Shown here piece by piece: positions 1 to 64,000 of a stretch of 64,000 bases of DNA. Position 1 is the stretch's first letter. Each line of letters opens with the position of its first letter. Source of the DNA: Bacteroidales bacterium (lineage in GTDB: Bacteria; Bacteroidota; Bacteroidia; Bacteroidales; F082); the NCBI GenBank assembly GCA_017394865.1, contig JAFPWT010000007.1, positions 1-64,000 of the forward strand, given 5' to 3'. Position numbers and translations under genes: made by a program. The notes beneath the pieces are model-generated. The model was not told the origin of the DNA. It saw only the letters and a program-made list of their open reading frames with translations, and made no database searches.

Positions 1-76
1 CCCATTCCGAACAGAGAAGTTAAGCCCGGCAGTGCCGATGATACTGCAGTGAAATGTGGGAAAGTAGGTCGCCGCC
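1..76 (+). rRNA. rrf: 5S ribosomal RNA, 3' part
   Basis: The first bases match the middle and 3' part of a bacterial 5S rRNA: the CCGAACAGAGAAGTTAAGCCC segment of loop C and the GTGGGAAAGTAGGTCGCCGCC tail. The 5' end lies outside the window, so this is the distal end of an rRNA operon running into the window on the plus strand. The exact 3' end is uncertain by a few bases because the pairing partner of helix I is not visible. A terminator follows at once. Confidence 0.93.
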
Positions 77-90
77 CACCCATACGAGAA

Positions 91-117
91 GCCTTCGCGC
101 AATGCGGAGGCTTTTTT
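91..117 (+). terminator. rRNA operon terminator
   Basis: GCCTTCGC (91-98) pairs with GCGGAGGC (104-111), with one G-U pair, around a short GCAAT loop, followed by six T. It is a typical Rho-independent terminator for the rRNA transcript. Confidence 0.9.
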
Positions 118-129
118 GTTTGCTGCCCT

Positions 130-310
130 GCGAGCGATTTACGGCTCCGCGAGGTACCCCAACGGCACTACGCAACTCCCTTCGGTCCGTTGCTGAGGTG
201 CCTTTTGGGGTACCTCGCTCCGCGAAGACGATGCCCTGCGATGTGCCCTCTGAGGCGCCTAGCGTATCTCCGCAGGAGATATGCAGCGCCGAAGGGGGCA
301 CATCGCTCGC
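130..310. repeat. Two adjacent nested palindromes (compound element)
   Basis: Two large hairpins stand side by side. The first has perfect 14-bp arms GCGAGGTACCCCAA (149-162) and TTGGGGTACCTCGC (205-218), with inner pairing GGCAC (164-168) to GTGCC (198-202). The second has arms CGATGTGCCC (239-248) and GGGCACATCG (296-305), inner GGCGC (254-258) with GCGCC (286-290), and an inner 10-bp stem 262-271/275-284. A further 9-bp pair, GCGAGCGAT (130-138) and ATCGCTCGC (302-310), brackets the whole. It resembles a REP/BIME-like or MITE-like element. Open frames across it are a by-product of its composition and not genes. Confidence 0.75.
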
Positions 311-337
311 CCTTGCGGAGCATTTAAAAATAATTCT

Positions 338-345
338 TATCTTTG
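338..345 (+). promoter_or_regulatory. -7 promoter element of putative porin gene
   Basis: TATCTTTG matches the Bacteroidota -7 consensus TAnnTTTG. It ends only four bases before the GTG start at 350, so a transcript from it would be leaderless or nearly so. Confidence 0.65.
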
Positions 346-349
346 TAGC

Positions 350-2308
350 GTGAAAAGAATCGTCACCACCATATTATCACTACTAGCCTGCATCGCAGCC
401 ATGGGTCAAACGCTAAAGACCGACTCAACTTTGGTGACCTTCTACCCTACCAACTTCGACTCCATCTCGCTCTCCGCGCCCCACTACCTCGATACATCCA
501 CCTTCCACGCTAATCACTTCAACCCCCTCGAAAACAACCACACCCTCTACTCCACCCTGTCGAACGTCGGACTAGCCCACCACGCCATGCGGTTCGAAGC
601 CTCAAAACCCATCGGATTCGACATGGCAATCCCAACCTTCAGCCAACTGATCCAAACCGATAAGGACCTCAAAACCTATCTGTCACTCCTGCCCTACTCC
701 AAAATCCGGTATGTGATGACCGCAGGCGACAAAGAACAGCATCTTAACTTCCAGTTCGGACGGCAAATCTATCAAGGTCTTTATCTCTCCTTCGAATACG
801 ACAATCACTACTCTCCCGGTGCATACACCAACAACAAAGCCGACAACAACTACTGCTGGGTCAACTTCCTCTACACTACCCAAAACCAACGTTACCGCGC
901 CCTCGCCTATTGGTTTCGCAACAAAATCGACGTTCAGGAAAACGGAGGCATCTGCTACGACAGTGTCTACACCAACCATCAAGAAAGCGATAACTCCGTC
1001 ATCCTCACAAATCTCAATAACGCCTCCAACTACGCTATAGTCTCTGGTGCAGGATTTCAACACTATTTCAACCTGCTTCCCCAATTCAAAACAAACACAG
1101 TCACCTCCACCGATACTATAAAAAACGACTCCATCTCCCCTGTTACCACGACCGACAGCATTACCCCCAGGAGATTTACCCTTGGACGCATCAACCACAG
1201 TTTTGCCTACCAACGCAACAAGCTGTTCTATAACGAGACTTCCGGCGCCCTGCCTTTTTATGCACCTTACGATACGTTGCTCAAAAACCGCACTACCGAT
1301 ACCACCATCATCCACAAATACCATAACAGCTTCACTTGGAACTCACTGGGCTATCAAAAATACTCCGACAACGTTCCGTTCTACCTCTATGCAGGCATCG
1401 ACTATGATTTCTATAAAATCAAGCATTACGACTACCTCGAGGACAGCACCTTCACCGATCGTACTCACTCACAGGTGATCCTTCATGGCGGCGTCATCAT
1501 GAATCTCTTCGGGCTGACCACCATCACCGGACATGCACAACTGGTCACACTGGGCTATCAAATCGGCGATTTCGACCTTCGGGGACAGTGGAGACAACGT
1601 TTCGGAAAACAGGAAAACCACTGGGGGAAAGACCTTACTGTATACTTCGATATCGATTTAAAGCGTCAATCTCCGACATGGTTTGAGACCCAATACTACT
1701 CCAACCACTTCCGTTGGGAAAACGACTTCCATGCTGCCACCTATCTGACCATGGACCTTCACGGCCAATACAAGTTCCTCCATGCCGGAGTGAAAAACAC
1801 TACCGTCAACGACTTTATCTACTTCGGTACCGATGCACGTCCCACGCAACACGATGGCATCATCAGCATCAGCGAGATTTACGGCAGCGCCTCCACTACA
1901 TTATGGCGATTCCAACTGGAAGGGTTCTTCAGTCTAAACTATGTCAGCAACAAGGATGTGCTTCATCTCCCTGCCTTCCAAAGTCGTCTGAAAGTGAGTT
2001 TCGCACAGCCTATTTTCAAAAGAGCCGCTATCCTTCAACCTAGTATCACCTTGAACTATTTCACAAAATACTATGCTGACGCTTATATGCCCGCTCTACG
2101 GACGTTTTATCTACAAAACGATGTCCTGATCGGAAATTATCCTTTCGTCGACCTAGCGCTCGCTATTAACGTCAAACAGGCAGATCTTTTCGTGCAATAC
2201 AGCAATATGTTTCTCCTAACAGGAAACTACAATTCATTCATCGCGCCGCATTACCCGATGCGCGACAGCAAAATCTTCTTTGGAATCAATTGGAGACTCT
2301 TTAATTAA
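350..2308 (+). CDS. Putative porin, outer-membrane beta-barrel
   Basis: A 652-residue exported protein. The start chosen is GTG at 350 because it gives a clean signal peptide ([20 protein letters not shown]), while the longer frame to 281 runs back through the palindromic element and promoter. The mature protein is rich in aromatic residues, Asn and Thr, has alternating strand-like stretches, and ends in a strand finishing FGINWRLFN, as barrels do. The overall character matches the 'putative porin' family (PF14121-like) of Bacteroidota; that assignment is from memory of family character. It is a monocistronic gene with its own promoter, and its stop overlaps that of the convergent TerB/DnaJ gene by four bases (2305-2308). 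Confidence 0.75.
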
Positions 2309-3051
2309 TTCATCCCTCGCTGTTTCTTGATGGTCTCGTAGGCCTCATTAATTTCTTGGAACTTCTTCTCGGCTGCTTGATGGACTTCTTCGCCCAAGCT
2401 ACTCACCAAGTCAGGATGATTCTTCTTGGCCATTTCACGATAGGCTTTTTTCACCTCTTCGTCCGAAGCCGATGGGTCGACACCAAGAATCGCATAGGCG
2501 TTTTGCGCAGGGTTTTCCTTTTTCACGAACATGGCCTTGATGGAATAGAAATCCGACTCGGCAATCCCCATGCCCGATGAGATGGCATGGATCACATCCG
2601 TCTCCTGCTCAGATACAAATCCGTCGGCAGCAGCAATACCGAAAAGATAATGCAGCAACTGCAGGCGCGACGAATAATCCATATACCGCCCCACCTGAGC
2701 GCTCACCTCGTAGATATTGTAATCCTTGTTGAGAATCTCACGCAGCATCTTAATGGAGTTCTCAGCCCGTTCCTGCCCGAAATTATGCACGAAAAAACGC
2801 TTCACATAATCCAGCTCAGAACGCTTGACGCTGCCATCGGCTTTCATCACCGCGGCCGACAGCACCAACAACGACACGTTGAAATCGCGTTGTGCCTCGG
2901 TATTCCCAAAATGCTCATTAACCTCCGTACGAATGACACGCGGACGGCCACCAGAGAACAGGCCTCCTAACGCATATCCCACAATCCCGCCTATAGGACC
3001 TCCAAACGCCCAACCTAAACCTGTCAAAATCAATCTAGTGAGACAACCCAT
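2305..3051 (-). CDS. TerB / DnaJ domain protein (DjlA-like co-chaperone)
   Basis: A 248-residue protein. The N-terminus (about 1-35) is hydrophobic and Gly-rich and is probably a membrane hairpin. Residues about 55-165 form a TerB-like helical domain, and a C-terminal J-domain (about 183-245) carries the HPD motif at 212-214. This order matches DjlA, a membrane-tethered DnaJ that stimulates Hsp70. The start at 3051 was preferred over an upstream TTG at 3078 because the latter lies inside the -7 promoter element. Transcribed divergently from ppdK. Confidence 0.85.
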
Positions 3052-3075
3052 TTTTTTCGTGATTTTTTTAGGCTG

Positions 3076-3083
3076 CAAAGATA
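3076..3083 (-). promoter_or_regulatory. -7 element for TerB/DnaJ gene
   Basis: Minus-strand TATCTTTG, 24 bases before the ATG at 3051; about 20 bp from the divergent ppdK promoter. Confidence 0.7.
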
Positions 3084-3102
3084 ATCAAAAAATACTTTTT
3101 TT

Positions 3103-3110
3103 TATCTTTG
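3103..3110 (+). promoter_or_regulatory. -7 element for ppdK
   Basis: TATCTTTG on the plus strand, giving a 5' leader of roughly 60 nt that is A/T rich and ends in AAGAAAAA just before the ppdK ATG. Confidence 0.75.
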
Positions 3111-3173
3111 CGGCTTAAAAATCCAGACAAAGATTCAAATTTAATTAATCACTATAAATAAGTATAAGAAAAA

Positions 3174-5900
3174 ATGACAAAGTACGTTTACACCTTCGGT
3201 GGAAAGACTGCTGAAGGCAATGCTTCGATGAAGAACGAGCTTGGCGGCAAGGGTGCTAACCTTGCTGAAATGTGCCTGCTCAAACTCCCCGTACCCGCTG
3301 GTCTGACCATCACCACGGAGTGCTGCACCGCTTACTACAAGAACAACTGCAAACTTCCGAAAGGCTTAATGGACGAGGTCCATGCTGGCATCAAGAAGAT
3401 GGAAAAGATCATGGGCATGAAATATGGCGATCCTCAGAACCCGCTGCTCGTCAGCTGCCGTTCTGGTGCGCGCAAGTCGATGCCCGGCATGATGGATACC
3501 GTTTTGAATATCGGTCTTTGCTCCAAGACCATCCCTGGCCTGATTAAGAAGACCGGTGGCAACGAGCGTTTCGTGTACGACTCCTACCGTCGTCTCATCA
3601 TGATGTACGCCGACGTCGTCATGGAGAAGGCCGAGGGCATCGAGCCTGCCGACGGACAAGGCATCCGCAAGCAGCTGGATGACATGCTGGACGCTTACAA
3701 AGAGAAGAAGGGCTACAAGAGCGACACCGAACTGACTGCCGACGACCTCAAGAAACTCGCCGAGTCGTTCAAGGCCCGCATCAAGAAGGTGCTGCACACC
3801 GAGTTCCCCGACGACGCCGAGGCTCAACTCGAAGGCGGCATCAAGGCCGTGTTCAAGAGCTGGAACGGTAAGAAAGCCGTCTCCTACCGCCGCATCGAAG
3901 GTATCCCGGACGACTGGGGCACTGCTGTCAACGTGCAGACCATGGTGTTCGGCAATATGGGTGACACCTCCGCTACTGGCGTGGCCTTCACCCGTAACCC
4001 CGCCACCGGCGACAACCAGTTCTATGGCGAATGGCTCATCAACGCCCAAGGTGAAGACGTAGTGGCCGGTATCCGTACCCCCAACCCGTTGAACAACGAG
4101 ACCAAGAACGAGCAGAACAAGCATATGAAGTCGATGCAGGAGCTGATGCCCAAGACCTATAAGGAGCTCTGCGAAGTGCGCCGTATCCTCGAGGACAACT
4201 ACCACGACATGCTTGACATCGAGTTCACCATCCAGGACGGTAAGCTCTACATGCTTCAGTGCCGTGTCGGTAAGCGTACCGGCGTGGCTGCCCTGACCAT
4301 GGCTCTTGACATGCTGAAGGAAGGCCGTATTGACGAGAAGGAAGTCGTCATGCGCCTCAGCCCCGAGCAACTCGACGAGCTGCTCCACCCCATCCTCGAC
4401 ACCACTGACGAGAAGAAGCACACCGTCATTGCCAAAGGTCTGCCCGCAGGTCCTGGTGGCGCTGTCGGTCGCATCGCCCTCACCAGCGAGAAGGCCAAGG
4501 AGTATCGTGCCGCTAAGATCGCCAACGTGCTGGTCCGCGAAGAGACGAACCCCGAAGACGTCGAAGGCATGCGTGCCGCCGACGGTATCCTGACCGCCCG
4601 TGGCGGTATGACCTCACACGCCGCCCTCGTGGCCCGTGGCTGGGGCAAGTGCTGCATCGTGGGCTGCGACGCCGTGAAGATCGACTTCGACAAGAAGATC
4701 GTCCGCATCGGCGACAAGCAGTTCAAGGAAGGCGACGTCATCAGTCTGAACGGCGCCAAGGGTTGGGTCTATGCCGAGCCCGTGGGTATGATCAACGCCA
4801 CCGAGAACCCGCTCTTCAAGAAGTTCATGAAGCTCGTCGACAAGTACCGCAAGATGGGTGTCCGCACTAACGCCGACAACCCGGAAGATGCCCAGAACGC
4901 CGTCAACTTCGGCGCCGAAGGTATCGGCTTGTTCCGTATCGAGCACATGTTCTACGGCAAGAACAGCGAGAAACCGTTGGCCAAGCTGCGTAACATGATC
5001 CTGACCAACACCACCAAGGACCGTAAGGCCGCTTTGAAAGAACTTGAGCCCTTCATCAGAAAGGCTGCCAAGGGCACGCTGAAGGTCTTGGACGGCAAAC
5101 CGTTGACCTTCCGTCTGATGGACCCGCCTTTGCACGAGTTCGTGCCGAAGATCGACGAGAAAGAAAAGATCAAGGCTTTGGCTGAAGAGCGTGGCATGAG
5201 CCAGAAAGAACTGGTCAAGCGCATCGAGGCCCTTCACGAAGTGAACCCGATGATGGGTCTGCGTGGCGTCCGCCTCGGCATCGTCTATCCCGAGATCACC
5301 GAGACCCAGTTCCGCGCCCTGTTCCAGGCCACCGCTGAATTGATGAAGGAAGGCTTCGACCCGCATCTGGAGATCATGGTTCCGCTGACCATCAACGTCA
5401 AGGAGCTTGAGCACCAGAAGGCCATCGCCGACCGCGTGCAAGCCGAGATCGAAAAGAAGTTCGGTGTGAAGATCAATTACATGTATGGCACCATGATTGA
5501 GATCCCGAGAGCCACTCTCGTGGCCGACCAAATCGCCAAGGTGGCCCAGTTCTTCAGCTTCGGTACCAACGACCTCACCCAGATGACCTTCGGCTTCAGC
5601 CGCGACGACGTCAACGCCATCGTGAAGGATTATATCGAAGAGAAGATCATCCCCGCCGACCCGTTCAACACCCTCGACCAGGAAGGCGTTGGCCAACTGG
5701 TGAAACTCGGTGTGGAGCGTGGCCGTAGCCAGCGTGCCAACCTGAAGTGCGGCGTGTGCGGTGAACACGGCGGTGACCCCGCTTCGGTCCGCTTCTTCTA
5801 CAAGACCGGTTTGAACTACGTGAGCTGCTCGCCGTTCCGCGTCCCCGTGGCACGTCTGGCTGCTGCTCAGGCTGCGATTGAAGAAGAACGCAACAAGTAA
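3174..5900 (+). CDS. ppdK: Pyruvate, phosphate dikinase
   Basis: A 908-residue cytoplasmic enzyme interconverting pyruvate + ATP + Pi and PEP + AMP + PPi. It has the full three-domain order: N-terminal nucleotide-binding domain, central phosphohistidine swivel domain with GGMTSHAA (catalytic His482), and C-terminal PEP/pyruvate TIM barrel with GVCGEHGG (catalytic Cys862). Length equals the usual bacterial enzyme. Codon usage is strongly biased to C/G-ending codons, as in the pckA gene downstream, which suggests high expression. In anaerobic Bacteroidota it works with PEP carboxykinase around the PEP/pyruvate/oxaloacetate node, probably in the PPi-dependent direction; that is inference. It stands alone between its promoter and a terminator. 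Confidence 0.98.
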   Translation: MTKYVYTFGGKTAEGNASMKNELGGKGANLAEMCLLKLPVPAGLTITTECCTAYYKNNCKLPKGLMDEVHAGIKKMEKIMGMKYGDPQNPLLVSCRSGARKSMPGMMDTVLNIGLCSKTIPGLIKKTGGNERFVYDSYRRLIMMYADVVMEKAEGIEPADGQGIRKQLDDMLDAYKEKKGYKSDTELTADDLKKLAESFKARIKKVLHTEFPDDAEAQLEGGIKAVFKSWNGKKAVSYRRIEGIPDDWGTAVNVQTMVFGNMGDTSATGVAFTRNPATGDNQFYGEWLINAQGEDVVAGIRTPNPLNNETKNEQNKHMKSMQELMPKTYKELCEVRRILEDNYHDMLDIEFTIQDGKLYMLQCRVGKRTGVAALTMALDMLKEGRIDEKEVVMRLSPEQLDELLHPILDTTDEKKHTVIAKGLPAGPGGAVGRIALTSEKAKEYRAAKIANVLVREETNPEDVEGMRAADGILTARGGMTSHAALVARGWGKCCIVGCDAVKIDFDKKIVRIGDKQFKEGDVISLNGAKGWVYAEPVGMINATENPLFKKFMKLVDKYRKMGVRTNADNPEDAQNAVNFGAEGIGLFRIEHMFYGKNSEKPLAKLRNMILTNTTKDRKAALKELEPFIRKAAKGTLKVLDGKPLTFRLMDPPLHEFVPKIDEKEKIKALAEERGMSQKELVKRIEALHEVNPMMGLRGVRLGIVYPEITETQFRALFQATAELMKEGFDPHLEIMVPLTINVKELEHQKAIADRVQAEIEKKFGVKINYMYGTMIEIPRATLVADQIAKVAQFFSFGTNDLTQMTFGFSRDDVNAIVKDYIEEKIIPADPFNTLDQEGVGQLVKLGVERGRSQRANLKCGVCGEHGGDPASVRFFYKTGLNYVSCSPFRVPVARLAAAQAAIEEERNK

Positions 5901-5927
5901 TTTAGAATTCTTAATTTAGAATTTAGA
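5901..5927. repeat. Heptamer-type repeat (AATTTAG)
   Basis: Immediately after the ppdK stop the sequence is built from imperfect copies of TTTAGAA/AATTTAG. Similar 7-bp repeats occur at 44330, 49818 and 54917. Confidence 0.6.
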
Positions 5928-5930
5928 GCC

Positions 5931-5961
5931 AGCCTCCGAGAAATCGGGGGCTGTTTTTTTT
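5931..5961 (+). terminator. ppdK terminator
   Basis: AGCCTCCG (5931-5938) pairs with CGGGGGCT (5945-5952) around AGAAAT, followed by an eight-base T run. Confidence 0.9.
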
Positions 5962-5974
5962 AACATAAATTTTT

Positions 5975-5982
5975 TATCTTTG
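5975..5982 (+). promoter_or_regulatory. -7 element for msrA
   Basis: TATCTTTG, 23 bases before the msrA ATG at 6006. Confidence 0.75.
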
Positions 5983-6005
5983 CTCCCACAAACAAATCAA
6001 AACCT

Positions 6006-6485
6006 ATGGCATCAGCATACTTTTCAGCCGGCTGCTTCTGGGGCGTTGAATATTACTTCAAACGCCTTAAGGGAGTCATCAAAACCACCGTGGGATTCAT
6101 GGGTGGAGACCTGAAAAATCCAAGCTACAAACAGGTAAAAACGGGCACCACTGGCCACTTGGAGACCATCGCCGTGGAATACGATCCCGACCTCGTTTCG
6201 TTCGAGACTTTGGTGAAGTATTTCTTCGAAATACACAACTTCGAGCAAGCCGACGGCCAAGGCATCGACATCGGAACACAGTATTTATCCGCCATCTGGT
6301 TCAGCAACACCACCGAGCGTGATATTGCCATCAAAGTTTTCGGTGAACTCATGCAAATGGGCTACCATCCCGCTACACAAATACGGGAAGTGATGACCTT
6401 CTACCCTGCTGAGGACTATCATCAGGATTATCTAGACCAGCGTCAAGAAACGCCGGAATGCCATGTTTACCGAAAGATTTTTTAA
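6006..6485 (+). CDS. msrA: Peptide-methionine (S)-S-oxide reductase
   Basis: A 159-residue enzyme that repairs methionine-(S)-sulfoxide in proteins. The catalytic GCFWG motif is at residues 9-13 (Cys10), followed by the family segments VGFMGG, GHLE.IAVEYDP and an F.IHN-type stretch (FFEIHNF). It is single-domain MsrA without a fused MsrB. No resolving-Cys-rich tail is present, but a Cys at CHVY near the C-terminus could serve as recycling residue. No signal peptide is seen, so it is cytoplasmic. Its 3' end lies 16 bases before the start of the T9SS protein, so the two may be co-transcribed. Confidence 0.96.
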   Translation: MASAYFSAGCFWGVEYYFKRLKGVIKTTVGFMGGDLKNPSYKQVKTGTTGHLETIAVEYDPDLVSFETLVKYFFEIHNFEQADGQGIDIGTQYLSAIWFSNTTERDIAIKVFGELMQMGYHPATQIREVMTFYPAEDYHQDYLDQRQETPECHVYRKIF

Positions 6486-6501
6486 GCAAAAGTTCTTCGC
6501 C

Positions 6502-9330
6502 ATGAAAAGAAATATACTCTTATTGACGCTAACTGCAATAGCCTTGACAGCGGCGGCACAGCAGCCACCCATCTCACACCTCGAGATCAACAACGTCAGG
6601 CCTACCATCCTAGGCGACGGCAGCTGCTATGTTCCACAAGCATGGGACGACTATTTACCACCCTATAAACCTCCTTGCACCACCTGGGCCGTTCCCGCTG
6701 ACACTCCACAAGAGACCATCTTCCAGCACACGCTGTGGTTTGGCGGCTTGGATGCCGACGACTCGTTGCACCTGGCAGCCTATAGGTATGGCATCGGACC
6801 AAGTACCATCAACATCACCGCAGGGCAAGACTATTGGATGGGACCGCTCAAGACCGCGGATGCCTCTACCGACCTGATGACCGTGTTGAAGTACCACTAC
6901 ATCTGGAACCTCACCCGCGCTGAGATCGACCAGTTCATCGCCAACCATAGCAACCCCAACTATAAGATTCCCGAGGACATCCTGACGTGGCCTGCCCATG
7001 GTGAAGACGGTCTCGCTGCCAACCTGGCTCCCTTTATCGACGTGAACGGCGATGGCCATTACAACCCCGCCGACGGCGACTACCCCGACATCAAAGGCGA
7101 CCAGTGCCTGTTTTTCATCTTCAACGACAACTTCGGACCACACACAGAGACCCTCGGCGCACCGATCGGACTGGAGGTACACGGCATGGTGTACGGCTTC
7201 AACGCCCCCGAAGACGAAGCGCTGAACAACACCATTTTTTACCACTACGAACTGATCAACCGATCGGCCAACGACTATCACAACACCTATTTGGGGCTGT
7301 GGACCGACTGGGATATTGGATACCGAAATGACGATTATGTGGGCTGTGACGTACAACGCAACTCCTGCTACGCCTATAATGGTAATTACTTTGACGGCAG
7401 CGGCCAACCCCAATCCTACGGAGAAGACCATCCCGTACAAGTGCTCACCATACTAAACAGCCCCAATAACTTGGGAATGACAGGATTCATGTATCACGAC
7501 AACACCTACAATCCAACAGGCACTCCTTATAATTCCATGGATTATTACATGCTTCTACAAAGTCGCTGGCTGGACGGCACACCCCTGCAATATGGAGGCA
7601 ACGGCTATTCTGAGGATCATGGTGCTGTGGGGCCGGACTGCAAATACATGTTCCCTGGCGATTCCGACCCTGAAAACATCGGCACGGGAGGCATCGCCCC
7701 GAACGGAGGATATAACACCAATGGCAGATATTGGACAGAAGGAGAAGTCATTGGTTCCTATTATAATTACCCTTCGGATCGCAGAGGCTTGGCCTCGGTG
7801 GGACCGTTTGACTTCCTTGCCGGCAGTTCGAAAGAGCTGGATTATGCCATGATCACCGTATGGAAAAACGACGACCTGTCGGCCATGGATCGCAAAGGCG
7901 AGTTCATCGATCATATCCAAGCCCTGTTTAGCAACGGCTTCAGGGAACACGTCCCGCTGAACACGATGGCCATGGCCCGAACCAGCGTCTGGAATAGCGG
8001 CAAGGCTGCATGGACACAGGGCAGCGGAACAGAAAGCGACCCTTACTTGATCGAGTCGGCCGAGAACCTGGCTTTTCTTTCCTATATGGTCAACAAAGGC
8101 TATAACACCACAGACCTTCACTTCCGTCTTACCGCCGACATCGACCTCAACGGCAGCGAGGATTTGCAATGGGTACCTATCGGCTTAGGCGACAGATGCT
8201 TCAACGATGAAGGCTGTAACGTAGGCTCAGCAGCAGGTCAGATCCTCCCCTGCTTCCAAGGCCATTTCGACGGCGGAGGCCATAGCATCTCCAATATTTA
8301 TATTGACAATTCGGAAGAAATCTACGGCCCCAACGTCGGCTTGTTTGGCAATGTGCAAGGCAGAAAAGAAGGAAATGTGGTTTATCCCGCCGTCATCGAG
8401 AACGTTTTCGTCGCCAGCGGCTATATCAAGGGATCTTGCTGCGGAGGAATCGTAGGAAATGGGGGCAATACCGCCACAACCGTGGTTTCACATTGCTGGA
8501 ACGGAGCAACCATTGAAGCGACAGGGACATCCGGTACATGCGGAGGCATTGTCGGAAAACAAGCCTATCAAGTCAACAACTGCTACAATAGAGGCTCCCT
8601 TAACGGCTATTATGTCGGCGGCATCGTCGGTTATGGAGTCGCCGAGACCATTGAGGAATGCTATAACGAAGGTGACCTCCACGGCACTTATGTAGGCGGA
8701 ATCTACGGCTTTTCTTTCAAGAACAGCGTGAGCATCAACAATTGCTACAACAGAGGCCATATTGAGGCCGATGGCGAAGCACTGAATGGCACTCCGGCAG
8801 GACCGGCAGCCGGCGGCATTGCCAGCTTCTTCCTCGGAAAAAACTGTACACTAACCAACTGCTACAATGTAGGATCGGTCTTCAGCACACAGAGCGCCGG
8901 TTGCATTTTGGCCTATGGTCCTAACGCGACACTTGCAAACAACGCTTACATCAACACATGCAGTGCCGGTGGCGAAGGCATTTCCTTAAGCGAAGACTAC
9001 ATGCGAAGCCAAGAATTTGTGGATTACCTCAACAGCAACAACTCCGAACCGGTTTGGGGGATGGACGTAAACAACATCAACGACGGATTCCCCATTCTTG
9101 TGGGCAACAACCTCAACGTTGCAGAGCTTCCGAACCCCAACTTCAAAGTCTATCCCAACCCGGCTCATGGCTGCTTCATCGTGGATGGCATTGGCATGAT
9201 GACCATTGTCAACACCCTCGGCCAAACAATCCTCAGCCGCGAAATCGATGGCCTAACAAGCATCGAGTTGCCAAAGGGGATGTATTTCATCACCCTTGGC
9301 AACTCGACACAGAAGATCGTTATTGAATAA
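6502..9330 (+). CDS. T9SS type A sorting domain protein with GLUG-type repeats
   Basis: A 942-residue secreted protein. The start at 6502 was chosen because it opens the signal peptide MKRNILLLTLTAIALTAAAQ; an in-frame ATG at 6463 lies inside msrA. Residues about 20-500 form a large region with DVNGDGHYNP (possible calcium-binding, dockerin/TSP3-like) and many aromatic residues. From about 515 comes a GTESDPYLIES segment followed by repeated GGIVG/CYN motifs typical of GLUG repeats, as in bacterial adhesins. The C-terminus (FKVYPNPA... to the end) is a type A T9SS sorting domain. Expected fate: export through Sec, then T9SS, then cell-surface attachment. Substrate unknown. Confidence 0.85.
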   Translation: MKRNILLLTLTAIALTAAAQQPPISHLEINNVRPTILGDGSCYVPQAWDDYLPPYKPPCTTWAVPADTPQETIFQHTLWFGGLDADDSLHLAAYRYGIGPSTINITAGQDYWMGPLKTADASTDLMTVLKYHYIWNLTRAEIDQFIANHSNPNYKIPEDILTWPAHGEDGLAANLAPFIDVNGDGHYNPADGDYPDIKGDQCLFFIFNDNFGPHTETLGAPIGLEVHGMVYGFNAPEDEALNNTIFYHYELINRSANDYHNTYLGLWTDWDIGYRNDDYVGCDVQRNSCYAYNGNYFDGSGQPQSYGEDHPVQVLTILNSPNNLGMTGFMYHDNTYNPTGTPYNSMDYYMLLQSRWLDGTPLQYGGNGYSEDHGAVGPDCKYMFPGDSDPENIGTGGIAPNGGYNTNGRYWTEGEVIGSYYNYPSDRRGLASVGPFDFLAGSSKELDYAMITVWKNDDLSAMDRKGEFIDHIQALFSNGFREHVPLNTMAMARTSVWNSGKAAWTQGSGTESDPYLIESAENLAFLSYMVNKGYNTTDLHFRLTADIDLNGSEDLQWVPIGLGDRCFNDEGCNVGSAAGQILPCFQGHFDGGGHSISNIYIDNSEEIYGPNVGLFGNVQGRKEGNVVYPAVIENVFVASGYIKGSCCGGIVGNGGNTATTVVSHCWNGATIEATGTSGTCGGIVGKQAYQVNNCYNRGSLNGYYVGGIVGYGVAETIEECYNEGDLHGTYVGGIYGFSFKNSVSINNCYNRGHIEADGEALNGTPAGPAAGGIASFFLGKNCTLTNCYNVGSVFSTQSAGCILAYGPNATLANNAYINTCSAGGEGISLSEDYMRSQEFVDYLNSNNSEPVWGMDVNNINDGFPILVGNNLNVAELPNPNFKVYPNPAHGCFIVDGIGMMTIVNTLGQTILSREIDGLTSIELPKGMYFITLGNSTQKIVIE

Positions 9331-9345
9331 CGTTTCTTATTTATT

Positions 9346-11997
9346 TTATTTGACGACCGAGATTCTCTTGACGAGGGTCTCGGTTGCCGTATTAATACGG
9401 AGCAAATACATGCCAGCACCATACTGGGCGAGATCCAACACTGTTTCGTCAACATCGACAGCAGCTTCGTAAACCACCTGTCCGAGGGCGTTCAACACCG
9501 TGATACGGTTCATCCCTTCGGCTTTCACTGTAAGTTTTCCAGAGGTCGGATTAGGATATACGCTGACGCCATTGTTCTGCTCGATCAACGCATCAGTGGT
9601 CACATGGACGTAGCCGTGAAGACCATCGACCGACATGGCCGGGGCCGACTCGCAGGTCGCACCGCCAGCGACAGAGTTGACCGCCGTCACCTTATAATAA
9701 CAATTGACCGACTGGATGTCGTTGTCATCGTAACTGGTGTCATCACCGTCAGCCCAGCCAATCAAGTTATAGTTGACGCCATCGAACGAACGATAGATAT
9801 TGTAATGAACCGTTTCGCTGGCTGTTCCCGACCACACCGCATTGGTCACCGTGATGTTGTCAATGCAAATGGCATAAGCCGATACCGCTGAGAAATGGCG
9901 GAAGCCGAGGTAGACCCTTTGGCCAGCGTAGGCCGAAAGGTCGACCGTATAGCGCATATAGGGGCTCTGTGAGACCCATTGAGCAATGGTGTTGATACTC
10001 AATCCATCTTCGGAGGCCACAGCCACACCAAAGGTTTCAGCTGGATAGTTCGGATCCCATCCAGCAGCATAGAATGTCATGGAAGCACCAGGAAGGATTT
10101 TCACCAAAGGCATGAACGCATAATTGTCTGGATGCAATTCGCCATAACCGTTCAAGTAGGAGAACGAGGCAAGAGAAGCATTGGTGTTTGTGGTATTCAC
10201 GCTTCCGTCGGGATTCATGCCACCGCCATTGTAAATGCCAAACAGCTGTTGGTCACCATCGGCATCGAGGAAAGTCCAGCCTTGAGGGTCGTCCTCGAAA
10301 TCAATGAAGAAGTCGCGTTCCCATTTTAGGATGACCTTTTGTCCGTCCCATTCGGCCGACAGGTTCTTGGGCTCTACGCAATCAATTTCAGCATTGGCAC
10401 ATTGGGGAGCTGCCAAGGCATAACAGGTACCATCCGTCTTGCTTCCTTCTTGGATCACGCGAATACAATATTCAGTTGTATAACGGTTCACACCATGAAT
10501 ATAGCTTGTTTCTCCATGATTCAATGCAGCAATGAGTTCACCGTTGGCATAGACCAAAGCACCTTTGGCGGGGCGTTGGATCTCGGCTTCGACGTTGGTC
10601 ACCTTGATATTGTCAACATACAGGTAATAGGTCTCGCCTGTGGTGTTGAAGTGACGGAGGGCCACGTAGATGGGCTGTCCAGCGTAAGCCGAGAGGTCAA
10701 CAGCATATTCCGTATAGGTCCCTGTGCTGTTCCACTCTTGAATCATGGTGAAATCTGCAGGGTTGGTATTACCGTTGGTCGAAACTGCCACGCCAAAATG
10801 TTCGGGATCGGGAGCAATGCCAGGCATGTCAGCATCCACAGCCATGAAGGAGAAGGTAGCTCCCGCATTGGGGATAAGACGTGGCAACACCACGTAGTTG
10901 TCAGGATTGAGGGCTTGGGCGTTGGCCCCACCGATCCAAGAGTCTGATCTCAAGCAATTGCCGCTACCGTAGCCACCAAAGGGATACACTCTGAAGTTGT
11001 AGCCATCGTGGTTGGCATCGATCAAGGTGAGATCCATCAAGGTACTATCGGAGAAGTCGTAGAGCAGTTCATCAACGGTGTAGGAAGAGTTCATCATCGG
11101 GAGATCCCAGCTAAGTGTGACCGTGTTGCCATCGCTCTCAGCATGAAGACCCGTCGTAGAGCCTTGGAAGTGGTCGCCCGAGCGGAAAGTCCAATCCGTC
11201 GTATTGGATAAAGTAGCACCCGACTGATAGGATGCCGTGACCGTGGTGGTATGTGATGAACCATCAGCGAAACCATCGGTGTTGAGCAGATATTGGGTAC
11301 CCGTGACGTTGGAAGCCACCGTGGCACCATCAAGGGAGATGCTGCAACTGACCAACGGATCTTTGGCCTGCGGGCCTACAAAAACATCATCCACGCAGAG
11401 GCAGAAGTTGTCAGGACAGTTGAAATGGCGGATGGCAATATAAACCTGCTGACCCACGTAAGCGTTCAGATCAACAGTGTATTCATACCAGCCGCCCTGC
11501 TTGGCCGTCATCGTCCACTCCTGAAGCATGGTGAACGCCGATGCCGTTGCCGTGGTAGTGGAAACTGCCAATCCGAAATGGTCGGCGGGATAAGCCTCGT
11601 CCAAAGCAGACGCATAGAAGGTCGCATAATGGTTATTGGCGGTAATTGACAATTTAGGAGAGACCAGATAATTATCAGGGTCGAGAGCTCCAGAATAGTT
11701 GCTGTAAGAATACGACATCACCACACCGTCTGAGCCATTGCGTCCATAGCCACCGCCGATGGGGGAGATATTCCAGTTGTAACTATCACCGTCAGCGTCA
11801 ATGGTCGTCCAATTCACCAGGCGGTCTTCAATGTAATCGTTTTCGAAATCGAAGGCATAGCCATCGTTTCCGGTATTATAGAAAGGAGCGTTGAAGATAA
11901 CATACCCCGAAGCGGAGACGTAGCATTGAATGCCCTGTTGGGCGTTAACGCCGAAGACTAATGCCAGCAGCACCAAAGATAAAAACAGTTTTCTCAT
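9346..11997 (-). CDS. T9SS protein with three choice-of-anchor J / cleaved-adhesin modules
   Basis: An 883-residue secreted protein starting with signal peptide [20 protein letters not shown] (start 11997; the upstream in-frame ATG overlaps the promoter). Three related modules begin near residues 50, 310 and 550, each opening with an FDFEN/DFED-type segment, then a (D)ADGD/ANHDGY motif, [21 protein letters not shown] and RHFN...CVDN(I) signatures. This is the jelly-roll cleaved-adhesin family (PF07675-like), known from gingipain and hemagglutinin adhesin domains. Fibronectin-like linkers separate them. The C-terminus ([12 protein letters not shown]... to the end) is a type A T9SS sorting domain. 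Likely a surface adhesin. Convergent with the GLUG protein, with only 15 bases between the stops. Confidence 0.88.
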
Positions 11998-12017
11998 GGT
12001 TTTTTTGAATTGGGCTA

Positions 12018-12025
12018 CAAAGGTA
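12018..12025 (-). promoter_or_regulatory. -7 element for adhesin gene
   Basis: Minus-strand TACCTTTG, 20 bases before the ATG at 11997. It lies back-to-back with the pckA promoter. Confidence 0.7.
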
Positions 12026-12038
12026 CGGTTTTTTACCT

Positions 12039-12046
12039 TACCTTTG
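12039..12046 (+). promoter_or_regulatory. -7 element for pckA
   Basis: TACCTTTG, 26 bases before the pckA ATG; only 13 bp from the divergent -7 element, so the two polymerases probably compete. Confidence 0.75.
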
Positions 12047-12072
12047 CACATCATTCACTTAATCTTATTATT

Positions 12073-13704
12073 ATGGCAAAGAACATCGAAGAGATCAGAA
12101 AAGCATTGGCTTCCTACGGAATCGCTGATGTAAAGGACATTTACTATAACCCGAGCTACGAGCAGCTCTTCAAGGACGAGATGGATCCCGCCCTGACGGG
12201 CTACGACAAAGGCGTGCTCACCGAGCTCGACTCCGTCAACGTGATGACCGGCATCTACACCGGCCGTTCGCCCAAGGACAAATACATCGTCATGGATGCC
12301 AAGTCGAAGGACACCGTGTGGTGGACCACCGAAGGCTACAAGAACGACAACCACCCAATGAGCGAAGAGGTGTGGGGCAAGGTAAAAGACCTCGCCAAGA
12401 AACAGCTCAGCGGCAAGAATCTCTACGTCGTCGACGCTTTCTGCGGTGCCAACAAGGACACCCGCATGGCCGTCCGCTTCATCATGGAAGTAGCATGGCA
12501 AGCTCATTTCGTGCTCAACATGTTCATCAAGCCTACGGCTGAAGAACTGGCCAACTTTAAGCCCAACTTCACCGTCTACACCGCTTCGAAAGCCAAGGTT
12601 GACAACTACAAGGAACTCGGCCTGAACAGCGACACCTGCGTGGCCTTCAACGTCAGCAGCCGCGAGCAGGTCATCCTGAACACCTGGTACGGTGGCGAAA
12701 TGAAGAAAGGCATGTTCTCGATGATGAACTACTACCTTCCGCTGCAAGGCATCGCCGCCATGCACTGCTCCGCCAACACCGACATGAAGGGCGAGAACAC
12801 CGCCATCTTCTTCGGCCTGAGCGGCACCGGCAAGACCACCCTCTCCACCGACCCGAAGCGTCTGCTCATCGGCGACGACGAGCACGGCTGGGACGATGAA
12901 GGTGTGTTCAACTTCGAAGGCGGCTGCTATGCCAAGGTCATCAACCTCGACAAGGAAAGCGAGCCCGACATCTACAACGCCATCAAACGCAATGCCCTGC
13001 TGGAAAACGTCACCGTCGATGCCGCTGGCAAGATCGATTTCAAGGACAAGAGTGTGACCGAGAACACCCGTGTCTCCTACCCCATCGAGCACATCGAGAA
13101 GATCGTGAAGAACGTGCGTCCCATCTCGGCTGGTCCCGCCGCCAAGAACGTCATCTTCCTCAGCGCTGATGCCTTCGGCGTGCTGCCTCCCGTCAGCATC
13201 CTGACCCCCGAACAGTGCAAGTACTACTTCCTGAGCGGCTTCACCGCCAAGTTGGCTGGCACCGAACGTGGCATCACCGAGCCTACACCTACCTTCAGTG
13301 CCTGCTTCGGCCAAGCCTTCCTTGAGCTGCATCCGACCAAATACGCTGAGGAGCTCGTGAAACGCATGGAACAGAGCGGCGCCAAGGCTTACCTGGTGAA
13401 CACTGGCTGGAACGGCACTGGCAAGCGCATCAGCATCCGCGACACCCGCGGTATCATCGACGCCATCCTCGATGGCAGCATCGAGAAGGCCCCGACCAAG
13501 ATGATCCCGTACTTCAACTTCGAAGTGCCCACACAACTGCCCGGCGTCGACCCGAATATCCTCGACCCGCGCGATACCTACGCCGACAAGAACGCTTGGG
13601 AAGAGAAAGCCAAAGACCTCTCCTCACGCTTCATCAAAAACTTCGAGAAGTTCACCACCAACGACGCAGGCAAAGCCCTCGTGGCCGCTGGTCCAAAACT
13701 GTAA
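12073..13704 (+). CDS. pckA: Phosphoenolpyruvate carboxykinase (ATP)
   Basis: A 543-residue enzyme interconverting oxaloacetate + ATP and PEP + CO2 + ADP. The P-loop GLSGTGKTT is at residues 248-256, followed by the metal-binding LIGDDEHGW and the [10 protein letters not shown] signature of the ATP-dependent family. The start at 12073 gives the normal N-terminus; the longer frame crosses the promoter. Codon bias is strong, as in ppdK. In Bacteroidota this enzyme usually runs in the CO2-fixing direction to feed the succinate branch; the direction here is inference. A small exported-protein gene follows four bases after the stop. Confidence 0.98.
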
Positions 13705-13708
13705 AAAC

Positions 13709-14482
13709 ATGAAAAGACTCACCCCTGCCCTGCTTGTCCTCATAGCCTTGACATGCATGTCATTCATGGCTAAGGACAGCGTCAAGATCAGACTGAAACC
13801 GCAACAAGGCAAGACCTACACCGTCACTTCGAAGGCAAACATGACGACTTCGATGAAAGTTCAAGGCCAAACCATGAACATGTCGCAGGTCATGGAGACC
13901 AGACAAACCTTCACGCCAACGGAAGTCTCCGACGACCAAAGCGTTATCGAGACGCAGATCGAAGCCATTAAGATGACGCTTTCACAGATGGGCATGAAGT
14001 TCGAGTACGACTCGGAACATCCCGAGAATACCAGTCCGATGATCGCCGGACAGACCAAGGAAATTGAAAAGAGCCTCAAGACTACCACCACCATCACCTA
14101 CGATGCTTTAGGACAAATTGTCGGCGATGGCGATTTGACAAACCCGCTGAGAGATGTCATCCTCCAACTCCCTGAAGAAGAGTTAAGTGTAGGTAGCAAA
14201 TGGAGTTCCAACAAATCCCAAACCGTCAGCGACGTCGAAGTCATTGCAAACATGGAATACACCGTCACGGCGATCAACAAAAAGAGTATCGAGGTGAGCT
14301 TCACGGGGAACGTTGAAGCCTCGCTGGTCTCAGGCTCTTACGAAGGCACAGGGATCATCGACCCGAAGACAGGCATTCTCGTGAGCAGCACGACGAATAC
14401 CAGCATCTCCATGACCGTCGATGCGGAAGACATCAGCATCCCCATGGACATGGAGGCGACTACGACAGTTACCGTAAAATGA
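13709..14482 (+). CDS. Exported DUF6263-like protein
   Basis: A 257-residue protein with an N-terminal signal peptide (MKRLTPALLVLIALTCMSFMA). The mature part begins KIRLKPQQGKTYTV and contains repeated Thr/Val/Ser beta-strand segments, EELSVGSKW, and a C-terminal GTGIIDPKTGILVSS... stretch. This general plan (ligand-binding-like beta sandwich, periplasmic) matches proteins annotated DUF6263 in Bacteroidota. No catalytic motif is recognised. It follows pckA by four bases and so is probably transcribed with it, although a functional link to gluconeogenesis is not obvious. A bidirectional terminator follows. Confidence 0.65.
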   Translation: MKRLTPALLVLIALTCMSFMAKDSVKIRLKPQQGKTYTVTSKANMTTSMKVQGQTMNMSQVMETRQTFTPTEVSDDQSVIETQIEAIKMTLSQMGMKFEYDSEHPENTSPMIAGQTKEIEKSLKTTTTITYDALGQIVGDGDLTNPLRDVILQLPEEELSVGSKWSSNKSQTVSDVEVIANMEYTVTAINKKSIEVSFTGNVEASLVSGSYEGTGIIDPKTGILVSSTTNTSISMTVDAEDISIPMDMEATTTVTVK

Positions 14483-14499
14483 CCATGAGGACATCCAAC

Positions 14500-14527
14500 A
14501 AGAAGCCCCGCCGCGGCGGGGCTTCTT
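14500..14527. terminator. Bidirectional terminator
   Basis: A perfect palindrome, AAGAAGCCCCGCC (14500-14512) with GGCGGGGCTTCTT, followed by T-rich sequence on the plus strand. It separates the convergent DUF6263-like gene and the papain-like protease gene. Confidence 0.85.
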
Positions 14528-14530
14528 CTT

Positions 14531-15916
14531 TTATTTGCTATGCGGTATCTCCACGATGATGGGGACGACTCTCTTGTTTGAGCTAGTCGAGAACGATATG
14601 GCAGATGAGCCATATGAGATATCGCTATCAGCGACACAATTGTTAGACCCAAGCGCGGAGGTTACTCTCTGTGGGAAATCGCCCTGCATATGGGAGATCT
14701 GGGCGATGATATTCTCTATAGGAAGTTCCGTTTGTGAATACAACACACACAGATAGTCGGTCCCCACTGTGTTGTCGGTCTCGATATACCATCTTTCATC
14801 GGGGATGGCAATGTTATTCGAGGCATATACCAGCGCCGGGCTGATATTCGGCGTAGGCGGGAACAACAACTCAGGTTTGCCCTTCTTGTCGGAGCCCAAC
14901 ACATAGACGTAGGCAGGCTCTCTGTTCGACAGCAAGATGCGGTAACGCGTGCCCGAAGGATAAGACTTGGGGACTTTATAGGTACGAATGTTTCCACTTT
15001 TTGAGAGCGACACCGACATCTTTCCGCCTGTGGCGAGTTGTATCTCCATGGAGCCCGACAGCGTAGACGCCGTGGGGGTAGTCTTCTTGTTACCAAGATA
15101 CATCTCATACCCTTCTCTCACATATTTTCCATAGTCGCTGTAAGTGACCCAGGTAAAGCCATTGTTACCCCAGTAGGGCCCCCAGCTGTTCAAAATATGG
15201 AACGCACCGCCATACTTCTCATCGTCATAACCTACAACGCACATGGCATGAGCGCCGTCCTCCTGGCTGGTGTTGCCATTCCATAAGTCTTTCGCATTAT
15301 AAAACGACTTGAAGAACCTCATGCCGATGATAACGGGTCTTCCCTCCGAAAGGGCCATCTTGGTTGACTCGATCTTTTTCTGCGCATCGGCACCATATGA
15401 AAACAAGGTGAAATAGTCCTGGATCTTGTAATTGGCAGCATTGGAATACGCTTCTGCCGGGATATACGACGCACAATCCTCATAAAAGACGGACTTCTTT
15501 GGAACACCTTGATCTTTCAGTAGTTGTAAGCCACGAGGGATATATGTGCCTTTTTTGCAGTCGTAGGCGCTGGGATCCTTGATCTTGGCATAGACAAATG
15601 TAGGTGAGAACGCTTCCCTGGCATTGGTTACGGGGTCGGTGCATCCGTTGCGCTCGGCTTCCATGATGGTACGGGCAGCATACGCAATGGCCCAACTGGT
15701 GCAAGTACCATATTGTCCCTGATTCCCAGCAGTAGGGCAATACTGAAGCAATGAAGCACGCTTCGGCAGCGTCTTATAACTACGCGTCAGTTGAGTGGCT
15801 TTCATAGGAATTCGCGAGTACTCCTCTTCATCAAGCACACAGCCCGTGAAGTATTCCGTTGTCTGTGCGATAGCCATCAACGGCATCAAACACAACAATA
15901 AGAGCGTCTTTTTCAT
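14531..15916 (-). CDS. Secreted C1 family (papain-like) cysteine protease
   Basis: A 461-residue protein with a signal peptide (MKKTLLLLCLMPLMAIAQ). The papain triad is visible: oxyanion Gln66 and nucleophile Cys72 in NQGQYGTCTSWA, His223 in DGAHAMCVVGY, Asn243 in LNSWG. Some 200 residues follow the protease domain, beta-rich and of unknown role, including a YPSGTRYRILLSN segment. No T9SS sorting domain is present, so it is probably periplasmic or outer-membrane associated. An ATG at 15928 abuts the caspase-like gene's stop codon (15929-15931); 15916 was preferred for its standard signal peptide. It is the second gene of a two-protease operon. Confidence 0.88.
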   Translation of the reverse strand: MKKTLLLLCLMPLMAIAQTTEYFTGCVLDEEEYSRIPMKATQLTRSYKTLPKRASLLQYCPTAGNQGQYGTCTSWAIAYAARTIMEAERNGCTDPVTNAREAFSPTFVYAKIKDPSAYDCKKGTYIPRGLQLLKDQGVPKKSVFYEDCASYIPAEAYSNAANYKIQDYFTLFSYGADAQKKIESTKMALSEGRPVIIGMRFFKSFYNAKDLWNGNTSQEDGAHAMCVVGYDDEKYGGAFHILNSWGPYWGNNGFTWVTYSDYGKYVREGYEMYLGNKKTTPTASTLSGSMEIQLATGGKMSVSLSKSGNIRTYKVPKSYPSGTRYRILLSNREPAYVYVLGSDKKGKPELLFPPTPNISPALVYASNNIAIPDERWYIETDNTVGTDYLCVLYSQTELPIENIIAQISHMQGDFPQRVTSALGSNNCVADSDISYGSSAISFSTSSNKRVVPIIVEIPHSK

Positions 15917-15928
15917 AGCTATCGCCAT

Positions 15929-17818
15929 TTATTTAGGATTGAAATAAAAGTCACCCGTGACGGAGGTGTTGTTCCACGGAACTTGAGCGCCACCTGTTTT
16001 CTTCTTCACATCGGCCTGAATCGTCCGGAAGAAGTATTGTAATTCAAGGCCAGGAGTGTTCAGTGCCTTGATGAACGCCTCAGCATATGGGCTGTGGCGG
16101 CCGTCGCCGTCAAGGGCTTCCTTGCCAGGTGAGGTGGCGTACGAGATAAATGTTCCCGTAGCTCCGCTGATATCGAGGGTGGCAAAGCCACGGTCACTCG
16201 AGCCACGGCTCCAGCTCCGTCCAAACGGATCGTTGCGGCAGGCATCGAGAACCACGATATTCATTGAACTCCCCGATTCCTCCATATTCGCCAGCAGCCG
16301 ATTCACATCGTAGCACACATACGGCACGTCGGCGGCCACCTGAGGATCAGCATCGATGGGAACCAAATAGTTGACCCCATCCTTCTGGATGCCGTGACCC
16401 GCATAGTAAAACAGGGCGATGGCATTTCTATCGGCCCGGTTGCTCAGATCGGTCACCGCATCTTCCATTTCGCGCAGGCTTCCGTTGATAACCGTCCTCA
16501 CGTCAAAGCCCAAATTACGCAGGGCCGATGCCACATCGTTGGCGTCGTTGGCTGGATTGACAAGTGGGCTCGATTTGTATTTGGCATTGCCGATGACGAG
16601 GGCAACACGTTTCTGTCCATACACCTGATCGTCGTTTGACTTCGTGTAAATGACCATGCTTTTGCGAGTGGTGGTACCACAGTAGTTCGTAGCCGATATG
16701 ACAATTTCGTTAACGCCCTCACGCAGCGTCACCGTCTGGTTAAGCATCATCTGATAGCCGTCATTCTTCACCGTCGACATCCCCCGATAATAACTGCCGT
16801 TCACAGCAATTTCAGTGTCGGTGATTTCGCTATCGGACATGATTCCAGCCTTCACCGTAAATGACGAACTGCTCGACTCGTATTTCGACAGCCATTCGAT
16901 ACCCGGCTTGTCACAGTCATCATAGTTATAATAATTGGACTTTTTGTTTGGAGCATGTCCAGCCCAGTCAAAGACATAGAAATCGCTCTGCTTGATATCG
17001 GTGTTGTCACTTTGTCTGAGGATCATCGTATGCTTATAGGTCTTTCCCCTTTCCGGTGACGACATCGCTGAATAAGGGATGAATATCTTCAGGTCGCTCC
17101 AATGGCTATCGGTATCGGTAAGCGTCGTAATCCTTTTCGTACTGCATACCGAGCCTTGCGCTGATTCATAGGTTGGATTGTTTGAAGGCATCCACTTACT
17201 ATCGGAATCGATAATAAACGTACTCGCCTTAATTTCTTTTCCACGGTGATTATAGACCGAGAAATCATAATGGAAATACATTCCTTTCTCGCCATCTGAA
17301 TACACATCGAATTCCACCCATGCTTTTTCAAAGATTGCCGTGGGTTTGGGGGTGCTGTATCTTGCCGAATAACCATGCGATGCCCAGTCAAACACATAAA
17401 AATCACTTTGCTTGATATCTTTGCCATCGGTATACCTGACAACCATCGTGTATTTATAGGTCAGGCCGCTTTGTGGCACTGACATGGCTGAATAAGGAAT
17501 GAAAATTTTCAGGTCGTTCCAATGACTATCGGAATCGGAGAGCGTAGTGATCTTTTTGGTACCATATACCGAGCCTTGCTTTGACTTATACGCATCGTTG
17601 CGTGAAGACATCCAATTCCCTTTGGAATCACTGATAAACACACTCGCATAAAGATCTTTACCCCAACAATTATAAACCGAGAAATCAAAATGGAAATACA
17701 TTCCTTGTTCTCCGCCCGATGTCACATCGAACTCCATCCATGTATTGTGAAAGGTGACAGATTGTGCTGCGGCCCACAGGGGAAGCGTCAATGCAAATAG
17801 CAAAAGGATCTTTTTCAT
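15929..17818 (-). CDS. Exported caspase-like (peptidase C14) protein with two N-terminal repeats
   Basis: A 629-residue protein with signal peptide MKKILLLFALTLPLWAAAQ. Residues about 22-280 are two tandem copies of a ~130-residue beta-rich module (each with EFDV...G(E)(Q/K)GMYFH, ITTL.D.DSHW.DLKIFIPYSAMS and IKQSDFYVFDWA). A short Ig-like segment (about 310-390) follows, then the caspase-fold domain from Lys403 (KRVALVIGNAKY), with catalytic His475 in YYAGHG and Cys527 in LDACRNDPF. The C14 fold, both catalytic residues and the P1-pocket region look intact. It immediately precedes the papain-like protease gene. No -7 element was found upstream; the dnaN terminator lies just before it. Confidence 0.9.
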   Translation of the reverse strand: MKKILLLFALTLPLWAAAQSVTFHNTWMEFDVTSGGEQGMYFHFDFSVYNCWGKDLYASVFISDSKGNWMSSRNDAYKSKQGSVYGTKKITTLSDSDSHWNDLKIFIPYSAMSVPQSGLTYKYTMVVRYTDGKDIKQSDFYVFDWASHGYSARYSTPKPTAIFEKAWVEFDVYSDGEKGMYFHYDFSVYNHRGKEIKASTFIIDSDSKWMPSNNPTYESAQGSVCSTKRITTLTDTDSHWSDLKIFIPYSAMSSPERGKTYKHTMILRQSDNTDIKQSDFYVFDWAGHAPNKKSNYYNYDDCDKPGIEWLSKYESSSSSFTVKAGIMSDSEITDTEIAVNGSYYRGMSTVKNDGYQMMLNQTVTLREGVNEIVISATNYCGTTTRKSMVIYTKSNDDQVYGQKRVALVIGNAKYKSSPLVNPANDANDVASALRNLGFDVRTVINGSLREMEDAVTDLSNRADRNAIALFYYAGHGIQKDGVNYLVPIDADPQVAADVPYVCYDVNRLLANMEESGSSMNIVVLDACRNDPFGRSWSRGSSDRGFATLDISGATGTFISYATSPGKEALDGDGRHSPYAEAFIKALNTPGLELQYFFRTIQADVKKKTGGAQVPWNNTSVTGDFYFNPK

Positions 17819-17837
17819 AGCTTTGTTTTTTTTTGAC

Positions 17838-17866
17838 AAAAAGTCCCCGCAGAGCAGGGACTTTTT
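17838..17866 (-). terminator. dnaN terminator
   Basis: AAAAAGTCCC (17838-17847) pairs with GGGACTTTTT (17857-17866); read on the minus strand the stem ends in TTTTT. It lies between dnaN and the caspase-like gene. Confidence 0.8.
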
Positions 17867-17886
17867 AACGTTTTTTTCTAATAATC

Positions 17887-19014
17887 TTATGAATTCAGCA
17901 TCACTGGCATCAACAGCATCAGGATGTCCTCCCCTGCCGTCTCGTTGTTGACGGGGATGAGGATGCCTGCGCGGTTCGGTGCCGACATCTCCAGACGCAC
18001 TTCGGAGGTGTCGAGATTGTTCAGCATCTCCTGGAAGAAACGTGAGTTGAAGCCGATCTCGATGTCATCGCCCGTATAGCTGCAGGCGAGACGTTCTTTG
18101 GCCTCGTTGTAGAAGTCGATGTCTTCGGCGGTAAGCAGGATCTCTTGACCGGCGATCTTGAAGCGCACCTGATGGGTGGCCTTGCTGGAGAACACTGCCA
18201 CACGACGGATGGCCGAGAGGAACAGCTGACGGTCGATGACCAGCTGGTTCGGGTTGTTGGCCGGGATGACAGCCTCGTAGTTCGGATAATGGCCTTCGAT
18301 GAGACGGCACACCAACTTATAATCGCCAAACTCATAAGAGGCGTTGGTACGGTTGAACTCGATCTTCACCGGCTCGTCACCAAGTCCGCCAAGGATGTTC
18401 TTCAACTGGTTGATGGGTTTCTTCGGCATAATGAACGAGGCCTGTACGTCAGAGCGGATGTCCGTTCTTCTGTAGCGCACCAGCTTGTGGGCATCGGTAG
18501 CCACGAAGGTCAAGTATTTCTCTTTCATCTCCATCAGGACACCTGACATGATGGGACGGATCTCGTCGTTGCCGGTGGCGAACACGGTCTTCTCGAAGCC
18601 ACGGGCGAGCACGTCGGCGGGGATCTCCCATACCGAGGTATCTTCCATCACGGGCACTTGCGGGAACTCATCGCTCTTATGGCCTGAGAGCTTATACTGT
18701 CCCTCGCCAGCGTTCAGCACCACAGCCAGTGTGTCTTCGGCGACGTTCACGGTAACCGGCACATCGGGGAAGTTCTTCATGATGTCGAGCAGGATACGGG
18801 CAGGGATGGTCACCTCTCCGGCGCCCTCCATGACGTCAGGCGTCACGTTAACGGTCATCGTGGTTTCGAGGTCAGAGACGGTGATTTTCAGTCCTGAATC
18901 ACTCAACTGGAACAGGAAGTCATCGAGGATGGGCAACGTGTTGTTGGAGCCGATGACACCGCTGAGGGCCTGAAGGCTCTTCAAAAGCTTTAAACTTGAT
19001 ACGATAAATTTCAT
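17887..19014 (-). CDS. dnaN: DNA polymerase III subunit beta (sliding clamp)
   Basis: A 375-residue protein of normal clamp length, starting MKFIVSSLKLLKSLQALSGVI and ending in the clamp C-terminus (ILMLLMPVMLNS). Three repeated clamp domains are consistent with the length and with family segments such as FATGNDEIRPIMSGVL and ATDAHKLVRYR. It forms the ring that tethers the replicative polymerase to DNA. dnaA or other replication genes are not adjacent here, so there is no sign of an origin. It has its own promoter downstream of the 1480-residue protein gene. Confidence 0.97.
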   Translation of the reverse strand: MKFIVSSLKLLKSLQALSGVIGSNNTLPILDDFLFQLSDSGLKITVSDLETTMTVNVTPDVMEGAGEVTIPARILLDIMKNFPDVPVTVNVAEDTLAVVLNAGEGQYKLSGHKSDEFPQVPVMEDTSVWEIPADVLARGFEKTVFATGNDEIRPIMSGVLMEMKEKYLTFVATDAHKLVRYRRTDIRSDVQASFIMPKKPINQLKNILGGLGDEPVKIEFNRTNASYEFGDYKLVCRLIEGHYPNYEAVIPANNPNQLVIDRQLFLSAIRRVAVFSSKATHQVRFKIAGQEILLTAEDIDFYNEAKERLACSYTGDDIEIGFNSRFFQEMLNNLDTSEVRLEMSAPNRAGILIPVNNETAGEDILMLLMPVMLNS

Positions 19015-19072
19015 TTTTCTTTTATTTTTGATGATTACTCTATTTCGCTATTTACCCAATTATAGGAATCTA

Positions 19073-19080
19073 CAAAAATA
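19073..19080 (-). promoter_or_regulatory. -7 element for dnaN
   Basis: Minus-strand TATTTTTG, with a possible -33 TTTG at 19098-19101 (17-bp spacing). The leader is about 55 nt. Confidence 0.6.
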
Positions 19081-19117
19081 CAAAAAAAAATCGATTTCAA
19101 AAGTTTTTTATCAAGAA

Positions 19118-22100
19118 TTAGTGAATCGAAGGTATTCCGGCGCGTTTCAGGCGGCTCACAAAACCTGTCATGGCCTCATAGGGCGTGACGACGTATTCAA
19201 ACGAGATATTACCCGACTTCATGGAACGGCTCCGCTCCTTGAGGTCGGAGATCCGCGCGTTGACCGTGCCGTAGGTGGCATGGACCTGCAACTGCCCATC
19301 ACCGCAATTATAGCTGATATAGGTCATGAACAGATCGTATTGGAAGTAATAAGTGATTACTCCAAGGCGACGGTCGAACATCACATAACCGTCAACATAA
19401 CGGTTCACCACATGACCGCCTAAACTGCCAAGGCCGATCTTCCCTTCGGAAACAAAAGCCCGAAGCTCCGGATTCCAAACCATCTTCAAGGATGGAATAA
19501 CAATGGTCTTATTGTAAAAGTCCTCGCTCTTAATTTCAGGATAGGCTGTCAGCTCCATCTCCGTCTGCAGCAACGCAGCCTGCTCATCACCTTGTTCTGA
19601 ACGCACATAGTCCACGTAACGGGTCTTGGTCAAATCAATGGCTTCCCCTTCGATGGAGGCATAGACCTCGGCGATGTCGCGCAAGGCCTGGTCATCGAAA
19701 ATCGGCGCGTTGAAAACGTTCAACACCTCTATCGTCAGGCTGTCGTTGGGGTAGTTCACATAGTCGCCATAGCAGGCAAACTCCGTCAGGCCGGTGTCGA
19801 AGCCAAGATCCGAGACGCCCTGCATCGTCGACACGCATCGGTCGTCGAGCGTCATGCTATGCTTTTCACCTTTCAACATGAAACGTTTCAAATCCTTATC
19901 ATAGCTCATATCGCCATTCAGCATAGTCACCGAGCCCGTCTCAGGATTGATCGGTTTCATGAAGTTGACGTGGTAGCCGCCTTGACCGACAAATTCGTAA
20001 CACAGTCCGTTATAGAGCCCTTGCCGTGCCTTGCGCACCACTTCCATATCCACAGGGATGACGACCTCCGAAGGATCAATTTCCGTCGAAGCCGCAAACC
20101 ATACGGTATCTTCTTGGCACGATTGTTCCATCCGGAAAAAGCCCTCATAGTGGTCAAGAGGATTTGAAGCCTTCGTGATGATCTCACCTTTGAATCCGAA
20201 GTACGGACTCAGCATGAAATTGAGTGAGTCTGACACCTCGGCATGGGCCACTGTCATGTTGTCGACGGGTTTGATCTCGTCATAAAAGACCGGAGTGGCC
20301 ACACCTTCCGAGTCGATATAGTCCTTGATACCCAGCGCCGAATAGTTATGCCGGCTGTAGATGGAGACCGCAGCATCTTTGAAGACATGCATCCTGAGTG
20401 CAGTGTCGGCCACAATGGTGGCATGGTCAAAGGGGCTGATTGCGGCATCACGCTGGATGTCGACCGTGCCATTCCACGGGATGATCTCGACGTCGGCCAC
20501 GTTGACGTGATCCACACCATGGGCGTGAATGACGTAGTTGTTCATATCGTAGTCGGCATTAGTGCTCAGGAACGAGAGGGAGTCATGCTCAGGCAACAGC
20601 GACACAAACTCGGATGCGTTACCATGGAGATGGATGTTGTTGGACGCCATGTTCCATTCCGCCTGGTTCAGGGAGCAGTAGAATTTATTGAGTGGGAAGT
20701 CGAGGTGGCTGTCCTCATCGAGATATTCATACTGCACCACTTGCGAAGCCATATCCAGGTGAGAGCGGTAATGCTCTGCCATGAAAGCCTTGGTGGTTCC
20801 ATCCTGGTCAAACAGGGTAAAATCGGACGTATCGGCCACAAACGAGCGGTCGGCGAAGTCGAAATACTTGGAGTTGAAGCGGGTCAGTCCGAACGTCAGC
20901 TCACCGTCACCGCCAAAGCCTTGATCCGAGAGCCTTGTCGTCCCTTTGAAGAAGGTCTTGTCAAAGATGCATATCGGTTCATCCTTTGTATCGGCATAGA
21001 GTTGAGGGATCCGCACGTCCCACATGATATCCATAGGACCGCAGGAAGCCTTGGGGAGCGGCACATTACCTGCCCTTTCATGCATATTGAGCGATTGCGC
21101 CTGGGCAAGGACTGAATCGATGTAAAAATCGAAGCGCTCCGAGGCAAATTCTGCCGTCTCCACATCCAATTGTCCTTGGCCATAGAAGCCTTCGTTGGAG
21201 AGATGGATTTTCTGATGGTATCGTCCTTTCCCTCCATAGACGGGATAGCTGTCGCTCTGTCCATTGCCGACCACATGGTTGAAGCCTAGCGAGTGGTCGT
21301 CCATCACCACTAACGGCTCGATGATGTCAGGGAATATGCCAGCCGACACCAGCCGGCCCTTGAAAGCGATATCTTCGCTGTTTAGGTTGTCAAGGCTTTT
21401 CACCGAGAAAGGATCGAGGCAGTAATAAAACTTGCCTTCGAGTGTCTCGACAGTGTCCGTCGACCGATCCGGGTCGAAGGCACCGCCGTTGGTTATCCTA
21501 AAGAAACTGTAAGCGTTGCCTGGACAAGTGAATTGTGGGAAATCAGGGGTTTCCCTGGCGCTCGACTTGTTGTCGCTCGCGTCAATCTGAAGCACCCCCG
21601 AGAGGCGTTCCAACGTCCCCTCCACGGGATAGACCTTGCCGTCGAAGCGGGCATAGAACCGCAACGAGTCGATCTTGTTCATCTCAATGGAGAACGTGCT
21701 GTAGTTGAACAGGCAATCCTTAGTGAAAAACTCGTACATGCCGGCCATCACGCAACCCGAGAACCTGAAGTTACGGTTCCGTTCCATGATCACCGTGGCG
21801 TTATCGGGCAGGATAAGCACATGCTTGAAGTCGCTCATCGTCATGGCGGGCACATCGGATTTGCTCTGATAATCGCAGATGCCGAAGACTGTCATGGCAT
21901 TGGTCCGCAATCCCAGACGAGCATTCGGTTGTTTTCCCGAGGTGCGGGTCTGGAACTTGATGACATCGAAATCGAACTCATTGTGGTCAGAGGCCAGCAC
22001 ATCGAAAAAACGGTCAAGCACGGTGACACGCTGCGCGTCCTTGTCATACTCGAGATAGCCTTCCTCCTGAAGGTTTAGGATCAACGAAAGCACTTGCGAC

Positions 22101-23560
22101 AAAGGGTATTTGATGTAGGCCACATAATCATTGAGGTAGAACCTGTTATTCTCATCGCCATACAGCTTCAGGAACTGGTTCAGGTTCTCCATCGGATGCT
22201 TCATGTCGAGCGCCTGGATTTTGAAATAATCCGACTTCCGGAAATAGTTCACCGAGGCCAGCATGCCTTCGCTATCGCCACTGGTACCTTCAAGACGGCG
22301 GAAGTACATACAATCTTGGTTGCGATCCCAATAGATGGCCTCCAAAAAGATGTCGTACCCATGGTATGTATCGTGGAATGGCCCTGTACCCACTCCATTG
22401 TCCTTACGGTAAAGCAGCATCGATTTCTTCTCGTCGTTGTACCTGAATCCAAGGTCGTTATGGTAGACGGAGTCGATGATATTACCCAACGTATCGTATA
22501 GATAGACACGGGCCGCAACGCTGTTCGACACTAGGTTGTTGTCGGAAAGCATAAAGCGTTTCGACTTCACCCTGACGGTAGGCCGATCGTCGAACTCAAA
22601 AATAAACTGTGCCGGAAGGCTTTCTTTCCCGAAAAAACTCACCGAATTACCCGCCATGCCGAATCCTGCCAAAAAGTCGACACCTTCAAACAGTTTGCCA
22701 TGTTCCACTTCATCGCCCAAGGATGTCGCTTTTGGAAAAGCTGTCTTCTCATTGGGTGCCGCATTGCTCACAGCGTCCTCAAACGAGCATCGGCATGCAT
22801 GGTTGAAATAATATTTGTTGTAAAAATCGACTTCGCCGATGGTGTAGTTCGATGTTGAAAGGACGATTTGATAGTCTCCCACGACGGCATACACCTTCTC
22901 GACATCAATGCCGAAACGGCTCCAGTCGACTCGTCCACCCTTTCCCTTCCACCGCTGGTTGTCCATGTTATACATCCCGCTGGTACCGTGAATTACTGAC
23001 CTATCCTTCGGTGACTGCAACGTCAAGTCGCACCGAGATACCGACACCATACAGGCTGTGTCCGTCGGGAAGCCAAAAGTGGCGTCCTGCGCAATCCACT
23101 TCATAGCGCCTTTCTCTGAAAGCACCTTGTCGACGAAGAGGTTCTTAAAACTCTGAAGATATTTGTCAAGGTTATTCTGCCGCTTTGCGAAACGGCCGGA
23201 GGTGTAGTGAATCCAGCGGCGCATGTCCTCGCCTTTTACACCGCTTTTGGAGCCATCCACCAGCACCTCGGTATAAAGAAGAATATTGCTGTAGGCACGG
23301 TTGGCAGTCTTCGAGCGTATCAACTCATAAAACGCCATAGCCTGAAGCGATTCCTCTTTCCCAAATCCGCCCCAAATGTTCCCAAAGTCCACTGTCAGCG
23401 ATTCGATCTCCGCTTTTCTGTCCTTCGGAGCCGAAGCCATGAGGTAATCTTTCAGCTCAACGGCGAATTGTGTCTTGTCCGTCGAGAAGGGTGTGTTCTT
23501 CTGTGCAAAGCCACAAAGGGTGAGCGCCAGCAAGGCAACGACAAATATCCGTTTTTTCAT
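19118..23560 (-). CDS. Very large exported protein of unknown function
   Basis: A 1480-residue protein, not recognised. It has a clear signal peptide (MKKRIFVVALLALTLCGFAQ) and no T9SS sorting domain, lipobox or transmembrane segment apart from the signal. The N-terminal ~120 residues look helical (LKDYLMASAPKDRKAEIESL). The rest is mixed, with many aromatic residues and recurring patterns such as FYCLDPFSVKSLD, FYCSLNQAEWNMASNNIHLHG and GDMSYDKDLKRFMLKGE, which suggest repeated beta-solenoid or LptD/AsmA-like strands; this is impression only. Its start is two bases after the prmA stop, so it is the last gene of the DUF1599-to-prmA operon, possibly a cell-envelope protein. Confidence 0.8.
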   Translation of the reverse strand: MKKRIFVVALLALTLCGFAQKNTPFSTDKTQFAVELKDYLMASAPKDRKAEIESLTVDFGNIWGGFGKEESLQAMAFYELIRSKTANRAYSNILLYTEVLVDGSKSGVKGEDMRRWIHYTSGRFAKRQNNLDKYLQSFKNLFVDKVLSEKGAMKWIAQDATFGFPTDTACMVSVSRCDLTLQSPKDRSVIHGTSGMYNMDNQRWKGKGGRVDWSRFGIDVEKVYAVVGDYQIVLSTSNYTIGEVDFYNKYYFNHACRCSFEDAVSNAAPNEKTAFPKATSLGDEVEHGKLFEGVDFLAGFGMAGNSVSFFGKESLPAQFIFEFDDRPTVRVKSKRFMLSDNNLVSNSVAARVYLYDTLGNIIDSVYHNDLGFRYNDEKKSMLLYRKDNGVGTGPFHDTYHGYDIFLEAIYWDRNQDCMYFRRLEGTSGDSEGMLASVNYFRKSDYFKIQALDMKHPMENLNQFLKLYGDENNRFYLNDYVAYIKYPLSQVLSLILNLQEEGYLEYDKDAQRVTVLDRFFDVLASDHNEFDFDVIKFQTRTSGKQPNARLGLRTNAMTVFGICDYQSKSDVPAMTMSDFKHVLILPDNATVIMERNRNFRFSGCVMAGMYEFFTKDCLFNYSTFSIEMNKIDSLRFYARFDGKVYPVEGTLERLSGVLQIDASDNKSSARETPDFPQFTCPGNAYSFFRITNGGAFDPDRSTDTVETLEGKFYYCLDPFSVKSLDNLNSEDIAFKGRLVSAGIFPDIIEPLVVMDDHSLGFNHVVGNGQSDSYPVYGGKGRYHQKIHLSNEGFYGQGQLDVETAEFASERFDFYIDSVLAQAQSLNMHERAGNVPLPKASCGPMDIMWDVRIPQLYADTKDEPICIFDKTFFKGTTRLSDQGFGGDGELTFGLTRFNSKYFDFADRSFVADTSDFTLFDQDGTTKAFMAEHYRSHLDMASQVVQYEYLDEDSHLDFPLNKFYCSLNQAEWNMASNNIHLHGNASEFVSLLPEHDSLSFLSTNADYDMNNYVIHAHGVDHVNVADVEIIPWNGTVDIQRDAAISPFDHATIVADTALRMHVFKDAAVSIYSRHNYSALGIKDYIDSEGVATPVFYDEIKPVDNMTVAHAEVSDSLNFMLSPYFGFKGEIITKASNPLDHYEGFFRMEQSCQEDTVWFAASTEIDPSEVVIPVDMEVVRKARQGLYNGLCYEFVGQGGYHVNFMKPINPETGSVTMLNGDMSYDKDLKRFMLKGEKHSMTLDDRCVSTMQGVSDLGFDTGLTEFACYGDYVNYPNDSLTIEVLNVFNAPIFDDQALRDIAEVYASIEGEAIDLTKTRYVDYVRSEQGDEQAALLQTEMELTAYPEIKSEDFYNKTIVIPSLKMVWNPELRAFVSEGKIGLGSLGGHVVNRYVDGYVMFDRRLGVITYYFQYDLFMTYISYNCGDGQLQVHATYGTVNARISDLKERSRSMKSGNISFEYVVTPYEAMTGFVSRLKRAGIPSIH

Positions 23561-23562
23561 TA

Positions 23563-24393
23563 TTATTCTTTTAAGAATTCAGCTGCGACCCAGTTGTTTC
23601 TGGCCAGATGGCGTTCATAACGCAGGCCAAGGCGCTCAGCCTCAGCCCTGATGCTTGAGAGGTCTTCCACATAGTAACCGCTGAAGAAGATGCGTCCTTG
23701 AGGCTTCATAGCCTCCACATAGCAATGCATGTCGCGCAGCAAGATGTTGCGGTTGATGTTGGCCAGCACCACATCGTACTTCCCTTGTATGGCTGCAGCG
23801 TCGCCCAGGACGATTTCGACGTCCTTTTCTTGGTTTAGCTCACAGTTGGTGAAGGCGTTGCGGTAGGCCCACTCGTCGTTGTCGATAGCCACGGTGCGCG
23901 CCGCTCCAAGTTTCTTGGCGAGGATGGCAAGCACTGCAGTGCCGCTACCCATGTCAAGCACATCCTTCCCTTTGAAATCGGTCTCCAGCATCAGGGTGAT
24001 GATCTGGGCTGTAGTCTCGTGGTTGGCGGTGCCGAACGACATCTTGGGCTCGATCACGAGGTCGAACTCGAAGCTCGGATCCGGCTCATGGAACGGTGCT
24101 CTCACACGGCAACGCTCGTTCACCACGACCGGCTGGTACGAGGCTTCCCACAGCTCGTTCCAATCCTTGTCAGGCATCTCCTCCACTGCCAGCAGGTGGA
24201 TGCCAGCGAAGGCAGGTTCTGTCAGCAGTTCCTCCACGGCTTGGTCATCGCGCTGATCTTCGGTGCAATAGGCCTTTAGGCCCATGTCGTCGTCCATAAA
24301 CGAGTCGAAGCCCAGGTCGGCGAGCATAGTGGTCAGCATGTCGTGCTGGATATCGGAGGTCGGCGCCGTAAATGAATACTCAAGCGTTTTCAT
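23563..24393 (-). CDS. prmA: Ribosomal protein L11 methyltransferase
   Basis: A 276-residue enzyme that trimethylates ribosomal protein L11 using S-adenosylmethionine. The SAM-binding motif I is DMGSGTAVLAI, followed by AIDNDEWAY (acidic loop binding the ribose) and the VLANINRNILL motif, which is the PrmA equivalent of NPPY. The N-terminal ~100 residues form the substrate-recognition domain. The gene lies 10 bases after tpiA and 2 bases before the large exported protein gene in one operon. Confidence 0.95.
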   Translation of the reverse strand: MKTLEYSFTAPTSDIQHDMLTTMLADLGFDSFMDDDMGLKAYCTEDQRDDQAVEELLTEPAFAGIHLLAVEEMPDKDWNELWEASYQPVVVNERCRVRAPFHEPDPSFEFDLVIEPKMSFGTANHETTAQIITLMLETDFKGKDVLDMGSGTAVLAILAKKLGAARTVAIDNDEWAYRNAFTNCELNQEKDVEIVLGDAAAIQGKYDVVLANINRNILLRDMHCYVEAMKPQGRIFFSGYYVEDLSSIRAEAERLGLRYERHLARNNWVAAEFLKE

Positions 24394-24403
24394 TTTTCCG
24401 TTA

Positions 24404-25183
24404 TCATTTTTCCGTTATCTCCGAGGCTTGTTGGCAAATCGAGACGAAGTCCTCTGCTTTGAGGGATGCGCCGCCAATGAGACCGCCGTCGACATCAGGT
24501 TGTGAGAACAATTCTGTGGCGTTCTTGGCGTTGCAACTGCCGCCATAAAGGATGCGGATATCCTCGGCAGTGGCCTCGTCGTAATGTTCTTTCACCAGTT
24601 GACGGATGTAGGCGTGCATCTCCTGTGCCTGCTCGGGTGTGGCGGTCTTTCCGGTGCCGATGGCCCACACAGGCTCATAGGCGATGATGGCATCGTGGAT
24701 GGCATCGCCGTCAAGGTGGAACAGGCCTTTCTCAAGTTGTTCCTTCACCACCTCGAAATGACGTCCTGCCTCGCGTTCTTCGAGCACCTCACCCACGCAG
24801 TAGATGGGCGACATATTGTTCTCAATCACGCGGTTGATCTTCTCGGCAAGGATCTCGTTGGTCTCGCCAAAGTACTTTCTGCGCTCGCTATGCCCGATGA
24901 TGCAATAGTCCACATCGAGCGACTTCAGCATCTTGGCCGACACCTCACCGGTGTAGGCGCCCTTGTCGTAAGCGCTGCAGTTCTGCGCGCCCACGTTGAA
25001 CTGCTGCTCATCGAACTCATAGTCCGTCAGCATCTCAAGATACGGGAACGGAGGGCAGATGATCACTTCGCATTTCAATTCTTCCTGTTCCTCAAGACGG
25101 TCGAGGATTTCGTCGACCAATGTCTGAGCCTCGTCGAAAACGAGGTTCATTTTCCAGTTTCCAGCTACAATTTTACTTCTCAT
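24404..25183 (-). CDS. tpiA: Triosephosphate isomerase
   Basis: A 259-residue glycolytic enzyme interconverting dihydroxyacetone phosphate and glyceraldehyde 3-phosphate. Catalytic residues are all visible: Lys11 in GNWKMN, His98 in IIGHSERR, and Glu170 in AYEPVWAIGTG, with the phosphate-binding ILYGGS loop near the C-terminus. Normal length. Placing tpiA with DUF1599 and a BT_3928-type DoxX protein is a known Bacteroidales neighbourhood; the permease between them is a less usual member. Confidence 0.98.
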   Translation of the reverse strand: MRSKIVAGNWKMNLVFDEAQTLVDEILDRLEEQEELKCEVIICPPFPYLEMLTDYEFDEQQFNVGAQNCSAYDKGAYTGEVSAKMLKSLDVDYCIIGHSERRKYFGETNEILAEKINRVIENNMSPIYCVGEVLEEREAGRHFEVVKEQLEKGLFHLDGDAIHDAIIAYEPVWAIGTGKTATPEQAQEMHAYIRQLVKEHYDEATAEDIRILYGGSCNAKNATELFSQPDVDGGLIGGASLKAEDFVSICQQASEITEK

Positions 25184-25199
25184 AGTATGATATTTAGAT

Positions 25200-26267
25200 T
25201 TAACTTATTCTGACTCGTGGGTCTATGATTCCATAGATAATATCAACGATTAGATTCACAATGATCAACATCACGGCGATGAGCAACACTGCCCCCATGA
25301 TCACAGGGAAGTCATATTTGTCCAAGGCGTCGACCACTACTACGCCGATGCCTTTCCAGTCGAACACATATTCGATGAACACAGCGCCGGCCAGCAGTGA
25401 GGCGAACCATCCCGAGATGGCCGTCACCACAGGGTTCAAGGCATTACGCAGGGCATGCACGCAGATCACACGCCAGGGCTTCAGGCCTTTGGCTTTTGCC
25501 GTTCGCACATAGTCCATCGACATGGCTTCGAGCAGCGAAGTGCGGGTGAGCTCCACGACCACCGCCAGCGGCCTCATCCCAAGCGTCAAGGCTGGCAAGA
25601 TGAGATTCGACAAGGTAAGGTACTCTCCCCTGCCGTATTCGTCGACGGTATAAAGGCTTCCCGTCATGCTCAATCCCGTGACGTCTTCCAGGATAAAGCC
25701 GAAGACCCATGCCATCAGGATGGCAGCAAAGAACGAAGGCAGCGACATGCCTATGGTGGTGATGAACAAGGTGAGTTTGTTCAAGAAATTCGTATTCAAG
25801 ATGGCCGTCAAGATACCAATGGCCAGACCAAGGATGAATGCGATGGAGATGGATACCGCCGCCAGCAGCAGCGTGTTGGGGAATGCCTCGCCGAGGATGT
25901 TCGACACCTTGCGCTTGCTTTGGTACGACATCCGAAGATAAGGAGCTTTCAGCACCACCGCCGTCGTCCCAAGCGTGACAATGCGGACATAGGGCGACCG
26001 TTTCTCCAGACGCGACTCCCCATCCGACACATCGTAAAACGAGAGGGGCACCAAGTCGTTAAGGTAATCCACATATTGCTTGCCGAGGCTCTGGTTCAGT
26101 CCCAGTTCCTCGCGGATGGCGTCCACCGACTCCTTGTCGGCACGCTGGCCGAGCATCATCTGCGCTGGATCGCCCGGCAGGATGTTGAACAGGAAAAACA
26201 CCAGCGTGGCGACACCCCAAAGCACCGCCAAGCCATAAAGCAGTTTCCTGATCACATACGCGCCCAT
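25200..26267 (-). CDS. ABC transporter permease, OppB/DppB type
   Basis: A 355-residue membrane protein with the family N-terminus (YVIRKLLYGLAVLWGVATLVFFLFNILPGDPA, split here by eye into the first transmembrane helix and PGDPA loop), five to six further hydrophobic helices, and the binding-protein-dependent transport loop (RTAKAKGLKPWRV). It would form half of a dipeptide/oligopeptide/nickel-type importer channel. The partner permease, the two ATPases and the binding protein are not in the window, so it must pair with subunits made elsewhere. Its start overlaps the end of the DoxX gene by 16 bases, showing translational coupling. Confidence 0.93.
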   Translation of the reverse strand: MGAYVIRKLLYGLAVLWGVATLVFFLFNILPGDPAQMMLGQRADKESVDAIREELGLNQSLGKQYVDYLNDLVPLSFYDVSDGESRLEKRSPYVRIVTLGTTAVVLKAPYLRMSYQSKRKVSNILGEAFPNTLLLAAVSISIAFILGLAIGILTAILNTNFLNKLTLFITTIGMSLPSFFAAILMAWVFGFILEDVTGLSMTGSLYTVDEYGRGEYLTLSNLILPALTLGMRPLAVVVELTRTSLLEAMSMDYVRTAKAKGLKPWRVICVHALRNALNPVVTAISGWFASLLAGAVFIEYVFDWKGIGVVVVDALDKYDFPVIMGAVLLIAVMLIIVNLIVDIIYGIIDPRVRIS

Positions 26268-27499
26268 GCCTTGTCGAAGTCAACGGCGCTCCATTTGTCC
26301 TTCACCAACCCATCGTCAAGCCAGATCAGTCCAGGATTGAAACGCACAATGGTCTTTATCTCCAGCTCATCACCGGAATAAATCTCATCAATATACGGAT
26401 GTTCTTTCTGTAAACTCTCATTTTCTTCCTGCGAGGAGGCCGTGATCCATATCACCTCATATCCTTTCTGACGGGCTGTTTCCGTGATCTTCTCGATCTT
26501 TTCCCACTCCTTGTCGGTGATCATGCTCACATCGTGTGAGGTGAACATCAGCAGGTTTTTCGTGTTCAGGATCATCTCGGTGACATCGTCGCCATCTTGG
26601 TCCAAGGCTGAAAAACCAATATAGTTGTTGCCGCCTTCCACGCGCTGGTCAACAAACTCCCATTGGCTCTTCCATACCGAGTCGTTCCACGGGTAATCGG
26701 GCGAGAGGTATTCCTGGGTCTTGCCCGTCTCCTTGTTCCTGAAGGTAAGATATATCTGCTGTTCCTGTTCGGGCTGGGCATTCATCTGATTGCCCACCTT
26801 CCAGTTCATGAAGTCGACCACAGGCAGATGGCGATAGTTATAGATTTCGAAGCCTGTGAACAACGCGGCATAGATCAGTCCGATGACGATTTGGAAAAAC
26901 AGTTTCCGCCTGCTTTTCAGCGACCTGAGGTTGAGAAGCAGATGGAGCAGCACCGCGTCGATCACCAGATTCTTATAGAAGGTCTGCCAGTTGGTCATCT
27001 TCACCGCCGTTCCAAAGCAGCCGCAATCGGGTACCATGTCGTAGCGCGCGTCGAAGAGCGTCACCGCGGTGAACGCAATCATGAACAGCGTACCACCTAT
27101 TGTCGCCAACTTCGGACAGATTTTGGTCAGCAAACAGATGCCGATGAGGAACTCCGCCAGGATCATCAGCACTGCCAACACCATGGCATATTCGTTAAGC
27201 CATTCGAGGTGATAGGCCGCGAAGTAGTCGAGCATCTTGTATTTCGTACCCAACGGATCTACTCCTTTGGTAAAGCTGCTGAAGATGAACAGGCCGCCGA
27301 CCAGCAAACGGCAAACGAGCCGGATGCCGCCACTGCGGGCGGAATGAAGCAAGCCACTCACCAACGACAGCGCCAGATTCAGCAGCAGGATAGCCAAAAA
27401 CCACAATTTGTAGTTAGGGACGTAGTAGATCCCCACCGCCGAAGCAATGGCCACGATGATACTGATCCAGCCAAGTTTACCAGCTCCCTTATTCTTCAT
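26252..27499 (-). CDS. DoxX-type membrane protein with thioredoxin-like C-terminus (BT_3928 family)
   Basis: A 415-residue protein. The first ~200 residues hold about six hydrophobic helices with DoxX features (GGLFIFSSFTKGVDPLGTKYK and EFLIGICLL). A periplasmic C-terminal part (about 210-410) contains a thioredoxin-like pattern (LLMFTSHDVSMITDKEWEKI...VIWITAS) but no CxxC, so a redox role is not supported by visible cysteines. A Cys pair does occur in the membrane part (DCGCF). The start overlaps DUF1599 by 11 bases. Position and size match the 'BT_3928 family' described for Bacteroides. Confidence 0.85.
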   Translation of the reverse strand: MKNKGAGKLGWISIIVAIASAVGIYYVPNYKLWFLAILLLNLALSLVSGLLHSARSGGIRLVCRLLVGGLFIFSSFTKGVDPLGTKYKMLDYFAAYHLEWLNEYAMVLAVLMILAEFLIGICLLTKICPKLATIGGTLFMIAFTAVTLFDARYDMVPDCGCFGTAVKMTNWQTFYKNLVIDAVLLHLLLNLRSLKSRRKLFFQIVIGLIYAALFTGFEIYNYRHLPVVDFMNWKVGNQMNAQPEQEQQIYLTFRNKETGKTQEYLSPDYPWNDSVWKSQWEFVDQRVEGGNNYIGFSALDQDGDDVTEMILNTKNLLMFTSHDVSMITDKEWEKIEKITETARQKGYEVIWITASSQEENESLQKEHPYIDEIYSGDELEIKTIVRFNPGLIWLDDGLVKDKWSAVDFDKAWARM

Positions 27500-28055
27500 G
27501 ACCTTTCCCTTTCTGTTCTGACAGCAATATCAAAGCGAACACCGCATAGTTAATCATGTCGTAGTAATTGGCGTCGAGGCCTTCCGACACGATGGTCTTG
27601 CCGCCGTGGTCTTCGATCGACTTGGTGCGCAGCACTTTGGCCATGATGAGGTCGGTGATGGAGCTGACGCGCATATCACGCCACGCTTCTGAATAGTCGT
27701 GGTTCTTGCGGGTCATCAGTTCATAGGCCTCGTTGGTCACTTTGTCGTACAGGGTTGTAGCCTCAGCGGAAGTGAGATCCGGCTGGTCCACCACACCCAG
27801 TTGCAGCTGGATGATACCCATGGCGGCATAGTTGACGATGCCGATGAACTCTGGCTCGACGCCTTCATCGACGAGGTGTTCTGAGACGGTCTGCAACGTC
27901 CTGATCCGCTTCACCTTGATGAAGATCTGGTCGGTGATGGACGGTGCACGAAGGATGCGCCAGGCAGGGCCGTAGTCCTTCATCTTATCAACATAGAGCT
28001 TGCGGCATTGCGTCAGTACTTCGTGGTATTGTTTTTCGGTATTGGGGGTGTTCAT
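27489..28055 (-). CDS. DUF1599 domain protein
   Basis: A 188-residue cytoplasmic protein built from two tandem DUF1599-type repeats. The first contains KMKDYGPAWRILRAPSITDQI and the second NHDYSEAWRDMRVSSITDLIMAK, each followed by an INYA(V/A) helix. The two copies align over about 75 residues. Function unknown; the fold is all-helical and resembles the MazG/NTP-pyrophosphohydrolase class in general look (inference). First gene of the operon with DoxX, permease, tpiA, prmA and the large exported protein. Confidence 0.9.
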   Translation of the reverse strand: MNTPNTEKQYHEVLTQCRKLYVDKMKDYGPAWRILRAPSITDQIFIKVKRIRTLQTVSEHLVDEGVEPEFIGIVNYAAMGIIQLQLGVVDQPDLTSAEATTLYDKVTNEAYELMTRKNHDYSEAWRDMRVSSITDLIMAKVLRTKSIEDHGGKTIVSEGLDANYYDMINYAVFALILLSEQKGKGHEE

Positions 28056-28076
28056 CTTTCTTTAAGTTTTGCGAAG

Positions 28077-28084
28077 CAAAGATA
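28077..28084 (-). promoter_or_regulatory. -7 element for DUF1599-tpiA-prmA operon
   Basis: Minus-strand TATCTTTG, 21 bases before the DUF1599 ATG. No other -7 element was seen before the intragenic gaps downstream, so it may drive the whole six-gene operon. Confidence 0.7.
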
Positions 28085-28178
28085 ACAAAAATAATTTGCT
28101 CCTAGAAAGAACCCCAAAAAACTTCCCTTAAAATGAAATATTTTTGAATCACTGCTTTTTGGTCGAATCTAGCACACA

Positions 28179-28298
28179 TTATATTAATTAATACATTTTA
28201 TTAATTTTATAATATCAAATCCAATAAAATAATTCAAAAAATACTTGCGTAGTGTAAATTTTTGAATTACCTTTGCAGAAAAATTAAAACAACAATCC
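28179..28298 (+). repeat. Duplicated upstream region of nuclease gene, copy 1
   Basis: About 120 bp, extremely A/T rich (ATTAATTAATACATTTTATT...), nearly identical to 41703-41821. Both copies end at the ATG of an Rpn nuclease gene and contain a -33 like CTTG (28244-28247) and a -7 element (28268-28275) at the same spacing. Confidence 0.85.
28268..28275 (+). promoter_or_regulatory. -7 element for Rpn nuclease 1
   Basis: TACCTTTG, 20 bp downstream of a -33-like CTTG at 28244-28247; the same arrangement is seen before nuclease 2. Confidence 0.75.
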
Positions 28299-29189
28299 AT
28301 GGAAAAAGACAGTAACTGCATCCGCTTCGACTGGGCGGCAAAATACATCCTCCGCAACAAAGCCGACTTCGTCATCCTCGAAGGACTGGTCTCCACTGTC
28401 ATCGGTGAAAAGGTAAGCATCGTCGAACTGCTCGAAAGCGAGAGCAACCAGAAAACCAAGGACGACAAGTTCAACCGCGTCGACATCAAGGCCAAAAACA
28501 GCAAAGGCGACATCATACTCGTCGAGGTCCAACAGACCACCGAACTCTATTTCCTCCAGCGCGTCCTCTACGGAGTGGCCAAGACCATCACCGAGCACAT
28601 CAAGCTTGGCACCCAATACCAAAACGTCAAGAAAGTGTATTCCATCAACATCCTGTATTTCGACTTCGGGGAAGGCGACGACTACCTTTACCACGGAAGT
28701 AACTCCCTTATCGGCGTCAACACCGGCGACCAACTCAAAGTGACCGCCGACGAATTGCAAGGTATTAATACGGTCTTGTCCGAGAAAGTATTTCCCGAGT
28801 ACTATCTGCTACGTGTGGAAAAATACGACAAGGAAGAGGCGCATTCAGACCGCGAGGAGTGGATGTGCTATTTGAAATGGGGCTACATCAACCCCAGAAC
28901 CAAGGCGCACGGACTGAAGGAAGCGTACGAACGATTGCACGAACTGAAGATGAGCCCCAAGGAACGGAAAGCCTACGAGAACCACCTGGAAACGCTCATG
29001 TACCAAGACAGCGTGCTCGGCGCGGCACGACGCGACGGACGGATCGAAGGACGGGCTGAGGGACGGCTGGAGGGACGACTTGAGGGACGACTTGAGGGAC
29101 GAGCCGAAGAACGCGAGGAAATTGCAGCAAAAATGCGCAAAGCTGGTCTTGACGAAGAGACCATCAAAAGGATTATTGAGACGCGGTGA
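28299..29189 (+). CDS. Rpn family recombination-promoting nuclease / putative transposase (copy 1)
   Basis: A 296-residue protein of the PD-(D/E)XK nuclease-transposase group (PDDEXK_2-like). The nuclease core is visible in residues about 15-90: FDWAAKYILR, then E...L, then RVDIKAKNSKGDIILVEVQQT, carrying the D...ExQ catalytic pattern. A helical region with EYYLLRVEKYDKEEAH and LKWGYINP follows. The C-terminus is a charged helix with (R-x-E-G) repeats encoded by 12-bp tandem repeats, ending MRKAGLDEETIKRI. The paralogue at 41822 shares roughly three quarters of the residues. Family members promote RecA-independent recombination in E. coli; that role here is inference. Confidence 0.9.
   Translation: MEKDSNCIRFDWAAKYILRNKADFVILEGLVSTVIGEKVSIVELLESESNQKTKDDKFNRVDIKAKNSKGDIILVEVQQTTELYFLQRVLYGVAKTITEHIKLGTQYQNVKKVYSINILYFDFGEGDDYLYHGSNSLIGVNTGDQLKVTADELQGINTVLSEKVFPEYYLLRVEKYDKEEAHSDREEWMCYLKWGYINPRTKAHGLKEAYERLHELKMSPKERKAYENHLETLMYQDSVLGAARRDGRIEGRAEGRLEGRLEGRLEGRAEEREEIAAKMRKAGLDEETIKRIIETR
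29049..29109 (+). repeat. 12-bp tandem repeats in nuclease C-terminus
   Basis: Five 12-bp units encode R-(I/A/L)-E-G repeats; two adjacent units (29074-29085 and 29086-29097, GACGACTTGAGG) are perfect copies. The paralogue at 41822 has only the first two units, so the array has changed in length. Confidence 0.8.
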
Positions 29190-29272
29190 TCCCGATGAGG
29201 TGTTACACGATATCATGAAATCAATATTATAAAAAATGATGCTAAAAACCATAAAAATCTAAAAGATATGCT

Positions 29273-29280
29273 TACATTTG
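29273..29280 (+). promoter_or_regulatory. -7 element for toxin-antitoxin operon
   Basis: TACATTTG overlaps the first possible ATG (29268) and so argues for a start further down, at 29292 or 29307. Confidence 0.6.
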
Positions 29281-29306
29281 CAGACGTAAAAATGAATGGA
29301 GCTACT

Positions 29307-29483
29307 ATGAACACTGAGCCCGATCTCAAGCCCTATACCATTGAAGAACTAGAAGCGAGAATAGCCGAAAGTGAACGCCAGTATGCCGCAGGCATGTGGC
29401 AGGACTTCGACGAAGCGATGGACGAGATCGAAGCAGAACTTGAAGCCGAAGCTAAGAAATCTGAAATGGCTAAAGCTATATGA
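29307..29483 (+). CDS. Antitoxin of RelE/ParE-type module
   Basis: A 58-residue acidic protein (MNTEPDLKPYTIEELEARI..., then DEAMDEIEAELEAEAKK), predicted to be helical. The start at 29307 was chosen because earlier in-frame ATGs overlap or closely abut the -7 element (29273-29280); 29292 remains possible. No DNA-binding motif is clear. Its stop overlaps the toxin start by four bases (ATGA), the usual arrangement for a type II pair. Identification rests on size, acidity and the neighbouring toxin. Confidence 0.75.
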   Translation: MNTEPDLKPYTIEELEARIAESERQYAAGMWQDFDEAMDEIEAELEAEAKKSEMAKAI

Positions 29484-29794
29484 GAGTGATTATTACTGAT
29501 TTTGCGAAACAAGAGATTCGCAGAACAGCCAGTTATATCCAAAAAGAGTTCGGTAAGATTTCCAAAAACAACTTCTTGCAAAGTATACGACTGACCAGGA
29601 AACTCATTGGAACCAACCCCTATCTCGGTCCAAAAGAGCAGTCATTGGATGAACTACCGGGAAACTACCGAAGCATTGTTGTAAACAATCTGAACAAGAT
29701 AGTTTACAGCATTAAAGAAGACCACATCCTAATCGAAGATTTATGGGATGTCCGTCGCGAACCCAACTCGTTAAAAAGACAAATCAACCCTTGA
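29480..29794 (+). CDS. RelE/ParE family toxin
   Basis: A 104-residue basic protein. The start MRVIITDFAKQEIRRTASYI, the middle LIGTNPYLGP...LPGNYRSIVV and the end KIVYSIKEDHILIEDLWDVRREP match the ParE/RelE plasmid-stabilisation fold (two helices then a four-stranded sheet, ending in a D.R..P motif). ParE-type members poison DNA gyrase and RelE-type members cleave mRNA on the ribosome; the sequence alone does not decide which. It is coupled to the antitoxin by an ATGA overlap. Confidence 0.88.
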   Translation: MRVIITDFAKQEIRRTASYIQKEFGKISKNNFLQSIRLTRKLIGTNPYLGPKEQSLDELPGNYRSIVVNNLNKIVYSIKEDHILIEDLWDVRREPNSLKRQINP

Positions 29795-29805
29795 TCTAGA
29801 GGTTG

Positions 29806-29828
29806 AAACCTTCATCGATCAAAGGTTT
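29806..29828. terminator. Hairpin between toxin and convergent lipoprotein gene
   Basis: AAACCTT (29806-29812) pairs with AAGGTTT (29822-29828). There is no long T run; a possible two-way terminator. Confidence 0.5.
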
Positions 29829-29855
29829 GAGAAACGTCCGCATCTCCTTATTCAA

Positions 29856-30701
29856 TTATGGTTTGGCATCTTGGACGAGGCGGACGGAAAGACCCCAATG
29901 ATAGTCTGCTCCTTCTGGTCGAACATCGGTTTGATGAAAATACAGGCTACGGGCTTTTTCAATGTAAGTTGAGGACCAGTAACGCCCAAAACCGTTGACA
30001 TAGTTCACCGTATTGTCTTCACGAATTCCCGCACAAGGCAGAAACACCACGCCATTGGCTTCCAAAACATTGCTCCAATCAGCCATAGAGATATAGTTGC
30101 TTTCGTATCCGCCTTCCGCGTCATTGATGGCATTTAAGGCGTATGTGGCCGTGCTCCATCCGTCAGGAAGGAGCAAGAGGCCACGCACGTTGTTAACGGT
30201 GGCTTTGGCAAAACGCGAGCCGCTGCGGCTGTTGACGATATACCCCCATTCATCAATGGTGAGCAGGTGCCACAAACCCGCTTGGTTGCCGCCGTTGGAG
30301 ATGGCATTGTTCAGGCCCCAGTCGTATTTCGTACCAGTGATGCTATTGGCTTCCATACTGTAATCGGTGAGCCAAGGCTTGACATCGTTATAGCCGCTGG
30401 TACCCCAGCCGAACAAATCCACCCAGCCCTGATAGAACAGGCTGATGTTGCTATTACTATTGCCGATACAGTCGTACTGTTGCTCTGCAAAACGCCAAGT
30501 GTCCGTTGAGGCTTGATATTGCAAGTTGCCCTGCGAGAAACGTACCTGCTTGCCGTTGTCTACTGAGAACACACCCGAAAGGCTGCCTTCGGTTTGTTGT
30601 GTGTCTCCATTGCCATTTCCATTATCTCCATTGTCCTTCTTACAGGCCGTAAACACAGCAAGCAGCAGGCACAAACCTAATGTAAACCATTTTGTTTTCA
30701 T
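29856..30701 (-). CDS. Surface lipoprotein Z'-A with lectin-like FISUMP-type domain
   Basis: A 281-residue lipoprotein: MKTKWFTLGLCLLLAVFTAC, with lipobox FTAC and a lysine-rich CKKDNGDN start of the mature protein. From about residue 42 it has the domain shared with Z-A and Z-B: GVFSVDNGKQVRFSQGNLQYQ, TDTWRFAEQQ, GWVDLFGWGTSGY, NNAISNGGNQAGLW, then GRYWSSTY and a C-terminal GLSVRLVQ. This order resembles the Fibrobacter succinogenes major paralogous / DUF1566 group with a C-type-lectin fold. There are no fibronectin-like repeats. It sits after a strong hairpin (30721-30757), so its expression may depend on read-through from cassette A. Confidence 0.8.
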   Translation of the reverse strand: MKTKWFTLGLCLLLAVFTACKKDNGDNGNGNGDTQQTEGSLSGVFSVDNGKQVRFSQGNLQYQASTDTWRFAEQQYDCIGNSNSNISLFYQGWVDLFGWGTSGYNDVKPWLTDYSMEANSITGTKYDWGLNNAISNGGNQAGLWHLLTIDEWGYIVNSRSGSRFAKATVNNVRGLLLLPDGWSTATYALNAINDAEGGYESNYISMADWSNVLEANGVVFLPCAGIREDNTVNYVNGFGRYWSSTYIEKARSLYFHQTDVRPEGADYHWGLSVRLVQDAKP

Positions 30702-30720
30702 ACCATTTTGAGTTTTATCG

Positions 30721-30757
30721 GAAAGTCAAGGAGGGCTTTCTTCCCTCCAAGACTTTC
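30721..30757 (-). terminator. Hairpin between Z-A and Z'-A
   Basis: GAAAGTC (30721-30727) pairs with GACTTTC (30751-30757), and GGAGGG (30730-30735) with CCCTCC (30743-30748). No long T run follows on the minus strand, so it may be a partial terminator or an mRNA-stabilising stem. Confidence 0.65.
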
Positions 30758-30770
30758 ATAGGTTTAAGAA

Positions 30771-32888
30771 TTAGTAGTTTTGCACAAGGCGGACGGAACA
30801 GCCATAATATCTAGGTGGATATGAATAGCTAGATAATTCAAAAGCACCTGCAGTCCCATTGTTATCATACCATCTACACCAATAATAGGAAGTATAAGTA
30901 TCATACCTCATCCCCCCATATTCGTAACGGTAACCTGCATTTGGCAAAAACACAGCTCCAGCGTTTTCCATTATTTCCCATTCTTCAATACTATAAGTAT
31001 TGATGTCATAATTGCCAGCACTTCCCAAGAAAGACACGCCCTCTGGCAATATCCAAGCGTCTGGCAAAATAATCTTTCCTTGAACACCATTTACAGTACC
31101 ATCTGATTGCAAATACGCGTGATTCTGTCTGCTATTAACTATATAATAAATGTCTCCACCTCCCGTTCTCCACAAACCTGCTTCATTACCTCCATTGCTA
31201 ATGGCATTGTAAACGCCCCAGTCCATGTTGATATAATCACCTTCCATGGAGTAATTGGCATATTCACCATCCCAATAACCATAACCATAGCCATTCACGG
31301 TCCATCCCGTATTTTCAGTGTCCCAAGGTTGATAATAATGATTATTGTTATTCCAACCTGAAGTGGCCCAGCCAAAGAGGTCAATCCAGCCGGAATAGGA
31401 TTGAGAAATCTCATTGTTACTACATTTCACACCGCTTTCATAAACATTTCCGTATTCTTCTCCATAATTATTACTACCGCCCACATAATCCCACTGGTGT
31501 TCAGCAAAGCGCCAAGTGCCAGTAGAGGCTTGGTATTGCAGATTGCCCTTCGAGAAGAACACTTGCTGCGTCTCACTGATGGAGAACAAAGCGGGAATAG
31601 CACCTTCAGGAGCGGTATTCGGGTGTGGTGAGGTGGTGAATGTCACTTCATTACCGTAAGCTACGCCCGCTTCGTTAGCGGCAAAGGCACGGACATAATA
31701 CGTGGTGTTTCCGTACAGGTATGACATGCGGCATTCAAACGAACCCATTCCTCCTCCTGCGGTGAGGGTGTTGTTGTAAATGGTGGGATTGTGAGAAGTG
31801 CTCCAGCAGATACCACGACGCAGGATGTCGAGGCCTCCATCGGCCACCACCTCGCCGCCGCCCATGGCATAGAAGTGGTTGAAGTCGGTCACTTCGTAGG
31901 TGATCACTTCAGGCAGGTAGGTCTCATCGGCGGTTACAAAGCTCACCTCGTTGCCGTAGGCGTAGCCTTCGTTGTTCTTGGCGTAGGCGCGTACATAGTA
32001 AGTCGTCAGCATCTCCAGTCCCGACATGCGGCATTGGAACAGGCCCAGACCTTCGCCGCCTGCCACCTTGTAATCGAACACGGTAGGCTCTTGGTGTGTG
32101 GCATAGCAGATGCCCCTTTCGGTCACCTCGGCAAAACCGTCATTGAGCACATTACCACCGCAAACTGCCGTATTGATGGTGATATCAGACACTTCATCAG
32201 TCGTCACTGTGGCCAGCATGGGATGTTCCACGGTGCGCATCGTGACCACCTCGCCATAGCTCGTTCCCTCGCTGTTGGTGGCAAAAGCGCGGATATAGTA
32301 GGTAGTGGCGTTGGTAAGGTTGGTCATCTCACAGGTGAAGCGGCCGATGCCCGTTCCAGCACGGCGGATGGAATCCGACAAGGTGGGGTTCTCATAGATA
32401 CTATAGCAGATGCCACGCTCCGTGACGGCCGAGCCGCCATCGTTGATGACATTGCCTTCCACTGTAGCCGTTATCATCGTGATGTTGTCCACACCAACGG
32501 TTTCAACAGTCGGTTTGTCTTGCTGGGCGGAAGTGGTGAAATTGAAAATCTCAGTCCACATCAAATTGTAGCCATTGTAGAACTCATACCGATAATAATA
32601 CTTGGTACTCTTTTCAAGGTAGTTGATTTGAGTCACCCATTTGTCACCCACTTGTTCCAATTTTGAGGTCTGGGCATACTTCAACTGGTCATCTTCGCAA
32701 TAGACCAGCAAAGCTTTGGTAATTTCGTTGAGGTATTCGTATTCGCATTCGAAATACGCTTGGGTCGAGCCAATGGTCTTCACCTCGTTTTCGACGGTTA
32801 CCAGTTCCACATTGACTTCCTCGGCTTTTTTGCCGCAACTCACGAAGGCGAGCATTGCCGCCAGAATGATAAAATGTAGTTTCTTCAT
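30771..32888 (-). CDS. Surface lipoprotein Z-A: fibronectin-like repeats plus lectin-like domain
   Basis: A 705-residue lipoprotein (MKKLHFIILAAMLAFVSC, lipobox FVSC). After an N-terminal Ig-like segment (about 25-125) come three ~95-residue fibronectin-like repeats (about 128-400), each with the pattern G(E/G).V.(N/A)DGG...(T/L)(E/R)RGIC(Y/W)(S/A)T...NPT and TTYY(V/I)RA(F/Y)A.N..G.(A/S)YG. The C-terminal ~280 residues are the lectin-like domain: QVFFSKGNLQYQASTGTWRF, GWIDLFGWATSGW, AISNGGNEAGLW, ending YGCSVRLVQNY. It has more repeats than its paralogues (0 or 1). Third gene of cassette A, 29 bases after gene Y-A. Confidence 0.82.
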   Translation of the reverse strand: MKKLHFIILAAMLAFVSCGKKAEEVNVELVTVENEVKTIGSTQAYFECEYEYLNEITKALLVYCEDDQLKYAQTSKLEQVGDKWVTQINYLEKSTKYYYRYEFYNGYNLMWTEIFNFTTSAQQDKPTVETVGVDNITMITATVEGNVINDGGSAVTERGICYSIYENPTLSDSIRRAGTGIGRFTCEMTNLTNATTYYIRAFATNSEGTSYGEVVTMRTVEHPMLATVTTDEVSDITINTAVCGGNVLNDGFAEVTERGICYATHQEPTVFDYKVAGGEGLGLFQCRMSGLEMLTTYYVRAYAKNNEGYAYGNEVSFVTADETYLPEVITYEVTDFNHFYAMGGGEVVADGGLDILRRGICWSTSHNPTIYNNTLTAGGGMGSFECRMSYLYGNTTYYVRAFAANEAGVAYGNEVTFTTSPHPNTAPEGAIPALFSISETQQVFFSKGNLQYQASTGTWRFAEHQWDYVGGSNNYGEEYGNVYESGVKCSNNEISQSYSGWIDLFGWATSGWNNNNHYYQPWDTENTGWTVNGYGYGYWDGEYANYSMEGDYINMDWGVYNAISNGGNEAGLWRTGGGDIYYIVNSRQNHAYLQSDGTVNGVQGKIILPDAWILPEGVSFLGSAGNYDINTYSIEEWEIMENAGAVFLPNAGYRYEYGGMRYDTYTSYYWCRWYDNNGTAGAFELSSYSYPPRYYGCSVRLVQNY

Positions 32889-32917
32889 GTTAATATAAAT
32901 ATTTATTTGTTATTCAA

Positions 32918-33805
32918 TTATTTAGTAAACCTAAAGCCGAGACCCAAGCGAGCCTCAAAAACATGGAAATTGGTGGTCACTCCATCGAGTGTCATCACAA
33001 AGCGGTTCATGTCGAGAAGCAATCCCGCACCGACATCCACACCATGAGCGGAGAAGCCGTCATTGGTGACATAATCACCTTCCCAAAGCTGCCAGGCCAC
33101 GGAACGCATCCCATAGCCCACGCCCGCCTTGGCATACAATCCTTCGCTCAGCTGCATGATGCCGCCTGCCATACCTGAGACCGCACTGATTTTGCTAACC
33201 CTTTCAGGATTGTAGAATGGCAGTATTTCACCGATGTAGCCATCTTTTTTGCAATGGTCAACTACCTGATAGCCCATATAATCGAAATCCAGCCCCGTCA
33301 TCAGGGTCACATACCAGCCGAGCCTGTCGTACATTCCGACTGTAAAGCCCACCATCGGGATGCCTGAGCTGTTATACGAGCCGTCAATGGTGGCAAAGAA
33401 TTTCATGCTTCCGCGATAGTCGCCCGGCCGAAAGCCCGACAGCCTGTTTCTTCCCTTGGGGACCTTGGAGGAGCCGTTGGCTGATTCCTCTTTGGTAATG
33501 AACTTGAATCGAATCTCTGGATAATCTCCATAGCCCAGATCCTTGAACGCCTGCCATCGGATGATTTTGTTCTTTCCTGCAGGCACGACCTTGTTGACAT
33601 TACCGGTCACCTTCATCGTGTCGGTGTAGTGCAGGCCGTCGTCCAATGAAATCAGCAGTTTCACTTCGGAGCGCACCTTCAAATCGTACTTGATGGTCAC
33701 TGTTTTGTCCTCCTGTTTGGCGCGGATGTTCGTCACATGGTCCTGCGCCTCGGCCATCTGAAGGCCCATGAAAAGGCATATGGTGAATAGGGCTATCTTT
33801 CTCAT
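32918..33805 (-). CDS. Cassette A gene Y: Ig-like domain plus probable outer-membrane barrel
   Basis: A 295-residue exported protein (MRKIALFTICLFMGLQMAEA). Residues about 21-105 form an Ig-like beta domain (DHVTNIRAKQEDKTVTIKYDL, LISLDDGLHYTDTMKV, IIRWQAFKDLGYGDYPEIRFKF) that is very close to gene Y-B (roughly 86 % by eye). The rest is strand-rich with Gly/aromatic alternation (GFTVGMYDRLGWYVTLMTGL... YAKAGVGYGMRSVAW... FEARLGLGFRFTK) and fits an eight-stranded outer-membrane barrel; this part differs strongly from Y-B. The start overlaps the stop of gene X-A by four bases (ATGA), so X and Y are translationally coupled. Confidence 0.75.
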   Translation of the reverse strand: MRKIALFTICLFMGLQMAEAQDHVTNIRAKQEDKTVTIKYDLKVRSEVKLLISLDDGLHYTDTMKVTGNVNKVVPAGKNKIIRWQAFKDLGYGDYPEIRFKFITKEESANGSSKVPKGRNRLSGFRPGDYRGSMKFFATIDGSYNSSGIPMVGFTVGMYDRLGWYVTLMTGLDFDYMGYQVVDHCKKDGYIGEILPFYNPERVSKISAVSGMAGGIMQLSEGLYAKAGVGYGMRSVAWQLWEGDYVTNDGFSAHGVDVGAGLLLDMNRFVMTLDGVTTNFHVFEARLGLGFRFTK

Positions 33806-34575
33806 GGCTTCTTGGTTTTTTCAGGTTCAACATCGGCGAAGGCCCCGTGTATGGTCATCTCCACCGAAACGCGGCGGTAGCCTCCACCCTTCTCCTTGTT
33901 CTCCACCGCAAAGCTCTGGAAAGCATTCTCCGTGTGCTTCAGCGGCTCCACTTCCGTTTTCAGGAAATGCTCCACGCCCTGGGTGCGCAGGAAGGCCAGC
34001 TGACCGTTGGTGGTCACGCCCGTCTTCTGGGTCACCGTCATCTTGAAGGGAGCTCCGTTCAAGGTGATGGCCTTGTCGGTAAAGTCGCCATACTCGCCCA
34101 GATAGGCTATCTTCGAGCGTATGGGCGTACCGTCGGTGGCGCCCGTGATCTTCACATCGACCTTGGTCCCTTGCTTCAGGAACTCCAAAAGGTCGTTCTC
34201 CATCTTGTTCTTGAGGAAGTTGCACATCAGCATACAAGCGTTGGAGTTCTGGATGGTGTACTTGCCGAGGGCATAGTCGTCGGCCGCATCGGCCACAACG
34301 AGGGTCTCGTAGGCCACAGCGATGACAAGGTTGTCGTCTTGGACATCGGTCTGAACCTCGATCTTCACGTTGTCGGAGACCAGCCCCTCTCGCATCTGTT
34401 CAAGTTCCTCCTGCCAGTTGCGCTGGCGTTCTTCGTTGTCCTGTTGGATCTGAACCTTGGTCTTCTCCTTTTTCAGGTACTGGTAGTGGAATCGTCCCGA
34501 GACCGTCTCGACTTCCTGCCCGAAACTCAACGCGGACAGGAATATTAAAACTGTTGCTAGTAGAAATTTTCTCAT
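33802..34575 (-). CDS. Cassette A gene X: exported protein of unknown function
   Basis: A 257-residue protein, not recognised. Signal peptide MRKFLLATVLIFLSALSFGQ. The mature N-terminus is a charged coiled-coil-like helix (YLKKEKTKVQIQQDNEERQ...WQEELEQMREGL). It is followed by IEVQTDVQDDNLVIAVAYETL, an SNACMLMCNFLKNKMENDLLEFL helix, and a C-terminal part (NGQLAFLRTQGVEHFL..., GGGYRRVSVEMTIHGAF) faintly like OmpA-type C-terminal domains. It equals its cassette B counterpart in length, and the mature parts are about 94 % identical. First protein gene after the leader; overlaps gene Y by ATGA. Confidence 0.78.
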   Translation of the reverse strand: MRKFLLATVLIFLSALSFGQEVETVSGRFHYQYLKKEKTKVQIQQDNEERQRNWQEELEQMREGLVSDNVKIEVQTDVQDDNLVIAVAYETLVVADAADDYALGKYTIQNSNACMLMCNFLKNKMENDLLEFLKQGTKVDVKITGATDGTPIRSKIAYLGEYGDFTDKAITLNGAPFKMTVTQKTGVTTNGQLAFLRTQGVEHFLKTEVEPLKHTENAFQSFAVENKEKGGGYRRVSVEMTIHGAFADVEPEKTKKP

Positions 34576-34666
34576 TTTTTTCAGTTTGTTATGAAACATT
34601 TCACTTTTTCCGCTACATACAAAAAGAAAGCGGGGTATCTTTCAATACTTGTTGTTTCGTTTGGTC

Positions 34667-34825
34667 CTAGGAAACCTCTCCAATAACAAGCATGTCAGAT
34701 ACCCACGCTTTAATACGTGGGCCTCTGCCTTTGCTTTGTTTTCGATTGGAGTTATTGAATTTCCTAGGTTCAACGAAACCAAAAACAAGCGTTGGCAAAC
34801 GCCTTCTTCTCAATATGTAGGCCAT
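34667..34825 (-). CDS. Small basic leader ORF, copy A (52 residues)
   Basis: A 52-codon frame within the leader, starting MAYILRRRRLPTLVFGF and ending SDMLVIGEVS. It is strongly basic (RRRR near the N-terminus; NNSNRKQSKGRGPRIK in the middle). The copy in leader B encodes exactly the same peptide; the only base difference inside the frame is a synonymous GGC/GGT change, while differences cluster just after the stop. A two-codon frame (ATG-CCC-TAA, 34838-34830) precedes it, and leader B has ATG-CCT-TAA at the same place. Whether it is translated is unknown; it may instead be a by-product of RNA conservation. Confidence 0.5.
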   Translation of the reverse strand: MAYILRRRRLPTLVFGFVEPRKFNNSNRKQSKGRGPRIKAWVSDMLVIGEVS

Positions 34826-34845
34826 GCTTTTAGGGCATGACGGGA

Positions 34846-34853
34846 CAAAGGTA
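34846..34853 (-). promoter_or_regulatory. -7 element for cassette A
   Basis: Minus-strand TACCTTTG at the outer edge of leader A. It predicts a ~265-nt untranslated or leader-ORF-containing 5' region before gene X-A. Confidence 0.7.
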
Positions 34854-34961
34854 GTTATTAAATAGCTAAAAAACAAATCATAACATGAAAAAAGACACAG
34901 CTTTTTCTCTTGAAAAGAAGAGTACATAAAATATAACACCGTTTGGCTGACGCAACGACAG

Positions 34962-36140
34962 ATGGCTGAACTATTTGGAAAGAGCCAGTCTTCTATCGCA
35001 CGACAAATTGGAATAGTATTCCGAAATGATGGACTGGACGAGAAAAGTAATATGCAAGTTTTGCATAATACTCTTTCAAAATTTAAACCGACAAAAATAT
35101 ACAACCTTGAGGTCGTCATATCGGTGGGTTACCGTGTCAAATCCCAGCGCGGTTTACAACTAAAGCAATGGTTTGAACAATATCTATTGGAAACAAAGAA
35201 GGAATTGACACCATCTGTTACACACAACCAACTCATTGATATTCAAGATAGTTATGGCGAAATTGTCTTGTATCAACCTGATGACGCCATCAGTCTGGAA
35301 GTGCGCATGGGAGACGAAACAGTTTGGTTGACACGGGGTCAAATCATAGAACTTTTTCAATCCAGCAAGGCCAATATCAGCGAGCATATAAAGAACATTT
35401 ATGAGCAGGGGGAGTTGAATTATGAGGCAACTGTTCGGAATTTCCGAACAGTTCAACAGGAAGGTGATAGGATGGTTGAGCGCATACGGACCTATTACAA
35501 TCTAGATGCCATAATCTCTGTAGGATTTAGGGTGAATGCCAGACGAGGTATCAAGTTCCGTCAATGGGCTAACGTCGTCATCAAGAATTACATCATCCGT
35601 GGATATGCCATCAACCAACAATTACTTAATGTGGAACGACACATTGATGCTCGACTCGACAGCCAACAAAGCCAGATCCGACAGATAGAAACGACCCTTT
35701 CCGACCATCAGGAAAAGATCGACTTTTTTGTGCGAACTTCGTTGCCACCGGTTGAAGGGGTCTTTTACGATGGGCAGATTTTCGACGCCCACGTACAAAT
35801 CTCAGGGCTCATAAAACAGGCCAAAAACCGAATTGTGTTGGTTGACAATTATATTGATGAAACAACGTTAACCCTGCTCAACAAACGGGCTGCCAATGTG
35901 GATGCCACCATCTATACTCGTCCGTTGTCGCAACAACAGCAACTCGACGTGCAACGGAACAACCAACAATATTCCCCAGTCACTTTGAATATCTGTCAGA
36001 GAACGCATGACAGATTCCTAATCATCGACGATGATGTATATGCTTTCGGTGCCAGTCTGAAGGATGCGGGAAAGAAACTCTTCGCCTACATCAAGATGGA
36101 AGAAACCTCGGCGGCAGAATTGCTAGGCCTAATCGGGTGA
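34962..36140 (+). CDS. RhuM-type protein with doubled DNA-binding domain and PLD-like C-terminus; N-terminus frameshifted
   Basis: From the internal ATG the frame has 392 residues. Residues 1-80 are an N-terminally cut RhuM-like domain (MAELFGKSQSSIARQI..., YNLEVVISVGYRVKSQRG). Residues about 98-215 are a second, complete copy (EVRMGDETVWLTRGQIIELF, NISEHIKNIYEQGEL, YYNLDAIISVGFRVNARRG). The C-terminal ~120 residues (FDAHVQISGLIKQAKNRIVL, HDRFLIIDDDVYAFGASLKD) look like the phospholipase-D-like tail seen in ORF6N/RhuM proteins. Upstream, the missing part (TVWLTQRQ) is encoded in frame from 34914, and an ATG at 34885 in another frame would join it if one A were added to the AAAA run at 34913-34916. 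So the gene is frameshifted, or starts at 34962. Confidence 0.75.
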   Translation: MAELFGKSQSSIARQIGIVFRNDGLDEKSNMQVLHNTLSKFKPTKIYNLEVVISVGYRVKSQRGLQLKQWFEQYLLETKKELTPSVTHNQLIDIQDSYGEIVLYQPDDAISLEVRMGDETVWLTRGQIIELFQSSKANISEHIKNIYEQGELNYEATVRNFRTVQQEGDRMVERIRTYYNLDAIISVGFRVNARRGIKFRQWANVVIKNYIIRGYAINQQLLNVERHIDARLDSQQSQIRQIETTLSDHQEKIDFFVRTSLPPVEGVFYDGQIFDAHVQISGLIKQAKNRIVLVDNYIDETTLTLLNKRAANVDATIYTRPLSQQQQLDVQRNNQQYSPVTLNICQRTHDRFLIIDDDVYAFGASLKDAGKKLFAYIKMEETSAAELLGLIG

Positions 36141-36200
36141 CAACCGATGTATTTATCTCCAACTCCACATTTTGAGGGAGAATGTGAGAATTCCTGATCA

Positions 36201-36651
36201 TTAAAACACAAAATCTATTCTCAACTGGTTGGTTCGTGCTGATTTCAACGGCAGATAGTAGAACGCGCGGTATTCTTCCCTGCCTTTGATGACATTGACC
36301 AAGCCCAGACTCATCGTGACTTGAACACCCAATCTTTTATAGAATTGATATCCCATCCCGAAATCCACAGACATGTCGAACCGGTTTGGTTGAAGGTAAT
36401 CAGCAAGGCGGCGACCAATGATATAGAACAGCCGTAATAATAGCCTCAGGGGGCCTTATCTGTTGATAATCATCTTTCGTTGCCAGTGAATACCATCCCG
36501 TACCCATGCCCACATGGAAACGAACTCGTAACGGTCGTCTTTCAGCTAACTTTTGAGAATCATCCTGCTCTTGAGCCGCCAACGGAATGGAAACAGCCAA
36601 CAAGAGAGCTGGAAATAAAAGTAAGAAACTAGTTTTAAGGCAACTTCTCAT
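36201..36651 (-). pseudogene. Decayed outer-membrane beta-barrel protein gene
   Basis: The 5' part (36651 down to about 36430) encodes a signal peptide (MRSCLKTSFLLLFPALLLAV...) and RVRFHVGMGTGWYSLATKDDY. The frame is then lost and closes at 36400. In another frame, from about 36440 to a TAA at 36203-36201, the sequence reads LADYLQPNRFDMSVDFGMGY, QFYKRLGVQVTMSLGLVNVI, and ends NQLRIDFVF, a typical barrel C-terminus with terminal Phe. The two parts together are much shorter than a normal barrel of this type, so an internal deletion plus a frameshift is the simplest explanation. It lies just outside the 3' end of cassette B. Confidence 0.75.
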
Positions 36652-36732
36652 AATATATTTAGATGGAAAGGTTTTAACATTTAATTCAGATTACAAGTTA
36701 GTATTAACAATAGGATTTTGTCTTTTCCAGAA

Positions 36733-36790
36733 AAAGTTGCCGGACGAGGTTGGGTGGCGCACTCCCGCGCGCACCCCGACCAGCAACTTT
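36733..36790 (-). terminator. Cassette B terminator hairpin
   Basis: AAAGTTGC (36733-36740) pairs perfectly with GCAACTTT (36783-36790), with further inner pairing of GGGTGGCGC (36752-36760) and GCGCACCC. On the minus strand the stem is followed by TTTTTC. It lies about 40 bases past the stop of lipoprotein Z'-B. Confidence 0.75.
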
Positions 36791-36829
36791 CTCGCCCATG
36801 CCCGTGCCAGTAACGAACAAGAGTTAGTT

Positions 36830-38134
36830 CTAGGGTGCAGAACGCACTGGACGGACAGTATCGCCGTAGCGCCGGTCGCCGTGGTAGCCCACACCGTAGT
36901 AACCCGAATCGATGTAGAAGTACCAAGCGCTGTTCGGCCAGTCGGTGTAGAGCGAACTCGACCAGTAGTAACCCTTACTGCCTGCGTAGTGGGGCTCATC
37001 GTTCCATTGGTCACCAGCGGCGGGCAGGAAGAGACTGTTGCCGTTGCTCGCAGTGAAGCGGCGCCCGTTAACACCATTCTGAGTCGTCCAAGTGCAAGTG
37101 GTGTTCTGATAAAGTTCCGTCCATTCGGCATCGGTTGGCATGCGCCATCCATTGCCCCAGTTGACCGTGGCGGCATCATCTTCGGGTAGCAAAGAGGTCA
37201 GGTCATCAGTGAATCCGTTGTAGCCTGAACTGGCATCATTGCAGTATTTGGTCAACTGGTTGATGTCTCCGTTGCAATATTTGTACGTGCTCCAGTTGTA
37301 AGTGGTCTTCGGCGTAGTCTCTCCCCATGCGAAATAATCGCCGTATTCCTCAGGGGCGTTGGCACCCACATTGCAGGTAGCCCAAAGCGTCCCACTCGGC
37401 AGGCCAAGATCAACGTATTCGTGTTCACCAGAGCCGCCACCTTGAAGCGTAGTAAACTCAATATCTTGCCCATACGCTGCGCCTGCCACATTGGTAGCAT
37501 AGGCGCGAACATGATAAGTGGTATTGGCTTCCAAATTAGTCATTGATGCAAAAAAATGACCAATTCCAGCACCAACGGCAACATGGCTGTCATCCAAAGT
37601 AGGATTAGCGTTTGTACTCCAGCAAATACCAAACTCAGTTACTGTCGCACCACCGTCATTGATCACATCACCTCCGCATCGAGCGGAATTTGCTGTTATC
37701 TCCGACACTTCCGCTGTGGTGACTGTGGGCAATTCAGCGACAGGTGGTTCCGGCGCATCAATAACCTGTGTATGGAAAGTCTTCTGCGGCGTATTGAAGG
37801 CATCCCCGCCATTTGGATATAGCTCATAGTAGTACCAATAAAGCGTGTCCTTCAACAGGTCGTTGAGTGTAAGTTCAAACAAGGTTTCATTCTTTGTCAT
37901 TTCGGCGGCGGCAAACTGCTGGGCGCTGCCGTTGGCATTGGCTGGACAATAACGAAACACCACTTTGCTAAACTCCGAAATATCCGCTGGTATGTATTTC
38001 ACATGGACATCCTTCATGCCCACCGTTACGAGTTCGTCATTGCCATCCCCAATTTCAGGATGGACTTCTTTGCTCTTGGTGCAGGAAATCATCGCCACCA
38101 AGATACATGCTAATATGATTGATAGTCTTTTCAT
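36830..38134 (-). CDS. Surface lipoprotein Z'-B: one fibronectin-like repeat plus FISUMP domain
   Basis: A 434-residue lipoprotein (MKRLSIILACILVAMISC, lipobox MISC). An N-terminal Ig-like segment (about 25-125) is followed by one fibronectin-like repeat (about 135-230: VINDGGATVTEFGICWSTNANPT, NTTYHVRAYATN). The C-terminal domain begins EYVDLGLPSGTLWATCNVGA and continues YFAWGETTPK, WGNGWRMPTDAEWTELY, GYYWSSSLY and ends GDTVRPVRSAP. That is the classic Fib_succ_major/DUF1566 lectin-fold signature and is different from the C-terminal domain of Z-A, Z'-A and Z-B. The start overlaps the stop of Z-B by four bases (ATGA). Confidence 0.86.
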   Translation of the reverse strand: MKRLSIILACILVAMISCTKSKEVHPEIGDGNDELVTVGMKDVHVKYIPADISEFSKVVFRYCPANANGSAQQFAAAEMTKNETLFELTLNDLLKDTLYWYYYELYPNGGDAFNTPQKTFHTQVIDAPEPPVAELPTVTTAEVSEITANSARCGGDVINDGGATVTEFGICWSTNANPTLDDSHVAVGAGIGHFFASMTNLEANTTYHVRAYATNVAGAAYGQDIEFTTLQGGGSGEHEYVDLGLPSGTLWATCNVGANAPEEYGDYFAWGETTPKTTYNWSTYKYCNGDINQLTKYCNDASSGYNGFTDDLTSLLPEDDAATVNWGNGWRMPTDAEWTELYQNTTCTWTTQNGVNGRRFTASNGNSLFLPAAGDQWNDEPHYAGSKGYYWSSSLYTDWPNSAWYFYIDSGYYGVGYHGDRRYGDTVRPVRSAP

Positions 38135-39735
38135 TTTGTTTTATTTTGAGGGACTATATCTTGGACGAGACGGACAGAATGTCCATAACAACGATCTGAA
38201 TGCCATAATACGTCAAGAGTATACTCTTGTGCATCTTCCGCAAAAACAATACTATATGCACCATAATAACTAAAGCAAGTAGCTGACCAATAGCCACCAA
38301 ATGTATTCCAACTGACCATCCAAGTCCCACGACGACCAAGTGCAGCGGGAAAGAATATAGCACCTGCATCCTCTAATGTATTCCATTGGTCTAAACTTAT
38401 CACATTACTACTGAAACTTACTCCGCTTTGGTTAGGGCAGTTTGGATTATAGGTACTTGTACTCCAATTGTCAGGGAATAAAACTACACCATTAATTATT
38501 CCATAGTCTGGAATTGTTATCTGGGCCTTTGCATAGCGTATGTCCGAAATGATGTTACGATTGTTAATTACATGATACCATTCCTCTCCCGTCAAAACAC
38601 GCCATTGGTGGTTTTGGTTGCCTCCATTGCTCATTGAATTGTAATAGCCCCAGTCGTAATTAGCCGAACCATCAGTCAAGTTGGATGAAGTTTCGTTCGT
38701 CGAAGGTCCATAACCATAAAAATTATAAATCATTGTGGTATCATATGTTTCAGAAATAGACCATGGCTGATAGTTCACATTGTATGGATCGCTTGGATTA
38801 TGATAGCCGCTTGTTCCCCATCCGAATAAATCTATCCAACCAGTATAAGATGACGAAATCTGTTGGTTATTGCATTTTACTTCATTCTCAAACACTGTAC
38901 CATATGTTGCATTACCAACAAAATCCCATTGATGTTCCGCAAACCTCCAAGTATTCGTAGAAGCCTGATATTGTAAATTCCCTTGCGAGAAATACACCTG
39001 GTCGCCATTCTCGTTGATGGTAAACAAGCCGTTGATGGCTCCTTCGGGAGCCCCACTACCGCCACCGACAATTGTTGTGAATTCCTTATCCAAACCGTAA
39101 GCAGTGCCCTTCTCATTGGTGGCATAGGCACGAACATGATAGGTGGTATTTGAGTCCAGATTATCCATTGCTGCGGTGAAAGTACCTGTTCCAGCTCCCG
39201 ATGCAATGTGGTTGTCGTTCAATGTTGGATTCGCATTAGTGCTCCAGCAGATACCACGCTCGGTCACTTCGGTGCCACCGTCATTAGTGACTTCGCCGCC
39301 ACCCTTGGCGGAATTTGTGGTAATTTCGGTTACCTCGGCGGTCACTACGGTAGGCAAGGTTACTGTCGTTGACGAAGCCTCTGTCTTGAAAGCCTTCACC
39401 GCTGACTTCATGGAATTGAAACCATTAACAAACTCATAGTAATAGCTGTAAGTAGTGTTCTCCTTTAAGCCCGTAAGTTCCACATAGAGGGTTTTCTGAA
39501 CCACGCTCATCTCGGCGACATTCATGTCGACCGCATCCTCACCTTCGCCGTAATAAAGGAAAGCTTTCTTAAGAGTGGCGATGTATTCGTAATCACACTG
39601 AATGGTGGCCGTGGTGGGGCCTACGGTGATTAGGTCACGCTCCACGTCAACGTATTCCTTGTTTACTTCGGGGACTTTCTTGCAGGCAGCCATAGCCACC
39701 AACAAAGCCAGTATCAATATGCTTATCTTTTTCAT
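38131..39735 (-). CDS. Surface lipoprotein Z-B: one fibronectin-like repeat plus lectin-like domain
   Basis: A 534-residue lipoprotein (MKKISILILALLVAMAAC, lipobox MAAC, then KK). The start is 39735, with earlier in-frame codons discarded because they overlap gene Y-B. It has an N-terminal Ig-like segment, one fibronectin-like repeat (about 125-225: VTNDGGTEVTERGICWSTNANPT, NTTYHVRAYATNEKG), and a C-terminal lectin-like domain matching Z-A (QVYFSQGNLQYQASTNTWRF, GWIDLFGWGTSGY, SNGGNQNHQWRVL, GHSVRLVQ). Lower G+C in the C-terminal half than in the neighbouring X and Y genes hints at exchange. Coupled to Z'-B by ATGA. Confidence 0.84.
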   Translation of the reverse strand: MKKISILILALLVAMAACKKVPEVNKEYVDVERDLITVGPTTATIQCDYEYIATLKKAFLYYGEGEDAVDMNVAEMSVVQKTLYVELTGLKENTTYSYYYEFVNGFNSMKSAVKAFKTEASSTTVTLPTVVTAEVTEITTNSAKGGGEVTNDGGTEVTERGICWSTNANPTLNDNHIASGAGTGTFTAAMDNLDSNTTYHVRAYATNEKGTAYGLDKEFTTIVGGGSGAPEGAINGLFTINENGDQVYFSQGNLQYQASTNTWRFAEHQWDFVGNATYGTVFENEVKCNNQQISSSYTGWIDLFGWGTSGYHNPSDPYNVNYQPWSISETYDTTMIYNFYGYGPSTNETSSNLTDGSANYDWGYYNSMSNGGNQNHQWRVLTGEEWYHVINNRNIISDIRYAKAQITIPDYGIINGVVLFPDNWSTSTYNPNCPNQSGVSFSSNVISLDQWNTLEDAGAIFFPAALGRRGTWMVSWNTFGGYWSATCFSYYGAYSIVFAEDAQEYTLDVLWHSDRCYGHSVRLVQDIVPQNKTK

Positions 39736-39748
39736 GATCATTCGGTTT

Positions 39749-40579
39749 TTAACGGTTCTCAAAACTATATCCCAGTCCAATCTTACCTTCGAAAATCTTG
39801 AAGTTGGTGGTCACGGCATCCAGCGAGAGGACGAAGCCGCCGAAGCGGAACATCAAGCCTGCCGACACGTCCACGCCCACGGCAGAATAACCACCATTAC
39901 GCACCCAGCGGTCGTCGAGGGTCTTCCATGACAGCGAGCGGTTACCAAAGCCCAAACCAGCTTTGAGGTACATGACATCGTTCAAGCACATCACGCCACC
40001 CCCCATGATGGATAGGGCGGTGTGGGCGTATTCGTCCTTGTAGAACGGAAGGTCCTCACCGACAAAACCGTTCTCGTCGCTGGTAGCCGCAGGAAACAAT
40101 CCCCCGAAATGAAAGCCGCTCATCACCGAGGCAAACCATCCATATTTCTCAACTTGACCGATGGTAAAGCCCACCGAGGGATTCTGGGTGTTGGTATAGG
40201 CTCCGTTCAAGGTGACGAAAGTGATGTTAGGTATCCGTTTGATTTTCGGCTGTTGCTTTTCCTCTGTGATAAACTTGAAACGGATTTCGGGATAATCGCC
40301 GTAGCCCAAATCCTTGAAAGCCTGCCAACGAATGGTTTTGTTCTTTCCTGCAGGAATGACCTTGTTGACCATACCCGACACCTTCATTGTGTCGGTATAA
40401 TTCTGTCCGTCGTCGATGGATATGAGCAGCTTCACATCGGAACGAACACTGAGGTCGTATTTGATGGTCACCATCTTGTCCTCCTGTTTGGCTCGGATAT
40501 TCGTCACATGGTCCTGCGCCATGAGGGCCTGCGCTCCCATGAGCAGCAGGATGGTCGCTAGTATTATTCTCGTCTTCAT
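39749..40579 (-). CDS. Cassette B gene Y: Ig-like domain plus probable outer-membrane barrel
   Basis: A 276-residue exported protein (MKTRIILATILLLMGAQALMA). Its N-terminal Ig-like domain (DHVTNIRAKQEDKMVTIKYDL, LISIDDGQNYTDTMKV, TIRWQAFKDLGYGDYPEIRF) is close to Y-A, but the strand-rich C-terminal ~170 residues (VGFTIGQVEKYGWFASVMSGF, YLKAGLGFGNRSLSW, FEGKIGLGYSFENR) share only short barrel-like signatures with it. The ATG overlaps the stop of gene X-B by four bases, and lipoprotein Z-B starts 13 bases after its stop. Confidence 0.75.
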   Translation of the reverse strand: MKTRIILATILLLMGAQALMAQDHVTNIRAKQEDKMVTIKYDLSVRSDVKLLISIDDGQNYTDTMKVSGMVNKVIPAGKNKTIRWQAFKDLGYGDYPEIRFKFITEEKQQPKIKRIPNITFVTLNGAYTNTQNPSVGFTIGQVEKYGWFASVMSGFHFGGLFPAATSDENGFVGEDLPFYKDEYAHTALSIMGGGVMCLNDVMYLKAGLGFGNRSLSWKTLDDRWVRNGGYSAVGVDVSAGLMFRFGGFVLSLDAVTTNFKIFEGKIGLGYSFENR

Positions 40580-41349
40580 GGCTTCACAGGTTTTTCCGGT
40601 TCAACATCTTTGAATGCATCGTGGATGGTCATCTCCACCGAAACGCGGCGGTAGCCTCCACCCTTCTCTTTGTTCTCCACCGCAAAGCTCGCAAACGTAT
40701 TCTCTGTGTGCTTCAGCGGCTCCACTTCCGTTTTCAGGAAATGCTCCACACCCTGGGTGCGCAGGAAGGCCAGCTGACCGTTGGTGGTCACGCCTGTCTT
40801 CTGCGTCACCGTCATCTTGTAGGGTGCACCGTTCAGCGTGATGGCCTTGTCGGTGAAGTCGCCGTACTCGCCCTGGTAGGCAATCTTCGAGCGTATGGGC
40901 GTGCCGTCGGTGGCACCTGTGATCTTCACATCCACCTTGGCACCTTGTTTCAGGAACTCCAAGAGGTCATTCTCCATCTTGTTCTTGAGGAAGTTGCACA
41001 TCAGCATACAAGCGTTGGAGTTCTGGATGGTGTACTTGCCAAGGGCATAGTCATCGGCCGCATCGGCCACAACGAGGGTCTCGTAGGCCACAGCGATGAC
41101 GAGGTTGTCGTCTTGGACATCGGTCTGAACCTCGATCTTCACGTTGTCGGAGATCAGCCCTTCTCTCATTTGTTCAAGCTCTTCCTGCCAGTTGCGCTGG
41201 CGCTCCTCGTTGTCCTGTTGGATCTGTTCTTTTGTCTGTTCCTTTTTCAGGTACTGGTAGTGGAAACGTTCTGAGACCGTTTCCACCGTCTGGCCGAAAC
41301 AAAGCACAGACAGCAGGGCAAGACATGTTAGGAATAAAAATCTTTTCAT
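40576..41349 (-). CDS. Cassette B gene X: exported protein of unknown function
   Basis: A 257-residue protein, not recognised, with signal peptide MKRFLFLTCLALLSVLCFGQ. The signal peptide differs freely from that of X-A, while the mature protein is about 94 % identical with the same length (roughly 13-15 scattered substitutions counted by eye). The layout is the same: a charged N-terminal helix, a beta region, an SNACMLMCNFL helix with two Cys, and the C-terminal GGGYRRVSVEMTIHDAF segment. Start 41349 was preferred because upstream in-frame codons fall in the leader. Confidence 0.78.
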   Translation of the reverse strand: MKRFLFLTCLALLSVLCFGQTVETVSERFHYQYLKKEQTKEQIQQDNEERQRNWQEELEQMREGLISDNVKIEVQTDVQDDNLVIAVAYETLVVADAADDYALGKYTIQNSNACMLMCNFLKNKMENDLLEFLKQGAKVDVKITGATDGTPIRSKIAYQGEYGDFTDKAITLNGAPYKMTVTQKTGVTTNGQLAFLRTQGVEHFLKTEVEPLKHTENTFASFAVENKEKGGGYRRVSVEMTIHDAFKDVEPEKPVKP

Positions 41350-41438
41350 ATTGCGCGTTTTTTTGAAACATTTCACTTTTTCCGTTACATACAAAAAGAA
41401 AGCGGGGTATCTTTCCTCACTTGTCGCTTCGTTAGGTC

Positions 41439-41597
41439 CTAGGAAACCTCTCCAATAACAAGCATGTCAGATACCCACGCTTTAATACGTGGGCCTCTAC
41501 CTTTGCTTTGTTTTCGATTGGAGTTATTGAATTTCCTAGGTTCAACGAAACCAAAAACAAGCGTTGGCAAACGCCTTCTTCTCAATATGTAGGCCAT
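41439..41597 (-). CDS. Small basic leader ORF, copy B (52 residues)
   Basis: Same 52-residue peptide as in leader A (MAYILRRRRLP... to ...VIGEVS), identical at every residue, with one synonymous third-position change. It is too short to be found by ordinary gene calling. Its stop codon lies 89 bases before the ATG of gene X-B and inside the closing stem of the predicted fold, so its translation would open the stem. Confidence 0.5.
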   Translation of the reverse strand: MAYILRRRRLPTLVFGFVEPRKFNNSNRKQSKGRGPRIKAWVSDMLVIGEVS

Positions 41598-41619
41598 GCT
41601 TTTTTAAGGCATGACGGGA

Positions 41620-41627
41620 CAAAGATA
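41620..41627 (-). promoter_or_regulatory. -7 element for cassette B
   Basis: Minus-strand TATCTTTG at the outer edge of leader B, in the same position as in leader A, though the two inner bases differ (AT/AC). Confidence 0.7.
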
Positions 41628-41702
41628 AAACTTCTTTCTGGAAAAAACAAATTAAGATAGATCAAAAACAACTTCTATTTTTTTGACTAAACTCAGTATA
41701 CC

Positions 41703-41821
41703 TTATATTAATTAATACATTTTATTAATTTTATAATACTAAATCCAATAAAATAATTCAAAAAATACTTGCGAAGTATAATTTATTAATTTATCTTTGC
41801 AGAAATTTTAAAACAGAAACC
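41703..41821 (+). repeat. Duplicated upstream region of nuclease gene, copy 2
   Basis: Counterpart of 28179-28298: the same A/T-rich block, a -33-like CTTG at 41768-41771 and a -7 element 20 bp later. Sequence from 41628 to 41702 is A/T rich and holds nothing recognised. Confidence 0.85.
41792..41799 (+). promoter_or_regulatory. -7 element for Rpn nuclease 2
   Basis: TATCTTTG, 22 bases before the ATG at 41822. Confidence 0.75.
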
Positions 41822-42673
41822 ATGGAAAAAGACAGCAACTGCATCCGCTTCGACTGGGCGGCAAAATACATCCTCCGCGACAAAGCCGACTTCATCATCC
41901 TCGAAGGGTTTGTTTCAGCCATCCTGGACGAGAAGATCACCATCACCGAGCTCCTGGAAAGCGAAAGCAACCAAAAAGAAAAAGACGACAAATACAACCG
42001 CGTTGATATCAAGGCAAAAAACGGCAAGGGCGATATCATCCTTATCGAGATCCAGCAAAGCACCGAACACTATTTCCTTCAGCGTGTCCTCTTCGGCATG
42101 GCCAAAACCATTACCGAACACTTCAAGCTTGGCGAACACTATAACAACGTGAAGAAAGTCTATTCTATCAACATCCTCTATTTCGACTTTGGCAAAGGAG
42201 ACGACTACCTCTACCACGGGTATAACACGCTTGTAGGAGTCAACACAGGCGACCAACTCAAAGTCACCGCCACAGAGCGTCAGGGCATTAAGACCTTCCT
42301 CTCCGAGAAAATCTTCCCCGAGTATTACATTCTCAGAGTTGAAAAGTTCGACAAAGAAGAGGCACATTCTGCCCGCGAAGAATGGATGCGCTACCTGAAT
42401 TGCGGCTATATCGATCCAAACACCACAGTACACGGCCTACACGAGGCATATGAAAGATTGCAGGAGTTGAAGATGACCGTTGGGGAACGCAAAGCCTATG
42501 AGAAACACCTGGAAAACATTTCGTATCAGATCAGCGTGCTTGACTCGGCTCGAATCGACGGGCGAATCGAAGGACGGGCTGAAGGAAAAAACGAAGCGTA
42601 CGAGGAAATCATAGAGCGCATGCGCAAAGCTGGTCTCGACGAAGAAACCATCCGACAAATTACAAGAACTTAA
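41822..42673 (+). CDS. Rpn family recombination-promoting nuclease / putative transposase (copy 2)
   Basis: A 283-residue paralogue of the gene at 28299, colinear throughout. The nuclease core is intact: FDWAAKYILRDKADF, RVDIKAKNGKGDIILIEIQQS. The middle region has the same EYYILRVEKFDKEEAH and LNCGYIDP segments. The C-terminus (GRIEGRAEGKNEAYEEIIERMRKAGL..., ending TIRQITRT) has two RxEG units instead of five. No inverted repeats or target-site duplications were found around either copy, so neither looks like part of a complete transposon. Confidence 0.9.
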   Translation: MEKDSNCIRFDWAAKYILRDKADFIILEGFVSAILDEKITITELLESESNQKEKDDKYNRVDIKAKNGKGDIILIEIQQSTEHYFLQRVLFGMAKTITEHFKLGEHYNNVKKVYSINILYFDFGKGDDYLYHGYNTLVGVNTGDQLKVTATERQGIKTFLSEKIFPEYYILRVEKFDKEEAHSAREEWMRYLNCGYIDPNTTVHGLHEAYERLQELKMTVGERKAYEKHLENISYQISVLDSARIDGRIEGRAEGKNEAYEEIIERMRKAGLDEETIRQITRT

Positions 42674-42685
42674 CCGCCTTTTTTA

Positions 42686-42693
42686 TACCTTTG
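42686..42693 (+). promoter_or_regulatory. -7 element for folP-cdaA
   Basis: TACCTTTG, 16 bases before the folP ATG. Confidence 0.7.
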
Positions 42694-42709
42694 CGGCAAA
42701 ATCGCAAAT

Positions 42710-43510
42710 ATGAAAGAGACTCTCTCCTTCCCTACCATCATGGGCATCCTCAACGTCACGCCGGACTCTTTTTCCGACGGAGGACGTTATAACAGTGTGG
42801 ATACGGCGCTGCAACACTGCGAGGAGATGCTTCAACAAGGCGCCGACATCATCGACATCGGAGGATGCTCCACCCGACCCAACAACGCCATCGCCACCGA
42901 GCAAGAGGAGATGACGAGGGTAATCCCCGTACTGAAAGCCATCCGGCAGCATTTCCCCGATGCAAAAGTCTCCATCGACACCTTCCGGAAAAACATCGCT
43001 GAAGCCTGTTTCAACGAAGGGGCCGACATCATCAACGACATCTCCGGCGGACTCTTCGATCCCGAGATGCTGCATTATATCGGAGAGAACCACATTCCAT
43101 ACGTGTTGATGCATTGTGTGGGCACCCCCGAGACGATGCATCAATATAGCCTCGACGGCGACATCCACCAGACCGTCATGGACTTCTTCCAACAACAATG
43201 CGCCGTTCTGGAGTCTTACGGACATCACAACATCATCCTCGACCCAGGCATCGGTTTCGGTAAAAGTTTAAAAGCCAACTACGCGTTGCTCCGCGACATC
43301 GACCGCTACCGTTACCACGACTACCCCATCTTGATCGGCGTCTCACGGAAATCGATGATCCGGAAGCTGCTGGGCGACCAGGCGGATCCCGAGAACTGCA
43401 CCACCATCCTCAACACCATTGCCCTGATGAACGGCGCCGACATTCTGCGCGTCCACAACGTGAAAAATGCCGTGGAATTGAAAAAAAGCTATATCTTTGC
43501 CAGCAGATAA
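42710..43510 (+). CDS. folP: Dihydropteroate synthase
   Basis: A 266-residue folate-pathway enzyme joining p-aminobenzoate to dihydropterin pyrophosphate; the target of sulfonamides. The signatures are complete: MGILNVTPDSFSDGG at the N-terminus, DIIDIGGCSTRPN, the Asp of SIDTF, ADIINDISGG, DPGIGFGKS and SRKSM...LL. The Ser-Arg-Pro type motif reads CSTRPN instead of the more usual ESTRPG, a small variation. Normal length. It is followed 12 bases later by cdaA, as in many Bacteroidota. Confidence 0.97.
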   Translation: MKETLSFPTIMGILNVTPDSFSDGGRYNSVDTALQHCEEMLQQGADIIDIGGCSTRPNNAIATEQEEMTRVIPVLKAIRQHFPDAKVSIDTFRKNIAEACFNEGADIINDISGGLFDPEMLHYIGENHIPYVLMHCVGTPETMHQYSLDGDIHQTVMDFFQQQCAVLESYGHHNIILDPGIGFGKSLKANYALLRDIDRYRYHDYPILIGVSRKSMIRKLLGDQADPENCTTILNTIALMNGADILRVHNVKNAVELKKSYIFASR

Positions 43511-43522
43511 CGAAAGCAAACC

Positions 43523-44296
43523 ATGGTCGACCTTTTTATCCAGCTTAGGATTGTGGATGTCATTGACATCGTGTTAGTGGCCTTGCTACTCTACGGCCTT
43601 TATCGGCTGTTGAAAGGCACGGCGGCCATCAGCATCTTCGTCGGCATCGTAGCCATCTTCCTTATCTGGCAGCTCGTCAACGCCCTTCAGATGGAATTGC
43701 TCACCACCATCCTCGGGGCTTTTGTAAGCGTCGGATTCATCGCGCTCATCATCATCTTCCAGCCCGAAATCCGTAGATTCCTATTTACCATCGGAGCCAA
43801 GACCCAGAGCGGAGAGAACAAGTTCTTCCACATCTTCAGACGGAAGAAACAACATGTCGCCCTCGACACCGACACCCTTTGCCAAGCTTGCAAGTCGATG
43901 TCCGACATCAAGCAAGGGGCGCTCATCGTCATCACCCGACAAAACAGCATACCCGACATCGTCCTGACTGGAGTCAATATCGACGCTGAGATTAGCAAAC
44001 CCCTCATCGAGAACATCTTCTTCAAAAACAGCCCCTTGCACGACGGTGCCATGATCATCACTGGCAACCGGATCACCGCCGCGCGTTGCATCCTTCCCGT
44101 CTCCAACAACAACGACCTCCCAGGGCACTACGGACTGCGTCACCGTGCCGCCGTCGGCATCTCCGAGAACAACGATTGTATCGTGATCGTGGTCTCCGAA
44201 GAAACAGGCACTATCAGCCTCGTCAAGGATGGCAGAATCAGCACACTGCAGCCCCTGACAATGAAAGAAATCCTGAACAAAGAGCTGAACGATTAA
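43523..44296 (+). CDS. cdaA: Diadenylate cyclase (c-di-AMP synthase)
   Basis: A 257-residue membrane-bound enzyme that makes cyclic di-AMP from two ATP. Three hydrophobic helices occupy residues about 12-85, followed by the DAC domain with the two catalytic motifs LHDGAMII (DGA) and GLRHRAA (RHR). Full length for CdaA. Cyclic di-AMP usually controls potassium and osmotic balance and cell-envelope homeostasis. No regulator such as CdaR is encoded next to it. Co-transcribed with folP. Confidence 0.95.
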   Translation: MVDLFIQLRIVDVIDIVLVALLLYGLYRLLKGTAAISIFVGIVAIFLIWQLVNALQMELLTTILGAFVSVGFIALIIIFQPEIRRFLFTIGAKTQSGENKFFHIFRRKKQHVALDTDTLCQACKSMSDIKQGALIVITRQNSIPDIVLTGVNIDAEISKPLIENIFFKNSPLHDGAMIITGNRITAARCILPVSNNNDLPGHYGLRHRAAVGISENNDCIVIVVSEETGTISLVKDGRISTLQPLTMKEILNKELND

Positions 44297-44329
44297 TTAA
44301 CTCGTTTCACTTCGTTGAGGGCTTCGCCG

Positions 44330-44343
44330 TTCTCAATTCTCAA
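44330..44343. repeat. Heptamer repeat TTCTCAA x2
   Basis: Two perfect copies of TTCTCAA at the convergent junction of cdaA and the lipoprotein gene, overlapping the latter's stop codon. Similar heptamer repeats lie at 5901, 49818 and 54917. Confidence 0.6.
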
Positions 44344-45103
44344 TTACCACAAACCCTTCGTCTTCCATCTGGAAAGAGAACGTCTTCTCGTAAGGATCCC
44401 AACGGAGCCTGAAACGAGGCTCTTTTTGTTCCTTCTCCATTCCCAACTCGACGAAACGATTCATCATGTAGTCATAGGTAAACGCCGCATAACGTTTGCC
44501 TAAAAACACTGCGAAATCGTAAACATCCTTGGTCGAAATCGGCGTGATGTTGTAATGGTACTGCATCCCATCCTTCCGACTACGTGAGACGTATGAACTG
44601 AATTCATCGGTGAGGTTGTACTCGTCAAACAGCGTAGGATGCCATTCGCCGTCGTTGACATCGAACCATGAGGCCACATTCACCGTATTCAGCGGGAAGG
44701 TATACACATAATCATCAGTCATATCGAAGAGCTCGTCGACGTATTCCGTGAAAAGCCCCTGGATCTCCACCCTGGAGAGAAGCACCAGCCAATGCGTTGA
44801 ATCGACCTGCACGGCATCAGGATCGTCAGGGATGTAGACATTCAGGTTGTACCGCTCCAGTTCGTCAGCATAAGCGGCGTACATGACATCGAGAAACAGA
44901 TCCTGGTTGATGGAATCGAGCACCTTGGTATAGGAACTGTCGGCGCCCTGCACCAGCGTCACCTGAGCTTCCTCGGGGAAATAAACTGCCATCTGTATGT
45001 CACGCGAACGGTTGACAAACTGGTTGGCCAGCCGGAATTCGCTGCCGCATGACGCAAAGGTCATTACCGCCAGCACTGCTATGATGATATTCTTGATTCT
45101 CAT
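44333..45103 (-). CDS. Lipoprotein of unknown function
   Basis: A 256-residue protein with a lipoprotein signal (MRIKNIIIAVLAVMTFASC, lipobox FASC). It is acidic, with a TALE-like absence of known motifs: FRLANQFVNRSRDIQMAVYF, WLVLLSRVEIQGLFTEYVDE, YTFPLNTVNVASWFDVNDGEW, YAAFTYDYMMNRF. It is not recognised as a named family, but similar lipoproteins encoded beside topoisomerase genes occur in Bacteroidota (from general knowledge). It starts three bases after the stop of the topoisomerase gene and is probably its operon partner. Confidence 0.82.
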   Translation of the reverse strand: MRIKNIIIAVLAVMTFASCGSEFRLANQFVNRSRDIQMAVYFPEEAQVTLVQGADSSYTKVLDSINQDLFLDVMYAAYADELERYNLNVYIPDDPDAVQVDSTHWLVLLSRVEIQGLFTEYVDELFDMTDDYVYTFPLNTVNVASWFDVNDGEWHPTLFDEYNLTDEFSSYVSRSRKDGMQYHYNITPISTKDVYDFAVFLGKRYAAFTYDYMMNRFVELGMEKEQKEPRFRLRWDPYEKTFSFQMEDEGFVVIEN

Positions 45104-45106
45104 GGT

Positions 45107-47770
45107 TTAAAACAATTCCATTTGGATTCCTTCAGAGGGAATGGGCGACTCAGGAGTCGGACCATCGGAAACGGGAGGTTCAGGAGTCTCTGAAGTCTCA
45201 AGTATCTCAGGGTTTTCGGGGGCCTCAGGATTCTCTGGTGCCTCCGGAGTCTCTGAAACTTCCGGTTCGATGGGCTCAAGCCACTGGTAGCTCTCGATTT
45301 CACGGTTGGAAAGGCGCTTGCCCTTGGCCTTGAAGCTCTTGATACCGATGAACTCCTCCACGTTGATTTCATCATCGGGGAAGCTGTTGCCTGCGTCGCT
45401 CACTTGATAGCTCAGCAGGAGCCTCGGCATGACATCCGTGGAGAACGAGAGGTATTTGGCCGCCTCGTGTTCGCCGATGAACGACATGCGGCTGTTCAGT
45501 TTGGTGTCCTTCTCGATGCAGAAACGCTTTAGGTACATCTTCTGCGTCTCGCCTTCGACATACACCACAGAGAATATCTCGTCGGGGTCGAATTTGCGGA
45601 TCTCAACCATATCGTCGTCGAAGTGCGTAGAGAGGTCGTAGCCGGTGATTTTGAACTCGCCGTTCGCGAAAAGTTGGAGGATGCGATCGTTACCTTCAAA
45701 AGCGCCCAGATACTGTCCGCGTTTGTCGGCATTAAGGCGCCGCACGGTGTCGTCGTACCACAGGTCACGAGCGGTCAAGGTCGACACGCCGTCGTCGTGC
45801 TTGAAGACAATCTTGATCGGATATTTCGTCAGCTGGTTGCCACGTGCGGAACGGCCCTTGACGGCGAGCTGGGCAAAGTCATAGTCGAAGGTGGTCTTCT
45901 TGAGCTTCGGGGCGGGCCTTAGTTGCACCTTGATCACCTCCGCCTCGCCGTTGGGATTGGCGGTGAAATACGCCACCTTCGAATCGGGCTTGCCTTGAGT
46001 GAGGTCGTACTCCTTGTCACGTGTCACGCCCGTCACAGCGAAACGTTTCACATAGAAAGGATTGCCCGGCTTGCCATCACGATACACCACATTGTAGGTG
46101 GTGCGGTCGTCGTTTTTGCGGAACACCGCCACATGGATGACATTGGCACCCACGAAGAGCTTCGACTGCAGCTTGGACACCATATAAGTGCCATTTTCGT
46201 GGAACACAATGATGTCATCCAGGTCGGAGCAATCGGAGACAAAGGCATAAGCCTCCTTGTTTTTCTCACGTTTGAGGCCCTCGCCAGTACAGACGAAGCC
46301 TTCATTGCTGTTCACGTACAGCTTCTCGTTATTGGCAGCCACAGCCTGGGCAGAAATATTGTCGAAGTTACGGATCTCTGTCTTACGGTCGCGTCCGGCG
46401 CCATATTTCTCCTTGATGCGGAGATAGTAGTTGATGGTATAGTCAACGATATGGTCGAGGTTAAAATGAGCCTCCTCTATCTTATTCTCGATATCGGCAA
46501 TCTGCTCATCGGCTTTCTTGATGTCGAACTTGGAGATCTTGCGCACTGGGCGTTCGCAAAGTTTCAGCACATCGTCGCGGGTAATCTCGCGTTTCAACTT
46601 CTTGCGATAGGGGTCGAAACGGCGTTCGATGCCCGTCACCTGGTCGTCCCAAGTGTCATAGTCCTTCTTCTCCAACTCCTTATAAATACCCTTTTCAAAG
46701 AAGATCTTTTCGAGGGAGATCCAATGCCACTCGCTTTCCAGTTCATCAAGGAGGATACGCAACTCCCAACTGAGCAACTCCATGGTACGGTCGGTGCAAC
46801 GTTTCAAGATCTCACTGACACCCATGAAGGCTGGACGTTCGTTGATGATGACGCACGCGTTGGGTGAGATGGACACTTCGCAATCAGTGAAAGCATAGAG
46901 CGCGTCGATGGTTTGGTCGGGTGACACGCCTGGATTCAGGAAGATGACGATCTCGCAGTTTTCAGCGGTGTTATCGTCGATTTTTTTGATCTTGATCTTA
47001 CCCTTGTCGTTGCACTTCACGATGCTGTCGATCAAGCTGCTCGTGGTGGTGCCATAGGGAATCTCATTGATCACCAGCGTTTTCTTGTCGGGCTGGGTGA
47101 TCCGAGCACGCACTCTGATACGACCACCGCGGAGACCGTCGTTGTAGTTGCTCACATCCATGAGGCCACCTGTCGGGAAGTCGGGATAGAGAGCAAACGG
47201 CTCATCGCGAAGGTAAGCCACTGAGGCGTCGATAAGCTCATTGAAGTTATGAGGCAGGAATTTGGAGGCTAAGCCCACGGCAATGCCTTCTGTGCCTTGT
47301 GCCAACAGCAGCGGGAACTTCACTGGCAGCGACACTGGTTCCTGGTTGCGTCCGTCGTATGAAGGCGTCCAGTCGGTGGTTTTCTTGTTGAAGACCACGT
47401 CCTTGGCGAATTTGGAGAGGCGCGCCTCGATATAACGCGGCGCAGCGGCATCGTCACCCGTGAGGATGTTGCCGAAGTTACCTTGTGTATCGATCAGAAG
47501 GTCTTTCTGGGCCATCTGCACCAAGGCATCGCCGATGGAGGCGTCGCCGTGCGGATGGTACTTCATGGTGTTACCCACAATGTTGGCCACCTTGTTGAAA
47601 CGACCGTCGTCCAGCTCATTCATGGAATGCAGGATACGTCGCTGCACGGGCTTCAGTCCGTCTTCAATGGCGGGCACAGCACGTTCCAGAATGACGTATG
47701 AGGCATAGTCGAGAAACCAATTCTCGAACATCCCTTTAAGGGGAATCACATGATATTCTTCGTTCTCCAT
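45107..47770 (-). CDS. parC: DNA topoisomerase IV subunit A (or gyrase A-like)
   Basis: An 887-residue type IIA topoisomerase A subunit. The breakage-reunion domain opens MENEEYHVIPLKGMFENWFL; the catalytic Tyr113 is in AAAPRYIEARLSKFA, and the DYASYVILERAVPAIEDGLKPVQRR segment with HPHGDAS is present. The winged-helix and coiled-coil tower follow, then a beta-pinwheel C-terminal region of weak repeats. There is no clear GyrA box, which favours ParC. The last ~60 residues are a Pro/Glu-rich low-complexity tail (PEAPENPEAPENPE...). The start was moved from 47905 to 47770 because the longer frame runs through the promoter and the neighbouring gene. The partner ParE gene is not adjacent. Confidence 0.93.
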   Translation of the reverse strand: MENEEYHVIPLKGMFENWFLDYASYVILERAVPAIEDGLKPVQRRILHSMNELDDGRFNKVANIVGNTMKYHPHGDASIGDALVQMAQKDLLIDTQGNFGNILTGDDAAAPRYIEARLSKFAKDVVFNKKTTDWTPSYDGRNQEPVSLPVKFPLLLAQGTEGIAVGLASKFLPHNFNELIDASVAYLRDEPFALYPDFPTGGLMDVSNYNDGLRGGRIRVRARITQPDKKTLVINEIPYGTTTSSLIDSIVKCNDKGKIKIKKIDDNTAENCEIVIFLNPGVSPDQTIDALYAFTDCEVSISPNACVIINERPAFMGVSEILKRCTDRTMELLSWELRILLDELESEWHWISLEKIFFEKGIYKELEKKDYDTWDDQVTGIERRFDPYRKKLKREITRDDVLKLCERPVRKISKFDIKKADEQIADIENKIEEAHFNLDHIVDYTINYYLRIKEKYGAGRDRKTEIRNFDNISAQAVAANNEKLYVNSNEGFVCTGEGLKREKNKEAYAFVSDCSDLDDIIVFHENGTYMVSKLQSKLFVGANVIHVAVFRKNDDRTTYNVVYRDGKPGNPFYVKRFAVTGVTRDKEYDLTQGKPDSKVAYFTANPNGEAEVIKVQLRPAPKLKKTTFDYDFAQLAVKGRSARGNQLTKYPIKIVFKHDDGVSTLTARDLWYDDTVRRLNADKRGQYLGAFEGNDRILQLFANGEFKITGYDLSTHFDDDMVEIRKFDPDEIFSVVYVEGETQKMYLKRFCIEKDTKLNSRMSFIGEHEAAKYLSFSTDVMPRLLLSYQVSDAGNSFPDDEINVEEFIGIKSFKAKGKRLSNREIESYQWLEPIEPEVSETPEAPENPEAPENPEILETSETPEPPVSDGPTPESPIPSEGIQMELF

Positions 47771-47788
47771 AGATTCGCTAAAGCAGCG

Positions 47789-47796
47789 CAAAGATA
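47789..47796 (-). promoter_or_regulatory. -7 element for parC
   Basis: Minus-strand TATCTTTG, 18 bases before the ATG at 47770. Confidence 0.7.
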
Positions 47797-47832
47797 GGGA
47801 TTTTTTCCGGTTTGTCAAACGAAAAAAAGACC

Positions 47833-49812
47833 TTATTTCCAAAAGCGCAGCACTGCCACCTCGCCGACGATGGCCAGCAGCGCCAGCAAAACAAACCAGC
47901 GCCACCAGGTAGACCTGCGTGCAATGGCTTGAGCAACATCATGATGAGCGAAATCGTCAGCCTCAAACACGGCACTCACCTCCATACCAGCCTCGCTAAA
48001 GGCCTTTTTTATTTGCTTTTGATCGTTGTAGTCCATGTCCGACTCCAAACGGCTGTCGTTCCACGCCAGCACATGACACACCGAGTCGTTCAACACCAAA
48101 TCGTAGAAACCGGGTTCCTGGAGCTCTTCATCGACAAATACAAACAGCCGGTTGTTTCGCACCTCAAACGAAGGGATGAGCTCAAAGGCATCGTCATGTT
48201 TCAACAGGTGCAAGTCTACATCTCCAAAGAAATTCAAGTCATTAAACACCAACAGCTTATCTTCGCCTATAGTATAAGAGGTCTTCCCAACGCCACCACC
48301 GAGAAGCGCCATCTTCAGCATCAATGGGACAAAAATGGCATTGTCGGTCAAAGTGCTCCACTGTGGGTCGAGTGTTGTGGCGAAGTCAAAGACATAGCCC
48401 TTACCTTCTTTGCGAAGCGTCAGCAACGGATCGCCGTTGGCCAGGTGGATCAGCGTAGTAGAACGCGCATCAGATGTCAGACGTGTGTGTGAAAACACTT
48501 TAGGCAGATCGGCATGTTGGGGCAACTCGAGGATCATGTCATCGAAGAAAGCATGCTTAACTGCAAGGTCGCTCACCGTCAACCGGTTGGTATCGATGAC
48601 CCCTTCATCGTGAAAGAGCACCACGCTAGCACCTCCAGCGGCATCTTCCTCCAGCGCCTGGCGCAAGGTGGCATTGGCCTCAGAAGAAGCATTCACCACC
48701 ACCAGCTGGGCTTTCGAGAGCACATTCAGATCGCAGCGCGAAGGATTCATCACCACATAGTCAAACTGTGGATCGTCAGCGAAGATCAGCGACAAGGCGG
48801 AAGGCTTTTCACTACTGTTCAGCTCCACCACGCTCAAGGAACGCCGAGGTTCCATCACAAAGTGATAGGCATCGTCATAAACGATGGGATAATCGGTCAG
48901 CGACACACTGCAACGGATGCTGCCTGTGGACTGGGGAAGGATCTGCATCACCAGTTCGGCTTTGTCCCCCTCCTCCACGTCGACGGTGGAAGCGGCAACC
49001 GTTTTGTCATCCATGACAAGATTGACCGGCAGACCCAGCACGTCACGCTCGCCCCTGTTATGAACCACGACGTGCACCTCATTGGCCAGTCCTGTCTGCA
49101 AGATCGGCGAGCCGAGCCACAAAGTGTCGATAGAGATGTTCGACACCGTCTCAGCGCTCATCGGAACGACAAAGACTCGTAATGTGCTATCGGGCTGCAC
49201 CCCTGAAAGATGAAACATGTTCTTCTGAAAATCGGAATAGGCAAACAGGGAAGCACTCTCGAAGCCATGGTATCTACGGAGCATGGCAAAACGTTCCATC
49301 ACTTCGTTCATCTTCACTGGCGGCCCGTCAGGGCTCATCCTGTCGAGTCGATCGAGCATCTCCTCTTGATTCATAGGATACTCGTTTTGCATTTCGAAGC
49401 TATTCGTCAAAAGAATAAACCGGGTGGATGGAGGATATTGTCCCACCAGGCTGCGCGCCGACTCACGGGCATCGTCGAGCAAAGAAGTCTTGTCTGACAG
49501 CGCCCTCATGCTCACCGAATTGTCAATATAGACTCCCACGACATCGTCTTCCCCATCGGCACCCGTATCGGATACTGGAGGGTACGGGAAAGCGAATGCC
49601 AGCACCAAGGCCGCGATGAAAAGGCAACGCAGCAGCAGTGCCACAAGGTGTTTCAGTCGATGTGTCCTGATGTTTTCCTGATGGATCGTCCTCAACAATG
49701 CGGTATTGCTGAAGTATTCCCTTTTATGCCTCCTGAAATTAAAAAGGTGGACGGCAATGGGAATCAGCAGGGCGAATAAGGCCCAGAGCAGTGATGGATA
49801 GAGGAAGCCCAT
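47833..49812 (-). CDS. BatA-type membrane protein with von Willebrand A-like domain
   Basis: A 659-residue membrane protein. The N-terminus is the aerotolerance BatA signature (MGFLYPSLLWALFALLIPIAVHLFNFRR), with a second helix (LVALLLRCLFIAALVLAFAF). A vWA-like domain follows (about 90-230: VVGVYIDNSVSM, DxSxS-like metal site), then a long periplasmic beta region, and a last helix near the C-terminus (WWRWFVLLALLAIVGEVAVL). Such proteins in Bacteroidota accompany MoxR-type regulators, but none is here. It starts right after heptamer repeats (49818-49845). Last gene of the operon beginning at 54395. Confidence 0.88.
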   Translation of the reverse strand: MGFLYPSLLWALFALLIPIAVHLFNFRRHKREYFSNTALLRTIHQENIRTHRLKHLVALLLRCLFIAALVLAFAFPYPPVSDTGADGEDDVVGVYIDNSVSMRALSDKTSLLDDARESARSLVGQYPPSTRFILLTNSFEMQNEYPMNQEEMLDRLDRMSPDGPPVKMNEVMERFAMLRRYHGFESASLFAYSDFQKNMFHLSGVQPDSTLRVFVVPMSAETVSNISIDTLWLGSPILQTGLANEVHVVVHNRGERDVLGLPVNLVMDDKTVAASTVDVEEGDKAELVMQILPQSTGSIRCSVSLTDYPIVYDDAYHFVMEPRRSLSVVELNSSEKPSALSLIFADDPQFDYVVMNPSRCDLNVLSKAQLVVVNASSEANATLRQALEEDAAGGASVVLFHDEGVIDTNRLTVSDLAVKHAFFDDMILELPQHADLPKVFSHTRLTSDARSTTLIHLANGDPLLTLRKEGKGYVFDFATTLDPQWSTLTDNAIFVPLMLKMALLGGGVGKTSYTIGEDKLLVFNDLNFFGDVDLHLLKHDDAFELIPSFEVRNNRLFVFVDEELQEPGFYDLVLNDSVCHVLAWNDSRLESDMDYNDQKQIKKAFSEAGMEVSAVFEADDFAHHDVAQAIARRSTWWRWFVLLALLAIVGEVAVLRFWK

Positions 49813-49817
49813 CGAAG

Positions 49818-49845
49818 AGTTAAAAGTTAAGAGTTAAGAGTTAAG
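49818..49845. repeat. Heptamer tandem repeat AGTTAAR x4
   Basis: Four head-to-tail 7-bp units (AGTTAAA, then AGTTAAG three times) sit five bases before the start codon of the BatA-type gene (minus strand). Unit length not being a multiple of three is irrelevant outside a reading frame, but changes in copy number would alter the ribosome-binding region. Confidence 0.8.
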
Positions 49846-49847
49846 CG

Positions 49848-50714
49848 TTAGAAGCCGAAGAGTCCTCTGCTTCTGTCTTTCTTTTTCATCACATCAGACC
49901 AGTAGAAGCAGTCGTCGCTGGAGTGGAAGTCGAGCGGTATCGCAATGGTGACAGCTCCTTCGATGCCACGGTTCAGACGTTCACCAACGACATTATATTG
50001 ATGGCCGGAAGTAGGATTCAGATTGATTGCCGCAGCTTGATCGATATGTTCTTTCTCCGAGTAGGTATCGAAGAATCCCATATGGTAGCCGCCTTCTATT
50101 TTCACCACCATCTTGAAGCTATTGAAATCAATGAGGAACCTCAGCCCGGCGCCCACCGTGAGGCCAAGATCGTAAGGTGACATATTGCTGGTACTGACCG
50201 CCAATGTATCGCTGACGCCTTGTCTTTCAGAATAAACGAACTCGCTTTTAAGGAAGTTGTAGCTTCCCAAGGAAGGCAATGCCACGCCAAACGAAGGGGC
50301 AGCATACACATAAGACTTAAACCACGATGTGACCGGAATGGCAACAGAAATGGGCAGCCGTCCTTCGAGGTAGTTCACCTGGGCTTTATATCGCACCGTA
50401 TCCAAGCCCACCGTCCCAAGCCATCTGGAATCGCCGCGACCGGTAAATGAGACTTCGGGAGCCACATACATATAGCCGTTGAAGAGGGGAATTTCGACGT
50501 TCAGCCCCACCATGGGGAATTTGAGACGCTCCATAAAGGCAGCGTATTCCATATCGTTCAGGTCGGCATTTTCGGTATAATAGTAACTGGCTAGGTTGCC
50601 ACCCACCCTAAGTCCTATTGCCACTGCCTCACCACGTTTTTTGCCACTCACTTGCTGCGCTATCATCTGACCAGCCAGCGCAAGGATCAATAAAACCAAT
50701 ATCGTCTTTTTCAT
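49848..50714 (-). CDS. Outer-membrane beta-barrel protein (PorT-like)
   Basis: A 288-residue protein with signal peptide MKKTILVLLILALAGQMIAQ. The mature part alternates Gly and aromatic residues (AIGLRVGGNLASYYYT, FPMVGLNVEIPLFNGYMYVAPEVSF, SYVYAAPSFGVALPSLG, GLTVGAGLRFLIDF, MVVKIEGGYHMGFF), typical of a small outer-membrane barrel of the PorT/OMP_b-brl type. Two possible ATGs are six bases apart (50720, 50714). Member of the operon with the IgGFc-like protein and lipoprotein. Confidence 0.8.
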   Translation of the reverse strand: MKKTILVLLILALAGQMIAQQVSGKKRGEAVAIGLRVGGNLASYYYTENADLNDMEYAAFMERLKFPMVGLNVEIPLFNGYMYVAPEVSFTGRGDSRWLGTVGLDTVRYKAQVNYLEGRLPISVAIPVTSWFKSYVYAAPSFGVALPSLGSYNFLKSEFVYSERQGVSDTLAVSTSNMSPYDLGLTVGAGLRFLIDFNSFKMVVKIEGGYHMGFFDTYSEKEHIDQAAAINLNPTSGHQYNVVGERLNRGIEGAVTIAIPLDFHSSDDCFYWSDVMKKKDRSRGLFGF

Positions 50715-50726
50715 TGTCATCCAAAA

Positions 50727-51557
50727 TTAAGGTTTAACCCATTTTTGCCTGATAGCCGTTCCACCTTGAACGCGGTAGAAGGTGATGCGGTTTTTCATCA
50801 GCACTTCGTTACCATCGTCGCCATGAGCGTCAACGTCTTTGTTGACACATGCCATGACCACGTTTTCAATTCCCGCTGGGGTTATCGTACCTTTTACGAT
50901 GTATCCCCTCGTCAAGGTGAATTCCGTTATCTCATTCTCACCGGATTGGCTCTCGCCTTCGTAATCATCAACGGTAAAATACAGCGTAAAGTTATTCCCA
51001 TTGCCCATCACAAAAGCATCGGTTTTCTTGAGTTTATAGCCATCCTTCTCAAGGATGTCGCCATAAATCTCACAAGGTATACTTCTGTTGTGCTGGCCTT
51101 CGGGATAATAATACACTGTATCTTGCACCTGTATCGGGGTGATCGTATCCAGCACTACGGTATCCGTTCCTTGGATCAACAAGTCACCGGCATACAGTGT
51201 ATCGTTCACTGTTGTCACAATATATTTTTGTTCGCCTCCCAATCGGAGATAGACCGTGTCGTTCGCAGCTGGATGATTCCCATAATTATCATGGAATTTT
51301 ACTCTCGGGAGAAACACATATTCCCCTTGAATGTCAGGCGGCAGATTTCCAGTTGGCAGATCCATAACGTCATTTGGAGACATCGCTTGTGCATCCATAA
51401 TAAAATTCAACAACGTATCGGGAATCACCTCTCCGATGGGCATCACGCCCGATTCTGCGCCCATTAGCATGATAGTTTCCTCATTCCGGTCATCTTTCAA
51501 GCACCCTGTCACGAGTATCGCCATCAAAACGGGCAACAATAAAAACAATTTTTTCAT
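50727..51557 (-). CDS. Lipoprotein of unknown function
   Basis: A 276-residue lipoprotein (MKKLFLLLPVLMAILVTGC, lipobox VTGC). The mature protein begins LKDDRNEETIMLMG and is rich in Thr/Asp/Val strands: YVFLPRVKFHDNYG, DTVYLRLGGEQKYIVTTVN, TDAFVMGNGNNFTLYFTV. No family recognised, but it resembles DUF4843/4929-type surface lipoproteins in general character. It lies 18 bases after the IgGFc-like gene and 12 bases before the barrel gene, so the three probably work together at the outer membrane. Confidence 0.78.
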   Translation of the reverse strand: MKKLFLLLPVLMAILVTGCLKDDRNEETIMLMGAESGVMPIGEVIPDTLLNFIMDAQAMSPNDVMDLPTGNLPPDIQGEYVFLPRVKFHDNYGNHPAANDTVYLRLGGEQKYIVTTVNDTLYAGDLLIQGTDTVVLDTITPIQVQDTVYYYPEGQHNRSIPCEIYGDILEKDGYKLKKTDAFVMGNGNNFTLYFTVDDYEGESQSGENEITEFTLTRGYIVKGTITPAGIENVVMACVNKDVDAHGDDGNEVLMKNRITFYRVQGGTAIRQKWVKP

Positions 51558-51575
51558 TTTTCTCATATTAAAAAA

Positions 51576-54395
51576 CTATCTGATAACGGAAACAAGTCGT
51601 GTTTTATTGCCTCCACGGGTACCGACTTCAAACAAATACAACGCTGGTGGCAAATCGCCTACGGCAACTCTCACTTCGTCGGTGCCATGGGCTGACACTG
51701 TCTTCAGTTTTTGTCCCAAAAGATTATAGACATTCACTTCGTTCATGGCGCAGCCTTTCACCGTCACCGCGTCACTGGCGGGGTTGGGATAGACTTCCAG
51801 ATTTGCCGTCTCTTCCTCACCGACACCATAGCCGCTGCAGTTGATGGTCTTGAAGACTTCCTTGTCGCATAAACTATTGCCCGAACTCACACGAAGCACC
51901 CTCTCGCCCATGGAATAAGCGGTAATGGTGCATGAAGCGCCGTGTGGCACAATCTCCCATTCTCCTGGGCCTTCGGGGTTATCAAGCAACTCCCACGTGA
52001 TTCCGGAGACATCCATCCCCGTGCTATCGTCCAGATAATAATTGTACACCCCAGGCCAGAAACTATTGGACACGGCCACTTGGGTCAAGCCGACGATCCG
52101 TTCGAAAGGAGGTGTTGAATGCAGGGTCAAATCCAAGGTAAGATAGCTCTCACAGCCATTGTCCCCTATAATGGTATCATAGTGGAATCCTGACTCTGTA
52201 TACACCTTACCCCACCATGCCGGATACATGTCGCAGGTATCCACATAAATTGTGGGCACATCACCGGATGGAAGTCTTGTGAAATGCAATATACTGTCGT
52301 ATTCGCATCCAAAGAGTGTGGTGAAGGTACGGTAATAGTCACCTGTCTCTTCACATATCACGCCTCCCCAATCATACGCAGAGCATGACGCATAGGGCCG
52401 TATGGGGTTCTCCGGAAGCTTAACCACCGCCAAATGCAACATAAACAGGCTGTCGCAATCGTCTTCGCCATTGGACTTGATCACGATGTAAGTGCCGGGA
52501 TCCGTTCGAAGCGTATCGAACCACATGATTCCAACATTCCCTTCACACAAGGTGTCGTAACGCGGCGGCGCAGAGGCTGTCTGCCCACTCGAAATGGACA
52601 TATGGTAGATCGTATCGCAGCCTTCATCGTTGTACCCGATGATTTGATCGAAATTTGGCACTGAAAGGGGTTGTCCATGGAAATAATAGGTATTCGCACA
52701 AGTACTGTCGATCACCGTGATCTCAATCAGCGGAGTCACGTGGATGATCACCTGCAGCGAATCGAACGGTTGTATTGAACCCTCGATTTCACGATACACC
52801 ACGGCGGTCACCTCATAGTCACCCGCCATGGTATACGTATGCGATATCTCCTCACCTACACCAGTCGTTCCGTCGCCGAAGTCCCACGTCACATGGTCAT
52901 ATTCAAAATTAAAAGAGACTCTGAATTGGATCGAGGCATCACCTTGGCAGACAGAATAGCAGCCATCAGGTAACTCGGTGGAGAGGATATCGTTCACATA
53001 AAGCTGCTTGGTGAGGGTCTTGGCGCTAGAGCCAACGGTATAGGCATAGCCTTCGTTCGGACCCATGCCGTAGACGTGGGCGACAAAACCGCCGGGGCAA
53101 AGGATGGTGTGAGCACCTGCCGGCACTTCGACGCGGGCATAGGAAAACTCCGGTGCCGAAGGAACCGTTGTAAAGGAATTCGGGATATGACTATTGTCGT
53201 ACATCAGCTCAGCGACATGTTCGGTGTAGCAAACGACATTCACAAAATGCTTTTGGACATTTTCAGCTTGGAAGGTGGAAAAAGTGATTTCGCGGATTGT
53301 CTGCTCCACAGGCGAGATCCATACCATTGAGGGATCGCCATAGGTGGTGCCGCTTGAGGCCTGACGGTGCGAGTGGTTATACAGGTACACTGCGATGGGG
53401 TTGTCTGATTCCAGGAAGGTGCATGGCTCCGTATCCAGATCCATCTCGAAAGTGTAGCTCTCGCCAGCATTCAGTTGGCACAACACTCGTCCGTCGCGTT
53501 GCACGATAGTATTGTCTGCCGATGCGGTGACTTTCACCATGTCATTCAGCAGGTTGAAATAGGATGGTGCCTCAGTGCTGGTCACCACGAAACGTTTTCC
53601 CCAGTGGTCGACAGGCATGGCTTGTTCGAACACATGATCGTAGCCCGATGTGGTCCCACCGGGGACAGCGGTGATGCAGTTGCCGTTGAACACGGCGATG
53701 GGCTTTTCTTCATCGAGGCTTTCTATGGTGGTTCCCGAGAAGTCACCGTCTCCGTTGCTTTCGCTGCCCGTGTATTTGTTCAGCACATGATAGCACTCCC
53801 CTCTTTGGAGTGAGACCGTATACGGGCGGCCTGCCATATGGTCATCCCATGTCTCACAGGTCGGGATGATGCGCACCTGCGTGTTATCTTCGGTAGCGAT
53901 AATCAAGAAAGAAGCCCTGTTTTCATCCTGATGGCTGCTTTGCTCTCCAATGGATTTGTTACTTTGCACCATATAGAAGCTTCCCAATGCCTGGATTGGA
54001 AGCACGTTGGCTGCATCATAGGAGTTCTGTGCTTCGTTGGCGATATACAGGGAGATCGTGTCGGTCGACGTGACCAGAAGGCCCTTGTAGGCATTCCCAC
54101 CCTGTTGTTCATTATATCCATGGGAAGTAGCAATTTCAACAGTCTGGACGCCCTGATTCGACACGGTGAATGTGTTTGTGACAGTACCCGTATACACGTT
54201 GGTAACCGTCACCTGGCAGCTTCTTTTGGCACTGGCAATTAGGCGCAGATGGTCGGAGGTGCCGTTTCTGTAGCCGTTTCTCATGAACGACACCCAAAAC
54301 TCGGTACCCTGTGTGGTCGGGACCTGCGTTTGGGCAAAGCCCAGGGAGATGCCCGCCAGCACAAAGAAAAGACAATAAAAAAGTCGTTTCAGCAT
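51576..54395 (-). CDS. T9SS type A protein with IgGFc-binding-like and PKD domains
   Basis: A 939-residue secreted protein. Signal peptide MLKRLFYCLFFVLAGISLGFAQ. Residues about 25-460 resemble the N-terminal domain of IgGFc-binding proteins (GTEFWVSFMRNG, ASFLIIATEDNTQVRI, GECYHVLNKYTGSE, PIAVFNGNC, GYDHVFEQAMPVDHWGKRFVV). A PKD domain follows (about 490-560: HVTWDFGDGTTG, SHTYTMAGDYEV). After several Cys-containing SprB-like segments the chain ends in a type A T9SS sorting domain (LEVYPNPASDAVTVKG). Likely a surface adhesin or host-binding protein; binding to IgG is not shown by sequence alone. First gene of its operon. Confidence 0.85.
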   Translation of the reverse strand: MLKRLFYCLFFVLAGISLGFAQTQVPTTQGTEFWVSFMRNGYRNGTSDHLRLIASAKRSCQVTVTNVYTGTVTNTFTVSNQGVQTVEIATSHGYNEQQGGNAYKGLLVTSTDTISLYIANEAQNSYDAANVLPIQALGSFYMVQSNKSIGEQSSHQDENRASFLIIATEDNTQVRIIPTCETWDDHMAGRPYTVSLQRGECYHVLNKYTGSESNGDGDFSGTTIESLDEEKPIAVFNGNCITAVPGGTTSGYDHVFEQAMPVDHWGKRFVVTSTEAPSYFNLLNDMVKVTASADNTIVQRDGRVLCQLNAGESYTFEMDLDTEPCTFLESDNPIAVYLYNHSHRQASSGTTYGDPSMVWISPVEQTIREITFSTFQAENVQKHFVNVVCYTEHVAELMYDNSHIPNSFTTVPSAPEFSYARVEVPAGAHTILCPGGFVAHVYGMGPNEGYAYTVGSSAKTLTKQLYVNDILSTELPDGCYSVCQGDASIQFRVSFNFEYDHVTWDFGDGTTGVGEEISHTYTMAGDYEVTAVVYREIEGSIQPFDSLQVIIHVTPLIEITVIDSTCANTYYFHGQPLSVPNFDQIIGYNDEGCDTIYHMSISSGQTASAPPRYDTLCEGNVGIMWFDTLRTDPGTYIVIKSNGEDDCDSLFMLHLAVVKLPENPIRPYASCSAYDWGGVICEETGDYYRTFTTLFGCEYDSILHFTRLPSGDVPTIYVDTCDMYPAWWGKVYTESGFHYDTIIGDNGCESYLTLDLTLHSTPPFERIVGLTQVAVSNSFWPGVYNYYLDDSTGMDVSGITWELLDNPEGPGEWEIVPHGASCTITAYSMGERVLRVSSGNSLCDKEVFKTINCSGYGVGEEETANLEVYPNPASDAVTVKGCAMNEVNVYNLLGQKLKTVSAHGTDEVRVAVGDLPPALYLFEVGTRGGNKTRLVSVIR

Positions 54396-54418
54396 AGGTC
54401 CTATTTTGGATAATTATG

Positions 54419-54426
54419 CAAAAATA
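54419..54426 (-). promoter_or_regulatory. -7 element for IgGFc-like operon
   Basis: Minus-strand TATTTTTG, 23 bases before the ATG at 54395. Confidence 0.6.
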
Positions 54427-54445
54427 CAACTTTTCTGTAAAATAA

Positions 54446-54916
54446 TCAGGATTTTATGATTTTTCCGTTCAAAACGGCTTCTTGGAGTTCGTCACCTTTA
54501 TAGGAGAGTTTCAGTGAAAAGAAGGGGCTTTGCTCGTCGATAAGCTTCAGGAAGATCTTGTCGCCTTCCCACATCGTCAGGTCTAGAAGTCGTTGTTTCT
54601 CAATCCATTCGAGGTCGCCTTCGTTGCACACGATTTGGTTTCCTGTCCATTCGGTGCAGACGAAGAGGTGCATATGTTCGCTTTCCCAGATGTCGGAGAT
54701 GAAGGTGACGATGCCGCAGTAGCGCCATTTGGTGACGGTGAAGCCCGTCTCTTCCTTTACTTCGCGCAGCATGCAGTCCTCGGGGCTCTCCCCTTCTTCG
54801 AACTTGCCGCCCACACCGAGCCATTTGTCGTGGTTGAGGTCGTTCTCTTTCTTGGTGCGGTGCAGCATGAGGTATTGCGAGCCGCGTTCGAGGTAGCAGA
54901 GGGTGGTGGATTTCAC
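54446..54916 (-). CDS. Nudix hydrolase (MutT-like)
   Basis: A 156-residue enzyme with an intact Nudix box, GGKFEEGESPEDCMLREVKEETGF split as G(x5)E(x7)REVKEETGF. The N-terminal KSTTLCYLERGSQYLMLHR strand and the overall length match 8-oxo-dGTP pyrophosphatases of the MutT type. The start codon is GTG at 54916, immediately downstream of a 7-bp tandem repeat. No signal peptide. Probably sanitises oxidised nucleotides; substrate not certain. Confidence 0.9.
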   Translation of the reverse strand: MKSTTLCYLERGSQYLMLHRTKKENDLNHDKWLGVGGKFEEGESPEDCMLREVKEETGFTVTKWRYCGIVTFISDIWESEHMHLFVCTEWTGNQIVCNEGDLEWIEKQRLLDLTMWEGDKIFLKLIDEQSPFFSLKLSYKGDELQEAVLNGKIIKS

Positions 54917-54937
54917 GAATTTAGAATTTAGAATTTA
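54917..54937. repeat. Heptamer tandem repeat GAATTTA x3
   Basis: Three perfect 7-bp units directly abutting the GTG start of the Nudix gene (minus strand). Confidence 0.8.
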
Positions 54938-54944
54938 GAGAAAA

Positions 54945-54972
54945 GCAAAGGCGACCTCACGGCCGCCTTTGC
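54945..54972 (-). terminator. gdhA terminator hairpin
   Basis: GCAAAGGCG (54945-54953) pairs with CGCCTTTGC (54964-54972), with extra pairing in the loop. It lies 23 bases after the gdhA stop; no long T run follows on the minus strand (CTTTTCTC), so strength is uncertain. Confidence 0.65.
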
Positions 54973-54995
54973 GAAATAACCTTTGAACTAAGGGA

Positions 54996-56339
54996 TTAGA
55001 TGATACCTTGAGCGAGCATGGCGTTGGCAACGCGCATGAAGCCGGCGATGTTGGCGCCCTTCACATAGTTGATGGTGCCGTCGGGTTGTGTACCATACTT
55101 CACGCACATGTCATAGATGTCGTTCATGATCTTGTGGAGTTTCTGGTCGACTTCAGGAGCGGTCCAGTTGATGTGACCAGCGTTCTGGCAGATCTCGAGG
55201 CCTGAGGTAGCAACGCCACCGGCGTTGACGGCCTTACCAGGACCGAACGGGATCTTAGCGGCTTGGAAAGCTGCGATAGCGCCAGGCTGGCAGCCCATGT
55301 TGGAGACTTCAGCCACATACTTCACGCCGTTGGCGATCAGTTCCTTGGCATCTTCTTCAGCAAGCTCGTTTTGGAAAGCGCAGGGGCATGCGATGTCGCA
55401 CTTCACCATCCAAGCTTTCTTGCCAGGAGTGAAGACGGCTTTGCCCGGGAACTTGTCGGCCATGTCCTGAACCTTGTTACGGTTGGAGGCACGCATCACG
55501 AGCATGTAGTCGATCATTTCCTGGTCGATACCGTTGGGCAGTTCGCAGACACCGTCGGGGCCTGACAGAGCGACGACCTTAGCACCGAGTTCGGTAGCCT
55601 TGATGGCGGCGCCCCAAGCCACGTTACCGAAGCCTGAGAGGGCGATACGCTTGCCTTCCATCTTGTCGCCAGTCTGTTTCACCATACGTTCCACATAGTA
55701 GATAGCACCGAAACCGGTAGCCTCAGGACGGACCAGTGATCCACCCCAGCCATAGCTCTTACCAGTCAGAGCGCCAGTGCTGTGTTCACGGGCGAGTTTC
55801 TTGTAAGCGCCATAGAGGTAACCGATTTCACGGCCGCCGACGCCGACGTCACCAGCGGGTGAGTCTTGGTCAGGACCGATGTTTCTCCAAAGTTCATACA
55901 TGAAAGCTTGGCAGAAACGCATGATTTCTTCGTCGGTCTTGCCAACCGGGTCGAAGTCGGAACCGCCCTTGCCACCGCCGAGAGGCAGGTTGGTCAGAGA
56001 GTTCTTGAAGATCTGCTCGAAGCCCAAGAACTTCAGCATGGAGACGTTCACAGCCTTGTGGAAACGCAAACCGCCTTTGTAAGCGCCGAGAGCGGCGTTG
56101 TACTGAACACGGTAGCCCAGGTTGGTTTGAACCTCACCATTGCGGTCAACCCAAGTCACACGGAAAGTGAAGATACGATCAGGCTCAACGAGTCTTTCAA
56201 CGATCTTGGCTTTCTCAAACTCAGGATGTTGGTTGTAAACTTCTTCGATTGATTCGAGCACTTCGCGTACTGCCTGTAAATACTCTTTTTCGCCTGGATG
56301 TTTGGCCTCCAGAGCGGTCATGATTTCATTTACTTTCAT
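54996..56339 (-). CDS. gdhA: NADP-type glutamate dehydrogenase
   Basis: A 447-residue enzyme interconverting 2-oxoglutarate + ammonia and glutamate. Family motifs are clear: RVQYN, GGLRFH, PLGGGKGGSDFDPVGK (catalytic Lys region), PAGDVGVG and the Rossmann segment ALSGFGNVAWGA. Length and GGGKGGSDFDP fit the hexameric NADP(H)-dependent class. Strong codon bias implies high expression, in keeping with ammonia assimilation in anaerobic Bacteroidales. Monocistronic, with a ~64-nt leader. Confidence 0.97.
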   Translation of the reverse strand: MKVNEIMTALEAKHPGEKEYLQAVREVLESIEEVYNQHPEFEKAKIVERLVEPDRIFTFRVTWVDRNGEVQTNLGYRVQYNAALGAYKGGLRFHKAVNVSMLKFLGFEQIFKNSLTNLPLGGGKGGSDFDPVGKTDEEIMRFCQAFMYELWRNIGPDQDSPAGDVGVGGREIGYLYGAYKKLAREHSTGALTGKSYGWGGSLVRPEATGFGAIYYVERMVKQTGDKMEGKRIALSGFGNVAWGAAIKATELGAKVVALSGPDGVCELPNGIDQEMIDYMLVMRASNRNKVQDMADKFPGKAVFTPGKKAWMVKCDIACPCAFQNELAEEDAKELIANGVKYVAEVSNMGCQPGAIAAFQAAKIPFGPGKAVNAGGVATSGLEICQNAGHINWTAPEVDQKLHKIMNDIYDMCVKYGTQPDGTINYVKGANIAGFMRVANAMLAQGII

Positions 56340-56402
56340 TTTAATGATTTGAATTTAAAAAGGTTATAATAAACTAAAGAGTTTTCTTTCGATTTTTCGG
56401 TG

Positions 56403-56410
56403 CAAAGGTA
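56403..56410 (-). promoter_or_regulatory. -7 element for gdhA
   Basis: Minus-strand TACCTTTG, 63 bases before the gdhA ATG. The leader between them is A/T rich with no clear fold. Confidence 0.7.
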
Positions 56411-56450
56411 ATGTATTAAATCCAAATAAAAAAATTAAAGTGAAAATATT

Positions 56451-57119
56451 TTATTCCGACTCCAAATCCTCGTCGCCAACCCACTCTCCATACTCGTAAA
56501 CTGCGATCCGAGTGATCTTACCATCTGGATTGTAATAAATCTCCTTGCCATGTTTTTCATTATCAACGTAATTGACAACCAAACACTTATAGCCGGATTT
56601 CGCATAACTGGTCTGGACACCCGTCCCCTTATCAAAGTCGGCTTTCCCAGCCAGGTTACCATCATCATAGAATATCAACCAGCTGCCGTCCATCATGCCG
56701 CCAGCGAACTGCCCCTCCTGAAAGACCTGGCCGTTCTCGTACCAACGATGAAACGCTCCATCCAACTCTCCATTGACGTAGTATCCTTCGGCAACCATAA
56801 TGCCCTTTAGCGAATACTCACGGTAGACACTATCCTGCACACCGTTCTTGTACCACGTCTCCTCCATCAGGTTCCCGTTCTCGTGCCAGCGACGCAACGG
56901 CCCGTCCATCGTGTCGTTCCTGTAAGTCACTTCGATCTGCTTCTTCCCGTTGGCCAAATACCACACGCTGCAACCATTCAGCATCCCATTCTCATAACGC
57001 AACTCCGATTTCAGCGTCCCGTTCTCGTAATAATCCTTCTTGACCTTCACGTTGCTGTCGCACGACACCATGCCAACGACAAACAACACAAGCAGAAAAA
57101 AGCCATTCGACCTACTCAT
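56451..57119 (-). CDS. MORN-repeat lipoprotein (YwqK-like)
   Basis: A 222-residue lipoprotein (MSRSNGFFLLVLFVVGMVSC, lipobox MVSC). The mature part has six to eight MORN_2-type repeats of about 22 residues, with the pattern YENG.L..E..Y.NG..(D/N)G....(W/Y): for example YYENGTLKSELRYENGMLNG, RRWHENGNLMEETWYKNG, HRWYENGQVFQEGQFAGGM. Although such proteins are often labelled 'YwqK antitoxin', no toxin is adjacent. The start overlaps the stop of the PBP1-LysM gene by eight bases. Confidence 0.85.
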   Translation of the reverse strand: MSRSNGFFLLVLFVVGMVSCDSNVKVKKDYYENGTLKSELRYENGMLNGCSVWYLANGKKQIEVTYRNDTMDGPLRRWHENGNLMEETWYKNGVQDSVYREYSLKGIMVAEGYYVNGELDGAFHRWYENGQVFQEGQFAGGMMDGSWLIFYDDGNLAGKADFDKGTGVQTSYAKSGYKCLVVNYVDNEKHGKEIYYNPDGKITRIAVYEYGEWVGDEDLESE

Positions 57120-59031
57120 TGCCTTCCTCCTGATATACCCAAATGGGCTTCAGCTGCACCGACTGACTGTCGTATTGGAACACGTTCCAATACCGGTTTT
57201 CCAGCCCGTCTTCATAACGCCGCTTATTGAAATAATACCGCGTGTGCAACAGAGGAATGTGATAATAGGGCAAACATTCCATAGGCTGAGGGCCAAACTC
57301 CATCAACGCATTCAAGAAATACCAACCCACATCAAAGCCCTCAAAGGCAAAGTCTATAGGCTCACTTTCATATCTCTGGCGGAAAGCACCCACAAAATTC
57401 AAAGTCAGCGAATCGTTATAATCCACGAAATGATCATCAAAATAGATTGCATTCAAGCTCAACAGGCTGGGCACAAGCAGATTCTCAAACTCCGTCCATT
57501 GGGGAAGACCGATCAAGGTAATGGGATTTTTTTGCGCTAATTTTATAGTATTATTCAATACTTTTGTTGAGAAAACAACGTCTTTCCCATAAGCCACCAA
57601 CACATTTTCACGGGCCGTGGAAAGGCCATTCTTAAAGGCGTTTGACTCCGCAATGGAAAGATGCTCAAAGTGATTTTCGAAATACACCTCCCCGTCGGGA
57701 TACTCACCCAGCGCCTTGGTAGAGAAGATCTGCCCTTCGACTTCCAGCGTGGACAGCACTCGTTTTCCCATTTTACGGCGCTGGCTTTCCCTGGCAATCA
57801 GGTCCAGCATCTCCGAGTTACTCAAGAAAATGTCTTTCTTCACGGTTGTGTCGAGCGTCCGCTCCAGATCGTTGATCATCGCGGTGTCAGCCAAGCCTAG
57901 ACCATCATCTGTCACAAGTGTCACCTTGGCCTTCGGATAGCGTCTCGAAATCAAATCCGAGAGTTCCTCCACCATAGCCTTGTTACTCGGTTTCAGCTTC
58001 ACCACGTTGGGGGCATCCAAGATGATGCTTTCGCGTTCCGACATAGGATTGACGATCATGATGCCGTTGCTTGAGGCATACCTCTGAACCACAGCAAATG
58101 ACTTACTGAAGAAAGGTCCCACAATGAGGTCCGGCTGATGGTCTCTGAGCTGTCTCACCGCGGCCAGTGCCGTAATGGTATCCTCGTGGACGTCGATCAC
58201 CGTCAGGTCAAGGTTCAAACCATGATACTCCGTCAGCGAGTCGACCGCCATCATGAAGCCCTCGTAGAACTGGAGGAATTTCATGGAGCGGGTATTCTTC
58301 GTCTTATCCGCCTTGGCCTTCGAAGCATCAAGTTTGTTGATGTCATCAAGGTAAAGCGGCACCATCAGGGCGACGCGGTACTGACGGTTTTTGTTTTCAG
58401 CTGAGGCATAGCACCCCGCCGGGCGTTCCTTGGGAAGGACATAAGGGCCTTTCAGCGTTTCCTCTTCAACCACTTCAACGATTGTGTCCGTCACAAGTTC
58501 CTGTTGGATCACCAACGTGTCAGGCTCATGCTTCTTAGGCGCCTTGGCACCTTCACACGGTATCAGCACCTTCTGTCCCACAAACACCCTCGATCCCACC
58601 GAGGGATTCAGGCGGCGGAACTCTTCCCTATCGGCATCATACCGACGCAACAATTTCTTCGTCTTCTCCGACTCCTTCACCGTATGGATGATATAGCCAT
58701 CGCCGATTTCATCGTCTTCATCCAGCTCAATGTCTGAAGGCAGCACTGACTCCTGTTGTTGGACGACCACTGGGATGCCGATCACCATGTCAGCCTGCAA
58801 CCCAAGGTCGTTGATCTCGGGATTCAGGCGAAGGATCTCCTCCTGTGAAACTTCGTACACTTTGGCGATACTATAAAGTGTCTCGCCGCTTTTCACATGG
58901 TGCATGTAATATTGCTTGCTGCTGATGGTGACAATCTCCGTGGATTTCTCCACCACCACCTGTGCACGCAACATCACTGGAGCAGCAAAGAACAGCCCCA
59001 ACAGCACCCATAATATGTGTTTCTTATTCAT
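57112..59031 (-). CDS. PBP1-like protein with LysM domains
   Basis: A 639-residue exported protein with signal peptide MNKKHILWVLLGLFFAAPVMLRAQ (start 59031; the longer frame overlaps guaA). Residues about 40-85 are a LysM domain (YYMHHVKSGETLYSIAKVYEV) and about 130-180 a second, diverged one (GYIIHTVKESEKTKKLL). The C-terminal ~400 residues are a periplasmic-binding-protein type I fold (YRVALMVPLYLDD, DLIVGPFFSKSFAVV, ITLIGLPQW). It matches the Bacteroidota 'PBP1 and LysM' family that follows guaA. Likely periplasmic and peptidoglycan-bound; the ligand is unknown. Confidence 0.9.
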   Translation of the reverse strand: MNKKHILWVLLGLFFAAPVMLRAQVVVEKSTEIVTISSKQYYMHHVKSGETLYSIAKVYEVSQEEILRLNPEINDLGLQADMVIGIPVVVQQQESVLPSDIELDEDDEIGDGYIIHTVKESEKTKKLLRRYDADREEFRRLNPSVGSRVFVGQKVLIPCEGAKAPKKHEPDTLVIQQELVTDTIVEVVEEETLKGPYVLPKERPAGCYASAENKNRQYRVALMVPLYLDDINKLDASKAKADKTKNTRSMKFLQFYEGFMMAVDSLTEYHGLNLDLTVIDVHEDTITALAAVRQLRDHQPDLIVGPFFSKSFAVVQRYASSNGIMIVNPMSERESIILDAPNVVKLKPSNKAMVEELSDLISRRYPKAKVTLVTDDGLGLADTAMINDLERTLDTTVKKDIFLSNSEMLDLIARESQRRKMGKRVLSTLEVEGQIFSTKALGEYPDGEVYFENHFEHLSIAESNAFKNGLSTARENVLVAYGKDVVFSTKVLNNTIKLAQKNPITLIGLPQWTEFENLLVPSLLSLNAIYFDDHFVDYNDSLTLNFVGAFRQRYESEPIDFAFEGFDVGWYFLNALMEFGPQPMECLPYYHIPLLHTRYYFNKRRYEDGLENRYWNVFQYDSQSVQLKPIWVYQEEGNE

Positions 59032-59035
59032 AATC

Positions 59036-60610
59036 TTATTCCCATTCAATGGTCGCAGGCGGTTTAGATGAAATATCATAACACACCCTATTGACCCCTT
59101 TCACCTTATTAATTATATCGTTTGACACTTTGGCCAGGAATTCGTACGGCAGATGCACCCAGTCGGCGGTCATGCCATCGGTAGAGATCACCGCGCGCAA
59201 GGCGATGGTATATTCGTAGCTACGTTCGTCGCCCATCACGCCGACCGACTTCACCGGCAGAAGGATAGTGCCTGCCTGCCAGATACTGTCGTAGAGGTTG
59301 TCGGCCTTCTCGTTGGGGTACGATGCGCTCGGCAGATCACACGGCCACTCACGCAGTCCCTTGATGAAGATGTCGTCGGCATCGCGTAGGATGCGGAGTT
59401 TCTCTTCGGTGACTTCGCCCAAGATACGGATGCCCAGACTCGGTCCCGGGAAGGGATGACGGCCGATCAGCTCGCGTTTGATGCCCAGCGAGCGACCCAC
59501 ACGGCGTACCTCGTCCTTGAAGAGCGAACGCAACGGCTCCACAATCTTCAGGTTCATTTTTTCGGGCAGTCCGCCCACGTTATGATGCGATTTGATCTTG
59601 CAACTCGGCCCGTTGACGCTAACGCTCTCGATGACATCGGGATAGATCGTACCTTGAGCCAGCCAACGTGCGCCTTCGATCTTTTGTGCCTCGGCGTCGA
59701 ACACCTCGATAAAGGTGGATCCGATGGCCTTGCGCTTGGCTTCAGGGTCGGTGACGCCTTCCAGTTTCTTCAGGAACAGCGGACCGGAATGCACGCCGAT
59801 CACGTTGAGTCCCATCTCCTTGTATGAATCAAGGACATCTTCAAACTCGTTCTTACGAAGCAATCCGTTGTCGACGAAGATACAGGTCAGGTTACTGCCG
59901 ATAGCTTTGTTAAGCAGCACAGCGGCCACAGTGCTGTCGACGCCGCCCGAAAGGCCCAGGATCACTTTGTCGTCACCCAACTGCTTTTTCAGGTTTGTCA
60001 CCGTGTTGTCGACGAACGAATCAGGTGTCCAGTCGCCTTTGCAGCCACAAATGCCCAGCGCGAAGTTCTTTAAAATTTTCGGTCCCTGCTCGGTATGGAA
60101 CACCTCGGGGTGGAACTGCACGGCATAGGTCTCCTCCCCTTCGATCTTGTAAGCGGCATTCTTCACATCGCGTGTAGAGGCGATCACATGTCCGCCTGCA
60201 GGAAGTTTCTCGATGGTGTCGCCATGGCTCATCCACACGATGCTGTTGATGTCGACATCATGGAACAGCGGCGACTGCGTGTCGGTGACTTCAAGCATGG
60301 CGCGACCATATTCGCGGGCGATGGAGCCTTTGACTTCACCGCCGAAATGCTGCGCCATGAACTGGGCACCGTAACAGATCCCCAACAAAGGGAGATGGCC
60401 CTTGATACCCTCCAGGTTCACAAACGGTGCCTTCTCATCGCGGACCGAGAAAGGACTTCCGCTCAGGATGACACCCTTGACATTGTCGCCAATCGCCGGA
60501 ATTTTGTTATAAGGATGGATTTCACAATAGACATTCATTTCGCGCAGACGACGGCCTATGAGCTGCGTGACCTGCGAGCCGAAATCAAGAATGAGAATCA
60601 TTTCCTGCAT
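59036..60610 (-). CDS. guaA: GMP synthase (glutamine-hydrolysing)
   Basis: A 524-residue enzyme making GMP from XMP, ATP and glutamine. The class I glutamine amidotransferase domain has nucleophile Cys79 in GICYGAQ and the HPEVFHT catalytic His/Glu. The ATP pyrophosphatase P-loop is LSGGVDST, and the C-terminal dimerisation domain ends with the conserved KPPATIEWE. Start ATG at 60610. The gene heads a three-gene operon with the PBP1-LysM and MORN genes, spaced by 4 bases and an 8-base overlap. Confidence 0.98.
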
Positions 60611-60626
60611 AACCGAAAATTTTTCG

Positions 60627-60634
60627 CAAAATTA
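60627..60634 (-). promoter_or_regulatory. -7 element for guaA operon
   Basis: Minus-strand TAATTTTG, 16 bases before the guaA ATG. Confidence 0.6.
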
Positions 60635-60656
60635 GTTTTTTTCACGGATAAAACCG

Positions 60657-60664
60657 TACTTTTG
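60657..60664 (+). promoter_or_regulatory. -7 element for prsW-ychF-idi
   Basis: TACTTTTG, 15 bases before the ATG at 60680; divergent from the guaA promoter. Confidence 0.65.
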
Positions 60665-60679
60665 CGGAAAATAAATCCG

Positions 60680-61465
60680 ATGTCGACAATATTCTATTAC
60701 CTCCTCCTGATCTTCATCGCCATCCTGCCTGTGGCAGGCCTGCTGATCATGATCTATTTTATGGACAGGTATCAGAAGGAGCCCATCGGATCCCTTCTGA
60801 AGGCTTTCTTCGGAGGATTCCTCGCTTTGGCCATGGATCTCATAGTTGTTTTCTTATTCCTTAATTACACTATTGGGCTCATCCCAGGTTTTAAAGAGAC
60901 CGATTTCTATCAGTCATTTATTCAAGCGGGCATTCCTGAAGAGCTATGTAAATTCGCGATTTTCATGATTTTCATCTGGCGCGACAAGAACTTCGACGAG
61001 TATTTCGACGGCATTGTCTACGCCTGTTTCATCAGTCTCGGCTTTGCCTGCGTGGAGAACATCATGTATGTGGTAGTCAACGGGGTGGCAACCGGCCTTG
61101 TAAGAGCCATGCTTTCCGTGCCAGCCCACTTCCTCTTCGGCATTTTGATGGGTTATTTCCTGTCGCTTGCCAAGTTCGAGCCGGAAAAACGGGTAAAGCA
61201 TATCTTCACGGGACTATTACTAGCCATGGCTGCGCACGGCGTGTTCGATTGGCTGATTTTCAAGAGCAGCACCTTAGTCCTGACAGGTAAAGAAACGATG
61301 ATTCTGCTGTCGGGATTACTATATAAAATACTCCTCGCCGGCGATGTTCTTCTCTGGATTTTCGGCATGAAACTCGTCCGCAAGCACTTGGAAAGATCCC
61401 GACAGCAGGCCGAGGATGCATTAAACCTTACAACAAACCTAACACAAAACGATCATGTCTCTTAA
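60680..61465 (+). CDS. PrsW family intramembrane metalloprotease
   Basis: A 261-residue membrane protein with about seven hydrophobic helices. The protease motifs are present: IPEELCKF (EExxK), FDGIVYACFISLGFACVEN, HFLFGILMGYF and AAHGVFDW. The E, E and H residues make a zinc site. PrsW cleaves the anti-sigma factor RsiW in Bacillus; the target here is unknown. The start at 60680 was chosen because a longer in-frame extension runs antisense through guaA and the promoter. Its last 11 bases overlap the YchF-like gene. Confidence 0.93.
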   Translation: MSTIFYYLLLIFIAILPVAGLLIMIYFMDRYQKEPIGSLLKAFFGGFLALAMDLIVVFLFLNYTIGLIPGFKETDFYQSFIQAGIPEELCKFAIFMIFIWRDKNFDEYFDGIVYACFISLGFACVENIMYVVVNGVATGLVRAMLSVPAHFLFGILMGYFLSLAKFEPEKRVKHIFTGLLLAMAAHGVFDWLIFKSSTLVLTGKETMILLSGLLYKILLAGDVLLWIFGMKLVRKHLERSRQQAEDALNLTTNLTQNDHVS

Positions 61466-62525
61466 ATGCGGTATCATAGGACTTTCTACCGTTGGTAAAA
61501 CAACAATATTCAATTGCATTTCAAACACCAAAGCGGAGATTGGCTTCGCCTCGAAATCCAACATCGGCATGTGTGAGGTGGTGGACGATCGTCTCAAGAA
61601 GATCGATAACATCTCCCACTCGAAGCGTATCGTGCCCGCCACGGTCGAGATTGTCGACCTGCCTGGCTTGAGCAAAGGCGGACAGGGCGTGGGCAACAAG
61701 CTCCTCGCCGAGGTGCAGACCATGGATGCCCTCATCCACGTGCTGCGCTGTTTCGACGATCCCAACATCCCCCACAGCGAAGGCAGCGTGGATCCTGTCC
61801 GCGATATGGAACTCGTCGACCTGGAGCTGCAGGTGCGCGACCTCGATCTGGTCACCCGCAAACTGGAACGCGTGCAAAAACTGCTGAAGAATGGCGAGAA
61901 GGATAACAAGAAAGCCTTCGATGTCCTCAGTATCTACAAGGAAGTGCTTGAGAACATGGGCAACGCCCGTGACGCCAAGGTGGATGAAGACGACAAGAAA
62001 TACATCCAAGACCTCCAGCTGCTTACCGCCAAGCCCATCATCTACGTCTGCAACGTCGACGACGACTCGGCCACCACAGGCAACGCCTACTCCGAAGCCG
62101 TGAAGGGCGCCATCAAGGAAGGCCAGGACATGCTCATCATCGCCGGCAAGCTCGAAGCCGAGATCGCCGAACTCGATGCCGACGACCGTCAGCTCTTCAT
62201 GGAAGATGCCGGCTTGACCGAGCCTGGTGTGAACAAGCTGGTGAGAACGGCATACCATACGCTCAACCTCCACTCGTTCTTCACCACCGGCCCCGACGAG
62301 ACACGTGCTTGGACCATCCACGTGGGTGACACCGCCCCCATCGCTGCCGGCGCCATCCACAGCGACCTGCAACGTGGCTTCATCCGCGCCGAAGTGATGA
62401 GCACCGACGACTTCCTGCAATACGGCTCGGAAGCCGCTGTCAAAGAAGCCGGTAAGTTCCGCGTCGAAGGCAAGACCTATGTCGTCCAAGACGGTGATAT
62501 CCTTAACATCCGATTCAACGTATAA
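61455..62525 (+). CDS. ychF: YchF/OLA1-like GTPase, divergent
   Basis: A 356-residue P-loop ATPase/GTPase with the YchF layout: G domain, central coiled coil and C-terminal TGS domain (FFTTGPDETRAWTI, AAGAIHSDLQRGFIRAEV, YVVQDGDIL). The P-loop is GLSTVGKTT where the canonical YchF has GLPNVGKST; the switch I segment reads EIGFASKSN in place of the usual NFPFCTIEPN; the G3 loop reads DLPGLSKGG with two residues fewer; and NVDDDS replaces the NMxE base-recognition motif. So this is YchF-type but not classical, possibly a clade-specific subfamily. It overlaps prsW by 11 bases and idi by one base. Confidence 0.88.
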   Translation: MSLKCGIIGLSTVGKTTIFNCISNTKAEIGFASKSNIGMCEVVDDRLKKIDNISHSKRIVPATVEIVDLPGLSKGGQGVGNKLLAEVQTMDALIHVLRCFDDPNIPHSEGSVDPVRDMELVDLELQVRDLDLVTRKLERVQKLLKNGEKDNKKAFDVLSIYKEVLENMGNARDAKVDEDDKKYIQDLQLLTAKPIIYVCNVDDDSATTGNAYSEAVKGAIKEGQDMLIIAGKLEAEIAELDADDRQLFMEDAGLTEPGVNKLVRTAYHTLNLHSFFTTGPDETRAWTIHVGDTAPIAAGAIHSDLQRGFIRAEVMSTDDFLQYGSEAAVKEAGKFRVEGKTYVVQDGDILNIRFNV

Positions 62526-63040
62526 TGGAATACGTAGTCCTAGTAAACGAAAACGACGCCCAGATAGGGATCATGGAGAAAATGGCCGCCCATATCGTGC
62601 CCCGACTCCACCGTGCCTTCTCCATATTCATCTTCAACAGCAAGGGCGAACTCCTGCTTCAACAACGGGCGCTGACGAAATACCACTCCCCCGGCCTATG
62701 GACCAACACCTGCTGCAGCCATCCCGGCAACGGAGAGAGCCTCGAACAAGCTACGGCACGACGACTCAAAGAGGAAATGGGCATGAGTTGCGAGATGCAC
62801 GAGGTCTTCACCTTTATATATAAGGCTCCCGTGGGCCTCGGCCTCACCGAACATGAATTCGATCATGTGTGGTTCGGCCAAAGCGATGACACCCCCATCA
62901 TCAACACCGACGAGGTGGCCGCCTTCAAATACATGAGCCTCGACGACATCGCCGACGACATGAGACAGCATCCGGAATGCTACACCGAATGGTTCAAGAT
63001 CTCCTTTGACGAAATCCTGAAACACCGTCCATCCCTGTAG
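62525..63040 (+). CDS. idi: Isopentenyl-diphosphate Delta-isomerase, type I
   Basis: A 171-residue Nudix-fold enzyme interconverting IPP and DMAPP. The catalytic Cys64 is in NTCCSHP, the acidic partner Glu in GLTEHEFDHV (109/111), and the metal-binding Nudix-like helix in RRLKEEMG. Normal length for type I. The ATG overlaps the YchF-like stop by one base (TAATG), so translation is coupled. Monocistronic downstream: the porin has its own promoter. Confidence 0.96.
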   Translation: MEYVVLVNENDAQIGIMEKMAAHIVPRLHRAFSIFIFNSKGELLLQQRALTKYHSPGLWTNTCCSHPGNGESLEQATARRLKEEMGMSCEMHEVFTFIYKAPVGLGLTEHEFDHVWFGQSDDTPIINTDEVAAFKYMSLDDIADDMRQHPECYTEWFKISFDEILKHRPSL

Positions 63041-63065
63041 AGACGGATATAAAATGACTAATCTT

Positions 63066-63073
63066 TATCTTTG
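63066..63073 (+). promoter_or_regulatory. -7 element for porin gene
   Basis: TATCTTTG ending two bases before the porin ATG; a leaderless transcript is implied. Confidence 0.65.
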
Positions 63074-63075
63074 CC

Positions 63076-64000
63076 ATGAAACGTAATCTATTACTACTTC
63101 TTGCTTTAGTAGCAATCAGTTTTCCCATAGCACTCCAAGCTCAGGAGGCGCCAAAAATCTCGGGTTATGTCCAAGGTCTGTTCCAAGTCAACCTTGATAA
63201 AGACGGCAAGCTCAAAGACGGCGACGACGCCAGTACCTTTAAGATGCGTCGTGTCCGTTTGTCGGTCGATGGCAAGCTCACCAAGGACCTTTCCTACAAG
63301 ATCCAAGGCGACTTCAGCCGTTCTCCCATGCTTGTTGACGCCTATCTGAAGTACAAACCCTGCAATGAGTTCGCTATCCAAGTCGGTCAGTTCAAGACCC
63401 CCTTCTCCTTGGAAAGCCCTATCAACCCTGTCAACCTCGAGATCTTCGACTACGGCGAGAGTGTGCAGAAGCTCGTCGGCTACAGCGACGTGTGTGGTGT
63501 TGGCACATTGGGCCGCGACCTCGGCGTCATGGCCAGCGGCGACCTCTTTAAGCTGAAAGGCAAGGACTTCTCGCTGCTCACCTACTATGTGGGTGTTTTC
63601 AATGGCAACGGTGCCAATGCTCTCGACAACAACAACCGAAAGGACGTGGTGGGTCGCTTGGAGATCCATCCCTGGCTGAAAGCATTAACCATCAGCGGAT
63701 CGTACTACTATGGCCAATATCTCAAAGACGATATCAACCGTGGCACCCGAAACCGTTGGTCGGCCGGCATCCAATACAACGACGGCGACATCCTTGTCCG
63801 CGGTGAATATCTGAGCGGAACCACAGGTTATCAAGAAGTGTCCTATAACGACCATCTAGGCCTCACCCCGGAATACAACGAACATCTGTTCTACTCTGAA
63901 GGCTACTATGCCGTGGCCGGTTACAACTTCCGTTTCGGCAAAAACAACGGTCAAAAAATGATGCCTGTTCTCCGTTATGAGCACTTCGCGCAAGATCTCG
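63076..64000 (+). CDS. Phosphate-selective porin O/P family protein, 3' end outside window
   Basis: The first 308 residues of an outer-membrane porin. Signal peptide MKRNLLLLLALVAISFPIALQA, then ISGYVQGLFQVNLD, MRRVRLSVDGKL, DLSYKIQGDFS, VGQFKTPFSLESPIN and LGRDLGVMASG, the sequence of the OprO/OprP-type family (PF07396-like). It is interrupted by the window end with no stop codon in frame. The start is fixed by the signal peptide; it lies two bases after a -7 element and 35 bases after idi. The Oprs are anion channels, but the solute here is not decided. Confidence 0.92.
   Translation, partial: MKRNLLLLLALVAISFPIALQAQEAPKISGYVQGLFQVNLDKDGKLKDGDDASTFKMRRVRLSVDGKLTKDLSYKIQGDFSRSPMLVDAYLKYKPCNEFAIQVGQFKTPFSLESPINPVNLEIFDYGESVQKLVGYSDVCGVGTLGRDLGVMASGDLFKLKGKDFSLLTYYVGVFNGNGANALDNNNRKDVVGRLEIHPWLKALTISGSYYYGQYLKDDINRGTRNRWSAGIQYNDGDILVRGEYLSGTTGYQEVSYNDHLGLTPEYNEHLFYSEGYYAVAGYNFRFGKNNGQKMMPVLRYEHFAQDL

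Follow-up and report, generated by a model that had tools for sequence, protein, structure and literature searches.

Two parallel cassettes in the window

The window, the first 64,000 nucleotides of a contig from a Bacteroidales bacterium (JAFPWT010000007.1), carries on its reverse strand two cassettes, B and A, each of which runs from a promoter box through a leader to four genes. Cassette B starts with a TAnnTTTG box (41620..41627), followed by a structured leader RNA (41378..41582) recognized by its fold, its covariation and a score of 228.6 bits against model R1 (the copy is itself part of the model); the leader region 41358-41620 has a folding z of -7.0. Next come X (40576..41349), coding for an exported protein with no Pfam family and a weak OmpA-like core, and Y (39749..40579), with an Ig-like domain and a C-terminal barrel-like domain of type B. 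Two lipoprotein genes complete the cassette. Z (38131..39735) codes for an N-terminal domain shared by the Z lipoproteins, for which we coined the name ‘Zn’, one fn3-like repeat and a head of GNLQYQ type. Z’ (36830..38134) codes for a Zn domain, one fn3-like repeat and an Lcl_C/FISUMP-like head that stays below the curated cut-offs (26.7 bits for Lcl_C, PF07603, cut-off 34.9; 18.8 bits for FISUMP, TIGR02145, cut-off 41.65). Farther 3’, on the same strand, tblastn detected the broken remnant (36204..36651) of a gene that is intact downstream of cassette B in another genome, G023, the pieces corresponding to residues 1-83 and 206-272 of a 272-aa protein. Cassette A has the same layout: promoter box (34846..34853), leader RNA (34606..34810; 228.9 bits, also a copy in the model), X (33802..34575), Y with an Ig-like domain and a type A barrel-like domain (32918..33805), Z with a Zn domain, three fn3-like repeats and a GNLQYQ-type head (30771..32888), and Z’ (29856..30701), which consists of a GNLQYQ-type head only, also matched by our Lcl-head HMM (E 9.8e-5).

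The two cassettes are thus truly parallel, as the sequence-only reading of this DNA had proposed, with 94% identity in mature X, 88% in the Ig part of Y and 41% in its barrel; the differences that it had noted among the lipoproteins, in repeat number and in C-terminal head, are equally real. Protein localization was judged from hydrophobicity and from the lipobox, whose cysteine is present in every one of 34 Z and Z’ proteins, and the barrel, Ig and lectin folds of Y and Z are predicted from sequence. In profile searches at E 0.01, the GNLQYQ-type head has no head family in Pfam or NCBIfam, and Z(A), Z(B) and Z’(A) match neither FISUMP nor Lcl_C; OMP_b-brl matched one of 19 Y proteins, weakly (E 0.081); and against the PDB, Y gave no match and X a single one at chance level. 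Neither X of the window matches any Pfam family, the caspase domain Peptidase_C14 (PF00656) included, and the resemblance of X to the OmpA profile (PF00691) is a weak match over 27-28 columns (hhalign probability 30-32%, pairwise P ~5e-4), in register with the G.TD motif. X and Y occur twice each in this genome, and Z-like heads are found without them at many sites away from the cassettes. Rpn/PD-(D/E)XK genes, considered as possible mobilizers, are found close to the cassettes, among the X loci compared, only in the window and, at 21-24% identity, in G023; at locus L285 another precedes a barrel gene by 46 nt.

A structured leader RNA dispersed among Bacteroidales

The leader had been read as an open reading frame. 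It is instead a structured RNA of ~205 nt with strong covariation: cells with both sides of a pair changed number 87, against 27.2 in shuffles, in an alignment of 18 copies, and 526, against 148.4, in an alignment of 46 matches fitted to the model. A coding sequence was considered and rejected, start and frame being kept in no more than 3 of the 18 copies. The molecule forms a long rod closed by a helix, P1, in which 5’ AAGAAGGCG pairs with 3’ CGCUUUCUU. Its terminator-like 3’ tail has two alternative partners, the RNA 5’ end or an apical arm, GCGUGGGUAUC, and pairing with the arm produces a GC-rich stem followed by U’s, as in an intrinsic terminator. Coevolution supports both pairings of the tail. 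For arm and tail, with near-identical copies removed, each copy’s own pairing exceeded the mean of swapped pairings in 20 of 23 copies (0/2000 permutations) and, in a larger set treated in the same way, in 28 of 29 (0/5000 permutations). In full-length folding, the rod/P1 state was 11-16 kcal/mol better than the forced arm-tail state in five of eight sequences, including the two copies of the window (only 7 pairs were imposed in the other three), so that termination would require kinetics or a trans factor. The loop of ~65 nt is also unusual for intrinsic termination. From this architecture, the P1 state would let RNA polymerase continue into X-Y-Z-Z’ and the arm-tail state would halt it, and we infer that the leader is an attenuator-like on/off switch of the barrel/lipoprotein unit.

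This organization resembles that of the attenuating leader RNAs and riboswitches classified as cis-regulatory in Rfam, especially those with P1/terminator overlap, in its 5’ position with a promoter box upstream, in the predicted competition of two helices for a shared 3’ strand and in the U-run after a terminator-like stem; it differs from them in having no Rfam 15 family or known ligand, and in preceding heterogeneous genes, often for exported proteins, rather than one pathway. At gathering thresholds, Rfam 15 found only 5S rRNA in the window, and neither the leader region (to E 1) nor 14 loci with copies matched any of its families. These include Bacteroidales-1 (RF01693), Bacteroid-trp (RF01692) and Bacteroides-1 (RF01694), which PMC2864571 presents in a table as candidate structured RNAs of Bacteroidetes; the same table lists Bacteroides-2 and GUCCY-hairpin, Bacteroidetes motifs that have no Rfam number and fall outside a comparison covering numbered motifs. 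Two palindromic Bacteroidetes candidates with predicted terminators near genes, HMP2_4205 and HMP2_1032, differ from the ~205-nt leader in their lengths as reported in PMC8040213, 132 and 106 bp, though an overlap with it is conceivable. A literature search, in which comparison was by description and without the papers’ sequence files, found nothing identical.

A search of relatives with model R1 found the element in at least 90 of 297 genomes, 16 of them from other genera; because at most eight candidates were scored per genome under strict filters, these numbers are lower bounds. Among 147 further genomes sampled across the phylum it was present in one. E-values of the model are rough, as the palindromic element’s own antisense strand gives 18-30 bits. 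A sense open reading frame begins within 160 nt 3’ of the element in 32 of 39 copies (9 of 39 in the antisense control), and likewise in 35 of 39 additional copies, chosen by score and blind to context among the matches listed, with several of the same score range left out (L231, which would have been the fortieth, duplicated L152 and was excluded). Of 39 copies, 26 have a TAnnTTTG box in the 120 nt upstream, where shuffles predict 5.1. The genes that follow are diverse, often coding for exported proteins: by simple rules, 43 of 65 downstream products were signal peptide- or transmembrane-like and 16 of 65 had a lipobox, compared with 26 and 2 of 65 background frames, some of which may be spurious. 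Leader and protein system rarely coincide. Strong leader matches were found at only two of 20 X loci outside this genome, with intermediate ones at two more (46.0 and 38.7 bits) and a fifth at noise level (25.3 bits), and in two of 40 sampled barrel loci the RNA immediately precedes the barrel gene. The scarcity of X loci with a leader implies that the RNA does not belong to the protein system itself, and what had been described as a component of the cassette is a dispersed RNA ahead of diverse genes.

The element is found repeatedly behind the same upstream genes but with different downstream genes, and tandem copies occur in loci L065 and L083. Such a distribution, in an element that is dispersed, multicopy and palindromic, might be produced by a mobile hairpin (MITE- or REP-like) landing by chance in promoters. 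This origin is very improbable given the sense orientation, the short distance to the gene, the promoter box, the compensatory changes in diverged copies and the coevolution of arm and tail; additionally, copy B has no match among 50,697 phage or 72,556 plasmid records. It is also distinctly unlikely that the element is an independent, trans-acting small RNA that ends at the U-tract and has the downstream genes as bystanders. A promoter box of its own in most copies, a terminator-like tail and several copies per genome would suit such an RNA, but same-strand gene starts mostly within 160 nt would not, and a pure terminator has no need for conserved alternative partners of its 3’ strand.

Recombination tracts and the conservation gradient

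The sequence-only reading had seen a gradient from a conserved base to variable heads. The drop in identity is there; it is explained by a recombination mosaic rather than by a simple gradient. Synonymous divergence between A and B is patchy along X (pS 0.10 to 0.61; 63/5000 permutations), and the tree of X does not follow cassette type, requiring six switches between the A and B labels (mean of shuffles 5.3), whereas that of the Y barrel requires one, at a split with 100/100 support (both trees leave out L050, L051 and L052, and the barrel tree carries long-branch warnings on L047 and L049). G023 joins the promoter stretch of cassette A to the body of cassette B. Across the genus, two deep types have X in common and, less clearly, also the Ig part of Y, which to this extent supports the proposed base; the Y barrel tracks the lipoprotein type.

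Functional constraint alone, with a purified base, diversifying heads and no recombination, could account for the dN values, which are smaller for X than for Z in 10 of the 11 comparisons made with other genomes (the exception is A vs L049). It is nevertheless decidedly improbable as the whole explanation, since the patchiness along X extends to synonymous divergence, the two trees differ in their label changes, G023 is a hybrid, and dN of Z’ is below that of X in four of five type-A comparisons. The conservation gradient, then, reflects recombination tracts. Recombination would homogenize the near-identical leader-X-Ig stretch, and in this way one base could be joined to different barrel and head modules.

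A barrel-lipoprotein pair and its upstream partners

Among 40 barrel loci selected from the matches listed, a Zn-domain lipoprotein lies directly 3’ of the Y barrel in 37 (two of the loci, L303 and L304, coincide with L260 and L255, from which the HMMs were in part built). At 20 further X loci of the genus, a Y-related gene is next in all 20, a barrel is present in 18 and a Z lipoprotein follows in 18, one of them truncated; X and Y occurring mainly without lectin-like lipoproteins, the pattern that would have contradicted the earlier proposal, was not seen. The Y barrel is a module open to reuse, and what stays constant is its pairing with a lipoprotein, the two partners being probably cognate. 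The heads, as proposed, are exchangeable: the GNLQYQ type, which is the commonest and has no Pfam match, alternates with Lcl_C/FISUMP, LamG, BspA-LRR and FGE types. Surface lipoproteins with FISUMP, Lcl_C, LamG or BspA-LRR domains share these heads with some Z and Z’ proteins, but here the heads are linked to a common N-terminal domain, with a barrel partner encoded upstream. Our keyword searches of the literature found no paper linking FISUMP with Bacteroidetes and no modular surface-lipoprotein system of rumen Bacteroidales.

X, placed at the base of the system by the earlier reading, is not its core and is not always present. All 12 Ig-barrel loci that lack X have a PF00656 caspase in its slot upstream of Y, always with an intact His-Cys dyad and a signal-peptide-like N terminus. 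X-caspase fusions exist in two genomes, G069 and G001, with the caspase C-terminal in L050 and L051, and X is most likely what remains of such a fusion after loss of the caspase domain. Prokaryotic caspase homologues, including metacaspase-FGE-sulfatase architectures, have been described (PMC3501461). They share with ours the intact dyad and the combination with FGE-type domains in Bacteroidetes, and differ in that the genes of ours adjoin those for an Ig-barrel protein and lectin-like lipoproteins, with X replacing the caspase in the lineage of the window. The proposed variable surface system is supported as regards its exchangeable heads but not as regards X as an obligatory base, the constant element being the barrel-lipoprotein pair.

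The constant adjacency of barrel and Z, and the co-segregation of their types, would also be expected if X and Y formed a machine dedicated to delivering or assembling the Z lipoproteins and were not part of a receptor or display complex. We consider this unlikely: the barrel domain, at only ~165 residues, is too small for a translocation pore, and caspase partners would be unexpected in a secretion machine. As for the variation of the heads, Lcl_C/FGE-type folds, which some of them resemble, are known targets of diversity-generating retroelements. We rejected such an element as the diversifier, and it is extremely improbable, as this genome (73% complete) has no reverse transcriptase match and no adenine-biased template/variable repeat was found at any of the 12 reverse-transcriptase loci, out of 21, that were inspected with wide flanks.

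We favour, with reasonable though far from full confidence, the reading of each cassette as an operon in which a switch-like leader RNA precedes a predicted outer-membrane receptor or display unit. Judging from the architecture, X would be exported to the periplasm, Y would have its Ig domain in the periplasm and its small C-terminal barrel in the outer membrane, and Z and Z’ would be lipid-anchored, with lectin-like heads probably binding glycans or other ligands outside. More tentatively, and with somewhat more doubt than belief, we suggest that a new class of Bacteroidales leader RNA switches envelope genes on and off across a regulon, one target branch being a signalling family of surface lectin, outer-membrane barrel and periplasmic caspase in which the protease arm has here been exchanged for X. 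On the protein side the rule, drawn from a genus of uncultured bacteria, several of them from ruminant guts, is that a barrel is followed by a lectin-like lipoprotein and that Ig-type barrels are preceded by a caspase or X. Through this arrangement a signal at the surface might reach a periplasmic protease, a route of which we know no described example (narrow literature searches gave none). Should the leader prove to be a switch, it would represent, with no match in Rfam 15, a large regulatory RNA class of gut Bacteroidales.

Two cassettes with a mosaic base

The window comes from the genome of an uncultured member of the Bacteroidales. The open reading frames, coordinates and gene order of its two minus-strand cassettes, A (34853-29856) and B (41627-36830), are those given by the sequence-only reading, with a leader and the exported protein X followed by Y, which has an Ig-like and a C-terminal barrel-like part, and by two lipoproteins, Z and Z'. 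The cassettes have in common a TAnnTTTG box and the leader (96% identity across 246 nt), and the fall in conservation that had been noted by eye was recovered: X is 91% identical overall and 94% in its mature part; within Y, the Ig part reaches 88% and the barrel, which is poorly conserved, 41%. Values of dS exceed 3 for Z and Z', whose fn3-like repeats number three in Z(A), none in Z'(A) and one each in Z(B) and Z'(B). No Pfam family scored above cut-off for X or Y. Rpn/PD-(D/E)XK nuclease genes at 28299-29189 (assigned by family search) and 41822-42673 bracket both cassettes; the two genes with their upstream regions form repeats (28156-28579 and 41680-42102) that are 81% identical, and a further such gene sits 46 nt upstream of the barrel gene at locus L285. 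The gene following cassette B is a remnant (36204-36651) whose middle is missing in the window and whose homologue in the relative G023 is intact (272 aa). A partial 5S rRNA lies at the window's edge (1-80).

The fall in conservation turned out to be a mosaic, and not the leader-to-surface gradient that had been proposed. Along X, pS between A and B in 30-codon windows is 0.59, 0.61, 0.15, 0.10, 0.41, 0.39, 0.13 and 0.20, a heterogeneity matched by 63 of 5000 codon permutations; along Y it is 0.55, 0.70 and 0.34 to residue 90, and 0.6 to 1.0 beyond. X(A) is no farther from the X of G023, a type B cassette (dS 0.32), than it is from X(B) (dS 0.42). On trees of 19 rows, A/B labels change six times for X (shuffled mean 5.3), twice for the Ig part of Y and once for its barrel, the last with support of 100/100 and long-branch warnings on L047 and L049. 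In G023, the upstream stretch of A is joined to the body of B. The patchy pS, the label changes and this chimera therefore indicate that the base is exchanged by recombination, with barrel and lipoproteins travelling together.

A structured leader RNA

The leader had been taken for an open reading frame, a view displaced by its folding and by two-sided pair changes, which identify a structured RNA. Its fold has an energy of -91 kcal/mol (z -7.0), and none of 200 shuffles was as stable. An alignment of 18 copies contains 51 consensus pairs, 18 of them changed on both sides, with 87 two-sided cells versus 27.2 in shuffles, a count that collapses when the structure is slid. Realignment of 46 matches gave 526 such cells versus 148.4 shuffled, a count that leans towards structure because the alignment was fitted to the covariance model. 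No Rfam match was found for the leader region or for 14 loci with copies. A larger subtype carries an extra stem of ~80 nt at the apex (L068, L070-L072, L074-L077), and tandem leader RNAs lie ~115 nt apart at L065 (1817-2011, 1499-1702) and L083 (1195-1394, 1509-1707).

BLASTN matches occur in 22 of 99 genus genomes, mostly away from X, and a covariance model search (E 0.001) detected copies in 90 of 297 relatives, of which 74, the own genome among them, belong to the genus and 16 to other genera of the same order. A useful specificity control came from 147 additional genomes sampled from across the phylum, of which one had a match; the listed ones are labelled as the same class and not the same order. 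A sense ORF (ATG start, 60 codons or more, no farther than 160 nt downstream) accompanies 32 of 39 copies of the first set, versus nine on the antisense side, and 35 of 39 further copies picked from the match list blind to context; TAnnTTTG stands within 120 nt upstream of 26 of the 39 first-set copies (5.1 expected). The products behind the leader, named by eye, vary: X, S-adenosylhomocysteinase (behind a third copy in the own genome), small helix-turn-helix proteins and many lipoproteins or exported proteins. A simple rule classes 43 of 65 as SP/TM-like and finds a lipobox in 16 of 65, versus 26 and 2 of 65 background ORFs. Small helix-turn-helix-like first genes, again by eye, recur within and outside the genus (L061, L062, L063, L080, L218, L221). 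The leader precedes X in both own cassettes, strongly in the relatives G020 (226.8 bits) and G023 (223.8 bits), with intermediate scores at L049 (46.0 bits) and L038 (38.7 bits), and at L041 with 25.3 bits, which is noise level for the model; 15 of 20 X loci outside the own genome have none. It stands directly ahead of the barrel gene at two of 40 sampled barrel loci (L279, L282).

The conserved 3' tail (GAUACCCCGCUUUCUUUUU in the window, CCCACGCUUUUUU or alike in distant copies) pairs with the 5' end as P1, the helix closing the rod, and its sequence also complements the 3' strand of the apical hairpin. For this arm-tail pairing, which is absent from the covariance model, a copy's own energy was better than the mean swapped energy in 20 of 23 cases in a first set (0 of 2000 permutations) and 28 of 29 in a second (0 of 5000), near-identical copies being left out of both, which shows that arm and tail coevolve. 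Of eight sequences folded, five, both window copies among them, favour the rod over the arm-tail state by 11-16 kcal/mol; in the remaining three only seven pairs were forced. From these modelled energies we infer that read-through would be the default, and that a terminator-like alternative would need kinetics or a factor.

The barrel, its lipoprotein and the slot upstream

X is present in 24 of 199 relatives (the own genome, a further 20 from the genus and, with weak matches, three from elsewhere) and resembles OmpA weakly; the named records that carry it are MAGs labelled Bacteroidales or Bacteroidia, several of them with sheep, yak or water-buffalo gut in the title. A Y-related gene follows X at all 20 genus loci (overlapping it by ATGA in 14), and 18 have both a barrel and, next, a Z lipoprotein, truncated in L047. 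The lipobox Cys is invariant across 34 Z and Z' proteins. Their recognised heads are Laminin_G_3 (2), Lcl_C (2), FISUMP (2) and LRR_5 (1), with an FGE head in L050, and the common GNLQYQ-type head matched no head family. The proposal of a conserved base with exchangeable, putatively surface-exposed heads was right. Z-like head proteins also occur elsewhere in the own genome (contigs C2, C3, C4, C5, C7, C11, C15 and C16; 28 stretches in total, the window's included). In the relative G005 (L180), a Z'-like gene (4458-5249) precedes a reverse transcriptase (6285) by ~1 kb, and no template/variable repeat was found at that locus.

Of 199 genomes, 63 have a match to the Y profile, and 58 of these belong to the genus. 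Away from X loci the matched part is mostly the barrel, which sits as a module at the C terminus of open frames of ~200-890 aa. The N-terminal parts of Y are Ig-like, PEGA repeats (in nine of ten other forms scanned) or Ig plus FGE. The next gene encodes a lipoprotein with the Zn domain, our name for the N-terminal domain of Z-type lipoproteins, at 37 of 40 fetched loci; of the exceptions, L274 has a single intervening gene, L303 has two intervening genes in opposite orientation, and at L294 the neighbour is an FGE-type gene that lacks the Zn domain.

Where an Ig-barrel Y lacks X, a caspase gene stands immediately upstream in 12 of 12 distinct fetched loci (L253-L260, L265-L268). All 12 have PF00656 above cut-off, SGHG or AGHG plus DACFSG motifs and, by a simple rule, a signal-peptide-like N terminus, and in two relatives X itself carries a caspase domain fused at its C terminus (G069, L050; G001, L051). 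X and the caspase thus occupy the same slot. X alone is best read, from these sequences, as an X-caspase fusion that would have lost its protease; a less probable alternative is that events ran in the opposite order. In the own assembly, which is 73% complete, PF00656 has a single match, a caspase-domain protein at 15929-17839, ~12 kb from the cassettes.

The leader may act by termination, the heads may be exposed at the surface and bind a ligand, and the proteins may form a complex. The constant unit of the family is the barrel with its lipoprotein.
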